A stretch of 64,000 nucleotides of DNA from Chloroflexota bacterium (lineage in GTDB: Bacteria; Chloroflexota; Dehalococcoidia; Lucifugimonadales; Lucifugimonadaceae). Below the pieces are notes generated by a model. It did not search any database. It was given only the letters and a program-made list of their open reading frames with translations, and was not told where the DNA came from. The stretch spans positions 120,860 through 184,859 of the forward strand of contig PCAM01000002.1 in NCBI GenBank assembly GCA_002730555.1, read 5' to 3'. Positions 1-64,000 of this stretch are shown in pieces; positions within the stretch are counted from its first letter, which is position 1; every line of letters begins with the position of its first letter. Made by a program: the position numbers and the translations under genes.

Positions 1-395
1 ATGTCATGCCCGACAATCTCCCGGATGGCCCGGGCGAACTCAGCGTCCATGTCAGGGAACTCTTCCGAAACGGCTGCGCCATGATTCGCTATCAGCACCG
101 CGCCCCACGGTCCCTGGTCACGCAGCATCCCGAGCATCTCGCCGGAAAGCCTGTCGTACGCGTCCTTCGTGATGGTTCCGATTGGCCCGGTCCGGGCGAA
201 CATCAGCGGTACGAGCTCGAACCCCAGTTGGCGTGACGCCTCAACGTACCCGGCGATCGTGTAGTTGGAGTCGGCGTGACGCTCCAGGATCTCGTGGCCG
301 CGCAGGAGCTCTACCTCTTCAAATTTATCGTACTCGGCCAGGACACGCGAGAAGGTGTTGGTCTCGTGCGAGATGCCAAGGGTTGCGATGCGCAT
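1..395 (-). CDS. M81 family metallopeptidase (MlrC / microcystinase C-like), N-terminal part, runs off the window
   Basis: Hand translation from ATG (CAT at 393-395): MRIATLGISHETNTFSRVLAEYDKFEEVELLRGHEILERHADSNYTIAGYVEASRQLGFELVPLMFARTGPIGTITKDAYDRLSGEML...VLIANHGAAVSEEFPDMDAEF. HETNTF and HGA motifs are typical of MlrC N-terminal domains. Absent from the ORF track because it is partial. Confidence 0.85.
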   Translation of the reverse strand, partial: MRIATLGISHETNTFSRVLAEYDKFEEVELLRGHEILERHADSNYTIAGYVEASRQLGFELVPLMFARTGPIGTITKDAYDRLSGEMLGMLRDQGPWGAVLIANHGAAVSEEFPDMDAEFARAIREIVGHD

Positions 396-496
396 GTGGT
401 TTCCTGTGAGGCGTGTGCCGTGTTGCGATTTCACCGGAGAGGCGGTCAGTGGACCGCCCTCGGGCGGATACCAATCAGCCCCTACGCGTGGTCGCT

Positions 497-1663
497 TTAT
501 CCGGCGTAGGCGTGCTTTTCGGCTGACGTTTCGTCCAGGTCGCAGCCCCAGCCGGGGCCGTCCGGGATGGTCATGTAGCCGTCTTTGAGTTCCGGCACGG
601 CGGTCGTGAGTTCGTCGCGCCACGGCGAAGAATCTACGTCGCACTCCATGATCCTTACGTTCGGTACCATCGCCGCGAACTGGAGCGACTGGAAGGTCGC
701 CAGGTGGGATGTGTAGTTGTGCGGGGCGATGTTCATCTCGTACAACTCGGCGAGGTCGGCGACCTTTTTCGACTGACTGAAGCCCTGCCACGGAACGTCG
801 ATCTTGACGGTGTCCATCGCCCTGAGATCGAAGAAGCGCTTGTACTCACGTACTCCAAGGAGCTGCTCGCCGGTGCAGATGGGAGTGCGGGTGGAAGACT
901 TGACTTGCGCCAGCGGCTCGGGCTCGAAGCGGTCGAACTCCAGCCACATCATGTTGTACGGCTCCAGCGCCTGTGCAAGCCGGATTGCGGCTTCCGTTTT
1001 GAACTCGTAGTGGATGTCGAGGGCGATGCCAACTTTTGGTCCGGCGGCCTCTCTCATTACGGAGATCTGCTGGACCGCGTGATCGATCAGGTCCTGGTCG
1101 GCGTTCTGGTCGAAGTCATCAGCGAACACGTCATTCATGCGTCTTGAGGGGTCGCCCGGGAAGATGATGTTTGACTTAAATGCGCTGAACCCGGCGTCGG
1201 TGGCTTCCCGCACGCAGTCGGCCACGTCGTCCCAGGTCCGCAGCGGAGCCACGCCAAGTTCACCGGCCCGTTGCGCCCTGTAGGACGCCAGGTGGGACCA
1301 GTACACCTTCTGCCGCTCCCTGAACGGGCCACCAAGAAGTCGATAGACGGGCAGCCCGGCCACCTTGCCCTTGATGTCCCAGAGCGCCAGCTCGATGCCG
1401 GCGATGGCCATCGCCATCGCACCACCCCTGACCTGTGCGGATTTGCGGTACATGTCGAGGTAGTGCCGTTCAACGGGATCCGGGTCTTTGCCGATCAGGG
1501 TGGCGCCGATGTCCTGCACCAGCCCGGCCAGGCCGTGGGATACGGATCCCGTTCCGAACTGGCTGTATCCGGTGATGCCGGCGTCCGTGCGAACGATGCC
1601 GAAGAGCCAGGGTCCGCCCCCGCCGGTGTCGACGGCCCGGGTTTCGATTGAGGCGATCTTCAT
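497..1663 (-). CDS. Enolase superfamily (mandelate racemase/muconate lactonizing) protein, paralog 1
   Basis: 388 aa; motifs ALDIHYEFKTEAA, WLEFD, TGEQ, KIDVPWQGF, IAPHNYTSHL fit the MR subgroup metal ligands and Asp-His dyad. Confidence 0.9.
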   Translation of the reverse strand: MKIASIETRAVDTGGGGPWLFGIVRTDAGITGYSQFGTGSVSHGLAGLVQDIGATLIGKDPDPVERHYLDMYRKSAQVRGGAMAMAIAGIELALWDIKGKVAGLPVYRLLGGPFRERQKVYWSHLASYRAQRAGELGVAPLRTWDDVADCVREATDAGFSAFKSNIIFPGDPSRRMNDVFADDFDQNADQDLIDHAVQQISVMREAAGPKVGIALDIHYEFKTEAAIRLAQALEPYNMMWLEFDRFEPEPLAQVKSSTRTPICTGEQLLGVREYKRFFDLRAMDTVKIDVPWQGFSQSKKVADLAELYEMNIAPHNYTSHLATFQSLQFAAMVPNVRIMECDVDSSPWRDELTTAVPELKDGYMTIPDGPGWGCDLDETSAEKHAYAG

Positions 1664-1710
1664 GTTGTTTTGTCCATCTGGTTAACGGGCCGGGGTCCCG
1701 AGGCAGGACC

Positions 1711-1747
1711 TCTCCCTCACCCTCACCCTCTCCTGCTGGGAGAGAGG
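1711..1747. repeat. Palindromic repeat type A (CCCTCACCCTNACCCTCTCCC-GCTGGGAGAGGG)
   Basis: tctccctcaccctcaccctctcctgctgggagagagg. Confidence 0.8.
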
Positions 1748-1752
1748 ATTTC

Positions 1753-1905
1753 CCGTTGTGGGGGCGTATGGCAATACGCCCTCTCGTTGTATGGCCGTGG
1801 GCATATTGTTATACACCCCTACCCGTTGATGCGTTCGCAGTTGTAGGGGTCGATTGGCATCGACCCGAGGGCGGATACCAATCCGCCCCTACGCGTTGTC
1901 TGGTT
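1753..1905. repeat. Cluster of palindromic repeat type B (GGGGCGTATTGCCATACGCCC-like) units
   Basis: gggggcgtatggcaatacgccctc...taggggtcgattggcatcgaccc...gggcggataccaatccgcccctac. Confidence 0.8.
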
Positions 1906-1914
1906 CACAGACGA

Positions 1915-3081
1915 TCACCCCGTGTAGGCGTGCTTCTTCAGGGCGGACTCGTCCAAGTCGCAGCCCCATCCGGGTTCTTGCGGGATGTCCATGTAGCCGT
2001 CCTTGATGTCCGGCAGGACCGTCGTCAGCTCATCTCGCCACGGCGCGGAGTCCACGTCCGACTCCATGATCCTGACGTTGGAGACGGCGGCGGTCAGGTT
2101 GAGGCTCTGGAAACTGGACAGGTGCGATCCGTAGTTGTGCGGTGCGATGTTCAGCTCGTAAGTTTCCGCCAGGTCCGCCACCTTTTTGGCCTGGGAGAAG
2201 CCCTGCCACTGCACGTCCACCTTGACGGTGTCCATGGCGCGGCGCTTGAAGTAGGGCTGGTACTGGCGCACGCCAACGAGTTGCTCGCCGGAGCAGATCG
2301 GCGTGGTTGTCGATCCTTTGAGTTGTGCCAGCGCCTTGGCGTCCTGGTTGTCGATCTCCAGCCACATCAGGTTGTGCGGCTCCAGTTCGCGGGCGATGCG
2401 GATAGCGCCCTCGGTCTTGAAGTTGAAGTTAATGTCCAGGGCGATCCCGATATCGGGACCGACGGCCGCCCGCATGGCCCCGATCTGACGTTCAGTATGG
2501 TGCACGAGCTCTGTCGTCGCGTTCTGGTCGTCCGACTGGAAGAACCCCTGGTTCATGGCGCTGGAGTTCTCGCCGTGGAACACGATGTTCGTCTTGAACG
2601 CCGTGTAGCCGCGTTCCACAGACTCTGCGGCGCAGTCGGCGACGTCTTCCAGGGTGAGGAGCGGTGTACCGCCGTAGAACTCTGCGTTGGCTGCGCGATA
2701 GGTGGCGAGGTGCGACCAGTAGACGCGCTGCCGGTCGCGGTGTGGGCCGCCTACCAGATGGTGGACCGGCACGCCGTAGCGCTTGCCCTTGATGTCCCAG
2801 AGCGCCAGCTCAATCCCGGCGATCGCCATCGCCGTCGCGCCGCCGGACATTGAACGCGTCTGCCGGTACATGTCCATGTAAAACTTTTCGACCGGGTCCG
2901 GGTCTTTGCCGATGAGCCAGCCGGACAGGTCCTGGATCAGTCCTGGCAGTCCGTGTGCCATTTTCCCTTCGCCAAACTGGCTGTACCCGGTTATCCCCTC
3001 ATCCGTACGGACGGCGCAGAAAAGCCATGCGCCCCATCCGCCGGATTTGACCGGGAATGTATCGATGCCGGTGATCTTCAT
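1915..3081 (-). CDS. Enolase superfamily (mandelate racemase/muconate lactonizing) protein, paralog 2
   Basis: Start taken at MKITGIDTF, homologous to the other paralog starts, inside ORF 1915..3183; LDINFNFKTEGA, WLEIDNQD, SGEQ, KVDVQWQGF, IAPHNYGSHL. Confidence 0.9.
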   Translation of the reverse strand: MKITGIDTFPVKSGGWGAWLFCAVRTDEGITGYSQFGEGKMAHGLPGLIQDLSGWLIGKDPDPVEKFYMDMYRQTRSMSGGATAMAIAGIELALWDIKGKRYGVPVHHLVGGPHRDRQRVYWSHLATYRAANAEFYGGTPLLTLEDVADCAAESVERGYTAFKTNIVFHGENSSAMNQGFFQSDDQNATTELVHHTERQIGAMRAAVGPDIGIALDINFNFKTEGAIRIARELEPHNLMWLEIDNQDAKALAQLKGSTTTPICSGEQLVGVRQYQPYFKRRAMDTVKVDVQWQGFSQAKKVADLAETYELNIAPHNYGSHLSSFQSLNLTAAVSNVRIMESDVDSAPWRDELTTVLPDIKDGYMDIPQEPGWGCDLDESALKKHAYTG

Positions 3082-3129
3082 GTGGTTGTGTCCTGACGGT
3101 CTTTTCGGGTGTCGCCCAAGGCGGGACTT

Positions 3130-3206
3130 CTCCCTCACCCTGACCCTCTCCCGCCGGGAGAGGGAATTCTTGTCGGGTCGCATGGCAATACGCCCTTACA
3201 CGTTGA
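3130..3206. repeat. Adjacent type A and type B palindromic repeats
   Basis: tctccctcaccctgaccctctcccgccgggagaggg followed by gggtcgcatggcaatacgccc. Confidence 0.8.
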
Positions 3207-3212
3207 CGTGAA

Positions 3213-4379
3213 TTAACCTTTGAAGGCGTACTTTTTTGCTGCGGTTTCGTCGAGTTCCGTGCCCCATCCGGGCCCGGTCGGGATGGTCATGTAGCCGTCC
3301 TTGATCTCCGGCAGAACCGTTGTCAGCTCGTCCCGCCAGGGCGCGGAGTCGACGTCCGATTCCATGATCCTGACGTTGGAGACGGCGGCGGTGAGGTTGA
3401 GGCTCTGGAAGGTGGACAGGTGCGAGTTGTAGTTGTGCGGAGCGATGTTGAGCTCGTACACCTCGGCCAGCTCGGCAACCTTCTTGGCCTGGGAGAAGCC
3501 CTGCCACTGCACGTCCACCTTGACGGTGTCCATGGCGTGCTTGCGGAAGTAGGGCTGGTACTGGCGCAGCCCGAGCAACTGCTCGCCGGTGCAGATCGGG
3601 GTCCGCTGCTGGGTCTTCAATTGCAGCAGGGCGTCCGGGTCCTGATTGTCGATCTCCATCCAGAACAGGTCGAACTCTTCAAGCGCACGCCCGATGGCGA
3701 TCGCGCCCTCGGTTTTGAAGTTGTAGTTGATGTCCAAGAGGATATCGATGTCCGGGCCGACGGCCTGACGCATAGCGCCGATCTGCGTTTTCGTGTGACG
3801 AACAAGGTTCGTGGGGGCGTTCTGGTCGTTCGATCCGGCGAACATGTTGTTGATCATTCTCGGGTTCTCGCCCGGGAAGATAATGTTTGTTTTGAACGCC
3901 GTGTACCCGGCATCAACGGCCTCCCGGGCGCAGTCGGCAAGGTCGTCCATCGTGCGAAGGGGTTTGGCGCCGAGCTCCGCGGCCCTGCGCGCCCTGTAGG
4001 TTGCGAGGTGCGACCAGTAGACGCGCTGCTTGTCGCGAAACGGTCCGCCGACGAGGCTGTATACCGGCACGCCGTGGTGTTTGCCCTTGATGTCCCACAG
4101 GGCCAGTTCGATGCCGGCCATCGCCATCGCCGTAGCGCCGCCGGTTTCGGCGCGCCTGTGGCGGTACATGTCCATAAAGATCTTATCGACCGGCAACGGG
4201 TCCTGACCGATGAGGCTCCGGCCCAGGTCTTCTATCAGCGCCGGCAGCCCTCGGTAAAGGGAGCCCTGGCCATACTCGCCGTATCCGGTGATCCCGGAGT
4301 CGGTTCGGACGGCGCAGAAGAGCCAAGGTCCGCGGCCGCCGTTGTCCACCAGGAAGTTCTCGATTGCTGTGATTTTCAT
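3213..4379 (-). CDS. Enolase superfamily (mandelate racemase/muconate lactonizing) protein, paralog 3
   Basis: 388 aa; LDINYNFKTEGA, WMEIDNQD, TGEQ, KVDVQWQGF, IAPHNYNSHL. Confidence 0.9.
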   Translation of the reverse strand: MKITAIENFLVDNGGRGPWLFCAVRTDSGITGYGEYGQGSLYRGLPALIEDLGRSLIGQDPLPVDKIFMDMYRHRRAETGGATAMAMAGIELALWDIKGKHHGVPVYSLVGGPFRDKQRVYWSHLATYRARRAAELGAKPLRTMDDLADCAREAVDAGYTAFKTNIIFPGENPRMINNMFAGSNDQNAPTNLVRHTKTQIGAMRQAVGPDIDILLDINYNFKTEGAIAIGRALEEFDLFWMEIDNQDPDALLQLKTQQRTPICTGEQLLGLRQYQPYFRKHAMDTVKVDVQWQGFSQAKKVAELAEVYELNIAPHNYNSHLSTFQSLNLTAAVSNVRIMESDVDSAPWRDELTTVLPEIKDGYMTIPTGPGWGTELDETAAKKYAFKG

Positions 4380-4485
4380 TTAGAAATATCCGTTCGTCCG
4401 ATGATCGCTGTTGGGGCGGCGCTTGCCCCGCCCTCGGGCGGGCTGCTGCCCGCCTCTACGCGTGTTGTGCGCTACGTCCCGTCAT

Positions 4486-5652
4486 TTACTTATTCCAGGC
4501 GTACTTCTTCAGCGCGTCCTCATTCAGGTCGCAGCCCCAGCCCGGGGAGGTCGGGACGGTCATGTAGCTATCGATCACTTCCGGTCGCTCCGTGAACAGT
4601 TCGAAGCGCCACGGCACGCCCTCCGGGTCGCTCTCCATGATTCGGACGTTTGAGACAGATGCGCACAGGTGGACCGACTGGAAGCTGGCGAGCTCAGAGG
4701 CCGGATTGTGCGGTGCGATGTTCAACTCGTAGGTCTCGGCGAGGTCGGCGACCTTCTTGGAGACGCCGAAGCCCTGCCACTGGACATCGACTTTGACGGT
4801 GTCCATGGCGTGCAGCTCGAAGTACGGCAGGTACTCCCGCATCGTAAAGTGCTGCTCGCCCGAACAGAGCAGCGTGGAGGTTGACGCCTTGAGCTGAGCC
4901 AGCGCCTCCGGGTCTTCGTTGTCGTGCTCGATCCAGAACAGATCGTACGGTTCAAGCGCCCGAGCGACCCTGATGGCGCCCTCGGTTTTGAAGTTGTAAT
5001 TGATGTCCAGGAGGATATCGACGTCGTCGCCGACCGCCTCACGCATCACCGATATCTGCTTCTCGGCCTGCCGCACGATATCCGTATCGGCGCGCTGGTC
5101 GTGGTTCTGGCCGTCCCGGGACTGTGAGATGGCCCGGGGAGTCTCCCCCGGCCACAGGATATTGGTCTTGAACGCGGTGTACCCGGCAGCCGGCACTTCC
5201 TGCGTTGCGGCCGCAACGGCGCCCCAGTCTTTGAGCGGCTTGTCGGGAGCCAGGCCCGGGTTTCCGGCGCGTGCGCTGGCCAGGTGGCTCCAGTAAACGC
5301 GCTGCTTGTCTCGGTACGGCCCGCCAAGCAGGTTGTTCACCGGCACGCCCATCGCCTTGCCCTTGATGTCCCAGCAGGCGAGCTCGATCGCGGCGATGCC
5401 CATGTTGACGAGGCCGCCGGGCGACTGGCGCATCAGGCGGTACAGGTCGAAGTAGATCTTCTCCACGGCCTCAGGATCTTTGCCGATGACATGCGGCTTG
5501 AAGTCCTCGATCAACCCGACGAGCGCGTGCGCCGCGACCCCGGAACCGAACTCACCGTAGCCGGTGATGTCGGCGTCGGTGCGAACGGCGGAAAACAGCC
5601 ATGGCCGGCGTCCTCCGTCGACTACAAAAACCTCTACGTCTGTGATTTTCAT
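4486..5652 (-). CDS. Enolase superfamily (mandelate racemase/muconate lactonizing) protein, paralog 4, divergent active-site loop
   Basis: 388 aa; LDINYNFKTEGA, WIEHDNED, SGEQ, KVDVQWQGF, IAPHNPASEL. Confidence 0.9.
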   Translation of the reverse strand: MKITDVEVFVVDGGRRPWLFSAVRTDADITGYGEFGSGVAAHALVGLIEDFKPHVIGKDPEAVEKIYFDLYRLMRQSPGGLVNMGIAAIELACWDIKGKAMGVPVNNLLGGPYRDKQRVYWSHLASARAGNPGLAPDKPLKDWGAVAAATQEVPAAGYTAFKTNILWPGETPRAISQSRDGQNHDQRADTDIVRQAEKQISVMREAVGDDVDILLDINYNFKTEGAIRVARALEPYDLFWIEHDNEDPEALAQLKASTSTLLCSGEQHFTMREYLPYFELHAMDTVKVDVQWQGFGVSKKVADLAETYELNIAPHNPASELASFQSVHLCASVSNVRIMESDPEGVPWRFELFTERPEVIDSYMTVPTSPGWGCDLNEDALKKYAWNK

Positions 5653-5692
5653 GTGGTGTTCCTATCCGTTGGTGATCGGGTATCCGGATTCG

Positions 5693-5800
5693 GGACCACT
5701 CCCTCACCCACTGGAAGAGGGAGTGGTCCTTGTAAGGACGTAGGCAATACGCCCTCTCGTTGTCCGACCGTGGGCGTATTGCCATACGTCCCGACAAGGT
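5693..5800. repeat. Type A-related hairpin followed by two type B units
   Basis: GGACCACTCCCTC...GAGGGAGTGGTCC, then aaggacgtaggcaatacgccctc and gggcgtattgccatacgtccc. Confidence 0.8.
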
Positions 5801-5820
5801 GATTGTTCGTTGCGTTCTCG

Positions 5821-6987
5821 TTATTTGTCCCAGGCGTGCTTCTTTGCTACCTCTTCGTTGAGGTCCGTGCCCCAGCCCGGTCCCTGCGGGATGTCGATAT
5901 AGCTGTTCACCGGCTCCGGAACCACGGTCACCAGTTCGTCCTTCCACGGGATGGCGTCCGGGTCTGACTCCATGATCCGCACGTTGGACACGGAGGCGCA
6001 CAGGTTCAGGCTCTGGAAGGTGGAGAGGTGGGAGTTGTAGTTGTGCGGGGCGATGTTGAGCTCGAAGGTCTCGGCCAGATCGGCGACTTTCTTGGCGTTG
6101 CCGAACCCCTGCCACTGGACGTCCACCTTCACGGTGTCCATCGCTCTGAGATCGAAGAAGGGTTGGTACTGCCGCATCGTGACCAGCTGCTCGCCGGAGG
6201 TGATGGACGTTCGAGTCGATATCTTCAGTTGCAGCAGCGCTTCCGGGTCTTGGTTATCGATCTCCAGCCAGTAGAGCTTGTACGGTTCGAGCGCCCGGGC
6301 GACCCGAATGGCGCCTTCAGTCTTGAAGTTGAAGTTGATGTCAAGGCAGATATCAATGTCCGGGCCGACGGCGTCCCGCATGACGGATATCTGCTTCACG
6401 GCCTGGTTTACGAGATCGGCCTCGGCGAGCTGGTCGTGGCTCACGCCGTCACGTCCCTGCGTGATGGCCGAAGACGGATTTCCGGGGAACAATATGTTGG
6501 TCTTAAACGCCGTGTAGCCTTTGTCGACGGCCTCACGTGCGCAGTCCGCAACGTCGTCCCATGTCCGCAGCGGCTTCGCCCCCCACAGTTCATGATTCCG
6601 CGCACGGTAGGTACCGAGATGCGACCAGTAGACCCGCTGCTGATTCCTGAAAGGGCCGCCAACGACGCGGTGCACCGGCAAGCTAAGGGCCTTGCCCTTG
6701 AGGTCCCACAGCGCCAGCTCGATCCCGGCGATGGCCCATGCCGTGACGCCATACGGCGTGCCGCGATAGGCGCGGTACAGATCGAAATAAAGTCGCTCGA
6801 CCGGCGTCGGGTCTTTGCCGATAAGCCAGGTGCTCATGTCACGCACCAGGCCCCGGACGCCGTGCGTGACCCCGCCTTCGCCGAACTCGCCGTAGCCGGT
6901 AACCCCGGCGTCGGTGCGTATGGCGACGAAGTGCCAGGGTCTCGCCCCGCCGTCTACCGCGAATGTGTCTATCCCGGTGATCTTCAT
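5821..6987 (-). CDS. Enolase superfamily (mandelate racemase/muconate lactonizing) protein, paralog 5
   Basis: Start at MKITGIDTFAVDGG inside ORF 5821..7026; LDINFNFKTEGA, WLEIDNQD, SGEQ, KVDVQWQGF, IAPHNYNSHL. Confidence 0.9.
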   Translation of the reverse strand: MKITGIDTFAVDGGARPWHFVAIRTDAGVTGYGEFGEGGVTHGVRGLVRDMSTWLIGKDPTPVERLYFDLYRAYRGTPYGVTAWAIAGIELALWDLKGKALSLPVHRVVGGPFRNQQRVYWSHLGTYRARNHELWGAKPLRTWDDVADCAREAVDKGYTAFKTNILFPGNPSSAITQGRDGVSHDQLAEADLVNQAVKQISVMRDAVGPDIDICLDINFNFKTEGAIRVARALEPYKLYWLEIDNQDPEALLQLKISTRTSITSGEQLVTMRQYQPFFDLRAMDTVKVDVQWQGFGNAKKVADLAETFELNIAPHNYNSHLSTFQSLNLCASVSNVRIMESDPDAIPWKDELVTVVPEPVNSYIDIPQGPGWGTDLNEEVAKKHAWDK

Positions 6988-7109
6988 TCGGCGAGCGCTC
7001 CTCTTCAGAGTCGGTTGAGTGGGCATAAAACCGGCTCGGCGGCGCTACTGTACACCCGCTTCCCTCAATCGGGGGGGCTGGTTGCTCACTCACTCTCAGA
7101 AGATTCATG

Positions 7110-7700
7110 TTAGGGATCACCAACTTTGCGTCTCGACGCGGCGAGAAGCCCCATCGCGGGGATGAGGGTGATCGCGCCAACGGCCAGGCCGAAACGGATC
7201 GACCTGATGGTGGCGATCACGCCTATCACAGGCCCGAGTGTCACCTGCCCCAGTGAGCCGAACTGGGGTGCAACGAGATAACCGTCGCCCGTACCGACGG
7301 ATCGGGCCCACGGTTGATCCCGGTCGGCAAAACTGGCTGGCTGGAGTGGCGGAGGGCGACCGCGGCCCAGAACTCCTGCGCGATCAGGATCAATCCGAAC
7401 CTCGGGACAGAGGCCCACAGGAGGGATCCGATCGCAAGTATGGCATAGCCGATGGTGACAGATCGTCGCCGGGAATAAACAACGGCCACAATCCCCGTTG
7501 GAACCTCTGCGATCAGCACGGTGCCCTCAAGCACGGCTCCCACCAGCAGCGACTGAAGCGGGTTCAAACCAACCTCCACGATGGCATAAACCCCGGACTT
7601 GGTGAAGGTGACGTGGAAGGCGAACTGCATCCATACGTTCAGCAGTAGATAGGCCGTGCGCGGTTGCCGGCGGGTGGTGGTGCTTTCTGATGCCAGGGAA
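7110..7700 (-). pseudogene. Remnant of an MFS transporter (internally deleted and frameshifted)
   Basis: N-terminal MFS-like piece (AYLLLNVWMQFAFHVTFTKSGVYAIVEVGLNPLQSLLVGAVLEGTVLIAEVPTGIVAVVYSRRRSVTIGYAILAIGSLLWA) and, in another frame, a C-terminal TM piece (LGQVTLGPVIGVIATIRSIRFGLAVGAITLIPAMGLL); total length is too short for 12 TMs. Confidence 0.6.
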
Positions 7701-7901
7701 TTCAGGGGGCCAGCGAGACATGATTAACCAGTGAGAACAGCGCCCATACGAACGGTTTGAGCACTCCCTGTCAACGTCGCGCCTCCGCCCTCCCCCGCAA
7801 TTCAGCGCCGTGGCCGTAGAATCGCCGTCGCCAGATCGATCGATTCAAGGGGCCCGGATCGCGGTGCTCTTTCCTAACAACCGCTTTACCAGAGGAATCC
7901 G

Positions 7902-9614
7902 GTGTACACCTCACGACCCGTCCTTGCTCATGAAGAGATATGCACCCGCCAGGGCATGGTCGTGGCGCAGCATCCGCTCGGTACGGAGATCGGGCTGGGA
8001 GTTCTGCAGCGCGGCGGCAACGCGGTCGATGCGGCCGTGACAACGGGCTTCGCTATGGGCGTTTTGCAACCGTTTATGAACGGCATCGGCGGGGGCGGCT
8101 TGATGACCGTGCACATGGCGGCGGGCGGCGGCGGCGCGATCGACTACGGCATGCAGGCGCCGGGGCGGGCCACGACAGACGAGTTTCCGCTGGAAGGCGG
8201 CATGGAGGGCATGGACACGGGCTCGTCACGGTACTCACGCAACTTCGCTTGGCCGAAGGTGAAGGACGACATGCTGTCGTCGGGGTACAAATCAATCGCC
8301 ATCCCCGGGACGGTTGCCGGCCTGAGTCGAGCACTAGATGAGTGGGGGACGATCAGTCTTTCGGATGCCCTGCAGCCGGCCATCAAGATCGCCGAAGAAG
8401 GTTTCGCCGTAGGGGCGCACTTCACGCTTTCGCTTGTGTCGGGGCGCGGACTGTTCCTGCGCTTCCCGGCAACAGCGGACATCTTCTACCCGGGCGGGTA
8501 CCCAATCCCGGTCGGCGGAAAGCTGATCCAGAAAGAGCATGCAGAGACGCTGCGTACGCTGGCGGCAGGGGGGCCGGACGCGTTCTACAAAGGCGAAATC
8601 GCGGAGAAGATCGCGGCGGACGTCCAAGCGAACGGCGGTCTACTGGAGGTGTCAGACTTCGCCCAGTACACGCCGTTTCTGCACCGGCATGGCATGCTAG
8701 GCGAGTACCGGGGTTACGAAGTAATGGGACTCCCCGGCCCGACGTCGGGTCCGACGGTTATGGAGATCCTGAATATCCTCTCCACCTTCGATCTCGTGGG
8801 CACAAACCATGGTGATCCGGCGGTGCTCCACCTGATTATTGAATCGATCAGGCTGGCCGCCGCAGACCGGTTCACCTGGATGGGCGACCCGGAGAAGACT
8901 GGTGCGCCTATCGGAGCCCTGACCGTCCCTGTGTACGGGGCCGAGCGGGCAAAATCGATCGACCGAACGAAGGCCGGACCAGCCGATGCCGGAGACCCCT
9001 GGCCCTTTGAGGGGCGCGAGATGCCGGCCGACTTCCCGGGACCGGCCGGGGCGGCGGCGGATGACGGGACGACCCACATTTCGGTCGTGGACAAGGACCG
9101 GAACGCCGTGGCGTTGACCCAGACCAACCTGTATCTGTCCGGCGTGGTGAACCCCGGTGTCGGCGTGATGATGAATAACGGCATCGGATGGAGCTGCCCG
9201 ATACCGGGCACGGTCAACACCATCGCACCACATGCCCGCGCGCTAAACAATATGACGCCGCTGATCCTGCTCAAAGACGGGGAGCTACGGGGAGCGCTCG
9301 GAGCGTCCGGTGGGCGTCGAATTTGGACGTCGGTCGCCCAAAGCCTCATCCACCACATCGATATGGGAATGTCGCTCCAGGATGCGGTCCAGGCGCCGCG
9401 CATCCACGTGGAAGACGGCGATGTAATGGTGGACGGTCGGTTCGAGCACGACACGATTAACGGACTGCGGTCGCGCGGTCACCAGGTGACGATCGTGGAC
9501 CCGCGCTACGACGTGGCCCCGTACGCCGAGCCAAACGGGATAGCGGTAGATGGCGGTGAACTGCGGAGCGCGGTCTACCCGGTGGCGAAGTTGACGGTGG
9601 CGGCGGGGTATTAG
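7902..9614 (+). CDS. Gamma-glutamyltransferase family protein
   Basis: 570 aa; GVLQRGGNAVDAAVTTGFAMGVLQPFMNGIGGGGLM and TTHISVVDKDRNAVALTQT (nucleophile Thr region). Confidence 0.92.
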   Translation: MYTSRPVLAHEEICTRQGMVVAQHPLGTEIGLGVLQRGGNAVDAAVTTGFAMGVLQPFMNGIGGGGLMTVHMAAGGGGAIDYGMQAPGRATTDEFPLEGGMEGMDTGSSRYSRNFAWPKVKDDMLSSGYKSIAIPGTVAGLSRALDEWGTISLSDALQPAIKIAEEGFAVGAHFTLSLVSGRGLFLRFPATADIFYPGGYPIPVGGKLIQKEHAETLRTLAAGGPDAFYKGEIAEKIAADVQANGGLLEVSDFAQYTPFLHRHGMLGEYRGYEVMGLPGPTSGPTVMEILNILSTFDLVGTNHGDPAVLHLIIESIRLAAADRFTWMGDPEKTGAPIGALTVPVYGAERAKSIDRTKAGPADAGDPWPFEGREMPADFPGPAGAAADDGTTHISVVDKDRNAVALTQTNLYLSGVVNPGVGVMMNNGIGWSCPIPGTVNTIAPHARALNNMTPLILLKDGELRGALGASGGRRIWTSVAQSLIHHIDMGMSLQDAVQAPRIHVEDGDVMVDGRFEHDTINGLRSRGHQVTIVDPRYDVAPYAEPNGIAVDGGELRSAVYPVAKLTVAAGY

Positions 9615-9635
9615 GGGCGTGGAGAGACGCAATTT

Positions 9636-9683
9636 TCGTCATCTCGATCCTTCCGGTACCGGAAGGATGAGGGACCTTCACCG
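9636..9683. repeat. Palindromic repeat type C (GATCCTTCCGGTACCGGAAGGAT core)
   Basis: ttcgtcatctcgatccttccggtaccggaaggatgagggaccttcacc; near-identical inverted copy at 33793-33845. Confidence 0.85.
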
Positions 9684-9844
9684 GAGCGTTGTTCAGCAGA
9701 TGTACATCCATGGGGCAGGTCAATACAAGTGGTCGTTTTGTAGCAAAAGCATTACTTTTTCATCACCGTAGCAATTTAATGCTACGGGCCATTTACGGGC
9801 TCAATTGCGAGAGCGTTAAACGTACGATCCTCGGTAATTTGAGG

Positions 9845-10570
9845 TCATTTGGAATCTGCCTGAGCCCACAGGCTGGCGCGCATTTCTTCCGTCAGATCGG
9901 CAAGTGAGTTGTCACTCCCGGCCAGCTGTTCCGTCCGTTTGATGCGATCCCGGTAACGCAGCGCTTCTGACCGGAGCGCCACTTCGGGGTCGATTCCCGA
10001 TGCCTGGATACGGGCCACGGCTTCGAACAACTGACGTCCTGCGGCGGCCTCTGACGGTTCGATGTCATCACCGGCCGGCACCGGCAATCCCGCACGCCCG
10101 GCCCGTCTTTGCAGAGCGGCCGTGTAAGCCAGTGCCGGCATGGCGGTTGGAAGACCGTTCGTGATCGAGTCCCGCCCCGGTTCTTTGCTCTTCAGGGCGT
10201 CCCACTGCTGTGACACCTGCTCAGCCGTTTCCAGCGCCGGGCCATCTTCATCGAACACGTGCGGATGACGTCGGACTAGCTTGTCGACCACTCCAGCGAC
10301 CACGTCTTCGAGCGTCCACTCCCCGGCGCGACGGGCGATGTCGGCGTGGAACGTGACCTGCACCAGTAAATCGCCGAGCTCCTCAGCCAGTGCGTCCGTA
10401 TCGCCAAGGTCCAGGGCCTCTAACGCTTCATAAGACTCTTCCAGAAGATTAGGGCGTAAGGAAGCGTGCGTCTGCTCCCGGTCCCATGGGCAACCGCCCG
10501 GGTCCCGCAGCCGCTGCACGACTGCGAGGAGGTCTTCTATTGTCCGGAACGGGGTATCTGCGCTAGGCAT
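9845..10570 (-). CDS. mazG: Nucleoside triphosphate pyrophosphohydrolase MazG
   Basis: RLRDPGGCPWDREQTHASLRPNLLEESYEALEALD and ELGDLLVQVTFHADIA motifs. Confidence 0.93.
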   Translation of the reverse strand: MPSADTPFRTIEDLLAVVQRLRDPGGCPWDREQTHASLRPNLLEESYEALEALDLGDTDALAEELGDLLVQVTFHADIARRAGEWTLEDVVAGVVDKLVRRHPHVFDEDGPALETAEQVSQQWDALKSKEPGRDSITNGLPTAMPALAYTAALQRRAGRAGLPVPAGDDIEPSEAAAGRQLFEAVARIQASGIDPEVALRSEALRYRDRIKRTEQLAGSDNSLADLTEEMRASLWAQADSK

Positions 10571-10637
10571 TGGTGTTTATCTCCGCGGGCCACGATCCTG
10601 CTCGTTTACGGGGGTTTGCAACGTACCATAGGCGCGA

Positions 10638-11357
10638 ATGAACAACCTCCGACATAACGACCGCCTGGCCTCGTCCCGCGGGTTCCGCCTGACGGTCATC
10701 GTCCTGCTGGCGACCAGCCTGCCCCTGTTTTTCATCTCCCTGAATGTTCGCGTCCTCACCAACTCCGAGACGTTTTACGAGTGGGGGTTCGACAACTACA
10801 ACGTTGAGACCAGGACGGGGCTGGATGAAGCAGCGCTCACAAGCGTTGCGAGCCAGTTCATCGATTACTTCGGGGACGATGAAGAGTTCATGGATCTGCG
10901 CGTGGTGCATGAGGGGAACGAGATCGAGTTGTTCAGCGAGCGCGAGATCACGCACATGGCGGACGTCAAAGACGTGATCAACCTCGTGTTTGACACCCTC
11001 TGGGTGATCGGGACGGTGGTGATCGTTGTGGTCGCCGCCGGTTTCTTCTTGCTTGGCCGCGGGTTTCTGCCCCTGCTGCGTTCGGGCATCGTGTGGTCGA
11101 CGATCGCAGGCTTGTCCGTGGCCGCTCTCTTTGGCCTAGCGACGCTCATCGACTTCGACACAACGTTCCGGCTGTTCCACGAGGTGACGTTCAGGAACGA
11201 TTTCTGGAAGTTGAGCCCATCGCAGAGCGTGCTGCTGCGGTTGTTCCCGCAGGGCTTCTGGTTTGCCGCCACGTTGATGCTGGTTGTCGGGACGGCAGTG
11301 CAGCTTGGGGTCGTATACGGGATCGCGTGGTGGGCGTCACGGGCGCGCGGAGTTTAG
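10638..11357 (+). CDS. Integral membrane protein, DUF1461/TIGR01906-like
   Basis: 239 aa, several predicted TM segments; extracytoplasmic YFGDDEEFMDLRV...LFSEREITHMADVKDVI pattern typical of the family. Confidence 0.65.
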   Translation: MNNLRHNDRLASSRGFRLTVIVLLATSLPLFFISLNVRVLTNSETFYEWGFDNYNVETRTGLDEAALTSVASQFIDYFGDDEEFMDLRVVHEGNEIELFSEREITHMADVKDVINLVFDTLWVIGTVVIVVVAAGFFLLGRGFLPLLRSGIVWSTIAGLSVAALFGLATLIDFDTTFRLFHEVTFRNDFWKLSPSQSVLLRLFPQGFWFAATLMLVVGTAVQLGVVYGIAWWASRARGV

Positions 11358-11388
11358 CCACCACCGTATGTGTCGCGGTCACGTGCCC

Positions 11389-11440
11389 CTTCTCCCAGCG
11401 GGAGAGAGGTGGGAATCTGTCCTTCCGCTACCGGAAGGAT
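11389..11440. repeat. Truncated type A plus short type C repeat
   Basis: cttctcccagcgggagagaggtgggaatctgtccttccgctaccggaaggat. Confidence 0.7.
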
Positions 11441-12198
11441 CGGTATAACGGTTGGCCGTCAAGCCAGCTATCGACCACCGCCGGTAGTTCCGCCAATCCT
11501 GAGATCGTGAAGTCGGGCTGCACCCGTGGCTCTCTATTGTCGTAGCCGCTGATCCACACGGCGGACATGCCGACGTCTTTGGCACCTCCGATATCGGCGT
11601 GCAGATTGTCGCCCACGTGTAGTGCGTTCTCCGGCGCGACGCCCAGTCGCTCCAGCGTGTTCGTGAACATCTTCGACCCCGGTTTTGCCGAGGCGATTTC
11701 ATTCGAGAAGGTCAGAACCTCCAGGTACTGACCTATCCCCTCCCGCTCCAGGAAGCGCTTATAGACGTTCGGCGATGTCGAACCGACGTTCGAGATAAGA
11801 GCTGTGTGGACGCCCATGTCTGTGATCGTTTGAAGGACGCGCTGTGCCTGCGGGTAGATGCTAGGCGAGTGGACGAGGAAGGGTTCGTCTATGGCACGGG
11901 AGAAAGCTTCGAACTGAGCGGGATTCAGTGATGAGCGCGTCGTTGGAGCGGCAGCGGCAAGGATCTGTTCCATGCGCTCTTTAAACGGCCGATCGAAGCC
12001 GCGATCGTGGTCTGCGCTTGTCTTCCTGCCGACAGCCCTGATGGCGTCGGTGAGGGTTTGTGGTTCTACGGTGATCCCGGCGTCGCTAAGCGCCTTCACG
12101 CCTTCACAGACCCGCAATTCGCCGCGGCCGGTGCTCTCTTCGAACATGAGGGTTAACCAGAGGTCGAAAGTGACAGCGCATGGTGGTTGGGGTGGCAC
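11428..12198 (-). CDS. HAD family hydrolase
   Basis: VTFDLWLTL, ALISNVGSTSP, KPGSKMF, HVGDNLHADIGGAKDVGM. Confidence 0.88.
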   Translation of the reverse strand: MPPQPPCAVTFDLWLTLMFEESTGRGELRVCEGVKALSDAGITVEPQTLTDAIRAVGRKTSADHDRGFDRPFKERMEQILAAAAPTTRSSLNPAQFEAFSRAIDEPFLVHSPSIYPQAQRVLQTITDMGVHTALISNVGSTSPNVYKRFLEREGIGQYLEVLTFSNEIASAKPGSKMFTNTLERLGVAPENALHVGDNLHADIGGAKDVGMSAVWISGYDNREPRVQPDFTISGLAELPAVVDSWLDGQPLYRSFR

Positions 12199-12228
12199 TG
12201 GGTCTCCGTGAATGTTTGTTGGCGAGTG

Positions 12229-12312
12229 TCCTCCCTCACCCTAACCCTCTCCCGCTGGGAGAGGAGATCACGTTGTTGCGTTACGGACCCTTTGAGAGCC
12301 TCAGGGTGGGTT
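12229..12312. repeat. Type A repeat followed by type D (CTTCGAGAGCCTCAGGRTGGG) repeat
   Basis: cctccctcaccctaaccctctcccgctgggagagg ... ccctttgagagcctcagggtggg. Confidence 0.75.
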
Positions 12313-12328
12313 GTTGTCGGAGTGGGCG

Positions 12329-13543
12329 TTACTTCGCTCCCGCCTCCGTGCCCGCTACTCCTGAGGTCTTGAGTTCTTCAATCTCTTCCGCGTTATAGCC
12401 GGCGAACTCCAAGATTTCGTCGGTATGCTGGCCCAGGGTTGGCGCCGCCGATTCGATCCGGCCGGGGGTGCCGTGCATCTTGACGGCGATCCCGATGTTG
12501 TGGACCGGGCCTGCGACCGGATGTTCGGTGACGACATCCATGTCGCGCGCCCGGACCTGCTCGTCGGCCCACACCTCGTCCATCTCAAAGATCGGCCCGG
12601 CGGGCGTTCCGGCTTCGTCCAGGATCGGCAGCCACTCGGCGGTAGTCTTGGTCTGGAAGGTGGCGTCGAGCTGCTCTCGAAGAGCCGTTACGTTTTCCAG
12701 CCGTGATGCGTTGCTGTCGAATCGTGAGTCCTCAAGCAGGTCTGCCCGCCCAATGGCGTTGACAAGTCGCACCCAGTTGTTCTGGTTGGCGGCTCCAACG
12801 TTCATGTGGCCGTCCCTGGTCGCAAAGGACTGGTATGGCGCAATGAGGCGGTGCGTGGAGCCGATGCGCGGCGGGACCTCGCCGGTGGCAAAGAAGAAAG
12901 CTGTCTCCCACACGGTGTAGGCGAGCCCCGCCTCCAGCAGCGACGACTCGACGTGCTGGCCAACGCCCGTCCGCAAACGGCTGATATATGCCGCTTCGAT
13001 AGCGTGTAGCGCAAACATGCCAGCGTTCAGGTCAGCTATCGGCACGCCGACCTTGAGCGGCGGTCCATCGACATCGCCGTTGATCGCCATCTGGCCGCTC
13101 ATGCCCTGTGCGATCAGGTCGAAGCCCGGCCGGGATGAGTAAGGGCCGGACAGTCCGAAACCGGATATCGAGCAGTAGACTATCTCGGGTTTGATAACCG
13201 AGATATCTGAATATCCAAGTCCGAGCCGGTCCATTGCGCCAGGGCGGCCGTTCTCTACCAGGATGTCGGATTTTTCGGCAAGCCGTTTGAAGGCCTCTTT
13301 GCCTTTGTCCGCACGCAGGTCCAGGACGATGCTGCGTTTGTTGCGGTTGAGCTGCAAAAACGCCGCCGATTCGCCGTTGATGAATGGCGGGCCGATGCGT
13401 CGAGTGTCGTCGCCGCCGCCGGGTTTTTCGACCTTGATGATGTTCGCCCCCATGTCAGACATGTGCATTGTGGCGAACGGCCCGGCGAGGATCTGTGTTG
13501 CGTCGAGCACCGTGACCCCGTCCAGAGCGGGTGGGTTAGGCAT
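12329..13543 (-). CDS. CaiB/BaiF family (class III) CoA transferase
   Basis: Start at MPNPPALDGVTVLDATQILAGPFATMHMSDMGANIIKVEKPGGGDDTR; class III CoA-transferase signatures. Confidence 0.92.
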   Translation of the reverse strand: MPNPPALDGVTVLDATQILAGPFATMHMSDMGANIIKVEKPGGGDDTRRIGPPFINGESAAFLQLNRNKRSIVLDLRADKGKEAFKRLAEKSDILVENGRPGAMDRLGLGYSDISVIKPEIVYCSISGFGLSGPYSSRPGFDLIAQGMSGQMAINGDVDGPPLKVGVPIADLNAGMFALHAIEAAYISRLRTGVGQHVESSLLEAGLAYTVWETAFFFATGEVPPRIGSTHRLIAPYQSFATRDGHMNVGAANQNNWVRLVNAIGRADLLEDSRFDSNASRLENVTALREQLDATFQTKTTAEWLPILDEAGTPAGPIFEMDEVWADEQVRARDMDVVTEHPVAGPVHNIGIAVKMHGTPGRIESAAPTLGQHTDEILEFAGYNAEEIEELKTSGVAGTEAGAK

Positions 13544-13713
13544 CTTTTCTCCTGATGTCGCAAGCGTGTGATGGCGGGCCAATGTTAGCCGTTGGGGGCG
13601 CTTCACGGCGAGCCAATCCGTGAGGTTCCCGTGCGGCATAATGCGCCCCGGTGTGTCATACGCATCACGCCGCTCCCCTCAGAACTCATCCAGACAAGAA
13701 AGGCTGGCCATCG

Positions 13714-14484
13714 ATGGCAAGCGCTCCATTTGATCTAACAGGCAAGGTGGCGCTTGTCACCGGTGGCAACGGCGGCATCGGCAAGGGCATCGCGCTCGGT
13801 CTGGCACGGGCGGGCGCAAGCGTCGCCGTTGCAGCGCGCAACCGGGACAAGAGCACGGCGGCAGTGGCCGAACTGGAGGCGGCGGGGGCGCAGGCCATCA
13901 GCATCAATTGCGATGTCACGGACAAGGACGAGGTCAACGCAGCCGTGGCCGGTTGTGTCGAGCGTTTCGGCGGGCTGGACATCGTGGTCAACAACTCCGG
14001 CGTGAACGTCCGCAAAGTCCCGCAGGACCTGAGCCTTGAAGAGTGGCAGACGGTGATAGACGTGAACCTGACGGGCGTTTTCCTGATGTCGCAGGCGGCG
14101 TACCCGGAGATGGTGAAGCGCGGCGGCGGGAAGGTGATCAACATCGGCTCGATGATGTCGATCTTCGCCAACGAGACACTTGCACCGTATTCCGCCAGCA
14201 AGGGCGGCGTGGTTCAGTTCACGAAGGCCTGTGCGGCGGCGTGGGCGAAGGACAACATCCAGGTGAACTCGATCCTCCCCGGCTGGATCACGACCGATAT
14301 GACGGAGACCCTTCGCGTGAACGTGCCGGAACGTTACAGAACTATCACGGAGCGCACGCCCGCGAAGCGGTGGGGGCGGCCGGACGAACTGGCGGGAACG
14401 GCGGTGTTCCTGGCCACGGTGGCTTCCGATTTCGTGACGGGCACGGCGATTCCGGTGGACGGCGGCTACTCTATTCAGTCGTAA
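13714..14484 (+). CDS. SDR family oxidoreductase
   Basis: Start at MASAPFDLTGKVALVTGGNGGIGKGIA; NNSG, YSASKGG, DGGY motifs. Confidence 0.93.
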   Translation: MASAPFDLTGKVALVTGGNGGIGKGIALGLARAGASVAVAARNRDKSTAAVAELEAAGAQAISINCDVTDKDEVNAAVAGCVERFGGLDIVVNNSGVNVRKVPQDLSLEEWQTVIDVNLTGVFLMSQAAYPEMVKRGGGKVINIGSMMSIFANETLAPYSASKGGVVQFTKACAAAWAKDNIQVNSILPGWITTDMTETLRVNVPERYRTITERTPAKRWGRPDELAGTAVFLATVASDFVTGTAIPVDGGYSIQS

Positions 14485-14727
14485 CCAGGTCCATCCTCAG
14501 GTCACGGCAACAACGGGTACCGATCCTCCATCGTTTCGACACGACCGGCATACTGGAATGAGGGATGCTGTCGTTGGGCCTTCCACGGCGCATCCATACG
14601 GGACGCCGAGGGCCAGACGACGAACAAGATGTCGATGACGGCCGAGCTTGCGGAGCTGTGCGCCCGGCCTGAGACGCCGGAGACCCGAGAATCATTCGGG
14701 TTTCAACTGGGCTTTTCGGCAGGTGCC

Positions 14728-15294
14728 GATGGTCCAAGATCCGGCGAGAAAACCCACCACCGGATCCGGCGGCGGACTGGAACGCTTGCTTGAGCGCTGG
14801 TCGATGGCACTTGGAGTCAGGCCGTCGCTGACAGGCGAGTGGGCCCGGATCGCGGGCAGGGCCATGCTGGTCATCGCGGCCGGTATCGGTGTTGCGGCGT
14901 TCCTGCGTGGGACGCCGCCTTTTGCCTTCATGCTGTCGGCGGTCGGGCTCGTCCGAATCTACAACCTCGTGTTCGCCGGGTTGCTGCTGAGGACCGCGTA
15001 CACAGCGTGTTCTTCCTGGGACTCACCCCGGATATCGTTGTATTGCTTTTCGCCTGGGCCGTGACCACGGTGGGCCTCGCGGACGAACCCGAGGCCACCG
15101 ATATCTACCTGATCATGTTCCCGATAGTCGTGGTGGCGGTAATCTGGCTGGGCCGGCCACTTGGTGTCGTGCAGGGAACGGCGTTCATCGTCTGGATGGC
15201 GGCGACGGCGCTCTGGTACTGGCCGTCCGATGGCGCTGGATCAGCGCACCGCCAACCCGGATTCAGCCCTGTCGAAACTCCCGGAATCGGATAG
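14728..15294 (+). pseudogene. Frameshifted membrane protein remnant
   Basis: Hydrophobic segments in frame 2 (RAMLVIAAGIGVAAFLRGTPPFAFMLSAVGLVRIYNLVFAGLLLRT) continue in frame 1 (VHSVFFLGLTPDIVVLLFAWAVTTVGLADEPEATDIYLIMFPIVVVAVIWLGRPLGVVQGTAFIVWMAATALWYW); frame change near 15000. Confidence 0.5.
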
Positions 15295-15545
15295 CGGAAC
15301 CGTGTACGGGACGGCGCTTCAAACGTCGCAACGGGGTTCATCAAACCTGAGATCGTCTCCTCCAACAGGTTGACACGTACCCCTTTTGTTATCCGGTACC
15401 GAAGGTTTACACGGTTCCGGAAGAACTCGACCTCTCACCCCCTCTCCAAAGGCAACGCTTCGGCGTAGACTCACGCCCTACCTGATCCGCCCTCTTATTT
15501 GATGGGGTCGTCGGATGAAAGCAAGTCAGCCGAAGGTGTTGCCCA

Positions 15546-16697
15546 TTGACGTCGTCTCATGGCCCGGTCCCCGGCGTGTACGCAAGGCTCGGCGTCAAGC
15601 CCATCATCAACGCCGGGAGCTGGCTTACAGCACTCGGCGGCAGCCTGATGTCGCCCGAGGTTCTGCGCGCCATGCAGGAGGCATCGACGGCGTTCGTGGA
15701 CCTGCACGCGCTACAACTGGCGGCGGGCGAGGTGCTGGCGCGGGCATCTGGCGCCGAGGCCGGTTTTGTGACCGGCGGCGCGGCGGCGTCCAACGTGTTG
15801 ATGGCGGCGGCATGTATGGCCGGCGACGATCCCTCAAAAATCGACCGGCTGCCGGACTCGCGCGGGATGAAGAACGAACTGGTGCTGTTTGACGGCCACC
15901 GAAATCATTACGACAGCAACTACGAGATCGCCGGGGCGACAATTGTCCCCTGGGGTTTCGCCGGGAATGGGAAGCCTTACCAGCTTGAAGAGGCGATCAA
16001 CGAGCAGACCTGCGCCATGGCGTGGATCGAGGCTCCGTTCATGAAGCACCCGATGCCGTTCGCCGAGGCGGCGCAAATCGCCCATGGCCGCGAGGTCCCG
16101 GTGATAGTGGACGCGGCCGCCGAGGTACCTCCGGCCGACAATCTGACACGCTTCATCTCGGACGGCGCTGACATGGTGGGGTACAGCGGCGGCAAGGGGA
16201 TCGGCGGGCCGCAGGGCAGCGGCATGCTTGTCGGACGCAACGATCTTGTGGCCGCCGCGTATGAGAATCACCTGAACTCCTGCGGGACGCGCGCCGGCGT
16301 TGGCCGTTCGGCGAAAGCGTCGAAAGAGGACATCGTCGGGTTCGTGACGGCACTGCAGATGTTCACCGATACTGACCATGAAGCGGTATGGGCTGGCTGG
16401 CGTGCGGGGGCGGAGCACATCGTGGATCGGCTGCGCGGCATCGACGGGCTGCGTGTCGTACTGGAGGACGGCGACCCTAACCGGCAGGGCCCACAGGCGG
16501 TGATTTACTTCGAGCACGGCTGGGACGGGCCGGACCCCGGTGAGGTACGTGCAGCGCTGCGCGCCGCCGACCCCGCGATCCACGTGGGTGCGGGCGGTTA
16601 CGGCGACGAAATCAATATCGTGATGGTCAACGTTCAACCGGGTGAAGAGCGCATAATCGCCGACCGACTTCGGGAAGTTTTGTCCGGCCCAAATTAG
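15546..16697 (+). CDS. SelA-like (aminotransferase class V fold) PLP-dependent enzyme
   Basis: GVKPIINAGSWLTALGGS, ALQLAAGEVLARASGAEAGFVTGGAAASN, YSGGKGIGGPQGSGMLVGR (PLP-lysine region). Confidence 0.8.
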   Translation: MTSSHGPVPGVYARLGVKPIINAGSWLTALGGSLMSPEVLRAMQEASTAFVDLHALQLAAGEVLARASGAEAGFVTGGAAASNVLMAAACMAGDDPSKIDRLPDSRGMKNELVLFDGHRNHYDSNYEIAGATIVPWGFAGNGKPYQLEEAINEQTCAMAWIEAPFMKHPMPFAEAAQIAHGREVPVIVDAAAEVPPADNLTRFISDGADMVGYSGGKGIGGPQGSGMLVGRNDLVAAAYENHLNSCGTRAGVGRSAKASKEDIVGFVTALQMFTDTDHEAVWAGWRAGAEHIVDRLRGIDGLRVVLEDGDPNRQGPQAVIYFEHGWDGPDPGEVRAALRAADPAIHVGAGGYGDEINIVMVNVQPGEERIIADRLREVLSGPN

Positions 16698-16723
16698 TTA
16701 AGGCACGACGCAAGGAGCATGTT

Positions 16724-17674
16724 TTGAAGGTTGTCCTCGGAAGCGATCACCTCGGGGGAACGGATTTCGTCGAGCGGTTGCGCGACACGTTCCCGGACAC
16801 CGAGTTCGCACTCGCCCTGTCGCCTGAAGACACCCTTCGCGAGGTCGCGGACGCAGAGGTGCTCCTAGGCTGGCCGACTAAAGAGGTGTTCAGCGCCGGG
16901 GCCGGCCTGAAGTGGGTGCACTGCCTGGGAACCGGGATCGACGGCGTCGGCGCGCTCGGAGATATCGGGGCGGCGGGCATCCCGATAACGAACGCGCGCG
17001 GCCCGCACACGGAGCCGATGGCCGATCACACGATGTTGTTCTTGCTGTCCCTTGCGCACAATGCACGACAGATGCTGAACGATCAGGCGCGGGGTGCGTG
17101 GGACACCAACGGTTACGACCACAAAGAGGTGTCCGGCAGTGTCATGGGCATCTACGGCTTCGGGATGATCGGGCGGGCCATCGCGCGCAGGGCGCTGGGA
17201 TTTGGCATGGAGGTGATCGCCGTGGACCCGGGGCCGGACGACGAGGTGCCGGGCGTGGATGTCTGGGCTCTGGATCGGCTGGACGATCTTTTCCGGGCCG
17301 CCGACTGGCTTGTGGTGGCCGCGCCTCTGCTTCCGGAGACGCGCATGACGGTCGATGCCCGGCGCATCGGGTTGCTGCGACCGAGTTCGTCCCTGATCGT
17401 TATCTCCCGTGGCGGGATCGTTGACGAGGGCGACCTGGCCGACGCACTTGTGGCCGGGAAGTTGGCTGGGGTGGCCCTGGACGCCACCGAGCCGGAGCCT
17501 CTCAACGCTGACAGCCCCTTCTGGAGCCACCCGAACGCGCTGATATCGTCGCACTCGTCGGCACTCACGCCAGAGATGTATGAAGGACGAAGGCAGATCG
17601 TTCTGGACAACCTCCATCGCTACCTGAACGGCGAAGAGCTGCTGCACCAGGCCGACCCTGTCAAGGGTTACTAG
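16724..17674 (+). CDS. D-2-hydroxyacid dehydrogenase (NAD-binding)
   Basis: TTG start; GIYGFGMIGRAIARRALGFGMEVIAVDP, ISRGGIVDEGDLADAL, ATEPEPLNADSPFWSHPNALISSHSSA. Confidence 0.92.
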   Translation: MKVVLGSDHLGGTDFVERLRDTFPDTEFALALSPEDTLREVADAEVLLGWPTKEVFSAGAGLKWVHCLGTGIDGVGALGDIGAAGIPITNARGPHTEPMADHTMLFLLSLAHNARQMLNDQARGAWDTNGYDHKEVSGSVMGIYGFGMIGRAIARRALGFGMEVIAVDPGPDDEVPGVDVWALDRLDDLFRAADWLVVAAPLLPETRMTVDARRIGLLRPSSSLIVISRGGIVDEGDLADALVAGKLAGVALDATEPEPLNADSPFWSHPNALISSHSSALTPEMYEGRRQIVLDNLHRYLNGEELLHQADPVKGY

Positions 17675-17699
17675 GGCCCGGGGGCTCACTCCTGAGATA

Positions 17700-17736
17700 C
17701 GAAAGGGCCCTCCCCGGAAACGGGAAGGGCCTTTCT
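17700..17736. terminator. Hairpin terminator between convergent genes
   Basis: GAAAGGGCCCTCCCCG-GAAA-CGGGAAGGGCCTTTC imperfect long stem just after the dehydrogenase stop. Confidence 0.65.
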
Positions 17737-17747
17737 AATGGAGACCG

Positions 17748-17972
17748 TTATGCCGTCCCGAGGCATGCATGAGTTACTTCGCGCCGCCTGCGATTTCTAC
17801 CATCCGCGTAGTCGGAGACGGTCGGCGTCAGCAAGAAGAGGCCGATCAGGAATGCGATGCCGACGATCATCACCGCCATCGCTATCAACAGGTATGCCCA
17901 TTTGAGCGACGGGTGTTGGCCCGCCACGGACCTGCCGATTCCGTCCAGAATTGCCATAGTTCCCTCCTCCAA
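17748..17972 (-). CDS. Small single-TM membrane protein
   Basis: LKWAYLLIAMAVMIVGIAFLIGLFLLTPTVSDY; likely start MAILDGIGRS slightly downstream of the ORF start. Confidence 0.5.
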   Translation of the reverse strand: MEEGTMAILDGIGRSVAGQHPSLKWAYLLIAMAVMIVGIAFLIGLFLLTPTVSDYADGRNRRRREVTHACLGTA

Positions 17973-18196
17973 CCGTGCCCACCAGGAAGTGAGCTAAGTA
18001 CTGTTGCCGTCGGCCGAAATCTCCCGAGCGGTGCTGGTGTACAGTTACCCGTTTGAATGCGGCCTGCCGGGCATTGGATTCCGTAAAGATTCTTGAGTGG
18101 AGGTTCGCACGGCGCGCGAAGGGCCGACGTAGACTTGAGGAAAAGCGGGCATCCGGTCAGGAAATTCGGGCGTGAACCAACGTCCCAGGAGTAGAA

Positions 18197-18583
18197 ATGC
18201 TTAAGGGAGCTCTGATCGCGTTCGGGATTATGCTCGGCGCCATCGCCATACCGATGGTTCACTGGGTGTCGATCTGGTTCGGGCCATTTCTCGCTGGGTT
18301 TTTTGGCGGCGGTATAGCGCGGGCTGACGAGGATAAGATCGTCAAGTTCGGGTTACTGGTCGCTGGCCTGATGCTTCTGCCGGTAGCAGCCGCCCTTGTG
18401 GCTCTCTTCGCTTTCGACATCGGCGGGATGTGGCGGACGCTGCTGATCGTATTTACGGTCGTGATCGTTCCGTATACCTGGTTTGGCGTGACCGTCGGGG
18501 CGCTGTTCAGCTACCTCTCGCGGAAGAAAGCGACCGAGAGGGCGGCGGCCGAGGAAGTGGGCGGCGCGTCCTCGTCGTTGTAA
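18197..18583 (+). CDS. Hypothetical membrane protein
   Basis: 128 aa, about 4 hydrophobic helices with Gly-rich GPFLAGFFGGGIARADE. Confidence 0.65.
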   Translation: MLKGALIAFGIMLGAIAIPMVHWVSIWFGPFLAGFFGGGIARADEDKIVKFGLLVAGLMLLPVAAALVALFAFDIGGMWRTLLIVFTVVIVPYTWFGVTVGALFSYLSRKKATERAAAEEVGGASSSL

Positions 18584-18800
18584 AGAGTCTTGACATTAAT
18601 TCAATAGCATTATCACTCATTCAAGGCGCGTTTATTTCGCACTCCTACTACGCGTATTTACACTACTTATCCGGTCATTAAGTGTATCGTTTGATGAGAG
18701 AGGACCACCATTTGACAAACATTCGTATTTGTCTCTAGTGAGTTTTCGACGTGCCAGTGTTACTTGAGAAACAGTCTGTCGCGAATTGTATGTCCAGCAA

Positions 18801-18828
18801 TTGACTTAAAAGAAATAGGTGTGATAAT
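18801..18828 (+). promoter_or_regulatory. Candidate sigma70-type promoter with extended -10
   Basis: TTGACT (18801-18806), N16, TGTGATAAT (-10 GATAAT at 18823-18828) about 60 bp upstream of the 18888 start in an AT-rich leader. Confidence 0.5.
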
Positions 18829-18887
18829 CGTCGGATGGCGTCACGAATTGATGGCGATGATATTTGTCTTAATTAACGGAGCTAAGA

Positions 18888-19181
18888 ATGCGAATCGAAG
18901 AAGCCGATCTCAATACGCTGAAGACAGCTCAACGCCGCGGCCGAGTTCGGTCGCCCGAGACCCAGGAACTGATCGAGGCGATTGATTCGCTGGTTCCAGG
19001 CGCTGCGAAAGCGGTGGTGATCGAGTCGGGACAGACGCCGCAGAAAGTCAGGGCCCGTGTTATGTACGCCGGAAAGGCAGCCGGGAAGAAACTCCAGGCG
19101 GCGGTTTCCGGCAACAAAGTGCTGTTTGCGCTGAAGGAAGAGCGACGACGGCCCGGACGTCCCCGCAAGAACCCGATCTGA
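18888..19181 (+). CDS. Small basic protein with C-terminal AT-hook-like motif
   Basis: 97 aa ending EERRRPGRPRKNPI (core GRP flanked by R/K/P); GGAG Shine-Dalgarno upstream. Confidence 0.7.
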   Translation: MRIEEADLNTLKTAQRRGRVRSPETQELIEAIDSLVPGAAKAVVIESGQTPQKVRARVMYAGKAAGKKLQAAVSGNKVLFALKEERRRPGRPRKNPI

Positions 19182-19197
19182 TCCGGGATCTGTTAAC

Positions 19198-19230
19198 AAA
19201 AAAAGGGAGCGCAATGCGCTCCCTTTTTTT
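19198..19230. terminator. Bidirectional intrinsic terminator
   Basis: AAAAAAAGGGAGCGC-AAT-GCGCTCCCTTTTTTT, perfect stem with A/T tracts between convergent genes. Confidence 0.93.
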
Positions 19231-19243
19231 GATGCCCGAATCG

Positions 19244-19768
19244 CTATTGCCCGGACTGCTGCTGGGCCTGTTGCCTGACAAGCATGAGCCCCCGCTCCCG
19301 TCTCCAAATTAACCCGTTAATCGCCTCGTCTGCCCTCATCAGACCTACAGGCCCCGAGGCATACATCGATCCATAGACGCTTGCCCCGCGGCCCAGGAGG
19401 AACTCCATTGGTTGGATGTAGTAGCCGTGGTGGCCGTCCCCGCACCAGGGGTCGAATCCGGTCACCATCTCATCCGTCACGCCGTACGCAATCGGCATGG
19501 TGAGCCCGTTCTCTTCGGCCATCTTGATGGTCGATTCTTTATCGGCAGCGGTCGCCGTAATCACAGTCGCTTCGTATCCCCCGGCGAGTTCGGCCTTCAT
19601 CGCGACGTAGCTGGCCAACTGCCGGCGGCAGTACGGTCACCAATTTCCTCGTAAAAAGAGGAGTGCCACGTGCCTTCCGGGCATCTGTTCCGGAAGTGTG
19701 AGAGTCCTCCCATCGATCAGATCAAACCTGATCGTCGGCAGTTTGTCGCCCTTTACTAACTTGGTCAT
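19244..19768 (-). CDS. Candidate selenoprotein: peroxiredoxin-like/redoxin (AhpC/TSA-type thioredoxin fold) with UxxC motif; TGA at 19637-19639 read as Sec
   Basis: Continuous reading frame apart from one TGA: MTKLVKGDKLPTIRFDLIDGRTLTLPEQMPGRHVALLFLRGNW-U-PYCRRQLASYVAMKAELAGGYEATVITATAADKESTIKMAEENGLTMPIAYGVTDEMV... The TGA sits at the first Cys of the family motif RGxWCPYCRRQL. The ORF track reports only 19244..19618. Confidence 0.75.
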
Positions 19769-19801
19769 AGCCCTGGCCTTTGCAAGGCCCCGGCCCGTCG
19801 T

Positions 19802-20926
19802 CTAAAGCCCCGGCTTGGACCGGACGTACTGCGGCGGCCATTCCACGTCATCGCCGAGTTCGATTGCAGCGTGCAGCGGCCAGTAAGGGTTACGCAGGAG
19901 CTCACGTGCCAGAAAAATCACGTCCGCCTTACCGGATGTCAGCACCTCTTCGGCGTGCGTCGCCTCCGTGATCAGGCCAACTGCACCGGTCGGCACCTCG
20001 GCGCCGGAGCGCACCGCATCTGCGAACGGCACCTGGTATCCGGGCCTGAGGTCCATCTGCTGGTGGGGCGAGACACCGCCGGAAGAGCAGTCGACAAGAT
20101 CGACACCATGCTCTTTCAACGATTTCGAGAACTCGACTGCGTCCGGCACGTCCCATCCGCTGCCCTTCACCCAATCGGTCGTTGAGATCCGGACCATGAG
20201 CGGAAGATGTTCAGGCCACACCTCACGCACCGCATCAACGATCCTGAGCGGGAAGCGTGCGCGGTTGTCGGAATTTCCTCCGTACGTGTCTTCCCGGTGG
20301 TTGGAGAGCGGTGACAGGAATGTGTGTCCCAGATAGCCGTGTGCGAAGTGCAACTCCACGACCTTGAACCCGGCTTCCAAACTGCGTTTCGCGGCAGCGC
20401 GCCAGTCGTCCACGAGATCATCGATGTCCGATTCGCTCAGTTCTTCCGGCGTCGCCCATTCATCGTCAAACGGCACGGCGGATGCGCCTACGGGCTGCCA
20501 TCCACCGTCCTCTGAGCCAACGAAACCGCTGCCAAGCCAGGGCCGATTCCGTGAAGCCTTGCGACCGGCGTGCGCCAACTGGATACACGGCACGGAGCCG
20601 TTCTCTGTGATGAAGTCTGTGATCGGTTTCCACGCCTCGACCTGCTCGTCGTTCCAGATACCCACGTCGCCGGGGCTGATACGGCCCTCCGGATTCACCG
20701 CCGCGGCCTCGGACATCACCATCCCGGCGCCGCCGACGGCCCGGGTGCCAAGGTGCACAAGGTGCCACTGGTTTGGGACGCCGTCCTCGGCGGAGTACTG
20801 ACACATGGGAGCTACGAAGAGCCTGTTCGGGAACTCTACATCTCGTAATTTGTATGACGAAAAGAGCTGACTGATTGTTCTGTCCTTTGTGCTTTCGGGC
20901 GAAGCGGGGATAGTGCGGGAGGGCAT
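19802..20926 (-). CDS. NADH:flavin oxidoreductase, Old Yellow Enzyme family (YqjM-like)
   Basis: LFVAPMCQYSAEDGVPNQWHLVHLGTRAVGGAGMVMSEAAAV, IQLAHAGRKAS, HFAHGYLGHTFLSPLSNHREDTYGG. Confidence 0.93.
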   Translation of the reverse strand: MPSRTIPASPESTKDRTISQLFSSYKLRDVEFPNRLFVAPMCQYSAEDGVPNQWHLVHLGTRAVGGAGMVMSEAAAVNPEGRISPGDVGIWNDEQVEAWKPITDFITENGSVPCIQLAHAGRKASRNRPWLGSGFVGSEDGGWQPVGASAVPFDDEWATPEELSESDIDDLVDDWRAAAKRSLEAGFKVVELHFAHGYLGHTFLSPLSNHREDTYGGNSDNRARFPLRIVDAVREVWPEHLPLMVRISTTDWVKGSGWDVPDAVEFSKSLKEHGVDLVDCSSGGVSPHQQMDLRPGYQVPFADAVRSGAEVPTGAVGLITEATHAEEVLTSGKADVIFLARELLRNPYWPLHAAIELGDDVEWPPQYVRSKPGL

Positions 20927-20970
20927 CCTAATCCCGTTTTACGAGAAACGGGTAACCGTGATGCAGCCGG

Positions 20971-21747
20971 TTAAAGCGTCATGCCCCCGTCGATCACCTG
21001 CACAGTGCCAGTGACGTATTCCGCCTCATCCGACCCCAGGTATACCGCCAGCGATGCGATCTCTTCCGGATTCCCGAGGCGCCCCATCGGCTGGCGGGCG
21101 ATAAAGTCTTTCCGGGCCTGTACCGGGTCCGGCGAGGCGTTGATGCGGTCGTCAAGCGACGGAGTCTGGACGGTGGCCGGGGCGATGGCGTTGACGCGGA
21201 TGCCCTGGCCAATGAAGTCGGCCGCAACGGACTTGGTCATGCCGAGAACGGCGGCCTTGCTTGCGCTGTAGACGAAGCGGTTGACGACGCCCTGCAGGCT
21301 GGATGCGACGGATGACATGTTAATGATGCTGCCGCCGCCTTTTTCGACCATGCCGGGCAGCACCGCCTGCATCATGTGGAACATGGCGCGTACGTTCAGG
21401 TTGAACGAGAAGTCCCAGTCCTCCTCCGAACACTCCAGGATATTTCCGCCGGCGACAAATCCGGCGCAGTTGAACAGGATGCCCGGCGTTCCTGCTTCAT
21501 CCAAAACAGCGTTGATGGAGCCTGTGTCGGTGACGTCAAGGATCCGTGTCGTGATTCCAGGCGTGCCCTCAAGCGAGCCCAGTGTCACTGGGTTTACGTC
21601 GGTCGCCCAGACGGTAGCGTCCTCGTCTGCATAGGCCAGAGCTGTGGCCTTGCCGATGCCCTGCCCGGCGGACGTGATGAGTGCGGTTTTGCCCGTAAGC
21701 CTGCCTGGCAAGATCGTCTCCCTGTGTATCGGATTATTCATTATCAA
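20971..21747 (-). CDS. SDR family oxidoreductase
   Basis: GKTALITSAGQGIGKATALAYADE, NMSSVASS, YSASKAAVLGMTKSVAADF, VIDGGMTL. Confidence 0.93.
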   Translation of the reverse strand: MIMNNPIHRETILPGRLTGKTALITSAGQGIGKATALAYADEDATVWATDVNPVTLGSLEGTPGITTRILDVTDTGSINAVLDEAGTPGILFNCAGFVAGGNILECSEEDWDFSFNLNVRAMFHMMQAVLPGMVEKGGGSIINMSSVASSLQGVVNRFVYSASKAAVLGMTKSVAADFIGQGIRVNAIAPATVQTPSLDDRINASPDPVQARKDFIARQPMGRLGNPEEIASLAVYLGSDEAEYVTGTVQVIDGGMTL

Positions 21748-21943
21748 AGAGCTGCCTGCAATGCGAAATACGGCGTCGTTGAAAACGCGCGAATCACCTT
21801 GGGTCAGAGTCTGAAAATCGCGCCTTCAGATAGTCGAATGCAGCCGCCATAAACAGGTTTACGCCAGAGGGCGATCATCCCGGGAGTGGCGTCGACGATT
21901 TCCCGTGAAAATGGCATGGCGGCCCGAATGATACAGGGGGGCG

Positions 21944-24502
21944 TCAGGAGAACTCGGCGATGCGGCCTCTGAGGATGCGGTCCAGCTCTACACCGAGCGC
22001 CTCATGGCCGGGATCCTCAAGGCCCGGATCTTCCGCGATTATGTCGATTGCCTCTGCCCGCGCCCTCGCCAGTAAATCCGCATCGGTGAGCGTGGCGATG
22101 AGCATATCCGCAAAGCCGCTCTGGCGCGTGCCGATGTAGTCGCCCGGACCCCTTAATCTCAGGTCTTCTTCTGCAAGATCGAAGCCGTCTGAGGTGCGTT
22201 CGATTATGCCCATGCGTTCCCGGGCGTCGGCGCTCGGTTGGTCCGACAGTAGGATGCAGCGGCTGGCGTGCCCTCCCCGACCGATACGGCCACGCAGCTG
22301 GTGGAGCTGCGAGAGGCCGAATCGCTCAGCGCCCTCGATCAGCATCACCGTGGCGTTCGGGATGTCGATTCCGACCTCGATGACCGGGGTGGCGACAAGC
22401 ACATCCAGTTCCCGGTTACGGAAGCGGTCCATCACCTGCTGTTTTTCCGCAAGCGGCAGTCGTCCGTGCAGCAAGCCTACGTTGAGGACAGCAAACGGGC
22501 CCGTCGAGAGGTACTCGAACTCCTCGACGGCTGACCGTGTGCGGATCTCCTCCGACTCGTTGATGAGCGGGCAAACGACAAAGGCCTGACGTCCTGCGGT
22601 CACCTGGTCGATCACCAGCTGGTGGGCGTCTGAGCGCGCCTCCGTGGTGCGCGCCCATGAGGTCGTTATCGGTTTTCGGCCGCCAGGGAGCTGGCGCAAC
22701 GTCGTCAGATCTAGATCGCCGTAGACCGTGAGCGCGAGCGTGCGGGGGATCGGCGTTGCCGACATGCCTAGCAGGTGGGGTCGCGGGCGCTGGTCGCCAA
22801 GAACGGCCCGTTGCTCGACGCCGAAACGGTGCTGTTCGTCCACCACCGCAAGCCCCAGCGACTGGAACTGAACGGCCTCCTGGATCACGGCGTGGGTGCC
22901 GACGACGATGGTTATATCGCCGGATGCGATGCTCGCCTGGACTTCACGTTTCACGCGCGCCGTGTGGCTGCCGATGAGAAGCCCTATCCGTATCGGCGAG
23001 TCCAGTCCGGCGATCTCCGCCTCGACGATCGAGTCGCCGCCGTGTCGCTGCATTGCGGCGTCCGACTCAGGCTCCTCGGAATCAAGCATCGACGCCTGTT
23101 CGCCGACGATGGACCGGGCGTTAAACAGTGTCCGCAGCGACAGGTAGTGCTGCTCCGCCAGGACTTCCGTCGGCGCCAGTAATGCGCCCTGTCGGCCGGA
23201 TGACACGGCGGCGAGTAGCGCCGCCACAGCGATGATCGTTTTCCCGCTGCCGACCTCGCCCTGCAAAAGCCGGCCCATCGGCACCTCCGACGCTACGTCA
23301 GACAGCACGGTTTTCAGCGCTTCATCCTGATCTTCGGTGAGTTCAAAATCGAGCGTGTCGAGGAAGGACCTCAACACGCCGTGATCGGGCTGGATGGACA
23401 CGCCGTCCGCGCGCTCACGCCACTCCCGCTTCCGCCGTTGCACACCGAGCTGGTTTAAGAACAACTCGTCGAACGCCAGCCGTCGCCTCGCTTCGTGCCA
23501 GTCCTCCATCGTGTCCGGGTGGTGCATCGCCGTAACGGCTTCCCGCAGCCCCGGCAGAACGTTGCGTTGTTGTATCTCCTCCGGGAGGTGTTCGTCGAGC
23601 AGCGATACCCCGGCGCCCAGGGCGTTGCGGGCGGCGTTTCGCAGCGTTCGCTGGTACATGCCGTCGGTGGACGGGTAGATCGGCAGGAGGTTTCCGGCGT
23701 GCGTCAGGTTGTCGCCCTGAATCACCTCGTACTCCGGGTTCGTGAACTGTGCCGTCTCCCTGTACGACTCCACTTTGCCGCTGACGACGATCCGGGTCCC
23801 GGGACGAAGCTGCTGCGCGAGGTAGGGCTGGCCGAACCATCGGATGTTTACGAAACCGGTCTCGTCACGGGCAGTGACACGCGCCGCGCCACCCCTACCT
23901 CTTCCGATGTTGGCGGTGGATGCCGACAGCACGGTCACGATGACGCTCATCTCCTCGCCGTAAACGAGGTCGGTCACGTTTCCGATGTTGGAGTAGTCCA
24001 GGTGCCGGTTCGGGTACATCCGCAGCAGTCCACGCAGGTCCTCGACGCCCAATCGCTTGAACCGGGAGTACTGGGCCTTCTGGATGAAGGGCAGGTGTTC
24101 GATCGTGGAATCAAGCGTCACCGGGCCCGTGGGCGTCTTTTTTGGGGCCGCCTTTTTGCGGGCGCGGGTCGCCGGTTTGTTGGCGCTTTTCATGGGTGGC
24201 GTGGACCGACGAGCTTCCGGTATGGCGGGCGGAGGTGAAGGCGGGCTAACGGGCTGTGGGACCAGGTCTCCGCCAACGGACGCCCTCGCCGCCCTCGCCC
24301 ACTCCTCACGTTTGCCGACGTTCAATGCGGCATAGGACTTCGGCAAGTCCAGGGACGCCAGGTCGGCCCGGTTGGCCTCAATGAACAGGTCCAGCCCGCC
24401 GGCCACCGCGGCGTCCGTGAAACCGCGTTTGGCCTCCAGGTCCAGGATGCGTAACAAGGACTCACGCGCGCTGCGCCGTGGAGGTCGGGTTCGGCGTGGC
24501 AA
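21944..24502 (-). CDS. recG: ATP-dependent DNA helicase RecG
   Basis: 852 aa; LLQGEVGSGKTIIAVAA, VVDEQHRFGV, MSATPIPRTLALTVYGDLD, ERFGLSQLHQLRGRIGRG. Confidence 0.95.
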   Translation of the reverse strand: MPRRTRPPRRSARESLLRILDLEAKRGFTDAAVAGGLDLFIEANRADLASLDLPKSYAALNVGKREEWARAARASVGGDLVPQPVSPPSPPPAIPEARRSTPPMKSANKPATRARKKAAPKKTPTGPVTLDSTIEHLPFIQKAQYSRFKRLGVEDLRGLLRMYPNRHLDYSNIGNVTDLVYGEEMSVIVTVLSASTANIGRGRGGAARVTARDETGFVNIRWFGQPYLAQQLRPGTRIVVSGKVESYRETAQFTNPEYEVIQGDNLTHAGNLLPIYPSTDGMYQRTLRNAARNALGAGVSLLDEHLPEEIQQRNVLPGLREAVTAMHHPDTMEDWHEARRRLAFDELFLNQLGVQRRKREWRERADGVSIQPDHGVLRSFLDTLDFELTEDQDEALKTVLSDVASEVPMGRLLQGEVGSGKTIIAVAALLAAVSSGRQGALLAPTEVLAEQHYLSLRTLFNARSIVGEQASMLDSEEPESDAAMQRHGGDSIVEAEIAGLDSPIRIGLLIGSHTARVKREVQASIASGDITIVVGTHAVIQEAVQFQSLGLAVVDEQHRFGVEQRAVLGDQRPRPHLLGMSATPIPRTLALTVYGDLDLTTLRQLPGGRKPITTSWARTTEARSDAHQLVIDQVTAGRQAFVVCPLINESEEIRTRSAVEEFEYLSTGPFAVLNVGLLHGRLPLAEKQQVMDRFRNRELDVLVATPVIEVGIDIPNATVMLIEGAERFGLSQLHQLRGRIGRGGHASRCILLSDQPSADARERMGIIERTSDGFDLAEEDLRLRGPGDYIGTRQSGFADMLIATLTDADLLARARAEAIDIIAEDPGLEDPGHEALGVELDRILRGRIAEFS

Positions 24503-24507
24503 CGTGG

Positions 24508-25356
24508 TTAGCCGGATTTCTTGCGGATGAATCCCACGCCAAGCGAGCCCGGGCCGGCGTAGGTTCCGACGACCACCCCGATCTGCGCCACCATGATTCC
24601 GTTTTCCGGGGCGAGGTGCTCCAGATCATCCGCCAGCTTCTGGATCTCCTCGGGTTCGGTCGAGTAGTGCATCGCCAGATGATCGAACGGCGCCGCCTCT
24701 TCGATCAGTTCCTTGAGTTTCTCAAGACCCTTGCGCCGGGTGCGCGGGCTCGCGACCGGCGACGATTCGCCTTCCTCAAACGTAATGATCGGTTTCACCT
24801 TGAGGAGTCCGCCGACCAGGCTCTTCGCACGCCCTATTCGTCCGCCCTTTACCAGGTACTCCAGTGTCTCAACCATGCCGTAAAACCGGGCGCGACTCAT
24901 ACTGTCCTCGACGACTCCAACTACTTCATCCATAGACGCCCCGGACGCCGCTGATTGCGCCGCGTCGATCGCTATCAAACCGAGCGGAATGGTGACGTGT
25001 CCAGAGTCAATGGTCGTGATTTTCGTCCCCGAGTTGTCAACTTCACGCGCCGCCTGGAGCGCGGAGTTGATGGTCTGGCTCACTTTTCCGGACAGGTGGA
25101 CGGAAACGATGCCGTCATGATTCGCGAGCAGGTCGCTGTACGTGGCGGCGAAATCGCCCGGCGACGGCTGCGACGTTGTCGGGAGTTCCGCTTCCCGTTG
25201 AAGACGGCCGTAAAACTCGTCGTTTGTTATATCGACGCCGTCCTTGAACTCCTCCATGCCGAAGCGAACGTTCAGCGGGACCACGGTGATTCCGTGTGAA
25301 TCCGCGATGTCCTTCGGAAGATCTGACGTGCTGTCGGTGACGATAGCGATACTCAT
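24508..25356 (-). CDS. DegV family (fatty acid-binding) protein
   Basis: IAIVTDSTSDLPKDIADSHGITVVPLNV, TTSQPSPGDF, LVGGLLKVKPIITFEEG. Confidence 0.95.
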   Translation of the reverse strand: MSIAIVTDSTSDLPKDIADSHGITVVPLNVRFGMEEFKDGVDITNDEFYGRLQREAELPTTSQPSPGDFAATYSDLLANHDGIVSVHLSGKVSQTINSALQAAREVDNSGTKITTIDSGHVTIPLGLIAIDAAQSAASGASMDEVVGVVEDSMSRARFYGMVETLEYLVKGGRIGRAKSLVGGLLKVKPIITFEEGESSPVASPRTRRKGLEKLKELIEEAAPFDHLAMHYSTEPEEIQKLADDLEHLAPENGIMVAQIGVVVGTYAGPGSLGVGFIRKKSG

Positions 25357-25515
25357 TAGATCCTCAATTCAGCGGCCGGGACGCTTACTCAAATTGTGAT
25401 GAGTGACGCCAGAATCTGTGATTCGGAACCCGTACAGGTTATCGCGCCCCCGGGGAAGCGGCGACCCCGATGTGATGTGGGGGTCCGGGTGCTCGGGCGC
25501 TAGAAGCGGCCCGGT

Positions 25516-27228
25516 TCACTCAAATGCGACCAGGAAATCGTAGTGCGGCTGTCCTCCGCTGACGAGTTCGACCTCGGCATCTCCGGCGGCTTCCTGCGCG
25601 GCGTCCAGGGTTTCAACAGCGTCCACGGCCGCGAAACCCGAGCCGGTGTAGACGGTGATCAGTTCCGCGTCGTCGGTAGACACCCGGATCATCTCCACAA
25701 GCGCCGACACCGGGTCGCCCGTCGTGGCTACAAGTTCGCCTTCCATGAGCGCCATGGCCTCGCCGGCCTCCAGCTTCTGACCTGACACAACGGCGTCTCG
25801 CACCGCACGGGTCACCGAGCCGGACCGCACGCTGATAGCGGCGTCGGTCATTGCGGAGAGGTTCGTATCGAGGTCCGCCCTTGCCGAGAAGGCGAACACG
25901 GCGGCGATACCGGACTGCACCGACCTGGTCTGGACGACACGAACGTCTTTATCGGTTAGATCGGGGACTTGCAGTGCGGCGGCGACGATGTTCCCGTTGT
26001 TGGGGAGCAGGAGGATTTGGCTCGCGGGCGCGGCCTCAACGGCGCCAAGTAGATCCTGGACGCTGGGATTCATCGTGTCGCCGCCCGTGATCGGGCTACA
26101 TGCGCCCATCCCAGCCTGCGCAAACACGGCCTCCAGCCCGGCTCCTGCGCACACAGCGACGATGGCGCTGTCCAGGCGAGGGACGTCCGCGGAGGCGGGC
26201 GCCAGCGTGGCCTTGTCGCCCGATTGCCTGTCGACCGCCCACTCGCGTGTCTGCTCATCCATATTGAGGATCGTTATCCCGGCGAGTGTGCCGAGTCCGG
26301 CGGCGTAGGAGAGAACGGGGCCGGGGTTCAGCGGGTGCAGATGGATCTTGACCGCTGTGGCGTCTCCGGCGACGACGGCAGACTCCCCGAACGTGGTGGC
26401 CTTGTCCCGTATAGAAACCACGTCCAGGTCTTCGCCCTCGATCAGGAAGACGGTGCAGTAACCAAATATCTCCTCTTGAACCGCGTCAACAAAGTCGATT
26501 CGGACGCCGGTGTCTGATCTGGAGTCGCGCTCCACGCCGATCGGGTCGGGCGATGGGAACAGCGTTGCGCCATCGCCTCGCCCCTGTGCAAGTTCAAGCG
26601 CGCCGGCCAGAAACACCGAGAGGCCGTAACCGCCTGAGTCGACCACGCCGGCGTCCTTCAGAACGTCGAGCTGGGTCGGAGTAAGCGCTACGGCTTCGAC
26701 GGATGTCTGGACAGCGGCATCAAGGACATCGGCGATGGCGGCGCCCGTGCCGGCAAGCTCCGTCGCCGAGTCCGCCGCCACGCGCATCACGGTGAGCATC
26801 GTGCCCTCGCGCGGGTTCGGCACGGAGTCGTAGGCGGCGATCGCGCCCTCGACCATGCCCGCTGCGAACTCGCCCGGAGTGATCCGTTCACGCCCGGCTG
26901 CGACGTCCGCAATTCCGCGGAACAGTTGAGCCGAGATGAGGCCGCTGTTGCCGCGCGCCGCGAGCAAGGCAGTCCTCGCCATCTTTTGCGCCGCATCACC
27001 GGCGTGGAGTGTCGGCTGGATCGCGGATTCTTCGACTATTGCCCGCAGGGTCAGGCTCATGTTGGTCCCTGTGTCGCCGTCCGGAACGGGGAAGACGTTC
27101 AGGGCGTTTATCTGGTTACGGTTTGTATCGACCGCCCGGCCGCCAGCCGCGACGAGCGAACACAGAACCACGCCGTCGATCCAATCGGCGTTCCCGGGGT
27201 TTTCTGGTTCCGCTCCAGGTCGGTTCAA
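25516..27228 (-). CDS. DAK2 domain protein (YloV/FakA-like, DhaL-type kinase domain)
   Basis: NQINALNVFPVPDGDTGTNMSLTL, LLAARGNSGLISAQLFRGIA, DAGVVDSGGYGLSVFLAG. Confidence 0.9.
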   Translation of the reverse strand: MNRPGAEPENPGNADWIDGVVLCSLVAAGGRAVDTNRNQINALNVFPVPDGDTGTNMSLTLRAIVEESAIQPTLHAGDAAQKMARTALLAARGNSGLISAQLFRGIADVAAGRERITPGEFAAGMVEGAIAAYDSVPNPREGTMLTVMRVAADSATELAGTGAAIADVLDAAVQTSVEAVALTPTQLDVLKDAGVVDSGGYGLSVFLAGALELAQGRGDGATLFPSPDPIGVERDSRSDTGVRIDFVDAVQEEIFGYCTVFLIEGEDLDVVSIRDKATTFGESAVVAGDATAVKIHLHPLNPGPVLSYAAGLGTLAGITILNMDEQTREWAVDRQSGDKATLAPASADVPRLDSAIVAVCAGAGLEAVFAQAGMGACSPITGGDTMNPSVQDLLGAVEAAPASQILLLPNNGNIVAAALQVPDLTDKDVRVVQTRSVQSGIAAVFAFSARADLDTNLSAMTDAAISVRSGSVTRAVRDAVVSGQKLEAGEAMALMEGELVATTGDPVSALVEMIRVSTDDAELITVYTGSGFAAVDAVETLDAAQEAAGDAEVELVSGGQPHYDFLVAFE

Positions 27229-27428
27229 CTCGATGGTCCTTGTTTATTGCGAAGGGTCTCAGTGGGCCTGAATTCATTCCTGAATGTTGTCGCAGACGGT
27301 GTGAGGATGGTAACTTGTAGCTTCGGCGCAAGCCAATTTTCGAATTTTTCCTACCGGCAAGATGCGCGCGTCCGGTTCCCGGACATCCGCATCCCTAAAC
27401 TCAAACACATCTGGGGTTTTTCTAAGAC

Positions 27429-27611
27429 ATGGCCAAGTGCAACACCTGTGGCAAAGGTCCGCAGTTCGGTCACAACCGCAGCCACTCGATGCGGGCCACA
27501 AACCGGATGTTCAAGCCGAACCTGGTCCGCCGGAAGACGCCGGACGGCCCGAAGACGCATGAGTACGTCTGCACCCGCTGTCTCCGGACGGAGTTGAAGG
27601 CGAAGCGCTAA
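27429..27611 (+). CDS. rpmB: 50S ribosomal protein L28
   Basis: MAKCNTCGKGPQFGHNRSHSMRATNRMFKPNLV... typical bL28. Confidence 0.95.
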   Translation: MAKCNTCGKGPQFGHNRSHSMRATNRMFKPNLVRRKTPDGPKTHEYVCTRCLRTELKAKR

Positions 27612-27708
27612 CAGCGCTCCGGCCTCAAAAAGAACTGCGCACGCCGATCAAGGCGTATGTTCTCGCACCCGGAGTTGGGCCGGGCGGTTCGGACCCGGCC
27701 AGGGGCCG

Positions 27709-28395
27709 TTAACCGGCGTCGTTGACCGCTGCTCTTAGCGCGGCCAGGCCAGCAATTACGCCGTCCGGATGATTAAAGATGCCCGTGCCTGAGATGAGCA
27801 ATGACGCGCCCGCCTCGACGCATCCAGGCGCGGTGTCGACCTTCACCCCGCCATCGACGGCCAGGTCGGCGCCATCGGCCCGCCACGGCAATTGTTCAGC
27901 CAGTGCTGCGATCTTGGCGAGCTGGCCTCCGATGAACGCCTGCCCGCCGTATCCCGGGTTGACCGTCATCACAAGCACGCGGTCGATATCCGGGAGGATC
28001 TCGTCGAGCGCCGATACAGGCGTCCCCGGGTTCAGCGCCACACCCGCCCTCATGCCGGCGGCTTTGATCGACTGCACGGTGGCATGCAGGTGCGCACATG
28101 CCTCTGCGTGGACCGTGAAGTGGTCGGCCCCGACGCGCGCGAAATCGTCGATAAAGCGCGCCGGTTCCTGAACCATCATGTGGATGTCGATCGGGAGGCT
28201 GGTCAACGGCCGTATCCACTCCAGGACGGGCGCGCCGAAGGTGATGTTCGGCACGAAAGCACCGTCCATGACGTCGAAATGGATCTCGTCGCAGCCGCCG
28301 TCGTTGAGCGACTTGATCTCCCGGCCCAGCTGCGAGAAGTCCGCGGCGAGAAGTGAGGCCGCTATCCTCACGTTATTGTCGGATTCCGAAGTCAC
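27709..28395 (-). CDS. rpe: Ribulose-phosphate 3-epimerase
   Basis: ASLLAADFSQLGREI, HFDVMDGAFVPNITFG, VMTVNPGYGGQAFI. Confidence 0.95.
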   Translation of the reverse strand: MTSESDNNVRIAASLLAADFSQLGREIKSLNDGGCDEIHFDVMDGAFVPNITFGAPVLEWIRPLTSLPIDIHMMVQEPARFIDDFARVGADHFTVHAEACAHLHATVQSIKAAGMRAGVALNPGTPVSALDEILPDIDRVLVMTVNPGYGGQAFIGGQLAKIAALAEQLPWRADGADLAVDGGVKVDTAPGCVEAGASLLISGTGIFNHPDGVIAGLAALRAAVNDAG

Positions 28396-29792
28396 TTCCC
28401 GGCCTCCTTTAGTCGAGCCTTCGCCACTTCCAAGGCGTCCTTCACCCTGCCCAGAGCGGTGCCGCCCTGGACGTCGCGAGACGCAATAGAGAAGTCGACC
28501 CCTATGCCCATCACGTCCGCCTCAAAGAGCGGGGACGCGGCCAAGTATTCGTCGAACGACAGGTCTTCGAAGTACCTGCCGCCGTCTATCAACCTATCCG
28601 AAAGCGCCGACACGATGACGTGCGCCTCACGGAACGGCATGCCTTTGCCGACGAGGTAGTCGGCGATGTCGGTGGCGAGGACGTAGCTGGACTCGGCGGC
28701 CGCCCGCATGCGGTCTGCGTTGAACTTTGCGCCGGCGATCATGCCCGCGCTCACGTCAACGGTCGCCAGCAACGTATCGACGCTGTCGAACAAGCCCTCT
28801 TTGTCTTCCTGCAGATCACGGTTGTAGGTGAGCGGCAAGCCCTTGAGCGTGGTCAGCATGGACAGCAGGTTGCCGTACACCCGCCCGGTCTTGCCGCGGG
28901 CCAGCTCTGCGAAGTCCGGGTTGCGCTTCTGCGGCATGATGCTGGAGCCGGTCGTGTAGCTTTCCGACAGGGCGAGGAAGCCGAACTCCTCAGACGACCA
29001 GATCACGAACTCTTCTGCCAGCCTCGAAAGGTGCATGGCGCTTATTGCTGCCGCACTCAAGTACTCGAGGGCGAAGTCCCTGTCGGACACGCCGTCCATG
29101 GAGTTGGCGGTGACACGCGAGAAGCCGAGTTCGCTTGCCACGAACTCGCGGTCGATCGGATATGGAACGCCCGCCATTGCGCCGTTTCCCAGGGTGAGGA
29201 CGTCCGCGGATTTCCGCGCCGCAGCGAAACGGGTCGCGTCGCGATCGAACATCTCGAAGTAGGCGAGCAGATGGTGGGCAAGCGCCACTGGCTGCGCCCG
29301 CTGGAGGTGGGTGTAGCCGGGCACGACCGTGGCGATGTTGGCCTCTGCCGCGCCAAGGATGGCCCGTTGAAGAGCCCTCAGAGCATCGATGGTGTCGGCG
29401 CCAGCCTGCTTCATGTAGAGGCGCGTGTCGGTGGAGACCTGGTCGTTTCTGGACCGGGCCGTGTGGAGCCTTCCGGCTGCGTCGCCGATGAGCTCGTACA
29501 ACCGGGACTCCACGTTCATGTGGATGTCCTCAAGTTCCGGATTCCACGGGAAGTCGCCAGACTCAATCTCGGTCCGGACCGTTACTAGCCCGCCGATGAT
29601 CTGCCCGGCTTCGTCTTCGCCAATGATGCCCTGTCTGCCCAGCATTCGGGCGTGCGCTATCGATCCGGCGATGTCCTGCTTGTACATGCGCTGGTCGTAA
29701 TGCAGCGAGACGGTGTAGTCGGACGCCAGTTCGGCCCCACGTGCGCTTGCAGCGAGATTGGCCGCGTCTGTTGAGTGTGAATCGTTGGTCAT
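28392..29792 (-). CDS. argH: Argininosuccinate lyase
   Basis: HTARSRNDQVSTDTRLY, HLQRAQPVALAHHLLAY, GSSIMPQKRNPDFAEL; 4-bp overlap with rpe. Confidence 0.96.
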   Translation of the reverse strand: MTNDSHSTDAANLAASARGAELASDYTVSLHYDQRMYKQDIAGSIAHARMLGRQGIIGEDEAGQIIGGLVTVRTEIESGDFPWNPELEDIHMNVESRLYELIGDAAGRLHTARSRNDQVSTDTRLYMKQAGADTIDALRALQRAILGAAEANIATVVPGYTHLQRAQPVALAHHLLAYFEMFDRDATRFAAARKSADVLTLGNGAMAGVPYPIDREFVASELGFSRVTANSMDGVSDRDFALEYLSAAAISAMHLSRLAEEFVIWSSEEFGFLALSESYTTGSSIMPQKRNPDFAELARGKTGRVYGNLLSMLTTLKGLPLTYNRDLQEDKEGLFDSVDTLLATVDVSAGMIAGAKFNADRMRAAAESSYVLATDIADYLVGKGMPFREAHVIVSALSDRLIDGGRYFEDLSFDEYLAASPLFEADVMGIGVDFSIASRDVQGGTALGRVKDALEVAKARLKEAGK

Positions 29793-29868
29793 TGCGCCGG
29801 ATAGCTTCTCATGCCCCTGCGCTGGACCGCTAGCGTAATTACCCGGTAGACGCGAGAAGGGCGGGCCT

Positions 29869-30375
29869 TCAGTCTCCGGTCGCGGCCATCAATTCCGTGC
29901 GGAACTCTTCAGGATTGGCGCATCGCCCGTCCGGGTCCGGTACGAGTGCCTTTAGCGCACAGCCGCCTTCTGGACGCGGGATTTCCGCGTTGAGGTCCGA
30001 AGGGTGGGCAGGATCTGGTTCATGACCAAGGAAGCGCTCGGCATCTCCGCCCTCGTCGGTTCGCCGCTCGAACGGGTGCGGCAGCTCTCCGCCGGTCAGG
30101 AGTTCGTAAAAGACGACTCCCTTGCCGAACACGTCGGTGTAGTGGCCGATGTTATTCCGATCGGTCTGTTCAGGCGCCATGTAGCCGGTCGTGCCAGCAT
30201 CAATACGCAGTCTTTCGCCGGGTTTGAATTCACGCGCTACCGAGAGGTCGAACTGCGTCACGTGGCCATCGCTGCACATGACATTTGAGGGCTTTACGTC
30301 GAGGCGGACGAGGCCCTCCGCATGCAGGTATGTCAGCGCGTCCGCGATCCAGGCAGCGACGCCCGCCGGTCAACC
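29869..30375 (-). pseudogene. Truncated Ser/Thr protein kinase (C-lobe only)
   Basis: VAAWIADALTYLHAEGLVRLDVKPSNVMCSDGHVTQFDLSVARE...GTTGYMAPEQTDRNNIGHYTDVFGKGVVFYELLTG; catalytic and activation loops present, no N-lobe/Gly-rich loop found upstream, DFG appears as FDLS. Confidence 0.7.
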
Positions 30376-30652
30376 GGTTGATGCGTCGTTCACAGGCCCT
30401 CACACCCTTTAGATAAACCTGATTCTGACCCCGGAGGCACATCTATTCGGGCGTGATTTCTGGGCATGAATCACGCCAATTCGCGCCGTTCAACCTCGTT
30501 AAAATCGAACGAATTTACCGGCAACGAAAACCCTTGAACTCCTAAACCACACCCTTCCGCCACAGAGGATCGACATCGGTTTACCGCCCGGGCTCCGGCC
30601 ACGCTGAAATACCCCAATCAGATGCCACCGCCGGGCGGCACCCCCCGCGCCT

Positions 30653-32128
30653 CTAGAAGTCCACGTCCTCCATCGACATGGTTTCCCGCATCAGGTAGCG
30701 GGCCTTCTGGCTGCCCCTTATCTCGGCGTCCAGGGCGTCCGCACCGCCCCGCGCGTCCCACTTCTGCATGATGCGCGCGAGCAGCAACTGCTTGACATCG
30801 CTCAGGGCCGGATCGTCCGCCCGGTTGTCGAACTCACCCGGGTCGGCTATAAGGTCGTACAGTTCGAACTCCGGCGGGACTCCGTGGTTGTACGAGAGTT
30901 TGTACTGGCCGTGGCGCACCATCCCGCGCGGTCGGTCGGTGCCGTGCGCTAGGTGCTCCACGAACGCCTCGTCCTTCCAGTCCGGCGCCTCGCCATCGAT
31001 CAGCGGCAGCAGACTGTCTCCGTCCAGCTTCCACTCCCCGGGAGACACCCCGGCCAGGTCGAGGATCGTGGCGGTGATATCGACGTTGGAGGTCACGCCG
31101 CTTATGCGCTGGCCCTCCGGCAGATGGCCGGGCCACGAAATCTGGAGCGGCACGCGGGCGGACTGCTCGTAGAAGCACATCTTCCGCCACAGCCCGTGCT
31201 CGCCGGCCATCTCGCCGTGGTCTGACGTGTGGATGATGACGGTGTTGTCGGCCAGCCCCTGCTCTTCCAGCGTGTCCATCAACCGACCGATCCGGCCGTC
31301 GAGCTGGTCGATCATCCCGAAATACGCGGCGCGGGCGCGCAGCACCTCGTCGTCCGTGTACGGGCCGGCCAGCCCGAACATTTCACGTAGCCTGACCGCC
31401 GCAATGGGCAGGTCGTCCAGGTGGCCGGGCGGGTTGTTCGGCATGTCCACGCGGTCCGGGTAGTACTTGGAGAAGAAGGGCTCCGGGACGATGAACGGGA
31501 AGTGCGGGGCGATGAATCCGACGCAGAGCGCAAAGGATTTCTCGGCACGCGCCGGGTCCCGCAGATAGACGTGCGCGGCGTCCTCGAATATCTGGTCTCC
31601 CTCGATGACGGCGCTGCTCCCGGGGCCGGCTTGCTTCACATCGGGCCACGCCTCACCGGCCTTCGGAAAGTGCGATGAGAGATCGAACCCTTCCGGCACG
31701 TTGGTCGGCGGTTTCGGCGCCTCGCCCCAGGGGAACACGGCGTGGACGTTGGCGGCGTGCGGGTCGTGTGCCAGCTGCTCGTCGAAGCCGTGGAGAGCGT
31801 GTCGGCCGAGCATGTGCATCTTGCCGTCCAGGGCGGTGTCGTAACCCTGCGAGCGCAACAAATACGGCCAGGTGAGTTCGCCCAGGTAGAGCGGCGTGGC
31901 GTTGTCCCAGCCGCGGACGGTGCTGACGAATTTTCCGGTCATGAACGACAGCCTTGACGGCACGCACAATGGCGAGTTTGTGTAATGGGCGTCGAACGTC
32001 GTTCCCTGCCCCGCCAGCCGGTCCATGTTCGGCGTGTCGATCAGTTCATGTCCGTATGTGGAGCTGAACATCGGCGCATGTTCGTCGGACATGATGACCA
32101 GGATGTTTGGCGTGTCGGTGGTCGGCAT
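30653..32128 (-). CDS. Sulfatase (type I, Cys-type formylglycine motif)
   Basis: PNILVIMSDEHAPMFSSTYGH, NSPLCVPSRLSFMTG (C-x-P-S-R), HTSDHGEMAGEHGLWRK. Confidence 0.95.
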   Translation of the reverse strand: MPTTDTPNILVIMSDEHAPMFSSTYGHELIDTPNMDRLAGQGTTFDAHYTNSPLCVPSRLSFMTGKFVSTVRGWDNATPLYLGELTWPYLLRSQGYDTALDGKMHMLGRHALHGFDEQLAHDPHAANVHAVFPWGEAPKPPTNVPEGFDLSSHFPKAGEAWPDVKQAGPGSSAVIEGDQIFEDAAHVYLRDPARAEKSFALCVGFIAPHFPFIVPEPFFSKYYPDRVDMPNNPPGHLDDLPIAAVRLREMFGLAGPYTDDEVLRARAAYFGMIDQLDGRIGRLMDTLEEQGLADNTVIIHTSDHGEMAGEHGLWRKMCFYEQSARVPLQISWPGHLPEGQRISGVTSNVDITATILDLAGVSPGEWKLDGDSLLPLIDGEAPDWKDEAFVEHLAHGTDRPRGMVRHGQYKLSYNHGVPPEFELYDLIADPGEFDNRADDPALSDVKQLLLARIMQKWDARGGADALDAEIRGSQKARYLMRETMSMEDVDF

Positions 32129-32298
32129 TTGAGCGCTTTCTGGTTGGGTTAGGGTGGATAGCCGAAGGGCGGCCCGCCCTTACGTTACCTGCACTTCGGA
32201 GCGCACCTTACCAGCAGACCGGGACGCGCGAACACGGTGCTAACCTGACCACACTCTGACCCCTTCCCGCTTTCACCAGCCCAACAAGAGGAATTCCC

Positions 32299-33297
32299 AT
32301 GCCCACCGACACCGTCAGATACGGAATGATCAGCACGGCGAAGATCGGTATCAACGCCCACATCCCGGCGGCGGTGAAGTCGCACAACTCGGAGATCGTG
32401 GCGATATGCAGCCGGTTTGACGGGCCGGCGAAGCAGGCGGCGGAGGAGAACGGGATCGGGCGCTGGTACGGCTCTTACGAGGAGCTGCTTGCCGACCCCG
32501 ATATCGACGCCGTGGTCAACCCGCTGCCGAACTCGATGCACCACGAATGGACCATCAAGGCCGCAGAGGCGGGCAAGCATATCCTGTGCGAGAAGCCGAT
32601 CGCCGTGACGATGGACGAGGTGCGGGAGATGACCGCCGCAGCCGAGGCGAACGGTGTACTGCTGGTCGAGGCGTTCACCCACCGGCTGAACCCGCACATG
32701 CGACGGGCGCGCCAGCTGGTGGGCGAGGGCGCTGTCGGCGATGTGCGTCATTTCGAGGCGGTTCTGGCATTCACCTCCCGTGACACGTCGACCGATGTGC
32801 GGTTGAAACCGGAGCTTGCCGGGGGCGGGCTGTGGGATGCTGGCTGTTATTCGGTATCGGCGGCGCGTTTCATCCTCGGCGGGGAGCCGGTCAGAGCGGC
32901 CGGGTTCGCCGCCGATTCGGGCAACTATGGTGTCGACACCTCGTTCTCCGGGCTGCTTGAGTTCCCGGGCGGGGCAATCGCACACATGCGGAGCAGCGTG
33001 GAGCAGCCGGGCACCAACATGGGTGAGGTTATCGGGACAAAGGGCAAGATCAGGATTCCACATTTATTCGAGGAGGACACCCCGCTGGTGATCACCAACG
33101 CAGACGGCGAGGAGCGCGTGGAGACGTTTGCCGGTGAGCCGCGGTTCGTGGTGCAGTTCAACGACTTTTCGGAATGCGTCCTGACGGGCAAAGCGCCGGA
33201 GTTCCCACCGGAAGATGGGCTCGCAAATACGGCGGCGGTACTGGCGCTTTATGCCTCGGCAAGCAGCGGTCAGATCACGGCAGTCGAGCGGGTGTAG
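32299..33297 (+). CDS. Gfo/Idh/MocA family oxidoreductase
   Basis: RYGMISTAKIGINAHIPAAV, NPLPNSMHHEWTIKAAEAGKHILCEKPIAVTMDEV. Confidence 0.95.
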   Translation: MPTDTVRYGMISTAKIGINAHIPAAVKSHNSEIVAICSRFDGPAKQAAEENGIGRWYGSYEELLADPDIDAVVNPLPNSMHHEWTIKAAEAGKHILCEKPIAVTMDEVREMTAAAEANGVLLVEAFTHRLNPHMRRARQLVGEGAVGDVRHFEAVLAFTSRDTSTDVRLKPELAGGGLWDAGCYSVSAARFILGGEPVRAAGFAADSGNYGVDTSFSGLLEFPGGAIAHMRSSVEQPGTNMGEVIGTKGKIRIPHLFEEDTPLVITNADGEERVETFAGEPRFVVQFNDFSECVLTGKAPEFPPEDGLANTAAVLALYASASSGQITAVERV

Positions 33298-33299
33298 CG

Positions 33300-33674
33300 A
33301 TGGCGACGACCTACGATCGAATTTACGCGGACGAGGACGGCGGGAGCCACTTCGAGACGGTAGAGGTGTCATTCCAGGAGGTGGATTACGCGCCGCCGGC
33401 CGATCCGATGTTCGTCTCAGACCTTGAGGATGCGTCTCGATTTGGGTTCGTGATGGCGCCGCACGGACCGCTTGGCGATTGGCATCCGACTCCGTTGGCG
33501 CAGTACATGATCGTGGTGTCGGGCGAGGTTGAGATTACGGTCAGCGACGGGGCGAAGCGCCGGTTCTCGGCCGGACAAGCCTTCCTGTTGGCTGATGAAA
33601 CCGGCAGGGGTCATTACACCGAGATAGTTTCCGGCGAGCCGGGTGTCGTGGCGGTGGTGCATTTGCCGGATTAG
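33300..33674 (+). CDS. Cupin domain protein
   Basis: Start at MATTYDRIYADEDGGSHFE 3 bp after the upstream stop; GDWHPTPLAQYMIVVSGEVEITVSDGAKRRFSAGQAFLLADETGRGHYTE. Confidence 0.8.
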   Translation: MATTYDRIYADEDGGSHFETVEVSFQEVDYAPPADPMFVSDLEDASRFGFVMAPHGPLGDWHPTPLAQYMIVVSGEVEITVSDGAKRRFSAGQAFLLADETGRGHYTEIVSGEPGVVAVVHLPD

Positions 33675-33687
33675 GGCGATGCGTGTG

Positions 33688-33995
33688 TCCGCTCTCCAGA
33701 CGGGAGAGGGTTGGGAGCCTGCCCTTCGGCTTGCCGGAAGGGTGAGGGGGTTCAAGATTCCGCACAAACGTTATGTCTTCGCTAGATGAACTGTTGGTGA
33801 AGGTCCCTCGTCCTTCCGGTACCGGAAGGATCGGGATGACGAATGGGTGTGGTCTGGCCGTTGGGGGGCGGATTGGTATCCGCCCATGCCGGTCCTTCGA
33901 GAGCCTCAGGATGGGTTTGGGGATCGGACGGGCGCGACACCAACCCACGCTGAGGCTCTCGTGGCCTGTGCTGAGCCAGTCGAAGTGGGCGGGCG
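33688..33995. repeat. Composite block of palindromic repeats (types A, C, B, D)
   Basis: ccgctctccagacgggagaggg; ggtgaaggtccctcgtccttccggtaccggaaggatcgggatgacg; ggggcggattggtatccgccc; ccttcgagagcctcaggatggg with inverted acccacgctgaggctctcg and cagtcgaagtggg. Confidence 0.8.
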
Positions 33996-34014
33996 GTACT
34001 GGAGACCAGTCCCG

Positions 34015-34488
34015 TTAAACCGGCCGTCGTAGCACCAGGAACTTGCGGCGCAGGCTGAGGATCTGCTCGTCGCGCTGGTTGTGGGCGATCGTCTCGGCGT
34101 ACACGACTCCACGGTCCGGCTTTGATCGGGACGGTGTGACCGACAGGATCTCTGAGGCGGCGTAGATCGTGTCGCCGATGTGTACCGGACCGTCGTGCTT
34201 GACGGTCTCGTACTCCAGGTTGGCAATCGCTTTACCGGACAGCGCACGCACGGTCATGCCGACGACGATGGAGAACACCAGCGTGCCGTTGACGAGGATC
34301 TTCCCGTGCTGGCCAGCGCGGTTCCACTCCTCATCGATATGGAGCGGATGGTGGTTCATCACAAGAAGGCTGTGGATGTGGTTGTCGGCCTCGGTGATGG
34401 TCTTGCCCGGCCAGTGCTTCCAGGTGTCCCCTACCTCGAATTCCTCAAGGTAGTTGCCGAAGCTGTCTCGTTCATCATATGCGGTCAC
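34015..34488 (-). CDS. MaoC-like dehydratase
   Basis: FEVGDTWKHWPGKTITEADNHIHSLLVMNHHPLHIDEEWNRAGQHGKILVNGTLVFSIVVGM. Confidence 0.9.
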   Translation of the reverse strand: MTAYDERDSFGNYLEEFEVGDTWKHWPGKTITEADNHIHSLLVMNHHPLHIDEEWNRAGQHGKILVNGTLVFSIVVGMTVRALSGKAIANLEYETVKHDGPVHIGDTIYAASEILSVTPSRSKPDRGVVYAETIAHNQRDEQILSLRRKFLVLRRPV

Positions 34489-34549
34489 AGGCGTTCCTCT
34501 GATCCTCTCGTCCTCTGGTCCGGCAATCGGCGTTTGGGCCGAGAGACTT

Positions 34550-34586
34550 CTCCCTCACCCCGGCCCTCTCCCGCTAGGAGAGGGGG
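34550..34586. repeat. Palindromic repeat type A
   Basis: ctccctcaccccggccctctcccgctaggagaggg. Confidence 0.8.
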
Positions 34587-34601
34587 ATGTGACGCTGGGA
34601 T

Positions 34602-35825
34602 TTAGCGGGCGTCATGCCTTGTCTGGTTTTTGTACTGGATTCGGGCGGCCAGGCTGTAGATGTCGATGAAGCCGGTTGCCGCTTTGTGGTCGAATGCATC
34701 GTCTGTAGAGTAGGTCGCGAGGCCGAAGTCGTAGAGCGAGTACTCGGAGCGGCGGCCTGTCACGACAACGGCGCCTTTGTAGAGTCGCGCGCGGACATCT
34801 CCGGTGACGTAGCGCATGGTGCTGTTGATCATGGCGTCAAGGTCTTCACGCATGCCGGTGAACCAGCGGCCGTCGTACACGAGGTCGGCGTACTGCTGGC
34901 CGACGTAGGCGCGCATCCGTTGCTGGTCGCGTGCTAGACATGCGGTCTCCAGCGCCCGCAGCGCGTCGTTCAGCACTATCGCGGCAGGCGTCTCGTACAC
35001 CTCACGCGACTTGATGCCGACGAGCCGATTCTCAAGATGATCGATGCGTCCGACGCCATGCTCACCGGCGATGCCGTTGAGCCGCTCGATCAGCGCCACA
35101 CCGCCCAGTTCTTTACCGTCCAGCGCGACCGGCACGCCCTGCACGAAAGCAATTTCCACATCGACAGCCTCGTCCGGCGTGTCGGTAGCACGGCGGGTCC
35201 ACGAGTAGGCGTCCTCCGGCGGCTCGAACCAAGTGTCCTCAAGGTCTTCGCCCTCGATCGCCTGCCCCCAGAGGTTGCGGTCAATTGAGTAGACCCGCTG
35301 GTCGTCTCCGACCTCGCGCACGTCCAGTCCGGCCTTCGCCGCGTACAGCTTTTCTTCGTCACGGGACATGCCCCATTCGCGGGCGGGGGCGATGATCTTC
35401 AAAGGGTCGCCGTGGGCGGCGAGTGTCATGATGCCGGCATCGAAGCGGACCTGGTCATTGCCCTTGCCGGTGCAGCCGTGGGCGACCGCGGTCGCACCGA
35501 CCTGCCGTGCGGCCTCGACCAGCTTCTTGGCCATGAGCGGGCGTCCGAGCGCGGTCGAAAGCGCGTAAACACCTTCATACATGGCTCCGGCTTTGAGGCC
35601 GTTCCAGATGTAGCCCTCAACGAACTCGTCGCGCACGTCCCAGATCAGGGACTCGGTCACGCCGGCCTGCCTGGCGCGGTCACGCACGCCGTCAAGCTCA
35701 GGGCCTGCGCCGAGGTCCACGGTGAGCGTTACGACGTCCATGTCGTACTGCTCCTGTATCCACACTGCACTGATGGTGGAGTCCATCCCACCGCTATAGG
35801 CGAGGACGCATTTTTCTCTGGGCAT
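34602..35825 (-). CDS. argG: Argininosuccinate synthase
   Basis: CVLAYSGGMDSTISAVWIQE, AVAHGCTGKGNDQVRFD. Confidence 0.96.
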   Translation of the reverse strand: MPREKCVLAYSGGMDSTISAVWIQEQYDMDVVTLTVDLGAGPELDGVRDRARQAGVTESLIWDVRDEFVEGYIWNGLKAGAMYEGVYALSTALGRPLMAKKLVEAARQVGATAVAHGCTGKGNDQVRFDAGIMTLAAHGDPLKIIAPAREWGMSRDEEKLYAAKAGLDVREVGDDQRVYSIDRNLWGQAIEGEDLEDTWFEPPEDAYSWTRRATDTPDEAVDVEIAFVQGVPVALDGKELGGVALIERLNGIAGEHGVGRIDHLENRLVGIKSREVYETPAAIVLNDALRALETACLARDQQRMRAYVGQQYADLVYDGRWFTGMREDLDAMINSTMRYVTGDVRARLYKGAVVVTGRRSEYSLYDFGLATYSTDDAFDHKAATGFIDIYSLAARIQYKNQTRHDAR

Positions 35826-35935
35826 TGTTTTTTCCTGGGGATGTTCTCGACGGGGAGGTTGTTTGGGAACGACCGGTGTGGCGCCCTCGTTGTTTTACTT
35901 TGGTTGGGATTATTGTGCGTCCGATTGACAAACTT

Positions 35936-35970
35936 TTCCCTCACCCCAGCCCTCTCGCACCGGGAGAGGG
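35936..35970. repeat. Palindromic repeat type A
   Basis: ttccctcaccccagccctctcgcaccgggagaggg. Confidence 0.8.
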
Positions 35971-36200
35971 AGCATCGTGGCGACGAGGTTCTATCGGACG
36001 CAAATCCGGCCCGGGGGTTGACGCCGGGCACGCGGTTGTCAAGTTTAGAGGCGACTGCCTCGGGAATCTATGCTGTCGGCGTGAAAGCCGGAGACGCACC
36101 GTACTTCGAGAGCCTCAGCATGATGCGTCTCCTGGAGTTTGCGTATTAACGGTCGCCCTTCGAGAACCTCAGGGAGCGACTTTGAGAATCTCTGGAACGA

Positions 36201-37403
36201 TTACGCCCCGAACACCTTCGCCAGTGCGTCATCCAGGATACCGACCGCTTCGTCGATCTCTTCTTCGCTGGTTGTGAGCGGCGGCATGAAGCGGATCATG
36301 TTGGGCCGCACGGCGTTCAACAGCAGGCCGTTCGCCACCGTCTCGGCGATCACAGCGCCTGCGTTGTCCTCGCTCATCTGGATCGCCAGCAGCATTCCCA
36401 TGCCGCGGACCTCCGTGATGAAGTCGTACTTCTCCATGAGTCCGATGAGCTGGCCTTTGAGGTAAGCGCCTGTTGCGGCACCCTTCTCGGACCAGTTCTC
36501 GTCGACCACAACCTTCGCCCCGGCGGCCCCGGCGGCGGTGGTCAGCGCGTTTCCACCGAAGGTAGAACCGTGATCTCCTGGCTCCAGCACGGCGTACTCC
36601 TGCTTGCACAGGAAAGCGCCGAGCGGCGCACCCGCGCCGAGACCTTTCGCCATGCTGATGGCGTCCGGCTCGAACCCGAACTGCTCGTAACCGAACAGTG
36701 TGCCGAGACGGCCCATGCCGGTCTGCACTTCGTCGGCGATCAAAACCAGGTCGTTCTCGTCGCACCACTCCCGCACCTGCTTGAAGTAGTCGGGCGCGGG
36801 GACGTTCACGCCGCCCTCTCCCTGGACCGGCTCGAGCATCACGGCGCATGTCTTTTCGTTGGTCGCCGCTTTGATGGCGTCGATGTCGTCATAGTCGACG
36901 TTCACGAAGCCTGGAGCGAGCGGCCGCCAGTTGTCCTGGTAGTGCGCCTGCCCGGTGGCGGCCATCATACCCATCGTCCGGCCGTGGAACGAGTTGTTGG
37001 CGGTAATGATCTCGTAGGCGCCATTCTTGTTGATCTTGCCGTACTTGCGGGCAAGCTTGCAGACGCCCTCGTTGGCCTCTGCGCCGGAGTTGCAGAAGAA
37101 GACCCGGTCCATGACCGAGTTATCGATCAAAATCTGGGCCAGCTTGAGCTGCGGAATCGTGTAGAACAGGTTGGACATTTGGAGGATCTTGCCGGCCTGC
37201 TCCACGATGGCCGCGGTGACGGCGGGGTGGGAGTGGCCGACGTTCAGGACGGCCCACCCGGCGGTGAAGTCCAGGTAGCGCTTGCCGTCGGTGTCGAACA
37301 CACATGTACCTTCGGCGTGGTCGAGGACCATCGGCATGCGGTTGACGACCTGCATGTAGTAGTCGGCTTCGATCTGCTTCCACTGTTCGCCTGTCGTGGG
37401 CAT
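36201..37403 (-). CDS. argD: Acetylornithine/succinyl-diaminopimelate aminotransferase family
   Basis: Start at MPTTGEQWKQ; NSGAEANEGVCKLARKYG, LIADEVQTGMGRLG, DHGSTFGGNALTTAAG; sits in the arg cluster. Confidence 0.9.
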   Translation of the reverse strand: MPTTGEQWKQIEADYYMQVVNRMPMVLDHAEGTCVFDTDGKRYLDFTAGWAVLNVGHSHPAVTAAIVEQAGKILQMSNLFYTIPQLKLAQILIDNSVMDRVFFCNSGAEANEGVCKLARKYGKINKNGAYEIITANNSFHGRTMGMMAATGQAHYQDNWRPLAPGFVNVDYDDIDAIKAATNEKTCAVMLEPVQGEGGVNVPAPDYFKQVREWCDENDLVLIADEVQTGMGRLGTLFGYEQFGFEPDAISMAKGLGAGAPLGAFLCKQEYAVLEPGDHGSTFGGNALTTAAGAAGAKVVVDENWSEKGAATGAYLKGQLIGLMEKYDFITEVRGMGMLLAIQMSEDNAGAVIAETVANGLLLNAVRPNMIRFMPPLTTSEEEIDEAVGILDDALAKVFGA

Positions 37404-37630
37404 GTTGGTGCTCCTGTTGTTGTTCCGGGGGTTGTTGGATTGGGTTGGTTCGCCTTCCGTGTCTATTGCAGGGCGGGCGCAGGGCGGATAGTCATTCGCC
37501 CCCACGGTATTTCGTTCTTTTCAGGTGGCCCCGGGGATCGTTCGGTCCCCCAGAGCCGGTGTTCGTGTACGTTCGTCTCCCGGGTTCGGAAGGTGCGTCA
37601 ATATACACCCCGGCTCGCTTCTGACCGCCA

Positions 37631-38464
37631 TCATGTGATCCTCGTGCCGATCTCGTTGCCGGCGACGCATTCGAGCAATGCACCGGCGATCCGGCCATCG
37701 ATGATATAGCCAGCGCGGACCTTCTCAACGGCGAGGGCGCAGGCCTCTATCTTGGGGATCATTCCGCCGTTGGCGATGCCGCTGTCGATCAGGTCCATCG
37801 CCTGCCTGCGCGTCATGCGGGGGATGAGCCTCCGGGTGAGGTCAAGCACACCCGACACGTCTGTCTGGAACACCAGCAGCGCCGCGCCCAGCGCCGCGGC
37901 TAAGTGGCCTGCCGAGGTGTCGGCGTTGATGTTGAGGATGCGGTCGGAGCCGTCCTCTTGTTCCGGAGCGATGTTCAGGGCTGCCGGGGCGATCACCGGG
38001 ATGGCGCCGGTCTCCAACACGGCCACGATGGTAGTGACATCGGTCCGCACGATCTTGCCGACCATGCCCAATCCCGGGTCAAGGACCTCGGCCTTGAGCA
38101 TCCCTCCATCTATGCCGGCCAGCCCTACAGCCTTCCCGCCGGCGGCCGAAATCTCTGCCACAAGCTGCGCGTTCACAAGCCCGCAAAGAACCGCGACGGC
38201 AACGTCCAGCGTCGGCTTGTCCGTCTTCCGGAGGCCGCGCACGAACTCGGGCTGGATGCCCTGCAGGCGGACCCAGTCCGAGATCACCTTGCCCCCGCCG
38301 TGGACGACGACGGGCTTGAGGCCCTGATCGCGCAGCGTTATAAGGTCGGGCATGGTGGAGTCGCCCTTGCCGAGGGTGGACCCGCCGACCTTGACCACGA
38401 CGACATCGCCTTCGCGAGCGCCTCGTCCGCTTCTTCTAATGCGTGATCCGCTTACGGATGTCAT
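37631..38464 (-). CDS. argB: Acetylglutamate kinase
   Basis: VVVKVGGSTLGKG, VVVHGGGKVISDW, LNINADTSAGHLAAALGA, GGMIPKIEACALAV; exact start uncertain. Confidence 0.93.
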   Translation of the reverse strand: MTSVSGSRIRRSGRGAREGDVVVVKVGGSTLGKGDSTMPDLITLRDQGLKPVVVHGGGKVISDWVRLQGIQPEFVRGLRKTDKPTLDVAVAVLCGLVNAQLVAEISAAGGKAVGLAGIDGGMLKAEVLDPGLGMVGKIVRTDVTTIVAVLETGAIPVIAPAALNIAPEQEDGSDRILNINADTSAGHLAAALGAALLVFQTDVSGVLDLTRRLIPRMTRRQAMDLIDSGIANGGMIPKIEACALAVEKVRAGYIIDGRIAGALLECVAGNEIGTRIT

Positions 38465-38492
38465 CTTGCTGACCGCTTCAACTTTGCCCGGT

Positions 38493-39956
<1,464 letters not shown>

Positions 39957-40208
39957 TATTGCAGTTTAACCGTCAAGAGCGCAATAGTTCAGGTAAATAT
40001 GGTGCCACAGGAGAGCAAGAGAATTCGGGTGTCACGATGCAATTGGTGTTGCATTCGATTGTTGACAGGAACTGGACTATTGCACCTGGCGGTATCTGGG
40101 CCCGTTCGACGATGCGGCGGCGTACAGCGAACCATGCGGGTGATACGATGCCGTCTCCGATCAATATCCGCACCGTCGCTTCGGCGAGGGCAAACGACAG
40201 GAATCCGA

Positions 40209-40772
40209 TTGCAGAACGGCAATAGCAACAACCTGGTCTGGCTAGACCTTGAGATGACGGGACTCGAGCCGGAAAAAGATGTGATCGTCCAGATAGCGGC
40301 GATCGTTACCGACCGGGATCTGAATGAGATCGCAGAACCGGTCGAGTTCACAATCTGGCACCCGGCCGAGACGACGGACCGCATGACGCCGTTTGTGCGT
40401 GACATGCATGAGCGCTCCGGCTTGCTGCGGCAGATACAGAAGTCGAAAACCTCGCTGGAAGAAGCCGAGCGGGAGGTGCTGACGCTGGTTTCGATGCACT
40501 GCGAGTACGGAACCGCGCGCCTGTGCGGGAACTCTATCTGGCAGGACCGGCGCTTCCTTGAGCGCTACATGCCGGCGCTCGTGAACTACCTGCACTACCG
40601 GATGATCGATGTGTCATCGATCAAGGAGCTGGCCGGGTGGTGGTACGGGATTCAGCACCGAAAGCCGAAGGGCGCCCAGCACACAGCGCTGTGGGATACT
40701 CGGCAATCGATCGCCGAGTTGAAGTACTACCGTGAGCAGCTGTTCAATCCGGAGGTCGAGAGCGCCGAGTAG
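40209..40772 (+). CDS. orn: Oligoribonuclease
   Basis: TTG start; NNLVWLDLEMTGLEPEKDVIVQIAAIVTD, LCGNSIWQDRRFLERYMP, HTALWDTRQSIAELKYYRE (DEDDh). Confidence 0.93.
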   Translation: MQNGNSNNLVWLDLEMTGLEPEKDVIVQIAAIVTDRDLNEIAEPVEFTIWHPAETTDRMTPFVRDMHERSGLLRQIQKSKTSLEEAEREVLTLVSMHCEYGTARLCGNSIWQDRRFLERYMPALVNYLHYRMIDVSSIKELAGWWYGIQHRKPKGAQHTALWDTRQSIAELKYYREQLFNPEVESAE

Positions 40773-40891
40773 GGCTGGAGAATCCTGAATCAAGTTCAGG
40801 ATGACAGCGAACATGCCCGGGGGGCGATACCAGAGGCAGCAGAGTTTTTTACCGACTCTTCGCCCACCACGCTCGTCGGTAACCACACCCG

Positions 40892-41227
40892 TTACACGGC
40901 CTCTATAGATGCTCCTATTGAGAAAGACTGGAGCCGGTCGCGATAGAACTCGGCGGTTTCCCTCGGGCAAACGGTCACCGTGGCTTTGCCCTCAAGATGT
41001 GCGTCCATCATCACCTGGACGGCGTCCTGTTCGCTGAGCGTCGGCACGGATTTCAGGAGCGCGTCCACCACGTGTTCCATCGAGTTGACATCGTCGTTGT
41101 GCAGGATAACGGCAAACCTGGGAACGTGTTCCGTCAGCGAACGCTGTAACGCCTCTTGCTCGACGTCCGGGCTCACCAGTGCCGGGTCGGTCATTTCCAG
41201 GGACCGGGTATCAGGCATGAACGTCAT
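40892..41227 (-). CDS. clpS: ATP-dependent Clp protease adaptor ClpS
   Basis: RFAVILHNDDVNSMEHVVDALLKSVPTLSEQDAVQVMMDAHLEGKATV. Confidence 0.93.
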   Translation of the reverse strand: MTFMPDTRSLEMTDPALVSPDVEQEALQRSLTEHVPRFAVILHNDDVNSMEHVVDALLKSVPTLSEQDAVQVMMDAHLEGKATVTVCPRETAEFYRDRLQSFSIGASIEAV

Positions 41228-42116
41228 CGGTCTCCGTGGAGAGCGTTCCGTACAGGTCCGGCCTTCGGTCCCTGAAGAACGGGGTCAGGCGGCGAGTATT
41301 CTCGAAATGGCTCCGATCAAGGTCGGCCACGATGATGTCGTCCCGTTCTTCCGCCTGCGCCACCGTCTCACCGTCCGGGCCCACTAGCCTGGTGCCGCCG
41401 TAGAACACCGCCTTCCCCTCTATGCCGACGTGGTTTACGGGCGCCAGGTAGGCAACGTTCTCGTACGCGCGTGTCTGTGTTAACGACTCCCACCAGCGCA
41501 TCCAGCGCTCTCGGTCCAGGAACTCTTCGCCCGCTACCCCTGGCGCGCTCGTGTGCTCCGAGTTGTGCTCGGAACCGAGATAACCGGCCGGGATGCAGTA
41601 CGGCACGATGATCAGCTCTGCGCCTTTGACGGCCAGGATCCGGGCGCTCTCCGGAAAGGACAGGTCGTAGCAGATGTTCACCCCGATCTTCCAGCCCAGG
41701 ATATCGATGACCGGGAACTTTGTCCCGTACCGGAAGTAAATCTTCTCCACGGCCCGCAGTCCGGCCGGATGGGTCTTCCGGTACTTTTCGATTATCCGGC
41801 CTTTTGGGTCTATCACCATCGCGGTGTCATAGTAGAGACCGGGCGCCTCTTCTTCGTAGATGGTCGAGATTATGTGGACGCCGTGCTCGCGCGCCTTGTC
41901 CTTGACCCGGCTTGTCGCGACGCCGTTGTCGGGCTCCGCCCAGGACTGGTACTCGAGGTCTCGGAACTGGGCGAAGTAGATGGCGTTGAAAAACTCCGGC
42001 AGGACGATCAGTTCCGCGCCATGATCACGCACAGCCCTATCGATGTACTGGCAAGCGCGATCGACGTTCCCGGGGCGGTCTTCCGTCGCGTTCATCTGTA
42101 TGAGGGCAAGGCGCAT
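41211..42116 (-). CDS. Carbon-nitrogen (nitrilase superfamily) hydrolase, N-carbamoylputrescine amidase/beta-ureidopropionase-like
   Basis: Start MRLALIQMNATEDRPGNVDRA; LIVLPEFFNAIYF, GRIIEKYRKTHPAG, GWKIGVNICYDLSFPESARILAVKGAELIIVP. Confidence 0.92.
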   Translation of the reverse strand: MRLALIQMNATEDRPGNVDRACQYIDRAVRDHGAELIVLPEFFNAIYFAQFRDLEYQSWAEPDNGVATSRVKDKAREHGVHIISTIYEEEAPGLYYDTAMVIDPKGRIIEKYRKTHPAGLRAVEKIYFRYGTKFPVIDILGWKIGVNICYDLSFPESARILAVKGAELIIVPYCIPAGYLGSEHNSEHTSAPGVAGEEFLDRERWMRWWESLTQTRAYENVAYLAPVNHVGIEGKAVFYGGTRLVGPDGETVAQAEERDDIIVADLDRSHFENTRRLTPFFRDRRPDLYGTLSTETDDVHA

Positions 42117-42399
42117 TGGTGACCTTTTCTTGAGCGCTTGCTGGTGCTTTTGGAGATGCGAAGTGCATCCCGGCAAGAATCATCGCCCGGGAATGTTAGC
42201 GGACACCTCGAACCTCCGTTAGCCCTTCGGCCCGTGCCGGCGAAGTCCATCTTCCGTCCCGCCTCCCCATTCAAAACCCGTGCACCGCCCCGCCTCGCTC
42301 CGGTATTTCGGCGCGTCCGAGTTACACGGGTTCGAACTCCGGGACGTGGACTTGTATTCGGAACGCATACGCATTTGGCACGGGAAGGGCAGGCGCGTT

Positions 42400-42444
42400 T
42401 GGTGGGCCCTGTCGGATTCGAACCGACGGCCTGCGGATTAAAAG
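42400..42444 (-). other. tRNA-Lys(UUU)-like 3' half (candidate att site)
   Basis: Minus strand: TTTTAATCCGCAGGCCGTCGGTTCGAATCCGACAGGGCCCACCA = anticodon-loop 3' part, T-arm (GTCGG-TTCGAAT-CCGAC), 3' acceptor AGGGCCC, CCA; no matching 5' half upstream. Confidence 0.75.
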
Positions 42445-42539
42445 GAATATTGTCCCTAGATTGCTGCTCGTCTTCAGTTAAAACGCATCGTGGCGCGTTC
42501 CATCTGCCCTGTTGTGGAGCAGATTCGCCCGTCCCCGCC

Positions 42540-43337
42540 TCAACTAGCCAGTGTCCCGCTGAAAACTTGCCATGCCAGAGCTGACTTCGAGGTCAGGCTG
42601 AGGAGGATATAGACAGACTCCCCGAACAGGTAATCCCGCCAGGGTCCGACGCGCTTGTATTGAAGGACCATATTCACGGCGAAACTGTTGAAGAAGATAA
42701 AAAGTGAAATGAAGATGCCGTATACGAATGTGGGCGGCGATGCAGAAGTCGACGGGCTCCACACGTACAGGGCAATTACGATCCACGGGAAGATTCCCAC
42801 GATAACCCCGAACCAGTAAGACACCCAGCTGGGTTCACCGGGTTCCTCGTAGTGTTCCATCAACAGGCCGAACAGGATCATCGCGGCGTTGACACCAAAA
42901 AGGCAGAGCAACGCACCAATATCTCCGGACCCGGTGAGCAAGGCGATCAAAACGATCATGAGTGAGGCGCTAATCGAGTACTCCACCCAGCGCGCGTAAT
43001 TCCGACCACGCTCCAGATTCATTCGATACCACTCGGATACCCCCGGTGCAGCGATGATCCAGTGCGCGGCTGCCGAGATAAACAGGAATCCTGATACTCC
43101 CCAGGCAAGCCGGAACCGGAACAATTCGGCCAGCACAGGTGCTGAAGCACCCGGCGCATCCTGCAAGAACGTTGCCGTTACAGGTAATGAGAAGTCGTTC
43201 GCCAGTGCGAGAACGACGATCCCCTGGACGAAATGAAGCACCCCCATCGAGCCGTTAAAGATTCGGAGGCGCCGGTATCTGTGATCCGTGGGAATCCGAG
43301 GGGAATGTGGGCTAGGGAGCGATATGGATGAAGTCAC
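42540..43337 (-). CDS. Heliorhodopsin
   Basis: 265 aa, seven hydrophobic segments; NYARWVEYSISASLMIVLIALLTG (TM3, counterion Glu region) and RVGPWRDYLFGESVYILLSLTSKSALAWQVFSGTL (TM7, candidate retinal-binding Lys251, codon 42585-42587). Confidence 0.92.
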   Translation of the reverse strand: MTSSISLPSPHSPRIPTDHRYRRLRIFNGSMGVLHFVQGIVVLALANDFSLPVTATFLQDAPGASAPVLAELFRFRLAWGVSGFLFISAAAHWIIAAPGVSEWYRMNLERGRNYARWVEYSISASLMIVLIALLTGSGDIGALLCLFGVNAAMILFGLLMEHYEEPGEPSWVSYWFGVIVGIFPWIVIALYVWSPSTSASPPTFVYGIFISLFIFFNSFAVNMVLQYKRVGPWRDYLFGESVYILLSLTSKSALAWQVFSGTLAS

Positions 43338-43517
43338 TCGTTAATTCTCAACCCACATCCGAAGTGATCTCAACCTTGATGTGCCGCTGGCCCACTTCTG
43401 TCACTCGGTCTTCATCCCTGGGGCAGGCCACCTGGATCTTCCTGGGGTCTGGTCACCCCAGGTACGATGAAGGGTTGAGGCCTGGGCGATCCTTTCCCAT
43501 GGGCCTGCTACCCCGTG

Positions 43518-45275
43518 TTAACTCGTCACCCACTGGCCGAATACCGGGTACTGCGAGCAAACAAACTCGATGTAGGACGGCTGGCCGTTGTCGTTCGCTG
43601 CGAGTGCCCGTTCGAGCGCTCCGACGATGTCGGACGGCTCGGTAACGCGCTCCGTGTGCAGGCCAAACTCGGCAAGCGCCTTTGGCGTGTCGACCTCTTC
43701 GGGACCGAGCACGGCGTGTGTATATGGGTTGTGGCCGTCGCCCCAGAATCCCGGTCCGTAACCGGCGAATCCGCCGTTACTGATGTGCACCACGGTTATT
43801 CCGAGCTTGTGACGGACCGGCGACTCAAGGTTGCCGAGCATGTAGGCGAGCCCTGCCTCGCCGGTCACGGCGATCGAGTGTCGTTCCGGAAACGCCAGTT
43901 TTGCCGCCACCGCGGCAGCAAAGCTGAATCCGAGGGTCGATACATTCCCCCAGCCCAGGAAGCCGCGTGGGATCAACGTGTCGTACACCGTACTCAACTG
44001 GTCTCGGGTGGTGCCGGACTCGTGCGTGACGAACGAATTCCGAGGGTCCAACACTTCCATCATCCCGGCGTAGACGCGATACGGATTTATCGGCGTGTCG
44101 TTGGAGGTCATCAGTTCCTGGTATTTCGCCAACCCGGCCTCGCGAGACGCCTTGATCTCGGCGTGGACGCTGGGCGCGCTGCGGCCGCCGCCGGAGGTCT
44201 GCGCGGTTAGTTCATCGGTCAGGGCTTGCAGTGTGAAACGGGCATCGCCGATCAGGGCGTGATTCGTCTCGTATACCTTGTTGATATCCAGTTCGCTGAT
44301 ATTGCACTGGATGATGATTTTGTTATTGGCGTTGGGAATAGCGTGGCTGAACCTTCCAGGCGAAAGGCTTGAACCGACCGAAAGGATCAGGTCGCTCTTG
44401 GCCAGGTATTCGACCGTATGATCACCGCGGACGCCAACGAACAATGGATGATCTTCGGGCATCACACCTTTCGATTTGAGGGTGGTGATAACCGGGGAAC
44501 TGGCAAGTTCAGCGAACGCCTTCAGTTCTGTGGAGGCGCCGGCGTAGATAACGCCCTCTCCCGCATATATAAGAGGGTGCTCTGCCTTGAGAAGGAGATC
44601 GACGGCGGTGGTCACATCGGCCGGGTCCGGAGCGCTTTTGTAACTTTTGACCGGCGTGTAGGGATCTACCGTCTCGTCGTACTGACCGGTCGGATCCGGG
44701 ATGGCAAGAATCACGGGGCCAGGCCGCCCGTTCCTCAGCATGCTGAAAGCGCGACGCATGAACTCGGGGACACGTTCGGGTTTATCGACGTAGCCGTACC
44801 ACTTCGAGACCGACTTGAGACTACTGGTGATGTCGAAATGACTATTTTCAGAGCTACCGATTGGCGCTCCATCTGTGATGCAGAGCACCGGGGAGTTGTC
44901 CTCGTACGCCTGTGCCAGTCCGGGGTAGGCGTACTGTAGACCGGCCGCATTGACGCCGCCGTAGACGGTACAGACGCCGATTCGCTCCCCGGCCGTGATT
45001 CGGGAATAGGCGTCCGCTACGCCCACTGCGTAACGGTCATCACGCATCATCACCATCGGGACCCCCTCACGCCCGAGCGCGTTGTTCACGCGGCAGGACG
45101 GGAATACGGTGACCTGGTCCACGCCTTCCTGTTTCAGGATGCGGGCGATTCCCGTCGCTGCGTCGATGGTCAACGTCTCACCTGGCTTTCCGCGGTTCTC
45201 GATCTCTCTGTACCCGGCGCGTATCCCGGGCCGTGCGCCGCAAGTTAACACCGGCCCGTAATTGTTGCCAAACAC
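43518..45275 (-). CDS. Thiamine diphosphate-dependent enzyme (acetolactate synthase-like)
   Basis: IARILKQEGVDQVTVFPSCRVNNALGREGVPMVMMRDDRYAVGVADAYSRITAG, AVTGEAGLAYMLGNLESPVRHKLGITVVHISNGGFAGYGPGFWGDGHN; true start probably downstream of the ORF start. Confidence 0.85.
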   Translation of the reverse strand: MFGNNYGPVLTCGARPGIRAGYREIENRGKPGETLTIDAATGIARILKQEGVDQVTVFPSCRVNNALGREGVPMVMMRDDRYAVGVADAYSRITAGERIGVCTVYGGVNAAGLQYAYPGLAQAYEDNSPVLCITDGAPIGSSENSHFDITSSLKSVSKWYGYVDKPERVPEFMRRAFSMLRNGRPGPVILAIPDPTGQYDETVDPYTPVKSYKSAPDPADVTTAVDLLLKAEHPLIYAGEGVIYAGASTELKAFAELASSPVITTLKSKGVMPEDHPLFVGVRGDHTVEYLAKSDLILSVGSSLSPGRFSHAIPNANNKIIIQCNISELDINKVYETNHALIGDARFTLQALTDELTAQTSGGGRSAPSVHAEIKASREAGLAKYQELMTSNDTPINPYRVYAGMMEVLDPRNSFVTHESGTTRDQLSTVYDTLIPRGFLGWGNVSTLGFSFAAAVAAKLAFPERHSIAVTGEAGLAYMLGNLESPVRHKLGITVVHISNGGFAGYGPGFWGDGHNPYTHAVLGPEEVDTPKALAEFGLHTERVTEPSDIVGALERALAANDNGQPSYIEFVCSQYPVFGQWVTS

Positions 45276-45327
45276 GTCGACTGGGCGGACCGGTCGGCAT
45301 TCATTCGTACCTGGTGATTCTCAGATC

Positions 45328-45479
45328 GACCTGCCCCCCCTTGTACGGTACCAGTCAATAACTTAGAGACTGGACATTTCCAGAAGGGGGAATACATGCC
45401 GAGAAGAGGACATTCATGCCAGCCGTCCAACACTCGGCAGGACTGACATAATCCCTGATACCGCGTCAGGGGGCAGGTC
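45328..45479. mobile_element. Small non-autonomous element (MITE-like) with inverted ends GACCTGCCCCC
   Basis: Left end GACCTGCCCCCCCTTGTACGGTACCAG; right end (reverse complement) GACCTGCCCCCTGACGCGGTATCAG; about 152 bp; no transposase. Confidence 0.5.
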
Positions 45480-45961
45480 AAACGGGACAATCTAATCCAG
45501 TGGCGATTGCCAAACAGCGGTCGAGCGAAATCGTGCAGCTTCATCAACCTCCCGGAGACACCTGCGGCCGCCACGCCCCGATCCTACCCTCATCGCCAAC
45601 GTGGAGCGCGATGTGGGGCCAATGATCCTCTCCAAATTCGATCAACAGGTTGTCAGAAGTCATCCGGATTCCTCGCCGAGATCGGACCAGTCCGGGGCCC
45701 CACGAACACGCGTACGCAGTGTTGAGCCGCTCGACAGCTGAGAAGCGGCGTCTGGACAGAAGTTCCTACGCCGAGTTCGGCGTGACCGATTCCCCATCCG
45801 CTACCGTCGCCAACCGAACGGGAAAGTGGTCCATCAAGCAGGCGTAATCCAAGATGCATGCGGAGCTCGAGATAATCTGGTAGACATGGGTTGATAATTC
45901 GTGCGGACAAAGATTAGAGTTCGTATACCCTACTAACCACTGTCGAAATTCATGGGGATGG

Positions 45962-46509
45962 GTGTTTCATCGATCGACATCTCCGCAAGGACTGGAATTG
46001 CTTAGAGTCACACCGCAACGCGTTGAGGTGCTGAAGAACGGACACGGCACACGTCTCGTTCTGAAGGCGACGAAAACTCCCGATGTCTTCTACATCCATT
46101 TGCCGATTTCTATCGGGCAGCGGATCAGCCTGGAATTGAACGGCCTTGCGGTCGACAGGTGTGGCGATCATCACGTTGGACCCATGGTCGCTAAGGCATG
46201 CGGACGCGATTTTTCGTCACTTGTGCTGACTAATACTGCCGGCGATTGGATGGCAGCACGTTTCGTCCTCCAGGCCATACCTGGTCCGGGCCGGGACGAT
46301 GAACTGAAAGTGCCCGTCAGTGTCCCGTCTTCTGTTGCGACAGCGATCACCTACGCCTGCCGATCTACGTTGAGCAGGTGGCCAAAATGCTCGGCGCTAC
46401 CAAAAAGGCGGGGACCGACGGAGTAAGAGCCACAGCACAGATCCCGCCTGCATTCCGGGACGTCATCAACGGTCTGGATTGGCGGGACTTAGATGCGGGC
46501 GCTGCGTGA
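45962..46509 (+). pseudogene. Frameshifted bifunctional nuclease (BFN/DUF151)-like remnant
   Basis: VFYIHLPISIGQRISLELNGLAVDRCGDHHVGPMVAKACGRDFSSLVLTNTAGDWMAARFVLQ then, in another frame, LPIYVEQVAKMLGA: same order as YLPIWIG...LTHDLL...FYA.I.L...PI(F/Y)V.EEV in BFN domains. Confidence 0.45.
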
Positions 46510-46811
46510 ACTTCCAACGGTCCCGCCCGCCCCGACAGAACTCCACCTGACCACGGCACCCGAACATTTGAAGTCTGTTCACGCGACTCCCGCGCCGGAT
46601 CGATTCCGTCAACACATCGACCAGGGTTGAAATGCGCAAATCAGTTGATATCATAGGTTGTTGCACGTACGGACGAATATATTTTTTCGTATGGACAAAC
46701 AATAATAATCGTATCGACGATAACCGTCGGAAAACCTCGGGGACCATGACTTCAGATAATTCGCATAACGACATGAGCCAACTGGTTCCCGCAGGTAGTG
46801 TGAATCCCTAG

Positions 46812-49800
46812 ATGGACAGCCACTCGCTAGCGGCGGTGCGCAGGGTATCGTCCCCGAGACTCATGTCCTGGCGCCGCAGCACCTGGTGGATCCGAATCGG
46901 GCTGATGGCGGCCGTAATCGGCTTACTGGGCGCAACCGTTGCCTGGGTGGTTGACCACTCCGCGCTTACGCATGCATTCGCAACCGTCGGCAATCGCCCC
47001 TGGCTCGTCGTCGGATTCGTAATTGGGTATACAGCGGCATTCTGGCTGCGGGCGGAAGCGTGGCGCCTTCTGTTGCCGGGACTCGGCCGCATAGCTTCTT
47101 ACTCGGCGCTGCAAACGTCCCTGTTCGCCAACCATCTCCTACCGGTCAAGGCCGGGGAGATCGCTCGTCCGTACGTGGCAACCGCGCGCGGGATTCCCGC
47201 TCCACGCGCCGTGAGCACCAGCCTCGTCGCGCGACTCCTCGATTACCTGGTTCTCTTCTTTTTGGCGGCGGTGCTAATCCCCTTTGCGCCATCCAGCCCC
47301 GTGGGAGGGGACGCAGGGCTCCTTGTGTCAGGGTTGTTCCTCGCGCTGGGAGCCGGAAGCGTCGTGGCGCTGCGCCGCCTGCCCGTTCCAGAACGTGTGC
47401 CCGCGGCCGCACGCCCCCTCTGGACATCGCTCAAGCAGAGTCTCGACGAGATCTCAACGCGCCAGGCCGTCGGCGCACTTCTGCTGACGATTCCGGCCTG
47501 GATGCTCGAATCAGTGGCGTTGCTCGCCACCGTCCACGCTGTCGGGGGCGACATCAGCGTCCAGGCGGCGATCGCCGTCACTTCGTTCACGCTGCTGTTC
47601 CAGGTATTTCACTTCGCCCCGGGCGGCATCGGCGTCTATGAAGCGAGCATGACCGGCGCCCTGGGATTGTACGGCTTCTCGGTCGAAGACGCGTTGATGA
47701 TCGCGGTGGTGACGCACGGCCTCAAATTTGGCTACTCGTACACCTTCGCGGCGGTGTTCGCCGCTTACGAAGTGTTCAGGGCGTTGCCCTTCGGAAAGTC
47801 GAGCGTGGCTGACGCCGATGGCGAATGCGACGGACACGCTTCGCGGCTCGAAATAGTCGCGGCTCGCGCGTGGAACGTGCTCAATGAAGGCAAGCCTTTT
47901 ACACCGGTTTTCGCGGCGAACACCCTCCTGTTTCTGAGCATCCCCAGCCTGGCGGACGCCGGTTACTGGGCCCGGGCGGCCATTGCCGGCATCGCCATCA
48001 TTCCGCTTGGGGTGGTGTTCTACCGCTTCGACTTTCCGCTCTGGTTACGCACGGCGCTCTGGAGTTTCCTGTTCCTGTTTATCGCGCTATTCAAGACCGC
48101 GGACCTGGTGGCGGTAGGCGTTTCGCTAGGACTCTACCTGGGATTCACCATCATTCTCTGGGGTTCGGTCTATTACCACCTCCGCATCGGCATGCCGTGG
48201 ACGAACTTCACGCGTTTTTGGCGACTTGTGCTGGAGAACCCGGATCCCACGAGCGGGAACTTCCTTGAGCAGACGCCGAAGTTCTTATTGATGATCCTGA
48301 TGTTTGGTTACGTCATGGATGGGCCCTCAATCGCTTCCGTGGCAGCTGTCGAAGGATTCATCCTTTTCGTCGGGATCGCAGCGCTTTTACTGCACCAATG
48401 GTTCTTCACATGGGTCCCGGCATTGCCTTCGACACCTCTACGTGGCACAGGTCCGACTCCATCTCGGAGTGCCCGGCGGGTGATCGCGATCGTCATCGAC
48501 GGCTGCCGTGCCGACCGCCTGCGAGAGGCACATACGCCATTCATCGACAGCCTGAGACACGAGGGCACCGAGTACACGGACATGCGCACTGTGTATCCCG
48601 CGCGGACGGTCACGGCGTTTAGCTCGATGTTGACCGGGGCGCCTCCAGCCGTCCACGGGATGAAAAGCAATTTCGTACCCAACCTCGGGGTGAAGTGCGA
48701 ATCTGTATTCGACGTACTCGAACAGGGCGGTGAGAAGGGCCGGTTGGTCGGGATCGCACACCTGGTCGACGCCTTCGGCGAAGACCGCGTTAGCACCGTC
48801 AGCGCGGTCAACCACAACGATGAGATCGACCATGCCCTGGTCCGTCAGGCCAAGCGGGTTATGCGGGAGGAAGATCCCGACCTGCTCGTACTGCAGCTGT
48901 TGAGCGTGGATCAGACCGGTCACGCCCGGGGGAGTTATAACCGCGAGTACCTCGACAAGATCGAGATCACTGATCGCATCATCGAGGACTTCGTCGGGTG
49001 GTGCGAACGAGAAGGCTACATGGACGACGCGACCCTCGTGATCAGTTCGGACCACGGGCAGGGCATCGGTATAGGCGGCCACGGTCACCTGACCGAGAGC
49101 GAGCGCCGGGTGCCCTGCATCTTCCAGGGCACGGGAGTGCAAAAAGGGAGGGTAGTTGGCGAGACGCGGCATCTGACCGACGTTGCGCCAACCCTGTTGC
49201 ACCTGCTTGGCAAACGACCACCCGTCCAATCCGTAGGCCGAGATCTACTGGACTCAACAAACGACGCGGAAGTATCGGACGGCCCGGTTGCAGTGCTGAT
49301 CCCAGCTTTCAACGAGGCTGCGAATCTGCCCGGCACCCTTTCCCGTGTGCCGCGGACCGAGGTTCCGGATCTCCATGTAATCGTGGTGGACGACGGATCG
49401 AGCGACGACACAGCAGCCGTGGCCCGCCGATGTGGAGCGGAGACCGTGGTCCGGCACGAACGCAACCGCGGTCTTGGTGCTGCCCTACGCACGGCCCTCC
49501 ATACCGCCCGTGACATGAACGCCCGGGCCGCCGTCTATCTGGACGCGGACGGCGAGTACGACCCGGTGGAAATCTCTCTGTTGCTCGCCGACATCGAGGC
49601 AGGCCGGGCCGACTACGTGCTGGGCACGCGTGGGCGAGGTGGGAGCGAGGGGCAACGCATCGGGCGATACCTCGGCAACCGGGTGTTTACAGCCCTCCTG
49701 AACCTGGCTGCGGGCAGGCGTATCCGCGACGGCCAGACCGGCTTTCGCGCCTTCTCCCGGCGCGCCATCCAGGTGGCCGAGATTTCGCACGACTACAACT

Positions 49801-49958
49801 ACGCGCAGGTTCTGACGCTGGACCTGCTTCGGAAGGGTATGCGGATGTCAGAGGTGCCGATCACGTGGCGCCGGAGGCGTCGCGGTAATTCATTTATCGG
49901 ATGGCAGTACCTGTGGCGCGTTCCGGTCGGAATGGCGCGGGAACTGTGGACCGCTTGA
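46812..49958 (+). CDS. Three-domain fusion: lysylphosphatidylglycerol synthase TM-like (flippase-like) + alkaline phosphatase-fold phosphodiesterase + family 2 glycosyltransferase
   Basis: N-term LLPVKAGEIARPYVATARGIPAPRAVSTSLVARLLDYLVLFFL; middle VIAIVIDGCRADRLREAHTPFIDSL...YPARTVTAFSSMLTGAPPAVHGM...ISSDHGQGIGIGGHGHLTE; C-term VAVLIPAFNEAANLPGTLSRVP...VIVVDDGSSDDT...VYLDADGEYDP...GQTGFRAFSRRA. Confidence 0.9.
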   Translation: MDSHSLAAVRRVSSPRLMSWRRSTWWIRIGLMAAVIGLLGATVAWVVDHSALTHAFATVGNRPWLVVGFVIGYTAAFWLRAEAWRLLLPGLGRIASYSALQTSLFANHLLPVKAGEIARPYVATARGIPAPRAVSTSLVARLLDYLVLFFLAAVLIPFAPSSPVGGDAGLLVSGLFLALGAGSVVALRRLPVPERVPAAARPLWTSLKQSLDEISTRQAVGALLLTIPAWMLESVALLATVHAVGGDISVQAAIAVTSFTLLFQVFHFAPGGIGVYEASMTGALGLYGFSVEDALMIAVVTHGLKFGYSYTFAAVFAAYEVFRALPFGKSSVADADGECDGHASRLEIVAARAWNVLNEGKPFTPVFAANTLLFLSIPSLADAGYWARAAIAGIAIIPLGVVFYRFDFPLWLRTALWSFLFLFIALFKTADLVAVGVSLGLYLGFTIILWGSVYYHLRIGMPWTNFTRFWRLVLENPDPTSGNFLEQTPKFLLMILMFGYVMDGPSIASVAAVEGFILFVGIAALLLHQWFFTWVPALPSTPLRGTGPTPSRSARRVIAIVIDGCRADRLREAHTPFIDSLRHEGTEYTDMRTVYPARTVTAFSSMLTGAPPAVHGMKSNFVPNLGVKCESVFDVLEQGGEKGRLVGIAHLVDAFGEDRVSTVSAVNHNDEIDHALVRQAKRVMREEDPDLLVLQLLSVDQTGHARGSYNREYLDKIEITDRIIEDFVGWCEREGYMDDATLVISSDHGQGIGIGGHGHLTESERRVPCIFQGTGVQKGRVVGETRHLTDVAPTLLHLLGKRPPVQSVGRDLLDSTNDAEVSDGPVAVLIPAFNEAANLPGTLSRVPRTEVPDLHVIVVDDGSSDDTAAVARRCGAETVVRHERNRGLGAALRTALHTARDMNARAAVYLDADGEYDPVEISLLLADIEAGRADYVLGTRGRGGSEGQRIGRYLGNRVFTALLNLAAGRRIRDGQTGFRAFSRRAIQVAEISHDYNYAQVLTLDLLRKGMRMSEVPITWRRRRRGNSFIGWQYLWRVPVGMARELWTA

Positions 49959-50015
49959 CCGGAGTTACCAGATATCAAAGCTATCAAAGCTTCTAAACAC
50001 AGCAGGAGGACATAA

Positions 50016-50603
50016 ATGGAAACGGATTCACCAAGTTGGTTGGCGCCGCACGGCGTCGTGATCACAACGATGCTGGCGGCGCTAATGGCCCTGGCCATTG
50101 CTTGCGGGAGCGACGATGGCGAAGACCGGCCGGGCGTTCAGGTTCTAAACGAACCTGGCTCCGTTTCCGGATCGGTCTCAGGCTCCGTCTCCGGAACGGT
50201 GTCGGGGGCGCCCGGTGTGGTTGGAGAGAAACCAGCCGGGGCGCGTCAGGTCAACGTGGTTCTGAACGAGTGGGCAATAGAGCCGGAGGTTGATGTGGTG
50301 AGTTCAGGCGAGATCTTTTTCGTCGCCTCAAACGAGGGGCCGAACGATCCGCACGAACTCGTGATTATCCGCTCCGACCTTCCGATCTACCAGCTACCTG
50401 TAGACGAGCGCGGCTTCGTGCCCGAGGATGAAGTGGACTTCATCGGTGAGATCGAATCGTTTGCTCCGGGATCACAGGCCTCCGGTACTTTCGACCTCTC
50501 GCCGGGCAGATACATTTTCATCTGCAATATCGTCGAATTCGAGGACGATGAGTGGGAGAGCCACTACCTCGAAGGCATGCGCCTCGAGTTCACCGTTCAG
50601 TAG
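50016..50603 (+). CDS. Secreted lipoprotein with cupredoxin-like domain
   Basis: Lipobox-like ALAIAC; linker GSVSGSVSGSVSGTVSG; EWAIEPEVDVVSSGEIFFVASNEGPNDPHELVIIRSD...GTFDLSPGRYIFICNI. Confidence 0.75.
   Translation: METDSPSWLAPHGVVITTMLAALMALAIACGSDDGEDRPGVQVLNEPGSVSGSVSGSVSGTVSGAPGVVGEKPAGARQVNVVLNEWAIEPEVDVVSSGEIFFVASNEGPNDPHELVIIRSDLPIYQLPVDERGFVPEDEVDFIGEIESFAPGSQASGTFDLSPGRYIFICNIVEFEDDEWESHYLEGMRLEFTVQ
50158..50208 (+). repeat. Short in-frame 12-bp tandem repeat coding GSVS units
   Basis: ggctccgtttccggatcggtctcaggctccgtctccggaacggtgtcg = GSVSGSVSGSVSGTVS. Confidence 0.75.
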
Positions 50604-50615
50604 GAAAGGACGACG

Positions 50616-51644
50616 GTGACTAAGAGCATGCAAGGCACCCGGGCGTTAGCCCTTCTCGCGCTGTTCGCGATTCTCTCCGTGCTGGTCGCTGCGTGCGGCT
50701 CCGACAGCGATGACTCACTGGTCGTCTACTCGGGCCGCACGAGCAGCCTTGTGCGACCGCTGCTCGAGCAGTTCAACCGAGACACCGGCGTACTCATTCA
50801 GGTCCGGTATGCCAGCAGCGCGGCAATAGCAGCGCTGGTCCTGGAGGAAGGTGACAGGAGTCCGGCTGACGTGGTGTTCCTGCAGGACTCGGGAGCTCTC
50901 GGCGCGCTATCGGCGGAAGGCATGCTCACTCAGCTTCCAGGGTCCATCCTGGAACGCGTCGACCCGCAGTTCCGAGCAGCCAACGAAGAGTGGGTCGGGA
51001 CATCCGGGCGTGCTCGGACCGTCGTGTACAACACGGAAACGATCGATCCGGCTGCGGACCTTCCTGACTCGATCCTTGATTTCACGGACCCGCAGTGGAA
51101 GGGACGCCTGGGCTGGGCGCCCGCAAACGCCTCGTTCCAGGCGTTCGTCACCGGCATGCGTGTGTTGCTGGGGGACGCAGCGACCGAGGATTGGCTCCGC
51201 GGCATCCTGGCGAATGACGTGAGGGAGTACGGCAACAACATCACCACGGTCCTCGGGGCGGCCAGTGGTGAGATGGACGTCGGTTTCGTGAACCACTACT
51301 ACCTGGAGCGATTCCTCGAAGAGGAGGGGGAGGACTTCGGGGCGCGCAACCACTTCATCGGCAACGGCGACCCCGGCGCGCTCATCTTGACCGCGGGGGC
51401 AGGTGTCCTGAAGTCCAGCGGAAACAAAGACCGGGCGGAAGGGTTCATCAGGTACCTGCTGGAGGCGGACGCGCAGCAGTACTTCTCGGACGAGACGAAG
51501 GAGTATCCGCTGATCGAAGGCGTCGGTCCCAGCGGGAACCTGCCGCCGATATCGACGCTCGATCCTCCGGTGGTTGATCTCAGTGGCCTCGATGACCTGC
51601 GAGGAACCCTGAACCTGCTCAGAAAAGTCGGGGCACTGGATTGA
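50616..51644 (+). CDS. Iron(III) ABC transporter substrate-binding lipoprotein (FutA/AfuA-like)
   Basis: LVAACGSDSDDSLVVYSGRTSSLVRPLLEQFNRDTGVLIQVRYASSAAIAALVLEEGDRSPADVVFLQDSGALGALSAEGML; GTG start. Confidence 0.9.
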   Translation: MTKSMQGTRALALLALFAILSVLVAACGSDSDDSLVVYSGRTSSLVRPLLEQFNRDTGVLIQVRYASSAAIAALVLEEGDRSPADVVFLQDSGALGALSAEGMLTQLPGSILERVDPQFRAANEEWVGTSGRARTVVYNTETIDPAADLPDSILDFTDPQWKGRLGWAPANASFQAFVTGMRVLLGDAATEDWLRGILANDVREYGNNITTVLGAASGEMDVGFVNHYYLERFLEEEGEDFGARNHFIGNGDPGALILTAGAGVLKSSGNKDRAEGFIRYLLEADAQQYFSDETKEYPLIEGVGPSGNLPPISTLDPPVVDLSGLDDLRGTLNLLRKVGALD

Positions 51645-53140
51645 CCGATTCCGGGATCGCCCGACCGTTACCGGATGGGCCGGTTCTCTCCTCGGGGCGC
51701 CGGGTTCGCGGCCGGGCCCGGTCCTACGTTGTCGATAAGCCACTGATCGCAGGTGCGATCGCGATCTTTGCAATTCTGGCGATCGTTTACACGTTCTCGA
51801 TCGGGATCTGGGCCACGGCCGGGGCGAGCATTACGGCCGATGAGCCGTTCTACCTGCTCACGACTCAGAGCATCATCCACGACCGGGACCTTGATCTGAA
51901 CAACCAGTACGCGACCCGATCCTACACGGAGTTTTTTGACCACCGTGATGGACTGTGGAGACAGTCGGTCCCCGCGGAAAACGGCAGGCTGCTGAGCCCG
52001 CACAACCCCGGTCTACCGCTCCTGCTTGTGCCCGGGTACCTGGCTGGGCGGCTAGCTGGCGCCCAGGCCCAGATGCTTCTAATTACCGCCGCGACGTTCG
52101 CTTTCACTTATGTTCTAGCGGCCCGGCTTACTGACCGGCACGGTTTGAGTTTCCTGGCGACGCTCGGTATCGGTATCACTCCCACCGCATTCGTGTACTC
52201 GACCGAGCTCTACCCCGAGGTGCCGGCCGCATTGACCCTCGTGCTCGGCCTGCTGATCGTCACCCGGCAAGGCCGTCCCGGCGTGAGGGATGCGATCGCG
52301 CTGACCGTGCTCCTCAGCGCCATGATGTGGCTGGGGGTCAAATACGCGCCTCTCGGTCTGATCACTGCGCTAGTCTTCCTGGTGCGTGGCAACGGGAACG
52401 CGAGATATGTCTTCCTTGCGGCCTCAGCTGCTTCAGGGATCTACTTCGCGTGGTTCCATCTTGAGACCTACGGTGGGCTCACGCCGTACGCAGTCAACGT
52501 CATTTACGCCGGCGGGACCTCGACTGAGATAATCGAACAGCACCTCGCGTTAACTGACCGCTTCTATCGCATCTGGGGTCTGTTCATAGACGGGCGGTTC
52601 GGTCTGGCGCGATGGGCGTTCATCGTCTTCCCGGCTGTCGCGGGACTGGCATTACTCCCCTGGCACGGCTGGCGGCACCACGTGGTGCTGGTCCTGATCT
52701 CGACACAGCTTCTGATAGCCACCTTCGTCGCCATCACCATGATGGGCTGGTGGTTCCCGGGCCGCACGCTTGCCGTAGTGCTCCCGTTGCTGGTGATCCC
52801 GCTCACGCTCCTGCTGGCCGAGTTACCGACGAAGCTGAGGTGGATTGCAGGGCTGCTCGGCGCACACACGGTCGCGACCACGTTCGCGCTGGCACATGCG
52901 GGGCATGCCCGCGAGATTCGGTTGGCGGTCAACCCGTTCGAGATGAACTCACCTGTTTACCAGGGAATCGTCTGGCTGTTCCCGAACTACACGGCCTGGG
53001 ACGCCCACACCTGGGTGACAACAGTCGCCTGGCAGCTCGCGGCAATCTTAACGCTGGGAGTGGTCACCGCGACACAACGGCGTCGACGCGGCACGATCTC
53101 TTCCGTCAGCGTCCCGGCCGTTTGGGTTGACCGAGGTTAA
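51641..53140 (+). CDS. Polytopic membrane protein, GT-C/family 39-like glycosyltransferase candidate
   Basis: ITADEPFYLLTTQSIIHDRDLDLNNQY luminal D/E motif after TM1, about 10 TMs; 4-bp overlap with upstream gene. Confidence 0.65.
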   Translation: MTDSGIARPLPDGPVLSSGRRVRGRARSYVVDKPLIAGAIAIFAILAIVYTFSIGIWATAGASITADEPFYLLTTQSIIHDRDLDLNNQYATRSYTEFFDHRDGLWRQSVPAENGRLLSPHNPGLPLLLVPGYLAGRLAGAQAQMLLITAATFAFTYVLAARLTDRHGLSFLATLGIGITPTAFVYSTELYPEVPAALTLVLGLLIVTRQGRPGVRDAIALTVLLSAMMWLGVKYAPLGLITALVFLVRGNGNARYVFLAASAASGIYFAWFHLETYGGLTPYAVNVIYAGGTSTEIIEQHLALTDRFYRIWGLFIDGRFGLARWAFIVFPAVAGLALLPWHGWRHHVVLVLISTQLLIATFVAITMMGWWFPGRTLAVVLPLLVIPLTLLLAELPTKLRWIAGLLGAHTVATTFALAHAGHAREIRLAVNPFEMNSPVYQGIVWLFPNYTAWDAHTWVTTVAWQLAAILTLGVVTATQRRRRGTISSVSVPAVWVDRG

Positions 53141-53324
53141 TCGATTCGTATGGATGACGATACACGGGCTACCAGCGTACTCGGTTCACGGCGAAAATCG
53201 GTACCAATCTTCACCATGAACGGCCGCGTAAGGGGCCAGCACCTGCACCCGCGAAAGGAATCCCCGACAACGGTCGGCCAATCTATCGTTCAAGACCAAA
53301 GCTCTGGGTCCAGGTACATCTGAA

Positions 53325-54827
53325 ATGCAGAAATCGACACCGACTCCTTCCACCACGCCTACAAATGCCGAGCGACGGCCAGGGCCATCGGTCGCGATGT
53401 ATCGAACGACGCGATTCGTAGATAGTTCTGGGCGGTCACATCACGCAGATCCACCGAGGTCACCTAAAAGCCGACCGGGACAGATCTGCGTCATCGGCGG
53501 CGCCGGGTACGTCGGCCTGACGACGGCGCTGGGATTCGCGGAAACTGGTCGCAGGGTTGTTGCCGTCGACATCGACGAAGGTCGTGTTGCGCAGCTGAAC
53601 CGTGGCGTGTCGCCAATCTACGAACGCGGCATCGAAGAAATGCTTCGCAGGAACCTGGACACTGGACGGTTGTCGTTCGCAATCGACCCGGTCGACGCCA
53701 TAGCGCAAAGCGACACCATATTCATCGCGGTGGGAACCCCTGCGAGTGCGAACGGTCGACCAGACCTCTCCCAGGTGATTTGCGTCTCCGAGACGATCGC
53801 CCGGCATCTGCGCGGCTACACGGTCGTCGCAATCCGTAGCACGGTCCCGACTGGGACTACTGCGACAGTGCGTGAGATCTTGGGCCAGGACCACGACGAA
53901 GGGGTAGATTTCGATCTCGTGGTGAACCCCGAGTTCTTGCGCGAGGGAAATGCGCTCGAAGATTTTTTCTATCCCGATCGACTCGTGTTTGGCACGAGTT
54001 CAAAATTTGCCGGCGAATGGATGCGAGAGTTGTACCGCCCTATCATCAGCGGCGAAAATCGCTGGAACGAAGGCAAGCAGGACCGGGAGCTCAGACCGAC
54101 ACCCCTAATCGAGACAAATCTCACCGACGCGGAACTGATCAAACACGCTGCGAATGCGTTCCTCGCTACCCGCGTATCGTTCATTAACGAAGTCGCAGCG
54201 ATCTGCGAACGAGTCGGGGCGGATATCGACCAAGTTAAGGCCGGGTTGAGCCAGGACCCTCGAATTGGGGAGTCTCACCTGAACCCGGGTCTAGGGTTTG
54301 GCGGCCCGTGCCTGGAAAAGGACCTGACCGCACTAGTCACCATCGCCGAGGATGCCGGAGTTGATCCGGTGGTCATGCGCGCGGTTCTGGACCGCAACGA
54401 ACGGCAGGTTGTGTCCGTCCTCTCAAAGGTCAGGGGGCTGCTCGGGCCAAGTCTTCACGGGCGGCCGATAGCGATCCTGGGCGTTGCCTTCAAGGCGCAT
54501 ACGAACGACGTGCGTAACTCGCTGGCGCTGCGGATAGCCCACGCACTCGAGAATGACGGTGCCGCGGTCCGTGTGTACGACCCGATGGGGATGCCACAAG
54601 CGCGTAATGAACTGCACCAAACGGTGTTCTGTTCCGACGTTTACGAAGCAGTCAAAGGGACCCAGGCAATTCTCGTCCTCACAGAGTGGCCGGAGTTTGC
54701 GGAACTGGATTTCAGACGCGTTAGGCGGCTGGTTGATTGCCCAATAGTTATTGATGGCAGAAACGTTCTTGACGCCCGCGCGCTGCGATCAAACGGGTTC
54801 CAATACCTAGGAATCGGTCGCCGGTGA
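53325..54827 (+). CDS. UDP-glucose/GDP-mannose dehydrogenase family protein
   Basis: ICVIGGAGYVGLTTALGFAETGRRVVAVDIDEGRV, NPEFLREGNALEDFFYPDR, LGFGGPCLEKDLTAL; true start probably internal. Confidence 0.93.
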   Translation: MQKSTPTPSTTPTNAERRPGPSVAMYRTTRFVDSSGRSHHADPPRSPKSRPGQICVIGGAGYVGLTTALGFAETGRRVVAVDIDEGRVAQLNRGVSPIYERGIEEMLRRNLDTGRLSFAIDPVDAIAQSDTIFIAVGTPASANGRPDLSQVICVSETIARHLRGYTVVAIRSTVPTGTTATVREILGQDHDEGVDFDLVVNPEFLREGNALEDFFYPDRLVFGTSSKFAGEWMRELYRPIISGENRWNEGKQDRELRPTPLIETNLTDAELIKHAANAFLATRVSFINEVAAICERVGADIDQVKAGLSQDPRIGESHLNPGLGFGGPCLEKDLTALVTIAEDAGVDPVVMRAVLDRNERQVVSVLSKVRGLLGPSLHGRPIAILGVAFKAHTNDVRNSLALRIAHALENDGAAVRVYDPMGMPQARNELHQTVFCSDVYEAVKGTQAILVLTEWPEFAELDFRRVRRLVDCPIVIDGRNVLDARALRSNGFQYLGIGRR

Positions 54828-55792
54828 GAGTCCTAGTAACTGGATGCGCTGGATTCATCGGGGCGCGCGTGGCGGCAATGCTTATCGAACGCGGAGACGA
54901 GGTGATCGGCATCGACAGCATGAACAATGCGTACGACGTCCGGTTGAAACAGTGGCGACTCAAACAATTCTCGAGGGCTCCCAATTTCCGGCACGCCCGC
55001 GTAAACGTGGTTACCCCACTGGACTCGGAGTGGTTGTTCGTCGACGGACCCGTGGACGCCGTCGTCAACCTAGCGGCCAGGGCCGGAGTGCGCGATAGCG
55101 TCGCCAATCCGGCCCCCTATTACGAGACCAACGTGATGGGAACGCTGCGCCTCCTTGAGTTATGTGTGCAGCACGACATCCCGAAATTCGTACTGGCTTC
55201 ATCGTCGAGCGTCTACGGCGACAGTCAAGGACCATTCAAGGAAGAGGCCCCAACGGACCGGCCCATGTCACCGTATGCGGCATCAAAGATCGCGGCAGAG
55301 CATCTTTGCTACGTCTACCATGAGCTGCACGGATTGGACGTGACCGTGTTTCGGTACTTCACGGTCTACGGCCCTGCCGGTCGGCCCGATATGGGGATCT
55401 ACAGGTTCACGCGCTGGATTCACGAAGGCGAGCCGATACTGCTTTACGGGGATGGGGAGCAGAAGCGCGACTTCACATTCGTGGACGATGTGGCCCGGGG
55501 GACGGTAGCTGGCCTGACGCATCTGGGCTTTGAGACGATCAACCTCGGTGCTGACCACCCGGTTACGGTGAATTGCGTCCTCGACCATCTGGCACGTCAC
55601 ATTGGTCGAATGCCCGAAATTCAGACCACACCTGCCCACGCGGCAGATGTCCCGGCGACCTGGGCAGACATCGGGGTCGCCCGTCGGCTACTCAACTGGC
55701 AGCCCGAAACTTCGCTGGAGTGCGGGCTTGAAAAGACCTCTGGCTGGTACGCGACCAACCGTGATTGGGCCGTCAACATACAGACGCGGTAA
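54824..55792 (+). CDS. NAD-dependent epimerase/dehydratase (UDP-glucuronate 4-epimerase-like)
   Basis: VLVTGCAGFIGARVAAMLIERGDEVIGIDSMNNAYD, SSSSVYGD, YAASKIAAE, RYFTVYGPAGRPDM; overlaps the dehydrogenase by 4 bp. Confidence 0.93.
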   Translation: MRVLVTGCAGFIGARVAAMLIERGDEVIGIDSMNNAYDVRLKQWRLKQFSRAPNFRHARVNVVTPLDSEWLFVDGPVDAVVNLAARAGVRDSVANPAPYYETNVMGTLRLLELCVQHDIPKFVLASSSSVYGDSQGPFKEEAPTDRPMSPYAASKIAAEHLCYVYHELHGLDVTVFRYFTVYGPAGRPDMGIYRFTRWIHEGEPILLYGDGEQKRDFTFVDDVARGTVAGLTHLGFETINLGADHPVTVNCVLDHLARHIGRMPEIQTTPAHAADVPATWADIGVARRLLNWQPETSLECGLEKTSGWYATNRDWAVNIQTR

Positions 55793-56117
55793 TGTTCGCA
55801 TGGCCGAACTCCGATCGCAGTTCATCATTTGCTTGACATGCGGTTTGCCATTCCTCTAAACCTACAGGGCGTAGCCCATGGCAGAAACCCGGTGAGCCTT
55901 CACGCGGTCGAAAGAGGACCCTTCAACCGCCCATCGCGATCCATCCATCGACTACAACGTCCGAGTAAGGCCGTCCGCCCCGCAGTTCACCGGGCACACC
56001 CAGATCCGCGAAACACCCTCTACCACAGGCACAGCGGAAGATTCAGCCGCCACGAGGGTCACGACGCCCCGGTTACACTCTCGCCAATGCGCTGAGCTTG
56101 AAGACACGGGGGGCAAC

Positions 56118-59100
56118 ATGGTCAACGATCACACGAACGATCCTCAGACTGTCGACGAATCGCTGCTGGGTGGGTTGAAATGGCGATGCATTGGCCCACC
56201 GCGCGGAGGGCGAGTGGTCGCCGTGGCGGGCGACCCCGACGAACTCGGCACCTTTTATTTCGGAGCCTGCGCCGGTGGGGTGTGGAAGACGGAAGATGCC
56301 GGCACTTACTGGGAAAACGTTTCGGATGGGTTCTTCGGGACCGCATCGGTGGGCGCAATTGCGGTCTCAGAATCTGATCCTAACGTGATCTATGCCGGTA
56401 CTGGCGAGGCGTGTATCCGCGGAGACGTTACGCATGGGGACGGCGTCTATCGCTCTACCGATCGGGGTCGTACATGGAAGAATCTCGGGCTGGGCGACAC
56501 GCGACATATTTCCCGTGTTCGAATACATCCCGACAACCCGGACATCGCCTATGTTGCCGCTCTCGGCCACGCGTTCGGCCCGAACACTGAACGAGGCATC
56601 TTTCGAACCGCGGACGGCGGCGCCACATGGGAAAGCGTGCTTTTCAAGAGCGAAAACGCCGGGGCGGCTGATCTGGCGCTTGACCCATCGAATCCGAGGA
56701 TCCTTTACGCGGCAATCTGGCAGGCTCGTCGCAACTTCTGGAGCATGACGAGCGGCGGGCCGGACAGCGGCCTGTGGCGATCGACAAACGGCGGCGATAC
56801 CTGGACCGAAATCACGGATAACCCCGGACTCCCCGACGGCCTGAAAGGACGAATCGGTGTTGCCGTGTCGCCTGCGAAACCAGGCCGGCTCTGGGCGACC
56901 ATCGAGGCCGAGGATTGCGGCATTTACAGGTCGGACGATTACGGAGACAACTGGGAGCTGGTAAGCGATGAACGCGATCTACAGGGCCGCCCCTGGTACT
57001 ACCAGCACATTTTTGCCGATTCGCAGGACGCAGACACAGTCTGGATCCTGAACTACAGCGCCTGGAAGTCGATCGATGGCGGGGCGACCTTCTCGCAAGT
57101 CAGCACACCTCACGGCGATAACCACGATCTGTGGATCGACCCCAAAAATCCGCGCCGGATGATCGAAGGCAACGACGGTGGCGCCTGTGTCTCGTTAAAC
57201 GGCGGTGATTCCTGGTCCACGATCTACAACCAGATGACATCGCAGTTTTACCACGTTGCGACGGACGATCGGTACCCGTACAGGGTGCTCGGCACGCAGC
57301 AGGACAACTCGGCGATCAGTGTGCCATCACGCACGAACATAGGCGCCATCCCGTGGAGCGATTGTTACCCAGTAGGCAGCTCGGAGAGCGGCTATATCGT
57401 CGTGGATCCCAGAGATCCGGACGTTGTCATTTCCGGCGCCATTGGTAGTTCTCCGGGTGGCGGTGGAAACATGCTTCGATACGACCACAAGACGGGGCAG
57501 GTGCGCATCATCACCGTCTGGCCTGAGGCGTACACCGGATGGGGAGCCAAAGATTGGAAGTACCGGTTCCAGTGGACCTATCCGATCCAATTCTCTCCCC
57601 ACGATCCAACGGTGCTGCACGCTACCGGGAACGTCGTATTTCGTTCGACGGACCAGGGATCGAACTGGGAACCGATCTCGCCCGACCTGACCCGTAACGA
57701 CGTAACGAAGATGGAGCCTTCTGGCGGTCCGATTACAAAGGACACGTCCGCGGCCGAGATGTACGGCACAATCTTCAGCTTCGTAGAGTCGTCCCATGAG
57801 GCCGGCGTGTACTGGGCCGGCTCGGACGATGGGCTGGTCCACCTGTCACGGGATGGTGGTGCGAACTGGAACCCGATCACGCCGATGCAACTGCCGGAGT
57901 GGAGCATGATCAATATGATCGAGCTGTCTCCGCACGACCCGGCGACGGCGTACCTGTCGGCGACCCTGTACAAGCTCGACGATAATCGACCGCTCTTGTA
58001 CAAGACAGATAATTACGGGGACAGCTGGATCGAGATCACCTCCGGAATCCCGGAATACGACTTCACCCGCTGCATCCGAGAAGACACGGTACGCCGTGGC
58101 CTTCTTTACTGCGGCACAGAAACTTCTGCGTATGTGTCGTTCGATGACGGTGGTGAGTGGCAGCCGCTCCGCGCGAATATGCCGGTGGTCCCTGTCTACG
58201 ATATGCAGGTCAAAGGCACCGACCTGATTGCGGCGACACACGGGCGTTCATTCTGGATTCTTGACGATCTTGAACAGCTCAGGCAGATGACGACAGACGT
58301 GACGAGCGATACGTTCAAGTTGTTCAAGCCGCGTACGACCGTGAGATCTGCGGCATCGTTTGGTGGAAGCAAGCCCGCACCGGGCAAGAGCTACCAACTT
58401 GGCCTCGGCTCGAACGTTACATTCACAGAGAGTGACACGCCGGAAGGCGCACGTGAGCTCAAGTTCCTCGACGCAGGTTCAAATCCACCGTCCGGCCCGG
58501 TATTCGCCTATTTCCTGAGAGAGGAATCGGCTGAGGGACAGGAAGTGGTGCTAACCGTTTCGGATGGAGCCGGTGAGACTATCCGTACCTTCTCGTCCAA
58601 CAAACCGGAAAACGAGGAGGAGAACGACAAACCCAGAGAACGACGGGTTCCTGCGAATGCGGGCGTTAATCGATTCGTCTGGGATACTCGATACGGGCCC
58701 GCCCGGCATGTCCCTGGCGACAAAACGACGGAAGATCGGCTGAGGGGGCCGCTTGCGCCGCCCGGAAACTACAGCGTCTCGGTCACGGTCGGTGGTGAGA
58801 TCCAGACCGAAAGCTTTGAGATCGTGAAGGATCCTCGTGTGCCCGCGACCACCGATGACTTCAAAGCGCAGTTCGACTTGCTTATCGAGATCCGTGACAG
58901 GTTGTCCGAAGTCCATGACTCGATTAACACGATCCGCGGCCTCAAACGCCAGGCGGATGAGTGGACCCGTCGCACTCGTGACCACAGCGCTGCGGACGCT
59001 GTTTCCTCGGCGGCTTCTTCGTTGAAGGACAAACTCAGCGCGATCGAAGAAGAGCTGATTCAGACCGAATATCGGGGCGCCCGCGACCGGCTAAATCTGC

Positions 59101-59321
59101 CCACGAAACTGAACGTGAAACTCGCTGAGATCACCAACGTGGTCGCAGCGGCCGACTTCGCACCACCTCAGCAGGCGCGTGATGTGATGGTGGATGTAGG
59201 GAGCCGAATTGCGCCACATATAGAACGACTCACGGAGGTAGTAAACACCGACGCGGCGGAGTTCGAAAACCTGGTGCATGAACTGGAGTTGCCCGCTATC
59301 GTCGCCGACCCGACACCATGA
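56118..59321 (+). CDS. Large BNR/sortilin (VPS10)-like beta-propeller protein
   Basis: 1067 aa; repeated S/T-x-D-x-G-x-T/N-W motifs (KTEDAGTYWENV, RSTDRGRTWKNLG, RTADGGATWESV, RSTNGGDTWTEI, RSTDQGSNWEPI, LSRDGGANWNPI, KTDNYGDSWIEI). Confidence 0.9.
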   Translation: MVNDHTNDPQTVDESLLGGLKWRCIGPPRGGRVVAVAGDPDELGTFYFGACAGGVWKTEDAGTYWENVSDGFFGTASVGAIAVSESDPNVIYAGTGEACIRGDVTHGDGVYRSTDRGRTWKNLGLGDTRHISRVRIHPDNPDIAYVAALGHAFGPNTERGIFRTADGGATWESVLFKSENAGAADLALDPSNPRILYAAIWQARRNFWSMTSGGPDSGLWRSTNGGDTWTEITDNPGLPDGLKGRIGVAVSPAKPGRLWATIEAEDCGIYRSDDYGDNWELVSDERDLQGRPWYYQHIFADSQDADTVWILNYSAWKSIDGGATFSQVSTPHGDNHDLWIDPKNPRRMIEGNDGGACVSLNGGDSWSTIYNQMTSQFYHVATDDRYPYRVLGTQQDNSAISVPSRTNIGAIPWSDCYPVGSSESGYIVVDPRDPDVVISGAIGSSPGGGGNMLRYDHKTGQVRIITVWPEAYTGWGAKDWKYRFQWTYPIQFSPHDPTVLHATGNVVFRSTDQGSNWEPISPDLTRNDVTKMEPSGGPITKDTSAAEMYGTIFSFVESSHEAGVYWAGSDDGLVHLSRDGGANWNPITPMQLPEWSMINMIELSPHDPATAYLSATLYKLDDNRPLLYKTDNYGDSWIEITSGIPEYDFTRCIREDTVRRGLLYCGTETSAYVSFDDGGEWQPLRANMPVVPVYDMQVKGTDLIAATHGRSFWILDDLEQLRQMTTDVTSDTFKLFKPRTTVRSAASFGGSKPAPGKSYQLGLGSNVTFTESDTPEGARELKFLDAGSNPPSGPVFAYFLREESAEGQEVVLTVSDGAGETIRTFSSNKPENEEENDKPRERRVPANAGVNRFVWDTRYGPARHVPGDKTTEDRLRGPLAPPGNYSVSVTVGGEIQTESFEIVKDPRVPATTDDFKAQFDLLIEIRDRLSEVHDSINTIRGLKRQADEWTRRTRDHSAADAVSSAASSLKDKLSAIEEELIQTEYRGARDRLNLPTKLNVKLAEITNVVAAADFAPPQQARDVMVDVGSRIAPHIERLTEVVNTDAAEFENLVHELELPAIVADPTP

Positions 59322-59372
59322 ACCGAATACGGACTCAGGCTGCAACGTTGAAACGCATGATAGGGCTGGCGC

Positions 59373-60587
59373 ATGCGTAACTTCGCGCTCATAACGTCGG
59401 CGGATCTCGTCGTTCGTTCGGCGTACCAGATGGGAAAGACACCCCTACTGCCGATATTCGCGGCCACACTGGGGGCGTCGGACGCTTTTCTGGGGTTGAT
59501 CGTGTCGGTATCAACGCTAACCGGTATGGTGCTGAAACCCCTCGTTGGAGCTCTGTCAGACCGATGGGGCAGACGGTCGTGGCTGCTCGCGGGTACGGCC
59601 TTCTTTGCCCTGATGCCGTTCACGTACCAGTTTGTAGATACACCGGGCCAGCTGTTCGCCGTACGATTGATTCACGGTACCGCGACGGCCATCTATGGAC
59701 CCGTTACGCTCGCTTACGTTGCAGAGTTGTCCGGCGGTCGTATTGCGGAACGATTTGGATGGTTCGGCACCGCCCGGAACGCAGGATACGTTATTGGCCC
59801 GGCCGCGGCCGGTTGGATGCTTGTGACGATGTCACCGGTAGCTGTGTTCACCGTGATCGGCCTTATCAGCGCGCTTGCGTTCTTGCCCGTCCTTCTGCTC
59901 GGCGAGTCGAGACCCGCTCAAAAAGTTGAGGCAACTCCGGTTTTGTCTGGCGCTCGACATTCACTTCTCAACGGGGTACGTACCCCGGCGGTCTGGGCCA
60001 CCGGCGCCATGGAGGCGTCCGTCTACATCCCGCTTTATGCCATCAAGGTATTCGTGCCCGTCTACGCGTTGGCCGCAGGCGTCAACGTGGTGCTGGTCGG
60101 AACATTCTTCTCCCTGCAGGCGTTCACGCAGATGGTGGCCACCCCGGGCGGCGGCCGGGTGGCTGACCGCTTGGGTTACATCGTCTCATTTGGGACTGGA
60201 ACCGGCCTCCTCGGCGCGACGCTCGCTTATGTGGCCACCGTCGACTCCGATATAGCGTTCCTCGTGCCTGCGGTTATGATCGGCATCGCCCAGGCGTTGA
60301 TCCTGCCCGCCGCCACGGCCTGGCTCGCGACGTCGATCGACAACAGTCGGCTTGGAACGAGCCTGGGCCTCGTTGGTACTATGCGCAACGCTGGCAAAGT
60401 GGCCGGACCGGTGATGGCTGGTCTGTTGATCGCCTGGGTTGGATTCGCGGCGACGCTGCACATCATGGCCGCGGTGCTGGTGATAGTGTCAATTTTGATC
60501 TGGGCCCGCGGGGCCTTTGCCGTACGTCAGAAATCCTCGCTCCGCCGATATTCCGATGGGTCAGAGCGCATATCAACGGCACGTTAG
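59373..60587 (+). CDS. MFS transporter
   Basis: about 12 TM; GMVLKPLVGALSDRWGRRSWLLAGT, GGGRVADRLGYI. Confidence 0.92.
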   Translation: MRNFALITSADLVVRSAYQMGKTPLLPIFAATLGASDAFLGLIVSVSTLTGMVLKPLVGALSDRWGRRSWLLAGTAFFALMPFTYQFVDTPGQLFAVRLIHGTATAIYGPVTLAYVAELSGGRIAERFGWFGTARNAGYVIGPAAAGWMLVTMSPVAVFTVIGLISALAFLPVLLLGESRPAQKVEATPVLSGARHSLLNGVRTPAVWATGAMEASVYIPLYAIKVFVPVYALAAGVNVVLVGTFFSLQAFTQMVATPGGGRVADRLGYIVSFGTGTGLLGATLAYVATVDSDIAFLVPAVMIGIAQALILPAATAWLATSIDNSRLGTSLGLVGTMRNAGKVAGPVMAGLLIAWVGFAATLHIMAAVLVIVSILIWARGAFAVRQKSSLRRYSDGSERISTAR

Positions 60588-60695
60588 CCGTGTACGGTCC
60601 CGTTTTGGGGAATCAGTAATTCCTGTTATGCGAACGCAGACGGCATTGTCACATCGTTCACGACACCTCATTCATCGTTAGCCAGGAGCCCGGGA

Positions 60696-61628
60696 ATGCA
60701 ACACATCACGCCGCCACAGACTGATCGTCTGGCCTACGTCATCGGCCCATATCAGGAGCCGTTGGCGACGGTGGTGCCTGGTGAGACATTCCAGATCTCC
60801 ACACTCGACGCGTTCGGCAACCGCATCGACTCGACCGACATCGATCTAGCAGATGTCATCCAGATGCCTTACGTGAATCCATGTACTGGTCCGATCTACG
60901 TAAATGGCGCGGTCCCCGGAGACACCCTGGCCGTCCGTATCGATGAAATACAGATGGCCCGCGACTACGCCGTGAGTTGCATCATTCCGGAGTTCGGGGG
61001 GCTGTGTGGAACGCCGTTTACCCGAGTGTTAAATGAGCCCCTCGAACAACGAATTCTGCTCCATCCGATATCGGGTTCCGAGATGATCCATGATCCAGAC
61101 CTGGACATCCCGTCTCTCCCGGTCGAGCCTTTTTACGGGACGATCGGAACGTCTCCTGCCCTGGAGGCGATATCAACGCTGTCGCCGGGATTCCATGGTG
61201 GGAATATGGACGCCGCCGACGTATGCCCCGGCAACACCGTATATCTACCCGTCGCCGTAGATGGTGCGTTGTTGTTCGTAGGGGACGGCCACGCCGCGCA
61301 AGGAGATGCGGAGGTAAGTGGCGTGGCCGCGGAAGTACCTACGACGGGAACCCTCACCGTCGACGTGATTAAAGGCCAGTCCATCGCGACCCCGAGACTT
61401 GAGAACGACGAGTTTTTGATGTCGATCGGAAGCGCTCGGCCGATGGAGGACGCAGCGCGGATCGCGTTTTACGATCTCGTCACATGGCTTGCCGACGATT
61501 ACGGTTTTGATCGAATCGCTGCATACCAGCTCTGCTCGCAGGTTGCGCGTGTGAGGTTGGCGAACATGGTCGATATCCTTTACTCGATCGTCGCCAAGTT
61601 TCCGAAGAGATACCTGCTCCGCTCATAG
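60696..61628 (+). CDS. Acetamidase/formamidase family protein
   Basis: NPCTGPIYVNGAVPGDTLAVRIDEI, GFHGGNMDAADVCPGNTVYLPVAVDGALLFVGDGHAAQGDAEVSG. Confidence 0.95.
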   Translation: MQHITPPQTDRLAYVIGPYQEPLATVVPGETFQISTLDAFGNRIDSTDIDLADVIQMPYVNPCTGPIYVNGAVPGDTLAVRIDEIQMARDYAVSCIIPEFGGLCGTPFTRVLNEPLEQRILLHPISGSEMIHDPDLDIPSLPVEPFYGTIGTSPALEAISTLSPGFHGGNMDAADVCPGNTVYLPVAVDGALLFVGDGHAAQGDAEVSGVAAEVPTTGTLTVDVIKGQSIATPRLENDEFLMSIGSARPMEDAARIAFYDLVTWLADDYGFDRIAAYQLCSQVARVRLANMVDILYSIVAKFPKRYLLRS

Positions 61629-61849
61629 GCCGGGAAGTAATCCGAATTTGACCGGGCGAGAAGACAGGAATCTCTTTCTAGCAGACCAGCCCGGCCATTT
61701 GACCAGGAGCTGAGTCCGTTTAATGTTCCTGGAGGAAATGGGGAGGGAGTGCCGTTCACTTTTTGGAACCGCTTACCGTGAGTTTGCCAGGTTCTTGTTG
61801 AATCATAGATTTCGTGTTTCGTCCTATAAGGTCGAAATGAAAGGTGAAC

Positions 61850-61901
61850 TGGTGGGCCCTGTCGGATCTGAATATCTGGCCGACGACCTTCGGATCAAAA
61901 G
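61850..61901 (-). other. Second, degenerate tRNA-Lys-like 3'-end (candidate att site)
   Basis: 18-nt identity TGGTGGGCCCTGTCGGAT with 42400-42417, same orientation; minus strand CTTTTGATCCGAAGGTCGTCGG...CCGACAGGGCCCACCA. Confidence 0.6.
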
Positions 61902-62208
61902 GCAGTGTCTCGATCAACTCCGGCAGTCAAGGTGCCAGTTCAAAACTTCAGTCAAACTTCAGGTAAAACGCAGGCTGAGATACCACTTTTGAAAATACCT
62001 AACTGAACAAATCCATCGCATTTCGGGAATTTTGGGTCAAGGTTCAATCTTTCAACATATCAAGCAAACCTTTGCCGACACTCAACTGCGCAACGATAAG
62101 AAACTGAGTCATAAGTAGCACTTATTTGTTGCCCGAATTTTGACCACGTCACCGGATCGATGAGAATCAACCGTGTGAGTTGACTTACAGCTAAGTCAGA
62201 GCGTTCAT

Positions 62209-62628
62209 GTGTACATGAAACTATCTGAAGTACTTTCGTTCCGGCGAAATCATACGTCGCTCAAAGACGCCGTTAAAACCTACATTTCCGCATGTCACGC
62301 TGAAGGGAAGACAGAGAGAACGTTCCAGGCATATAGCGAAACATTGAACCAGCTCCTAGATGTCGCTAAATCGGCTGGCTTCCCAACTCGTCTATCCGGA
62401 TTCAGAAGTGAACATGTTTATGCGTTCATGGATGCAACTCGTATGCGAGGAGTCTCCTCCGGTACTCAACACAGGCGTTTCCGAGAGACGCGAGCGTTCT
62501 TCTCATGGTGTGAACGCATGGCTTACACCCTCGACCATCCTTTCAAAGGTATTTCAAATGTCAGGACCGGTACGAAAGTCATCAAACCGTTCACCAAAAG
62601 TGATATTGACCTGCCCCCCAAAAACTAG
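62209..62628 (+). pseudogene. Truncated tyrosine recombinase/integrase (N-terminal SAM-like core-binding domain only)
   Basis: LKDAVKTYISACHAEGKTERTFQAYSETLNQLLDVAKSAGF...VYAFMDATRMRGVSSGTQHRRFRETRAFFSWCERMAYTLDHPFKGI; ends inside the palindromic element, no catalytic R..HxxR..Y region. Confidence 0.8.
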
Positions 62629-62677
62629 ACCAGGGTAAATGTTAGAAACTCTGGTCTAGTTTTTGGGGGGCAGGTCA
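62608..62677. mobile_element. About 70-bp palindromic insertion (IS-end/MITE-like)
   Basis: TGACCTGCCCCCCAAAAACTAGACCAG - 17 nt - CTGGTCTAGTTTTTGGGGGGCAGGTCA, perfect 27-bp inverted repeats. Confidence 0.8.
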
Positions 62678-62773
62678 TGATGATCACAAAGAGATGGATG
62701 ATTTGACATTAACTGCGATCAGAATCGTTTATATATCAATACGTTGGTTTTTGTATCCGCATTCACATGTGAC

Positions 62774-64000
62774 TTATTCGTAGTCGGCATCCAGCGAATA
62801 AGACCACCCGTTAGTGGGTTGGTATGCTTTTGATTTCCAGATGATTTCTGCAGCAGCACCAGCCTGCCAGCACCAAGAGTCATTCCACCATCGTCCCTTC
62901 CAGGTTGCCCCCCAACTGCCGGGGGAGCACGAGCCAGGCCAAATTGTGAGGCCACCAGCAATCCAACCCTCGCCCTCAAACTTCAAGGCGTCCTGACCAT
63001 TGATCTGTTTTTTATTCATAGTGAGCGATACATCCCCCCTGGCAGAAACTACACACAACGCTTCACCGTGAGCATAACCTCGCAGAGACCCCCCATATGC
63101 ACTCTGACCATCACCCGTGAAGTACCAGACTTCAACTTCCCCTCCGACACTCAACTTCAGCCAACAGCCGTCTTGTACGATCGGAATTTCGCCCTGCGCC
63201 CTTGCGTAGACACCAGTCATCCCCCCATTGTCTGAGGAGATCTTTTCTACCAGCTGTTCAAAGCCGTTGTCTTCGAGTATCTCCTTGCTGGCACTGTTTA
63301 TTCGTCCAAACAGCAAAGACGCACCGACAGCGGCTCCAAACTCCTCGATCTTTCCGTCCCCCATCAAACCTGCGTATAGAACACTTTCTCCAAAACCAAA
63401 GACGCCTGCAACCGTATCAAGGGTGATTGCTTCGAGTTCGAAACCATCGTTATAGGTCACGCCTCCCTGGATGTTTTTATTACCTGGTGCAGTGGTGATC
63501 TCAAGCCGGAAGTCAGCGTGTTCAATGTCATATGTGAACATATGAGCCTTCACGTTCTTCCCGCCTATAGTGAAATCACCTGACTTGTTGTAGCTGAAAG
63601 AGAGATGGGGAGTTTCCAGGAAAATCTCCCCTCCGTCCTTCCAACCGCCAGGACCTTCGCCGGCCTCGGCTATCTTCGTTCGAAGAGCAAGATCAAACCT
63701 CTCGAAGTCGCCTCCTGGATTGTCACCATTGTCGGTGAAAGCTACCTCCCCACGGACCAGGTGGAATGCAAGCTTGTAGTCCGAACTATCAAACTTCAAA
63801 GCTTCGCCCGCACCACCACCGAGTCCCATAAGTTTTGTCAGCTGCTGAGCTTTGTCTTCATTACCGCCATCTACGGCAAACTCTATGGCAGATATATCGA
63901 AGCATCCCTCATCTGGCTTTTCAGCTGCGTCTTCTATAGCGTCGTTCAGAACTTTGTAGGTTCCTGTGTAGTCATCCCAGTCTCCACCCCATAGCTGATA
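62774..64000 (-). CDS. Large Gly-rich, probably beta-structured protein of unknown family, N-terminus beyond window
   Basis: Frame stays open from the ORF start at 63829 to 64000 (YQLWGGDWDDYTGTYKVLNDAIEDAAEKPDEGCFDISAIEFAVDGGNEDKAQQLTKL-MGLGGG...); alternating polar/hydrophobic pattern, Trp/Gly-rich C-terminus. Confidence 0.75.
   Translation of the reverse strand, partial: YQLWGGDWDDYTGTYKVLNDAIEDAAEKPDEGCFDISAIEFAVDGGNEDKAQQLTKLMGLGGGAGEALKFDSSDYKLAFHLVRGEVAFTDNGDNPGGDFERFDLALRTKIAEAGEGPGGWKDGGEIFLETPHLSFSYNKSGDFTIGGKNVKAHMFTYDIEHADFRLEITTAPGNKNIQGGVTYNDGFELEAITLDTVAGVFGFGESVLYAGLMGDGKIEEFGAAVGASLLFGRINSASKEILEDNGFEQLVEKISSDNGGMTGVYARAQGEIPIVQDGCWLKLSVGGEVEVWYFTGDGQSAYGGSLRGYAHGEALCVVSARGDVSLTMNKKQINGQDALKFEGEGWIAGGLTIWPGSCSPGSWGATWKGRWWNDSWCWQAGAAAEIIWKSKAYQPTNGWSYSLDADYE

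Follow-up and report, generated by a model that had tools for sequence, protein, structure and literature searches.

A heliorhodopsin gene beside a decayed tRNA-Lys 3' half at the edge of a variable region in a Chloroflexota genome

The window analyzed here, a stretch of 64,000 nucleotides that closes contig C1 in a Chloroflexota genome of 2.57 Mb (91.7% complete), probably encodes a functional heliorhodopsin (HeR) that serves a SAR202-like bacterium as a light sensor, and this gene and the decayed 3' half of a tRNA-Lys gene likely form an old unit at the edge of a variable region (Table 1). The source organism appears to be SAR202-like, because the window also contains five tandem paralogues of the enolase superfamily (MR/MLE; window 500-7,026), and an expansion of such paralogues has been reported for SAR202 groups I and II (PMC6946804). 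The HeR itself is ordinary for its family, as is its location at a tRNA-bounded edge between conserved chromosome and variable region, and the occurrence of HeR in SAR202 is already known from a group II MAG (PMC6946804) and from isolate JH545 (PMC10444878).

Table 1. Features of the window that bear on the heliorhodopsin gene and its surroundings (window positions)
Feature	Positions	Strand	Remarks
Backbone colinear with congener G415 C43 (argG, argD, argB, argJ, orn, clpS, nitrilase, others)	12715..42131		Synteny
Nitrilase-family (CN_hydrolase) gene, last of the congener-syntenic block	41211..42131	-	Pfam and synteny
tRNA-Lys(UUU) 3' half (tRNA positions 32-76, CCA included)	42400..42444	-	95 bp downstream of HeR
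Heliorhodopsin gene	42540..43337	-	265 aa, GTG start; Lys251 Schiff base, Glu119 counterion, His35/His92
Upstream HeR flank kept with G415 and bin53p (L085); edge of the alignable HeR block	43338..43379	-	42 bp
ThDP-dependent enzyme, acetolactate synthase-like; below every NCBIfam cut-off shown	43518..45275	-	HeR neighbour here only
Variable stretch between the halves: flippase/phosphodiesterase/glycosyltransferase, SBP, UDP-sugar dehydrogenase, epimerase, sortilin-like, MFS, formamidase	46812..61628	+	
Degenerate tRNA-Lys 3' half with element-like left arm GACACTGC	61850..61919	-	Missed by the sequence-only reading

An earlier reading of the DNA, made from the sequence alone, had identified the gene product as a heliorhodopsin and proposed a search with the Pfam profile of this family. 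The search placed the protein firmly inside the heliorhodopsins (PF18761, residues 24-263, E=6e-98; 327 bits, cut-off 26.7 bits), and the NCBIfam equivalog model NF038020 agreed (322 bits, cut-off 100 bits); the match to the family models is full length. In the PDB, heliorhodopsins were the only meaningful matches, led by 48C12 and TaHeR (E ~1e-66 to 1e-70), and identity to the solved 48C12 structure is approximately 45%. The signatures quoted by the sequence-only reading for TM3 (RWVEYSISASLMI) and TM7 (YILLSLTSKSALAWQVFSGTL) are present as given, and the residue it named as the retinal-binding lysine, Lys251, aligns in TM7 with the Schiff-base K241 of 48C12. Both Lys251 and the TM3 counterion Glu119 (E107 of 48C12) are invariant wherever covered in alignments of 23 and ~120 homologues, and the same holds for Arg116, Ser123, Trp185, Ser247, and Trp256. 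His35 and His92 are retained as well. Leu is found at each of these two alignment positions (H23 and H80 of 48C12) in about 24 of 122 heliorhodopsins, and the Dehalogenimonas-like HeRs have both positions altered together. Ser250, which adjoins Lys251, is the sole position conserved to more than 85% at which the window HeR deviates; the residue just before the Schiff-base lysine is usually Ala (94%), with Ser in 7 of 121 sequences. The hydropathy profile comprises six peaks plus the TM7 stretch that bears the lysine, and an N-terminal loop contains five basic residues, which is consistent with a cytoplasmic N-terminus. As pairwise dN/dS between the window HeR and its three nearest relatives is only 0.10-0.12, the gene is maintained under long-standing purifying selection.

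With Lys251, Glu119, and the residues of the retinal pocket invariant, the protein most likely carries retinal on Lys251, uses Glu119 as the counterion, and has the inverted orientation of heliorhodopsins. It would then be no pump but a slow light sensor, through which a partner protein is modulated. Genes for phytoene synthase and an RPE65-type cleavage enzyme were not found in the 91.7%-complete genome, although the controls were positive; therefore, retinal probably is scavenged from outside the cell. Blh/BCD was not found in the genome either, in a search run without a positive control.

Among named HeRs, the closest relatives are those of a Dehalococcoidia bin (83% identity) and a Chloroflexi MAG from the Caspian Sea (80%), followed by HeRs of Acidimicrobiia (up to 69%). 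The window HeR, that of the congener G415, and the Caspian MAG form a clade with maximal support (SH-aLRT 100). Across the phylum, 39 of 301 sampled genomes contain HeR. Its distribution within the order is patchy (16/147 genomes), and the congener G428 lacks the gene. Viral contigs yielded only two HeRs, which are distant (42% identity). The HeR of the Dehalococcoidia bin53p (L085:3,986-4,780) has an in-frame TAG in TM3 where a congener has TCG; this may reflect a sequencing error or a pseudogene.

The surroundings of the gene fall into a conserved and a variable side. Contig C43 of G415 is colinear with the window from 12.7 to 42.131 kb (a 29-kb block) and G428 from 34.0 to 42.139 kb. Past 42,131 and 42,139, respectively, the window and both congeners diverge, and HeR is thus the first gene on the variable side. 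Approximately 270 bp beyond the synteny break lies the tRNA-Lys half. It begins exactly at the anticodon loop and shares 44 of 45 bases with the intact tRNA-Lys(UUU) gene that the genome of the window has elsewhere (G000:C12:131-206). ARAGORN and Rfam made no call at 42,400-42,444 because only the 3' half of a tRNA is present there. The remnant that had been noticed about 95 bp from the HeR stop codon is therefore real, and it lies on the same strand at precisely this distance. A tRNA-Lys half is also found approximately 150 bp past the HeR stop in G415 and bin53p, in another neighborhood. Assuming about seven halves per genome, a half would lie no more than 250 bp from any one gene end with a probability of ~0.0014. 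Since the same pair occurs in two relatives in different surroundings, the combination of HeR and scar must be older than its present site. The pairing is accordingly ancestral to the clade of the window organism, G415, and bin53p, with one or both sides exchanged since.

A second, degenerate tRNA-Lys half on the same strand at 61,850-61,919 forms a direct repeat with the first. The GC content falls from ~0.58 to 0.45 at 61.8-61.9 kb, the site of this second half, and changes only mildly at 42.4 kb. A synteny break (42,131/42,139) and a GC shift thus mark the two boundaries. No integrase gene was detected in the stretch; the contig ends at window position 64,000, and the proximal end is not seen. 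The three Phage_integrase matches of the genome are on contigs C3, C7, and C10, distant from both halves. The intact tRNA-Lys maps to a different contig (C12), 130 bp from the contig end, and is not physically linked to the halves in the window. A 62-bp sequence upstream of the ThDP gene (window 45,328-45,389) recurs with 89% identity just beyond this intact tRNA at the contig end (G000:C12:1-61) and probably is a dispersed repeat.

Halves of tRNA-Lys that start at tRNA position 32 recur among the genomes of the family, both arrayed and dispersed. In G415, such halves follow the intact tRNA at 4.7 and 7.6 kb downstream, and in G382 at ~2 and 3.7 kb downstream. Six halves have in common a non-tRNA left arm ending in CTGC, which fits an attachment-site remnant, but this arm is absent from the half beside HeR. 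In three congeners the upstream flank of the tRNA-Lys is conserved and the alignments end at the tRNA 3' end; in G000, G428, and G410, the contigs themselves end 10-200 bp from the tRNA-Lys. Arrays of halves without integrases are found between small metabolic modules in G415 (C43:16,603-8,911, L228), G382 (C1:1,890,467-1,894,239, L230), and G410 (C45:1-9,266, L232), either following the intact tRNA-Lys or at a distance from it. Two 3' halves of other tRNAs, Arg-CCU-like and Ser-like, also begin near the anticodon loop (G000 C7:2,647, L044, and C10:26,884, L050).

The most novel lead from these observations is the recurrence of tRNA-Lys halves as module boundaries, and the manner of gene shuffling behind them may be less familiar. 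It is possible, if rather doubtful, that tRNA-Lys(UUU) is a recurrent gene-capture site in the SAR202-like family, with an integrase that acts in trans or has been lost and a crossover at the anticodon loop, and that HeR moved between loci by this route. Capture would leave 3' halves between small catabolic modules, several of them with a common CACTGC left arm; in one genus, a half would be left behind HeR, which would so shift its locus. If true, this would help explain the build-up of catabolic paralogues in SAR202, and the half-sites may mark a route by which these bacteria collect accessory genes.

Little can be learned about the function of HeR from its immediate neighbors in the window, and its closest relatives are found in a different setting. 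The sequence-only reading had expected the ThDP enzyme and the polysaccharide genes to be informative. The whole window was compared by blastn and tblastn with loci of 3-21 kb around 92 related HeRs, and this expectation was not borne out: none of the neighbors is conserved beside HeR, and tblastn found weak, scattered homologues at most. The blastn alignments were confined to the HeR gene, with the exception of short repeats, the tRNA half, and, for G347, argJ. The proximity of argJ and HeR in G347 was judged a coincidence, and the nitrilase and ArgD-like matches near two other HeRs are not orthologues (31-36% identity). The neighbor that has been re-formed repeatedly across Chloroflexota and Actinomycetota, often with a photolyase, is an SDR that combines an NmrA-like with a DUF2867 domain. 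This SDR-DUF2867 was found adjoining HeR or in its vicinity at 15 distinct loci in four arrangements, divergent from, upstream, or downstream of HeR, and it is accompanied by a photolyase in G382, G431, and L154. Eight of the 13 HeR-positive genomes searched encode it and none of the six HeR-negative ones (Fisher p 0.017, indicative only, as the genomes are related). It was not found in the genome of the window. An AF2 model of this protein (mean pLDDT 78.6) resembles NDUFA9-like and NmrA-like SDRs in its N-terminal part; among the top 50 structural matches, none was distinct for the C-terminal domain. A role as retinol dehydrogenase is therefore speculative. SDRs have been listed among the operon partners of HeR (PMC11109279), and a photolyase is near HeR in JH545 (PMC10444878).

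The genomic setting invites other explanations. According to the sequence-only reading, HeR arrived with an accessory island, as cargo integrated at the present tRNA-Lys scar. Much of its basis stands: the scar exists, the first gene beyond the 29-kb syntenic block is HeR, which lies between two same-strand halves (42.4 and 61.9 kb), and the distribution of HeR is patchy down to its absence from G428. Arrival with the present island is nevertheless unlikely, because in G415 and bin53p a scar of this kind accompanies HeR in another neighborhood, so that the pairing predates the site. Moreover, no other island gene travels with HeR, integrases are lacking near either scar, and selection on the gene is long-standing. 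Instead of a scar, the half could be an RNA element with a function of its own, such as a signal for processing or for the 3' end of an mRNA, given that it lies behind HeR on the same strand at three loci (window, G415, L085) and that its T-arm is able to pair. However, the arm pairing is lost in bin53p, a terminator-like U run is absent, other tRNA-Lys halves lie behind or on either side of unrelated genes, and the halves of other tRNAs likewise begin near the anticodon loop; such a function is extremely improbable.

It is also very unlikely that HeR is a relic without pigment in this organism. Neither phytoene synthase and RPE65 nor the usual SDR partner was found, and the bin53p gene has its TAG in TM3, but dN/dS of ~0.1 against relatives and the retention of every key residue are at odds with decay. 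A single substitution accounts for the bin53p stop, which may be an error; the title of the contig states 3.7x coverage. The reading preferred here, a working light sensor whose gene and scar form an old unit of a genus-level clade, places this unit where the argJ-orn-clpS-nitrilase backbone yields to the variable region. The latter may have been built by repeated integration at tRNA-Lys with crossover at the anticodon loop, and the HeR-scar unit would have been relocated. The missing integrases, the location of the intact tRNA-Lys on a separate, unlinked contig, and the lack of the CTGC arm in the HeR-adjacent half speak against integration.

In comparison with known systems, the published SAR202 HeRs (PMC6946804, PMC10444878) and the window HeR belong to the same phylum and probably to the same clade. 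G382, with two HeRs and a photolyase-SDR-HeR arrangement, fits the published description of JH545 (PMC10444878). Unlike the published SAR202 HeRs, the window HeR is single, has no adjoining photolyase or SDR, and lies beside a tRNA-Lys scar. HeR-SDR pairs constitute one of ten groups of HeR neighbors (PMC11109279); relatives of the window HeR with an adjoining SDR resemble these pairs, whereas the genome of the window lacks the SDR, and the SDR of the relatives is NmrA-like with DUF2867. With 48C12 and TaHeR, the window HeR has in common the full-length match, the Schiff-base lysine, the Glu counterion, the His pair, and a pattern of hydropathy and charge that would suit a cytoplasmic N-terminus; it differs by Ser250 in place of the usual Ala before the lysine. 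Islands of the tycheposon type, which are integrated at tRNAs, are bounded by 3' halves of tRNAs that start at the anticodon loop, and they have a hypervariable downstream side and modular cargo. The window can be likened to these islands, with which it has the half boundaries, the variable downstream side, and the modular cargo in common, but the halves of the window family differ in that no integrase is nearby, the segments span one to few genes, and the halves are dispersed as well as arrayed.
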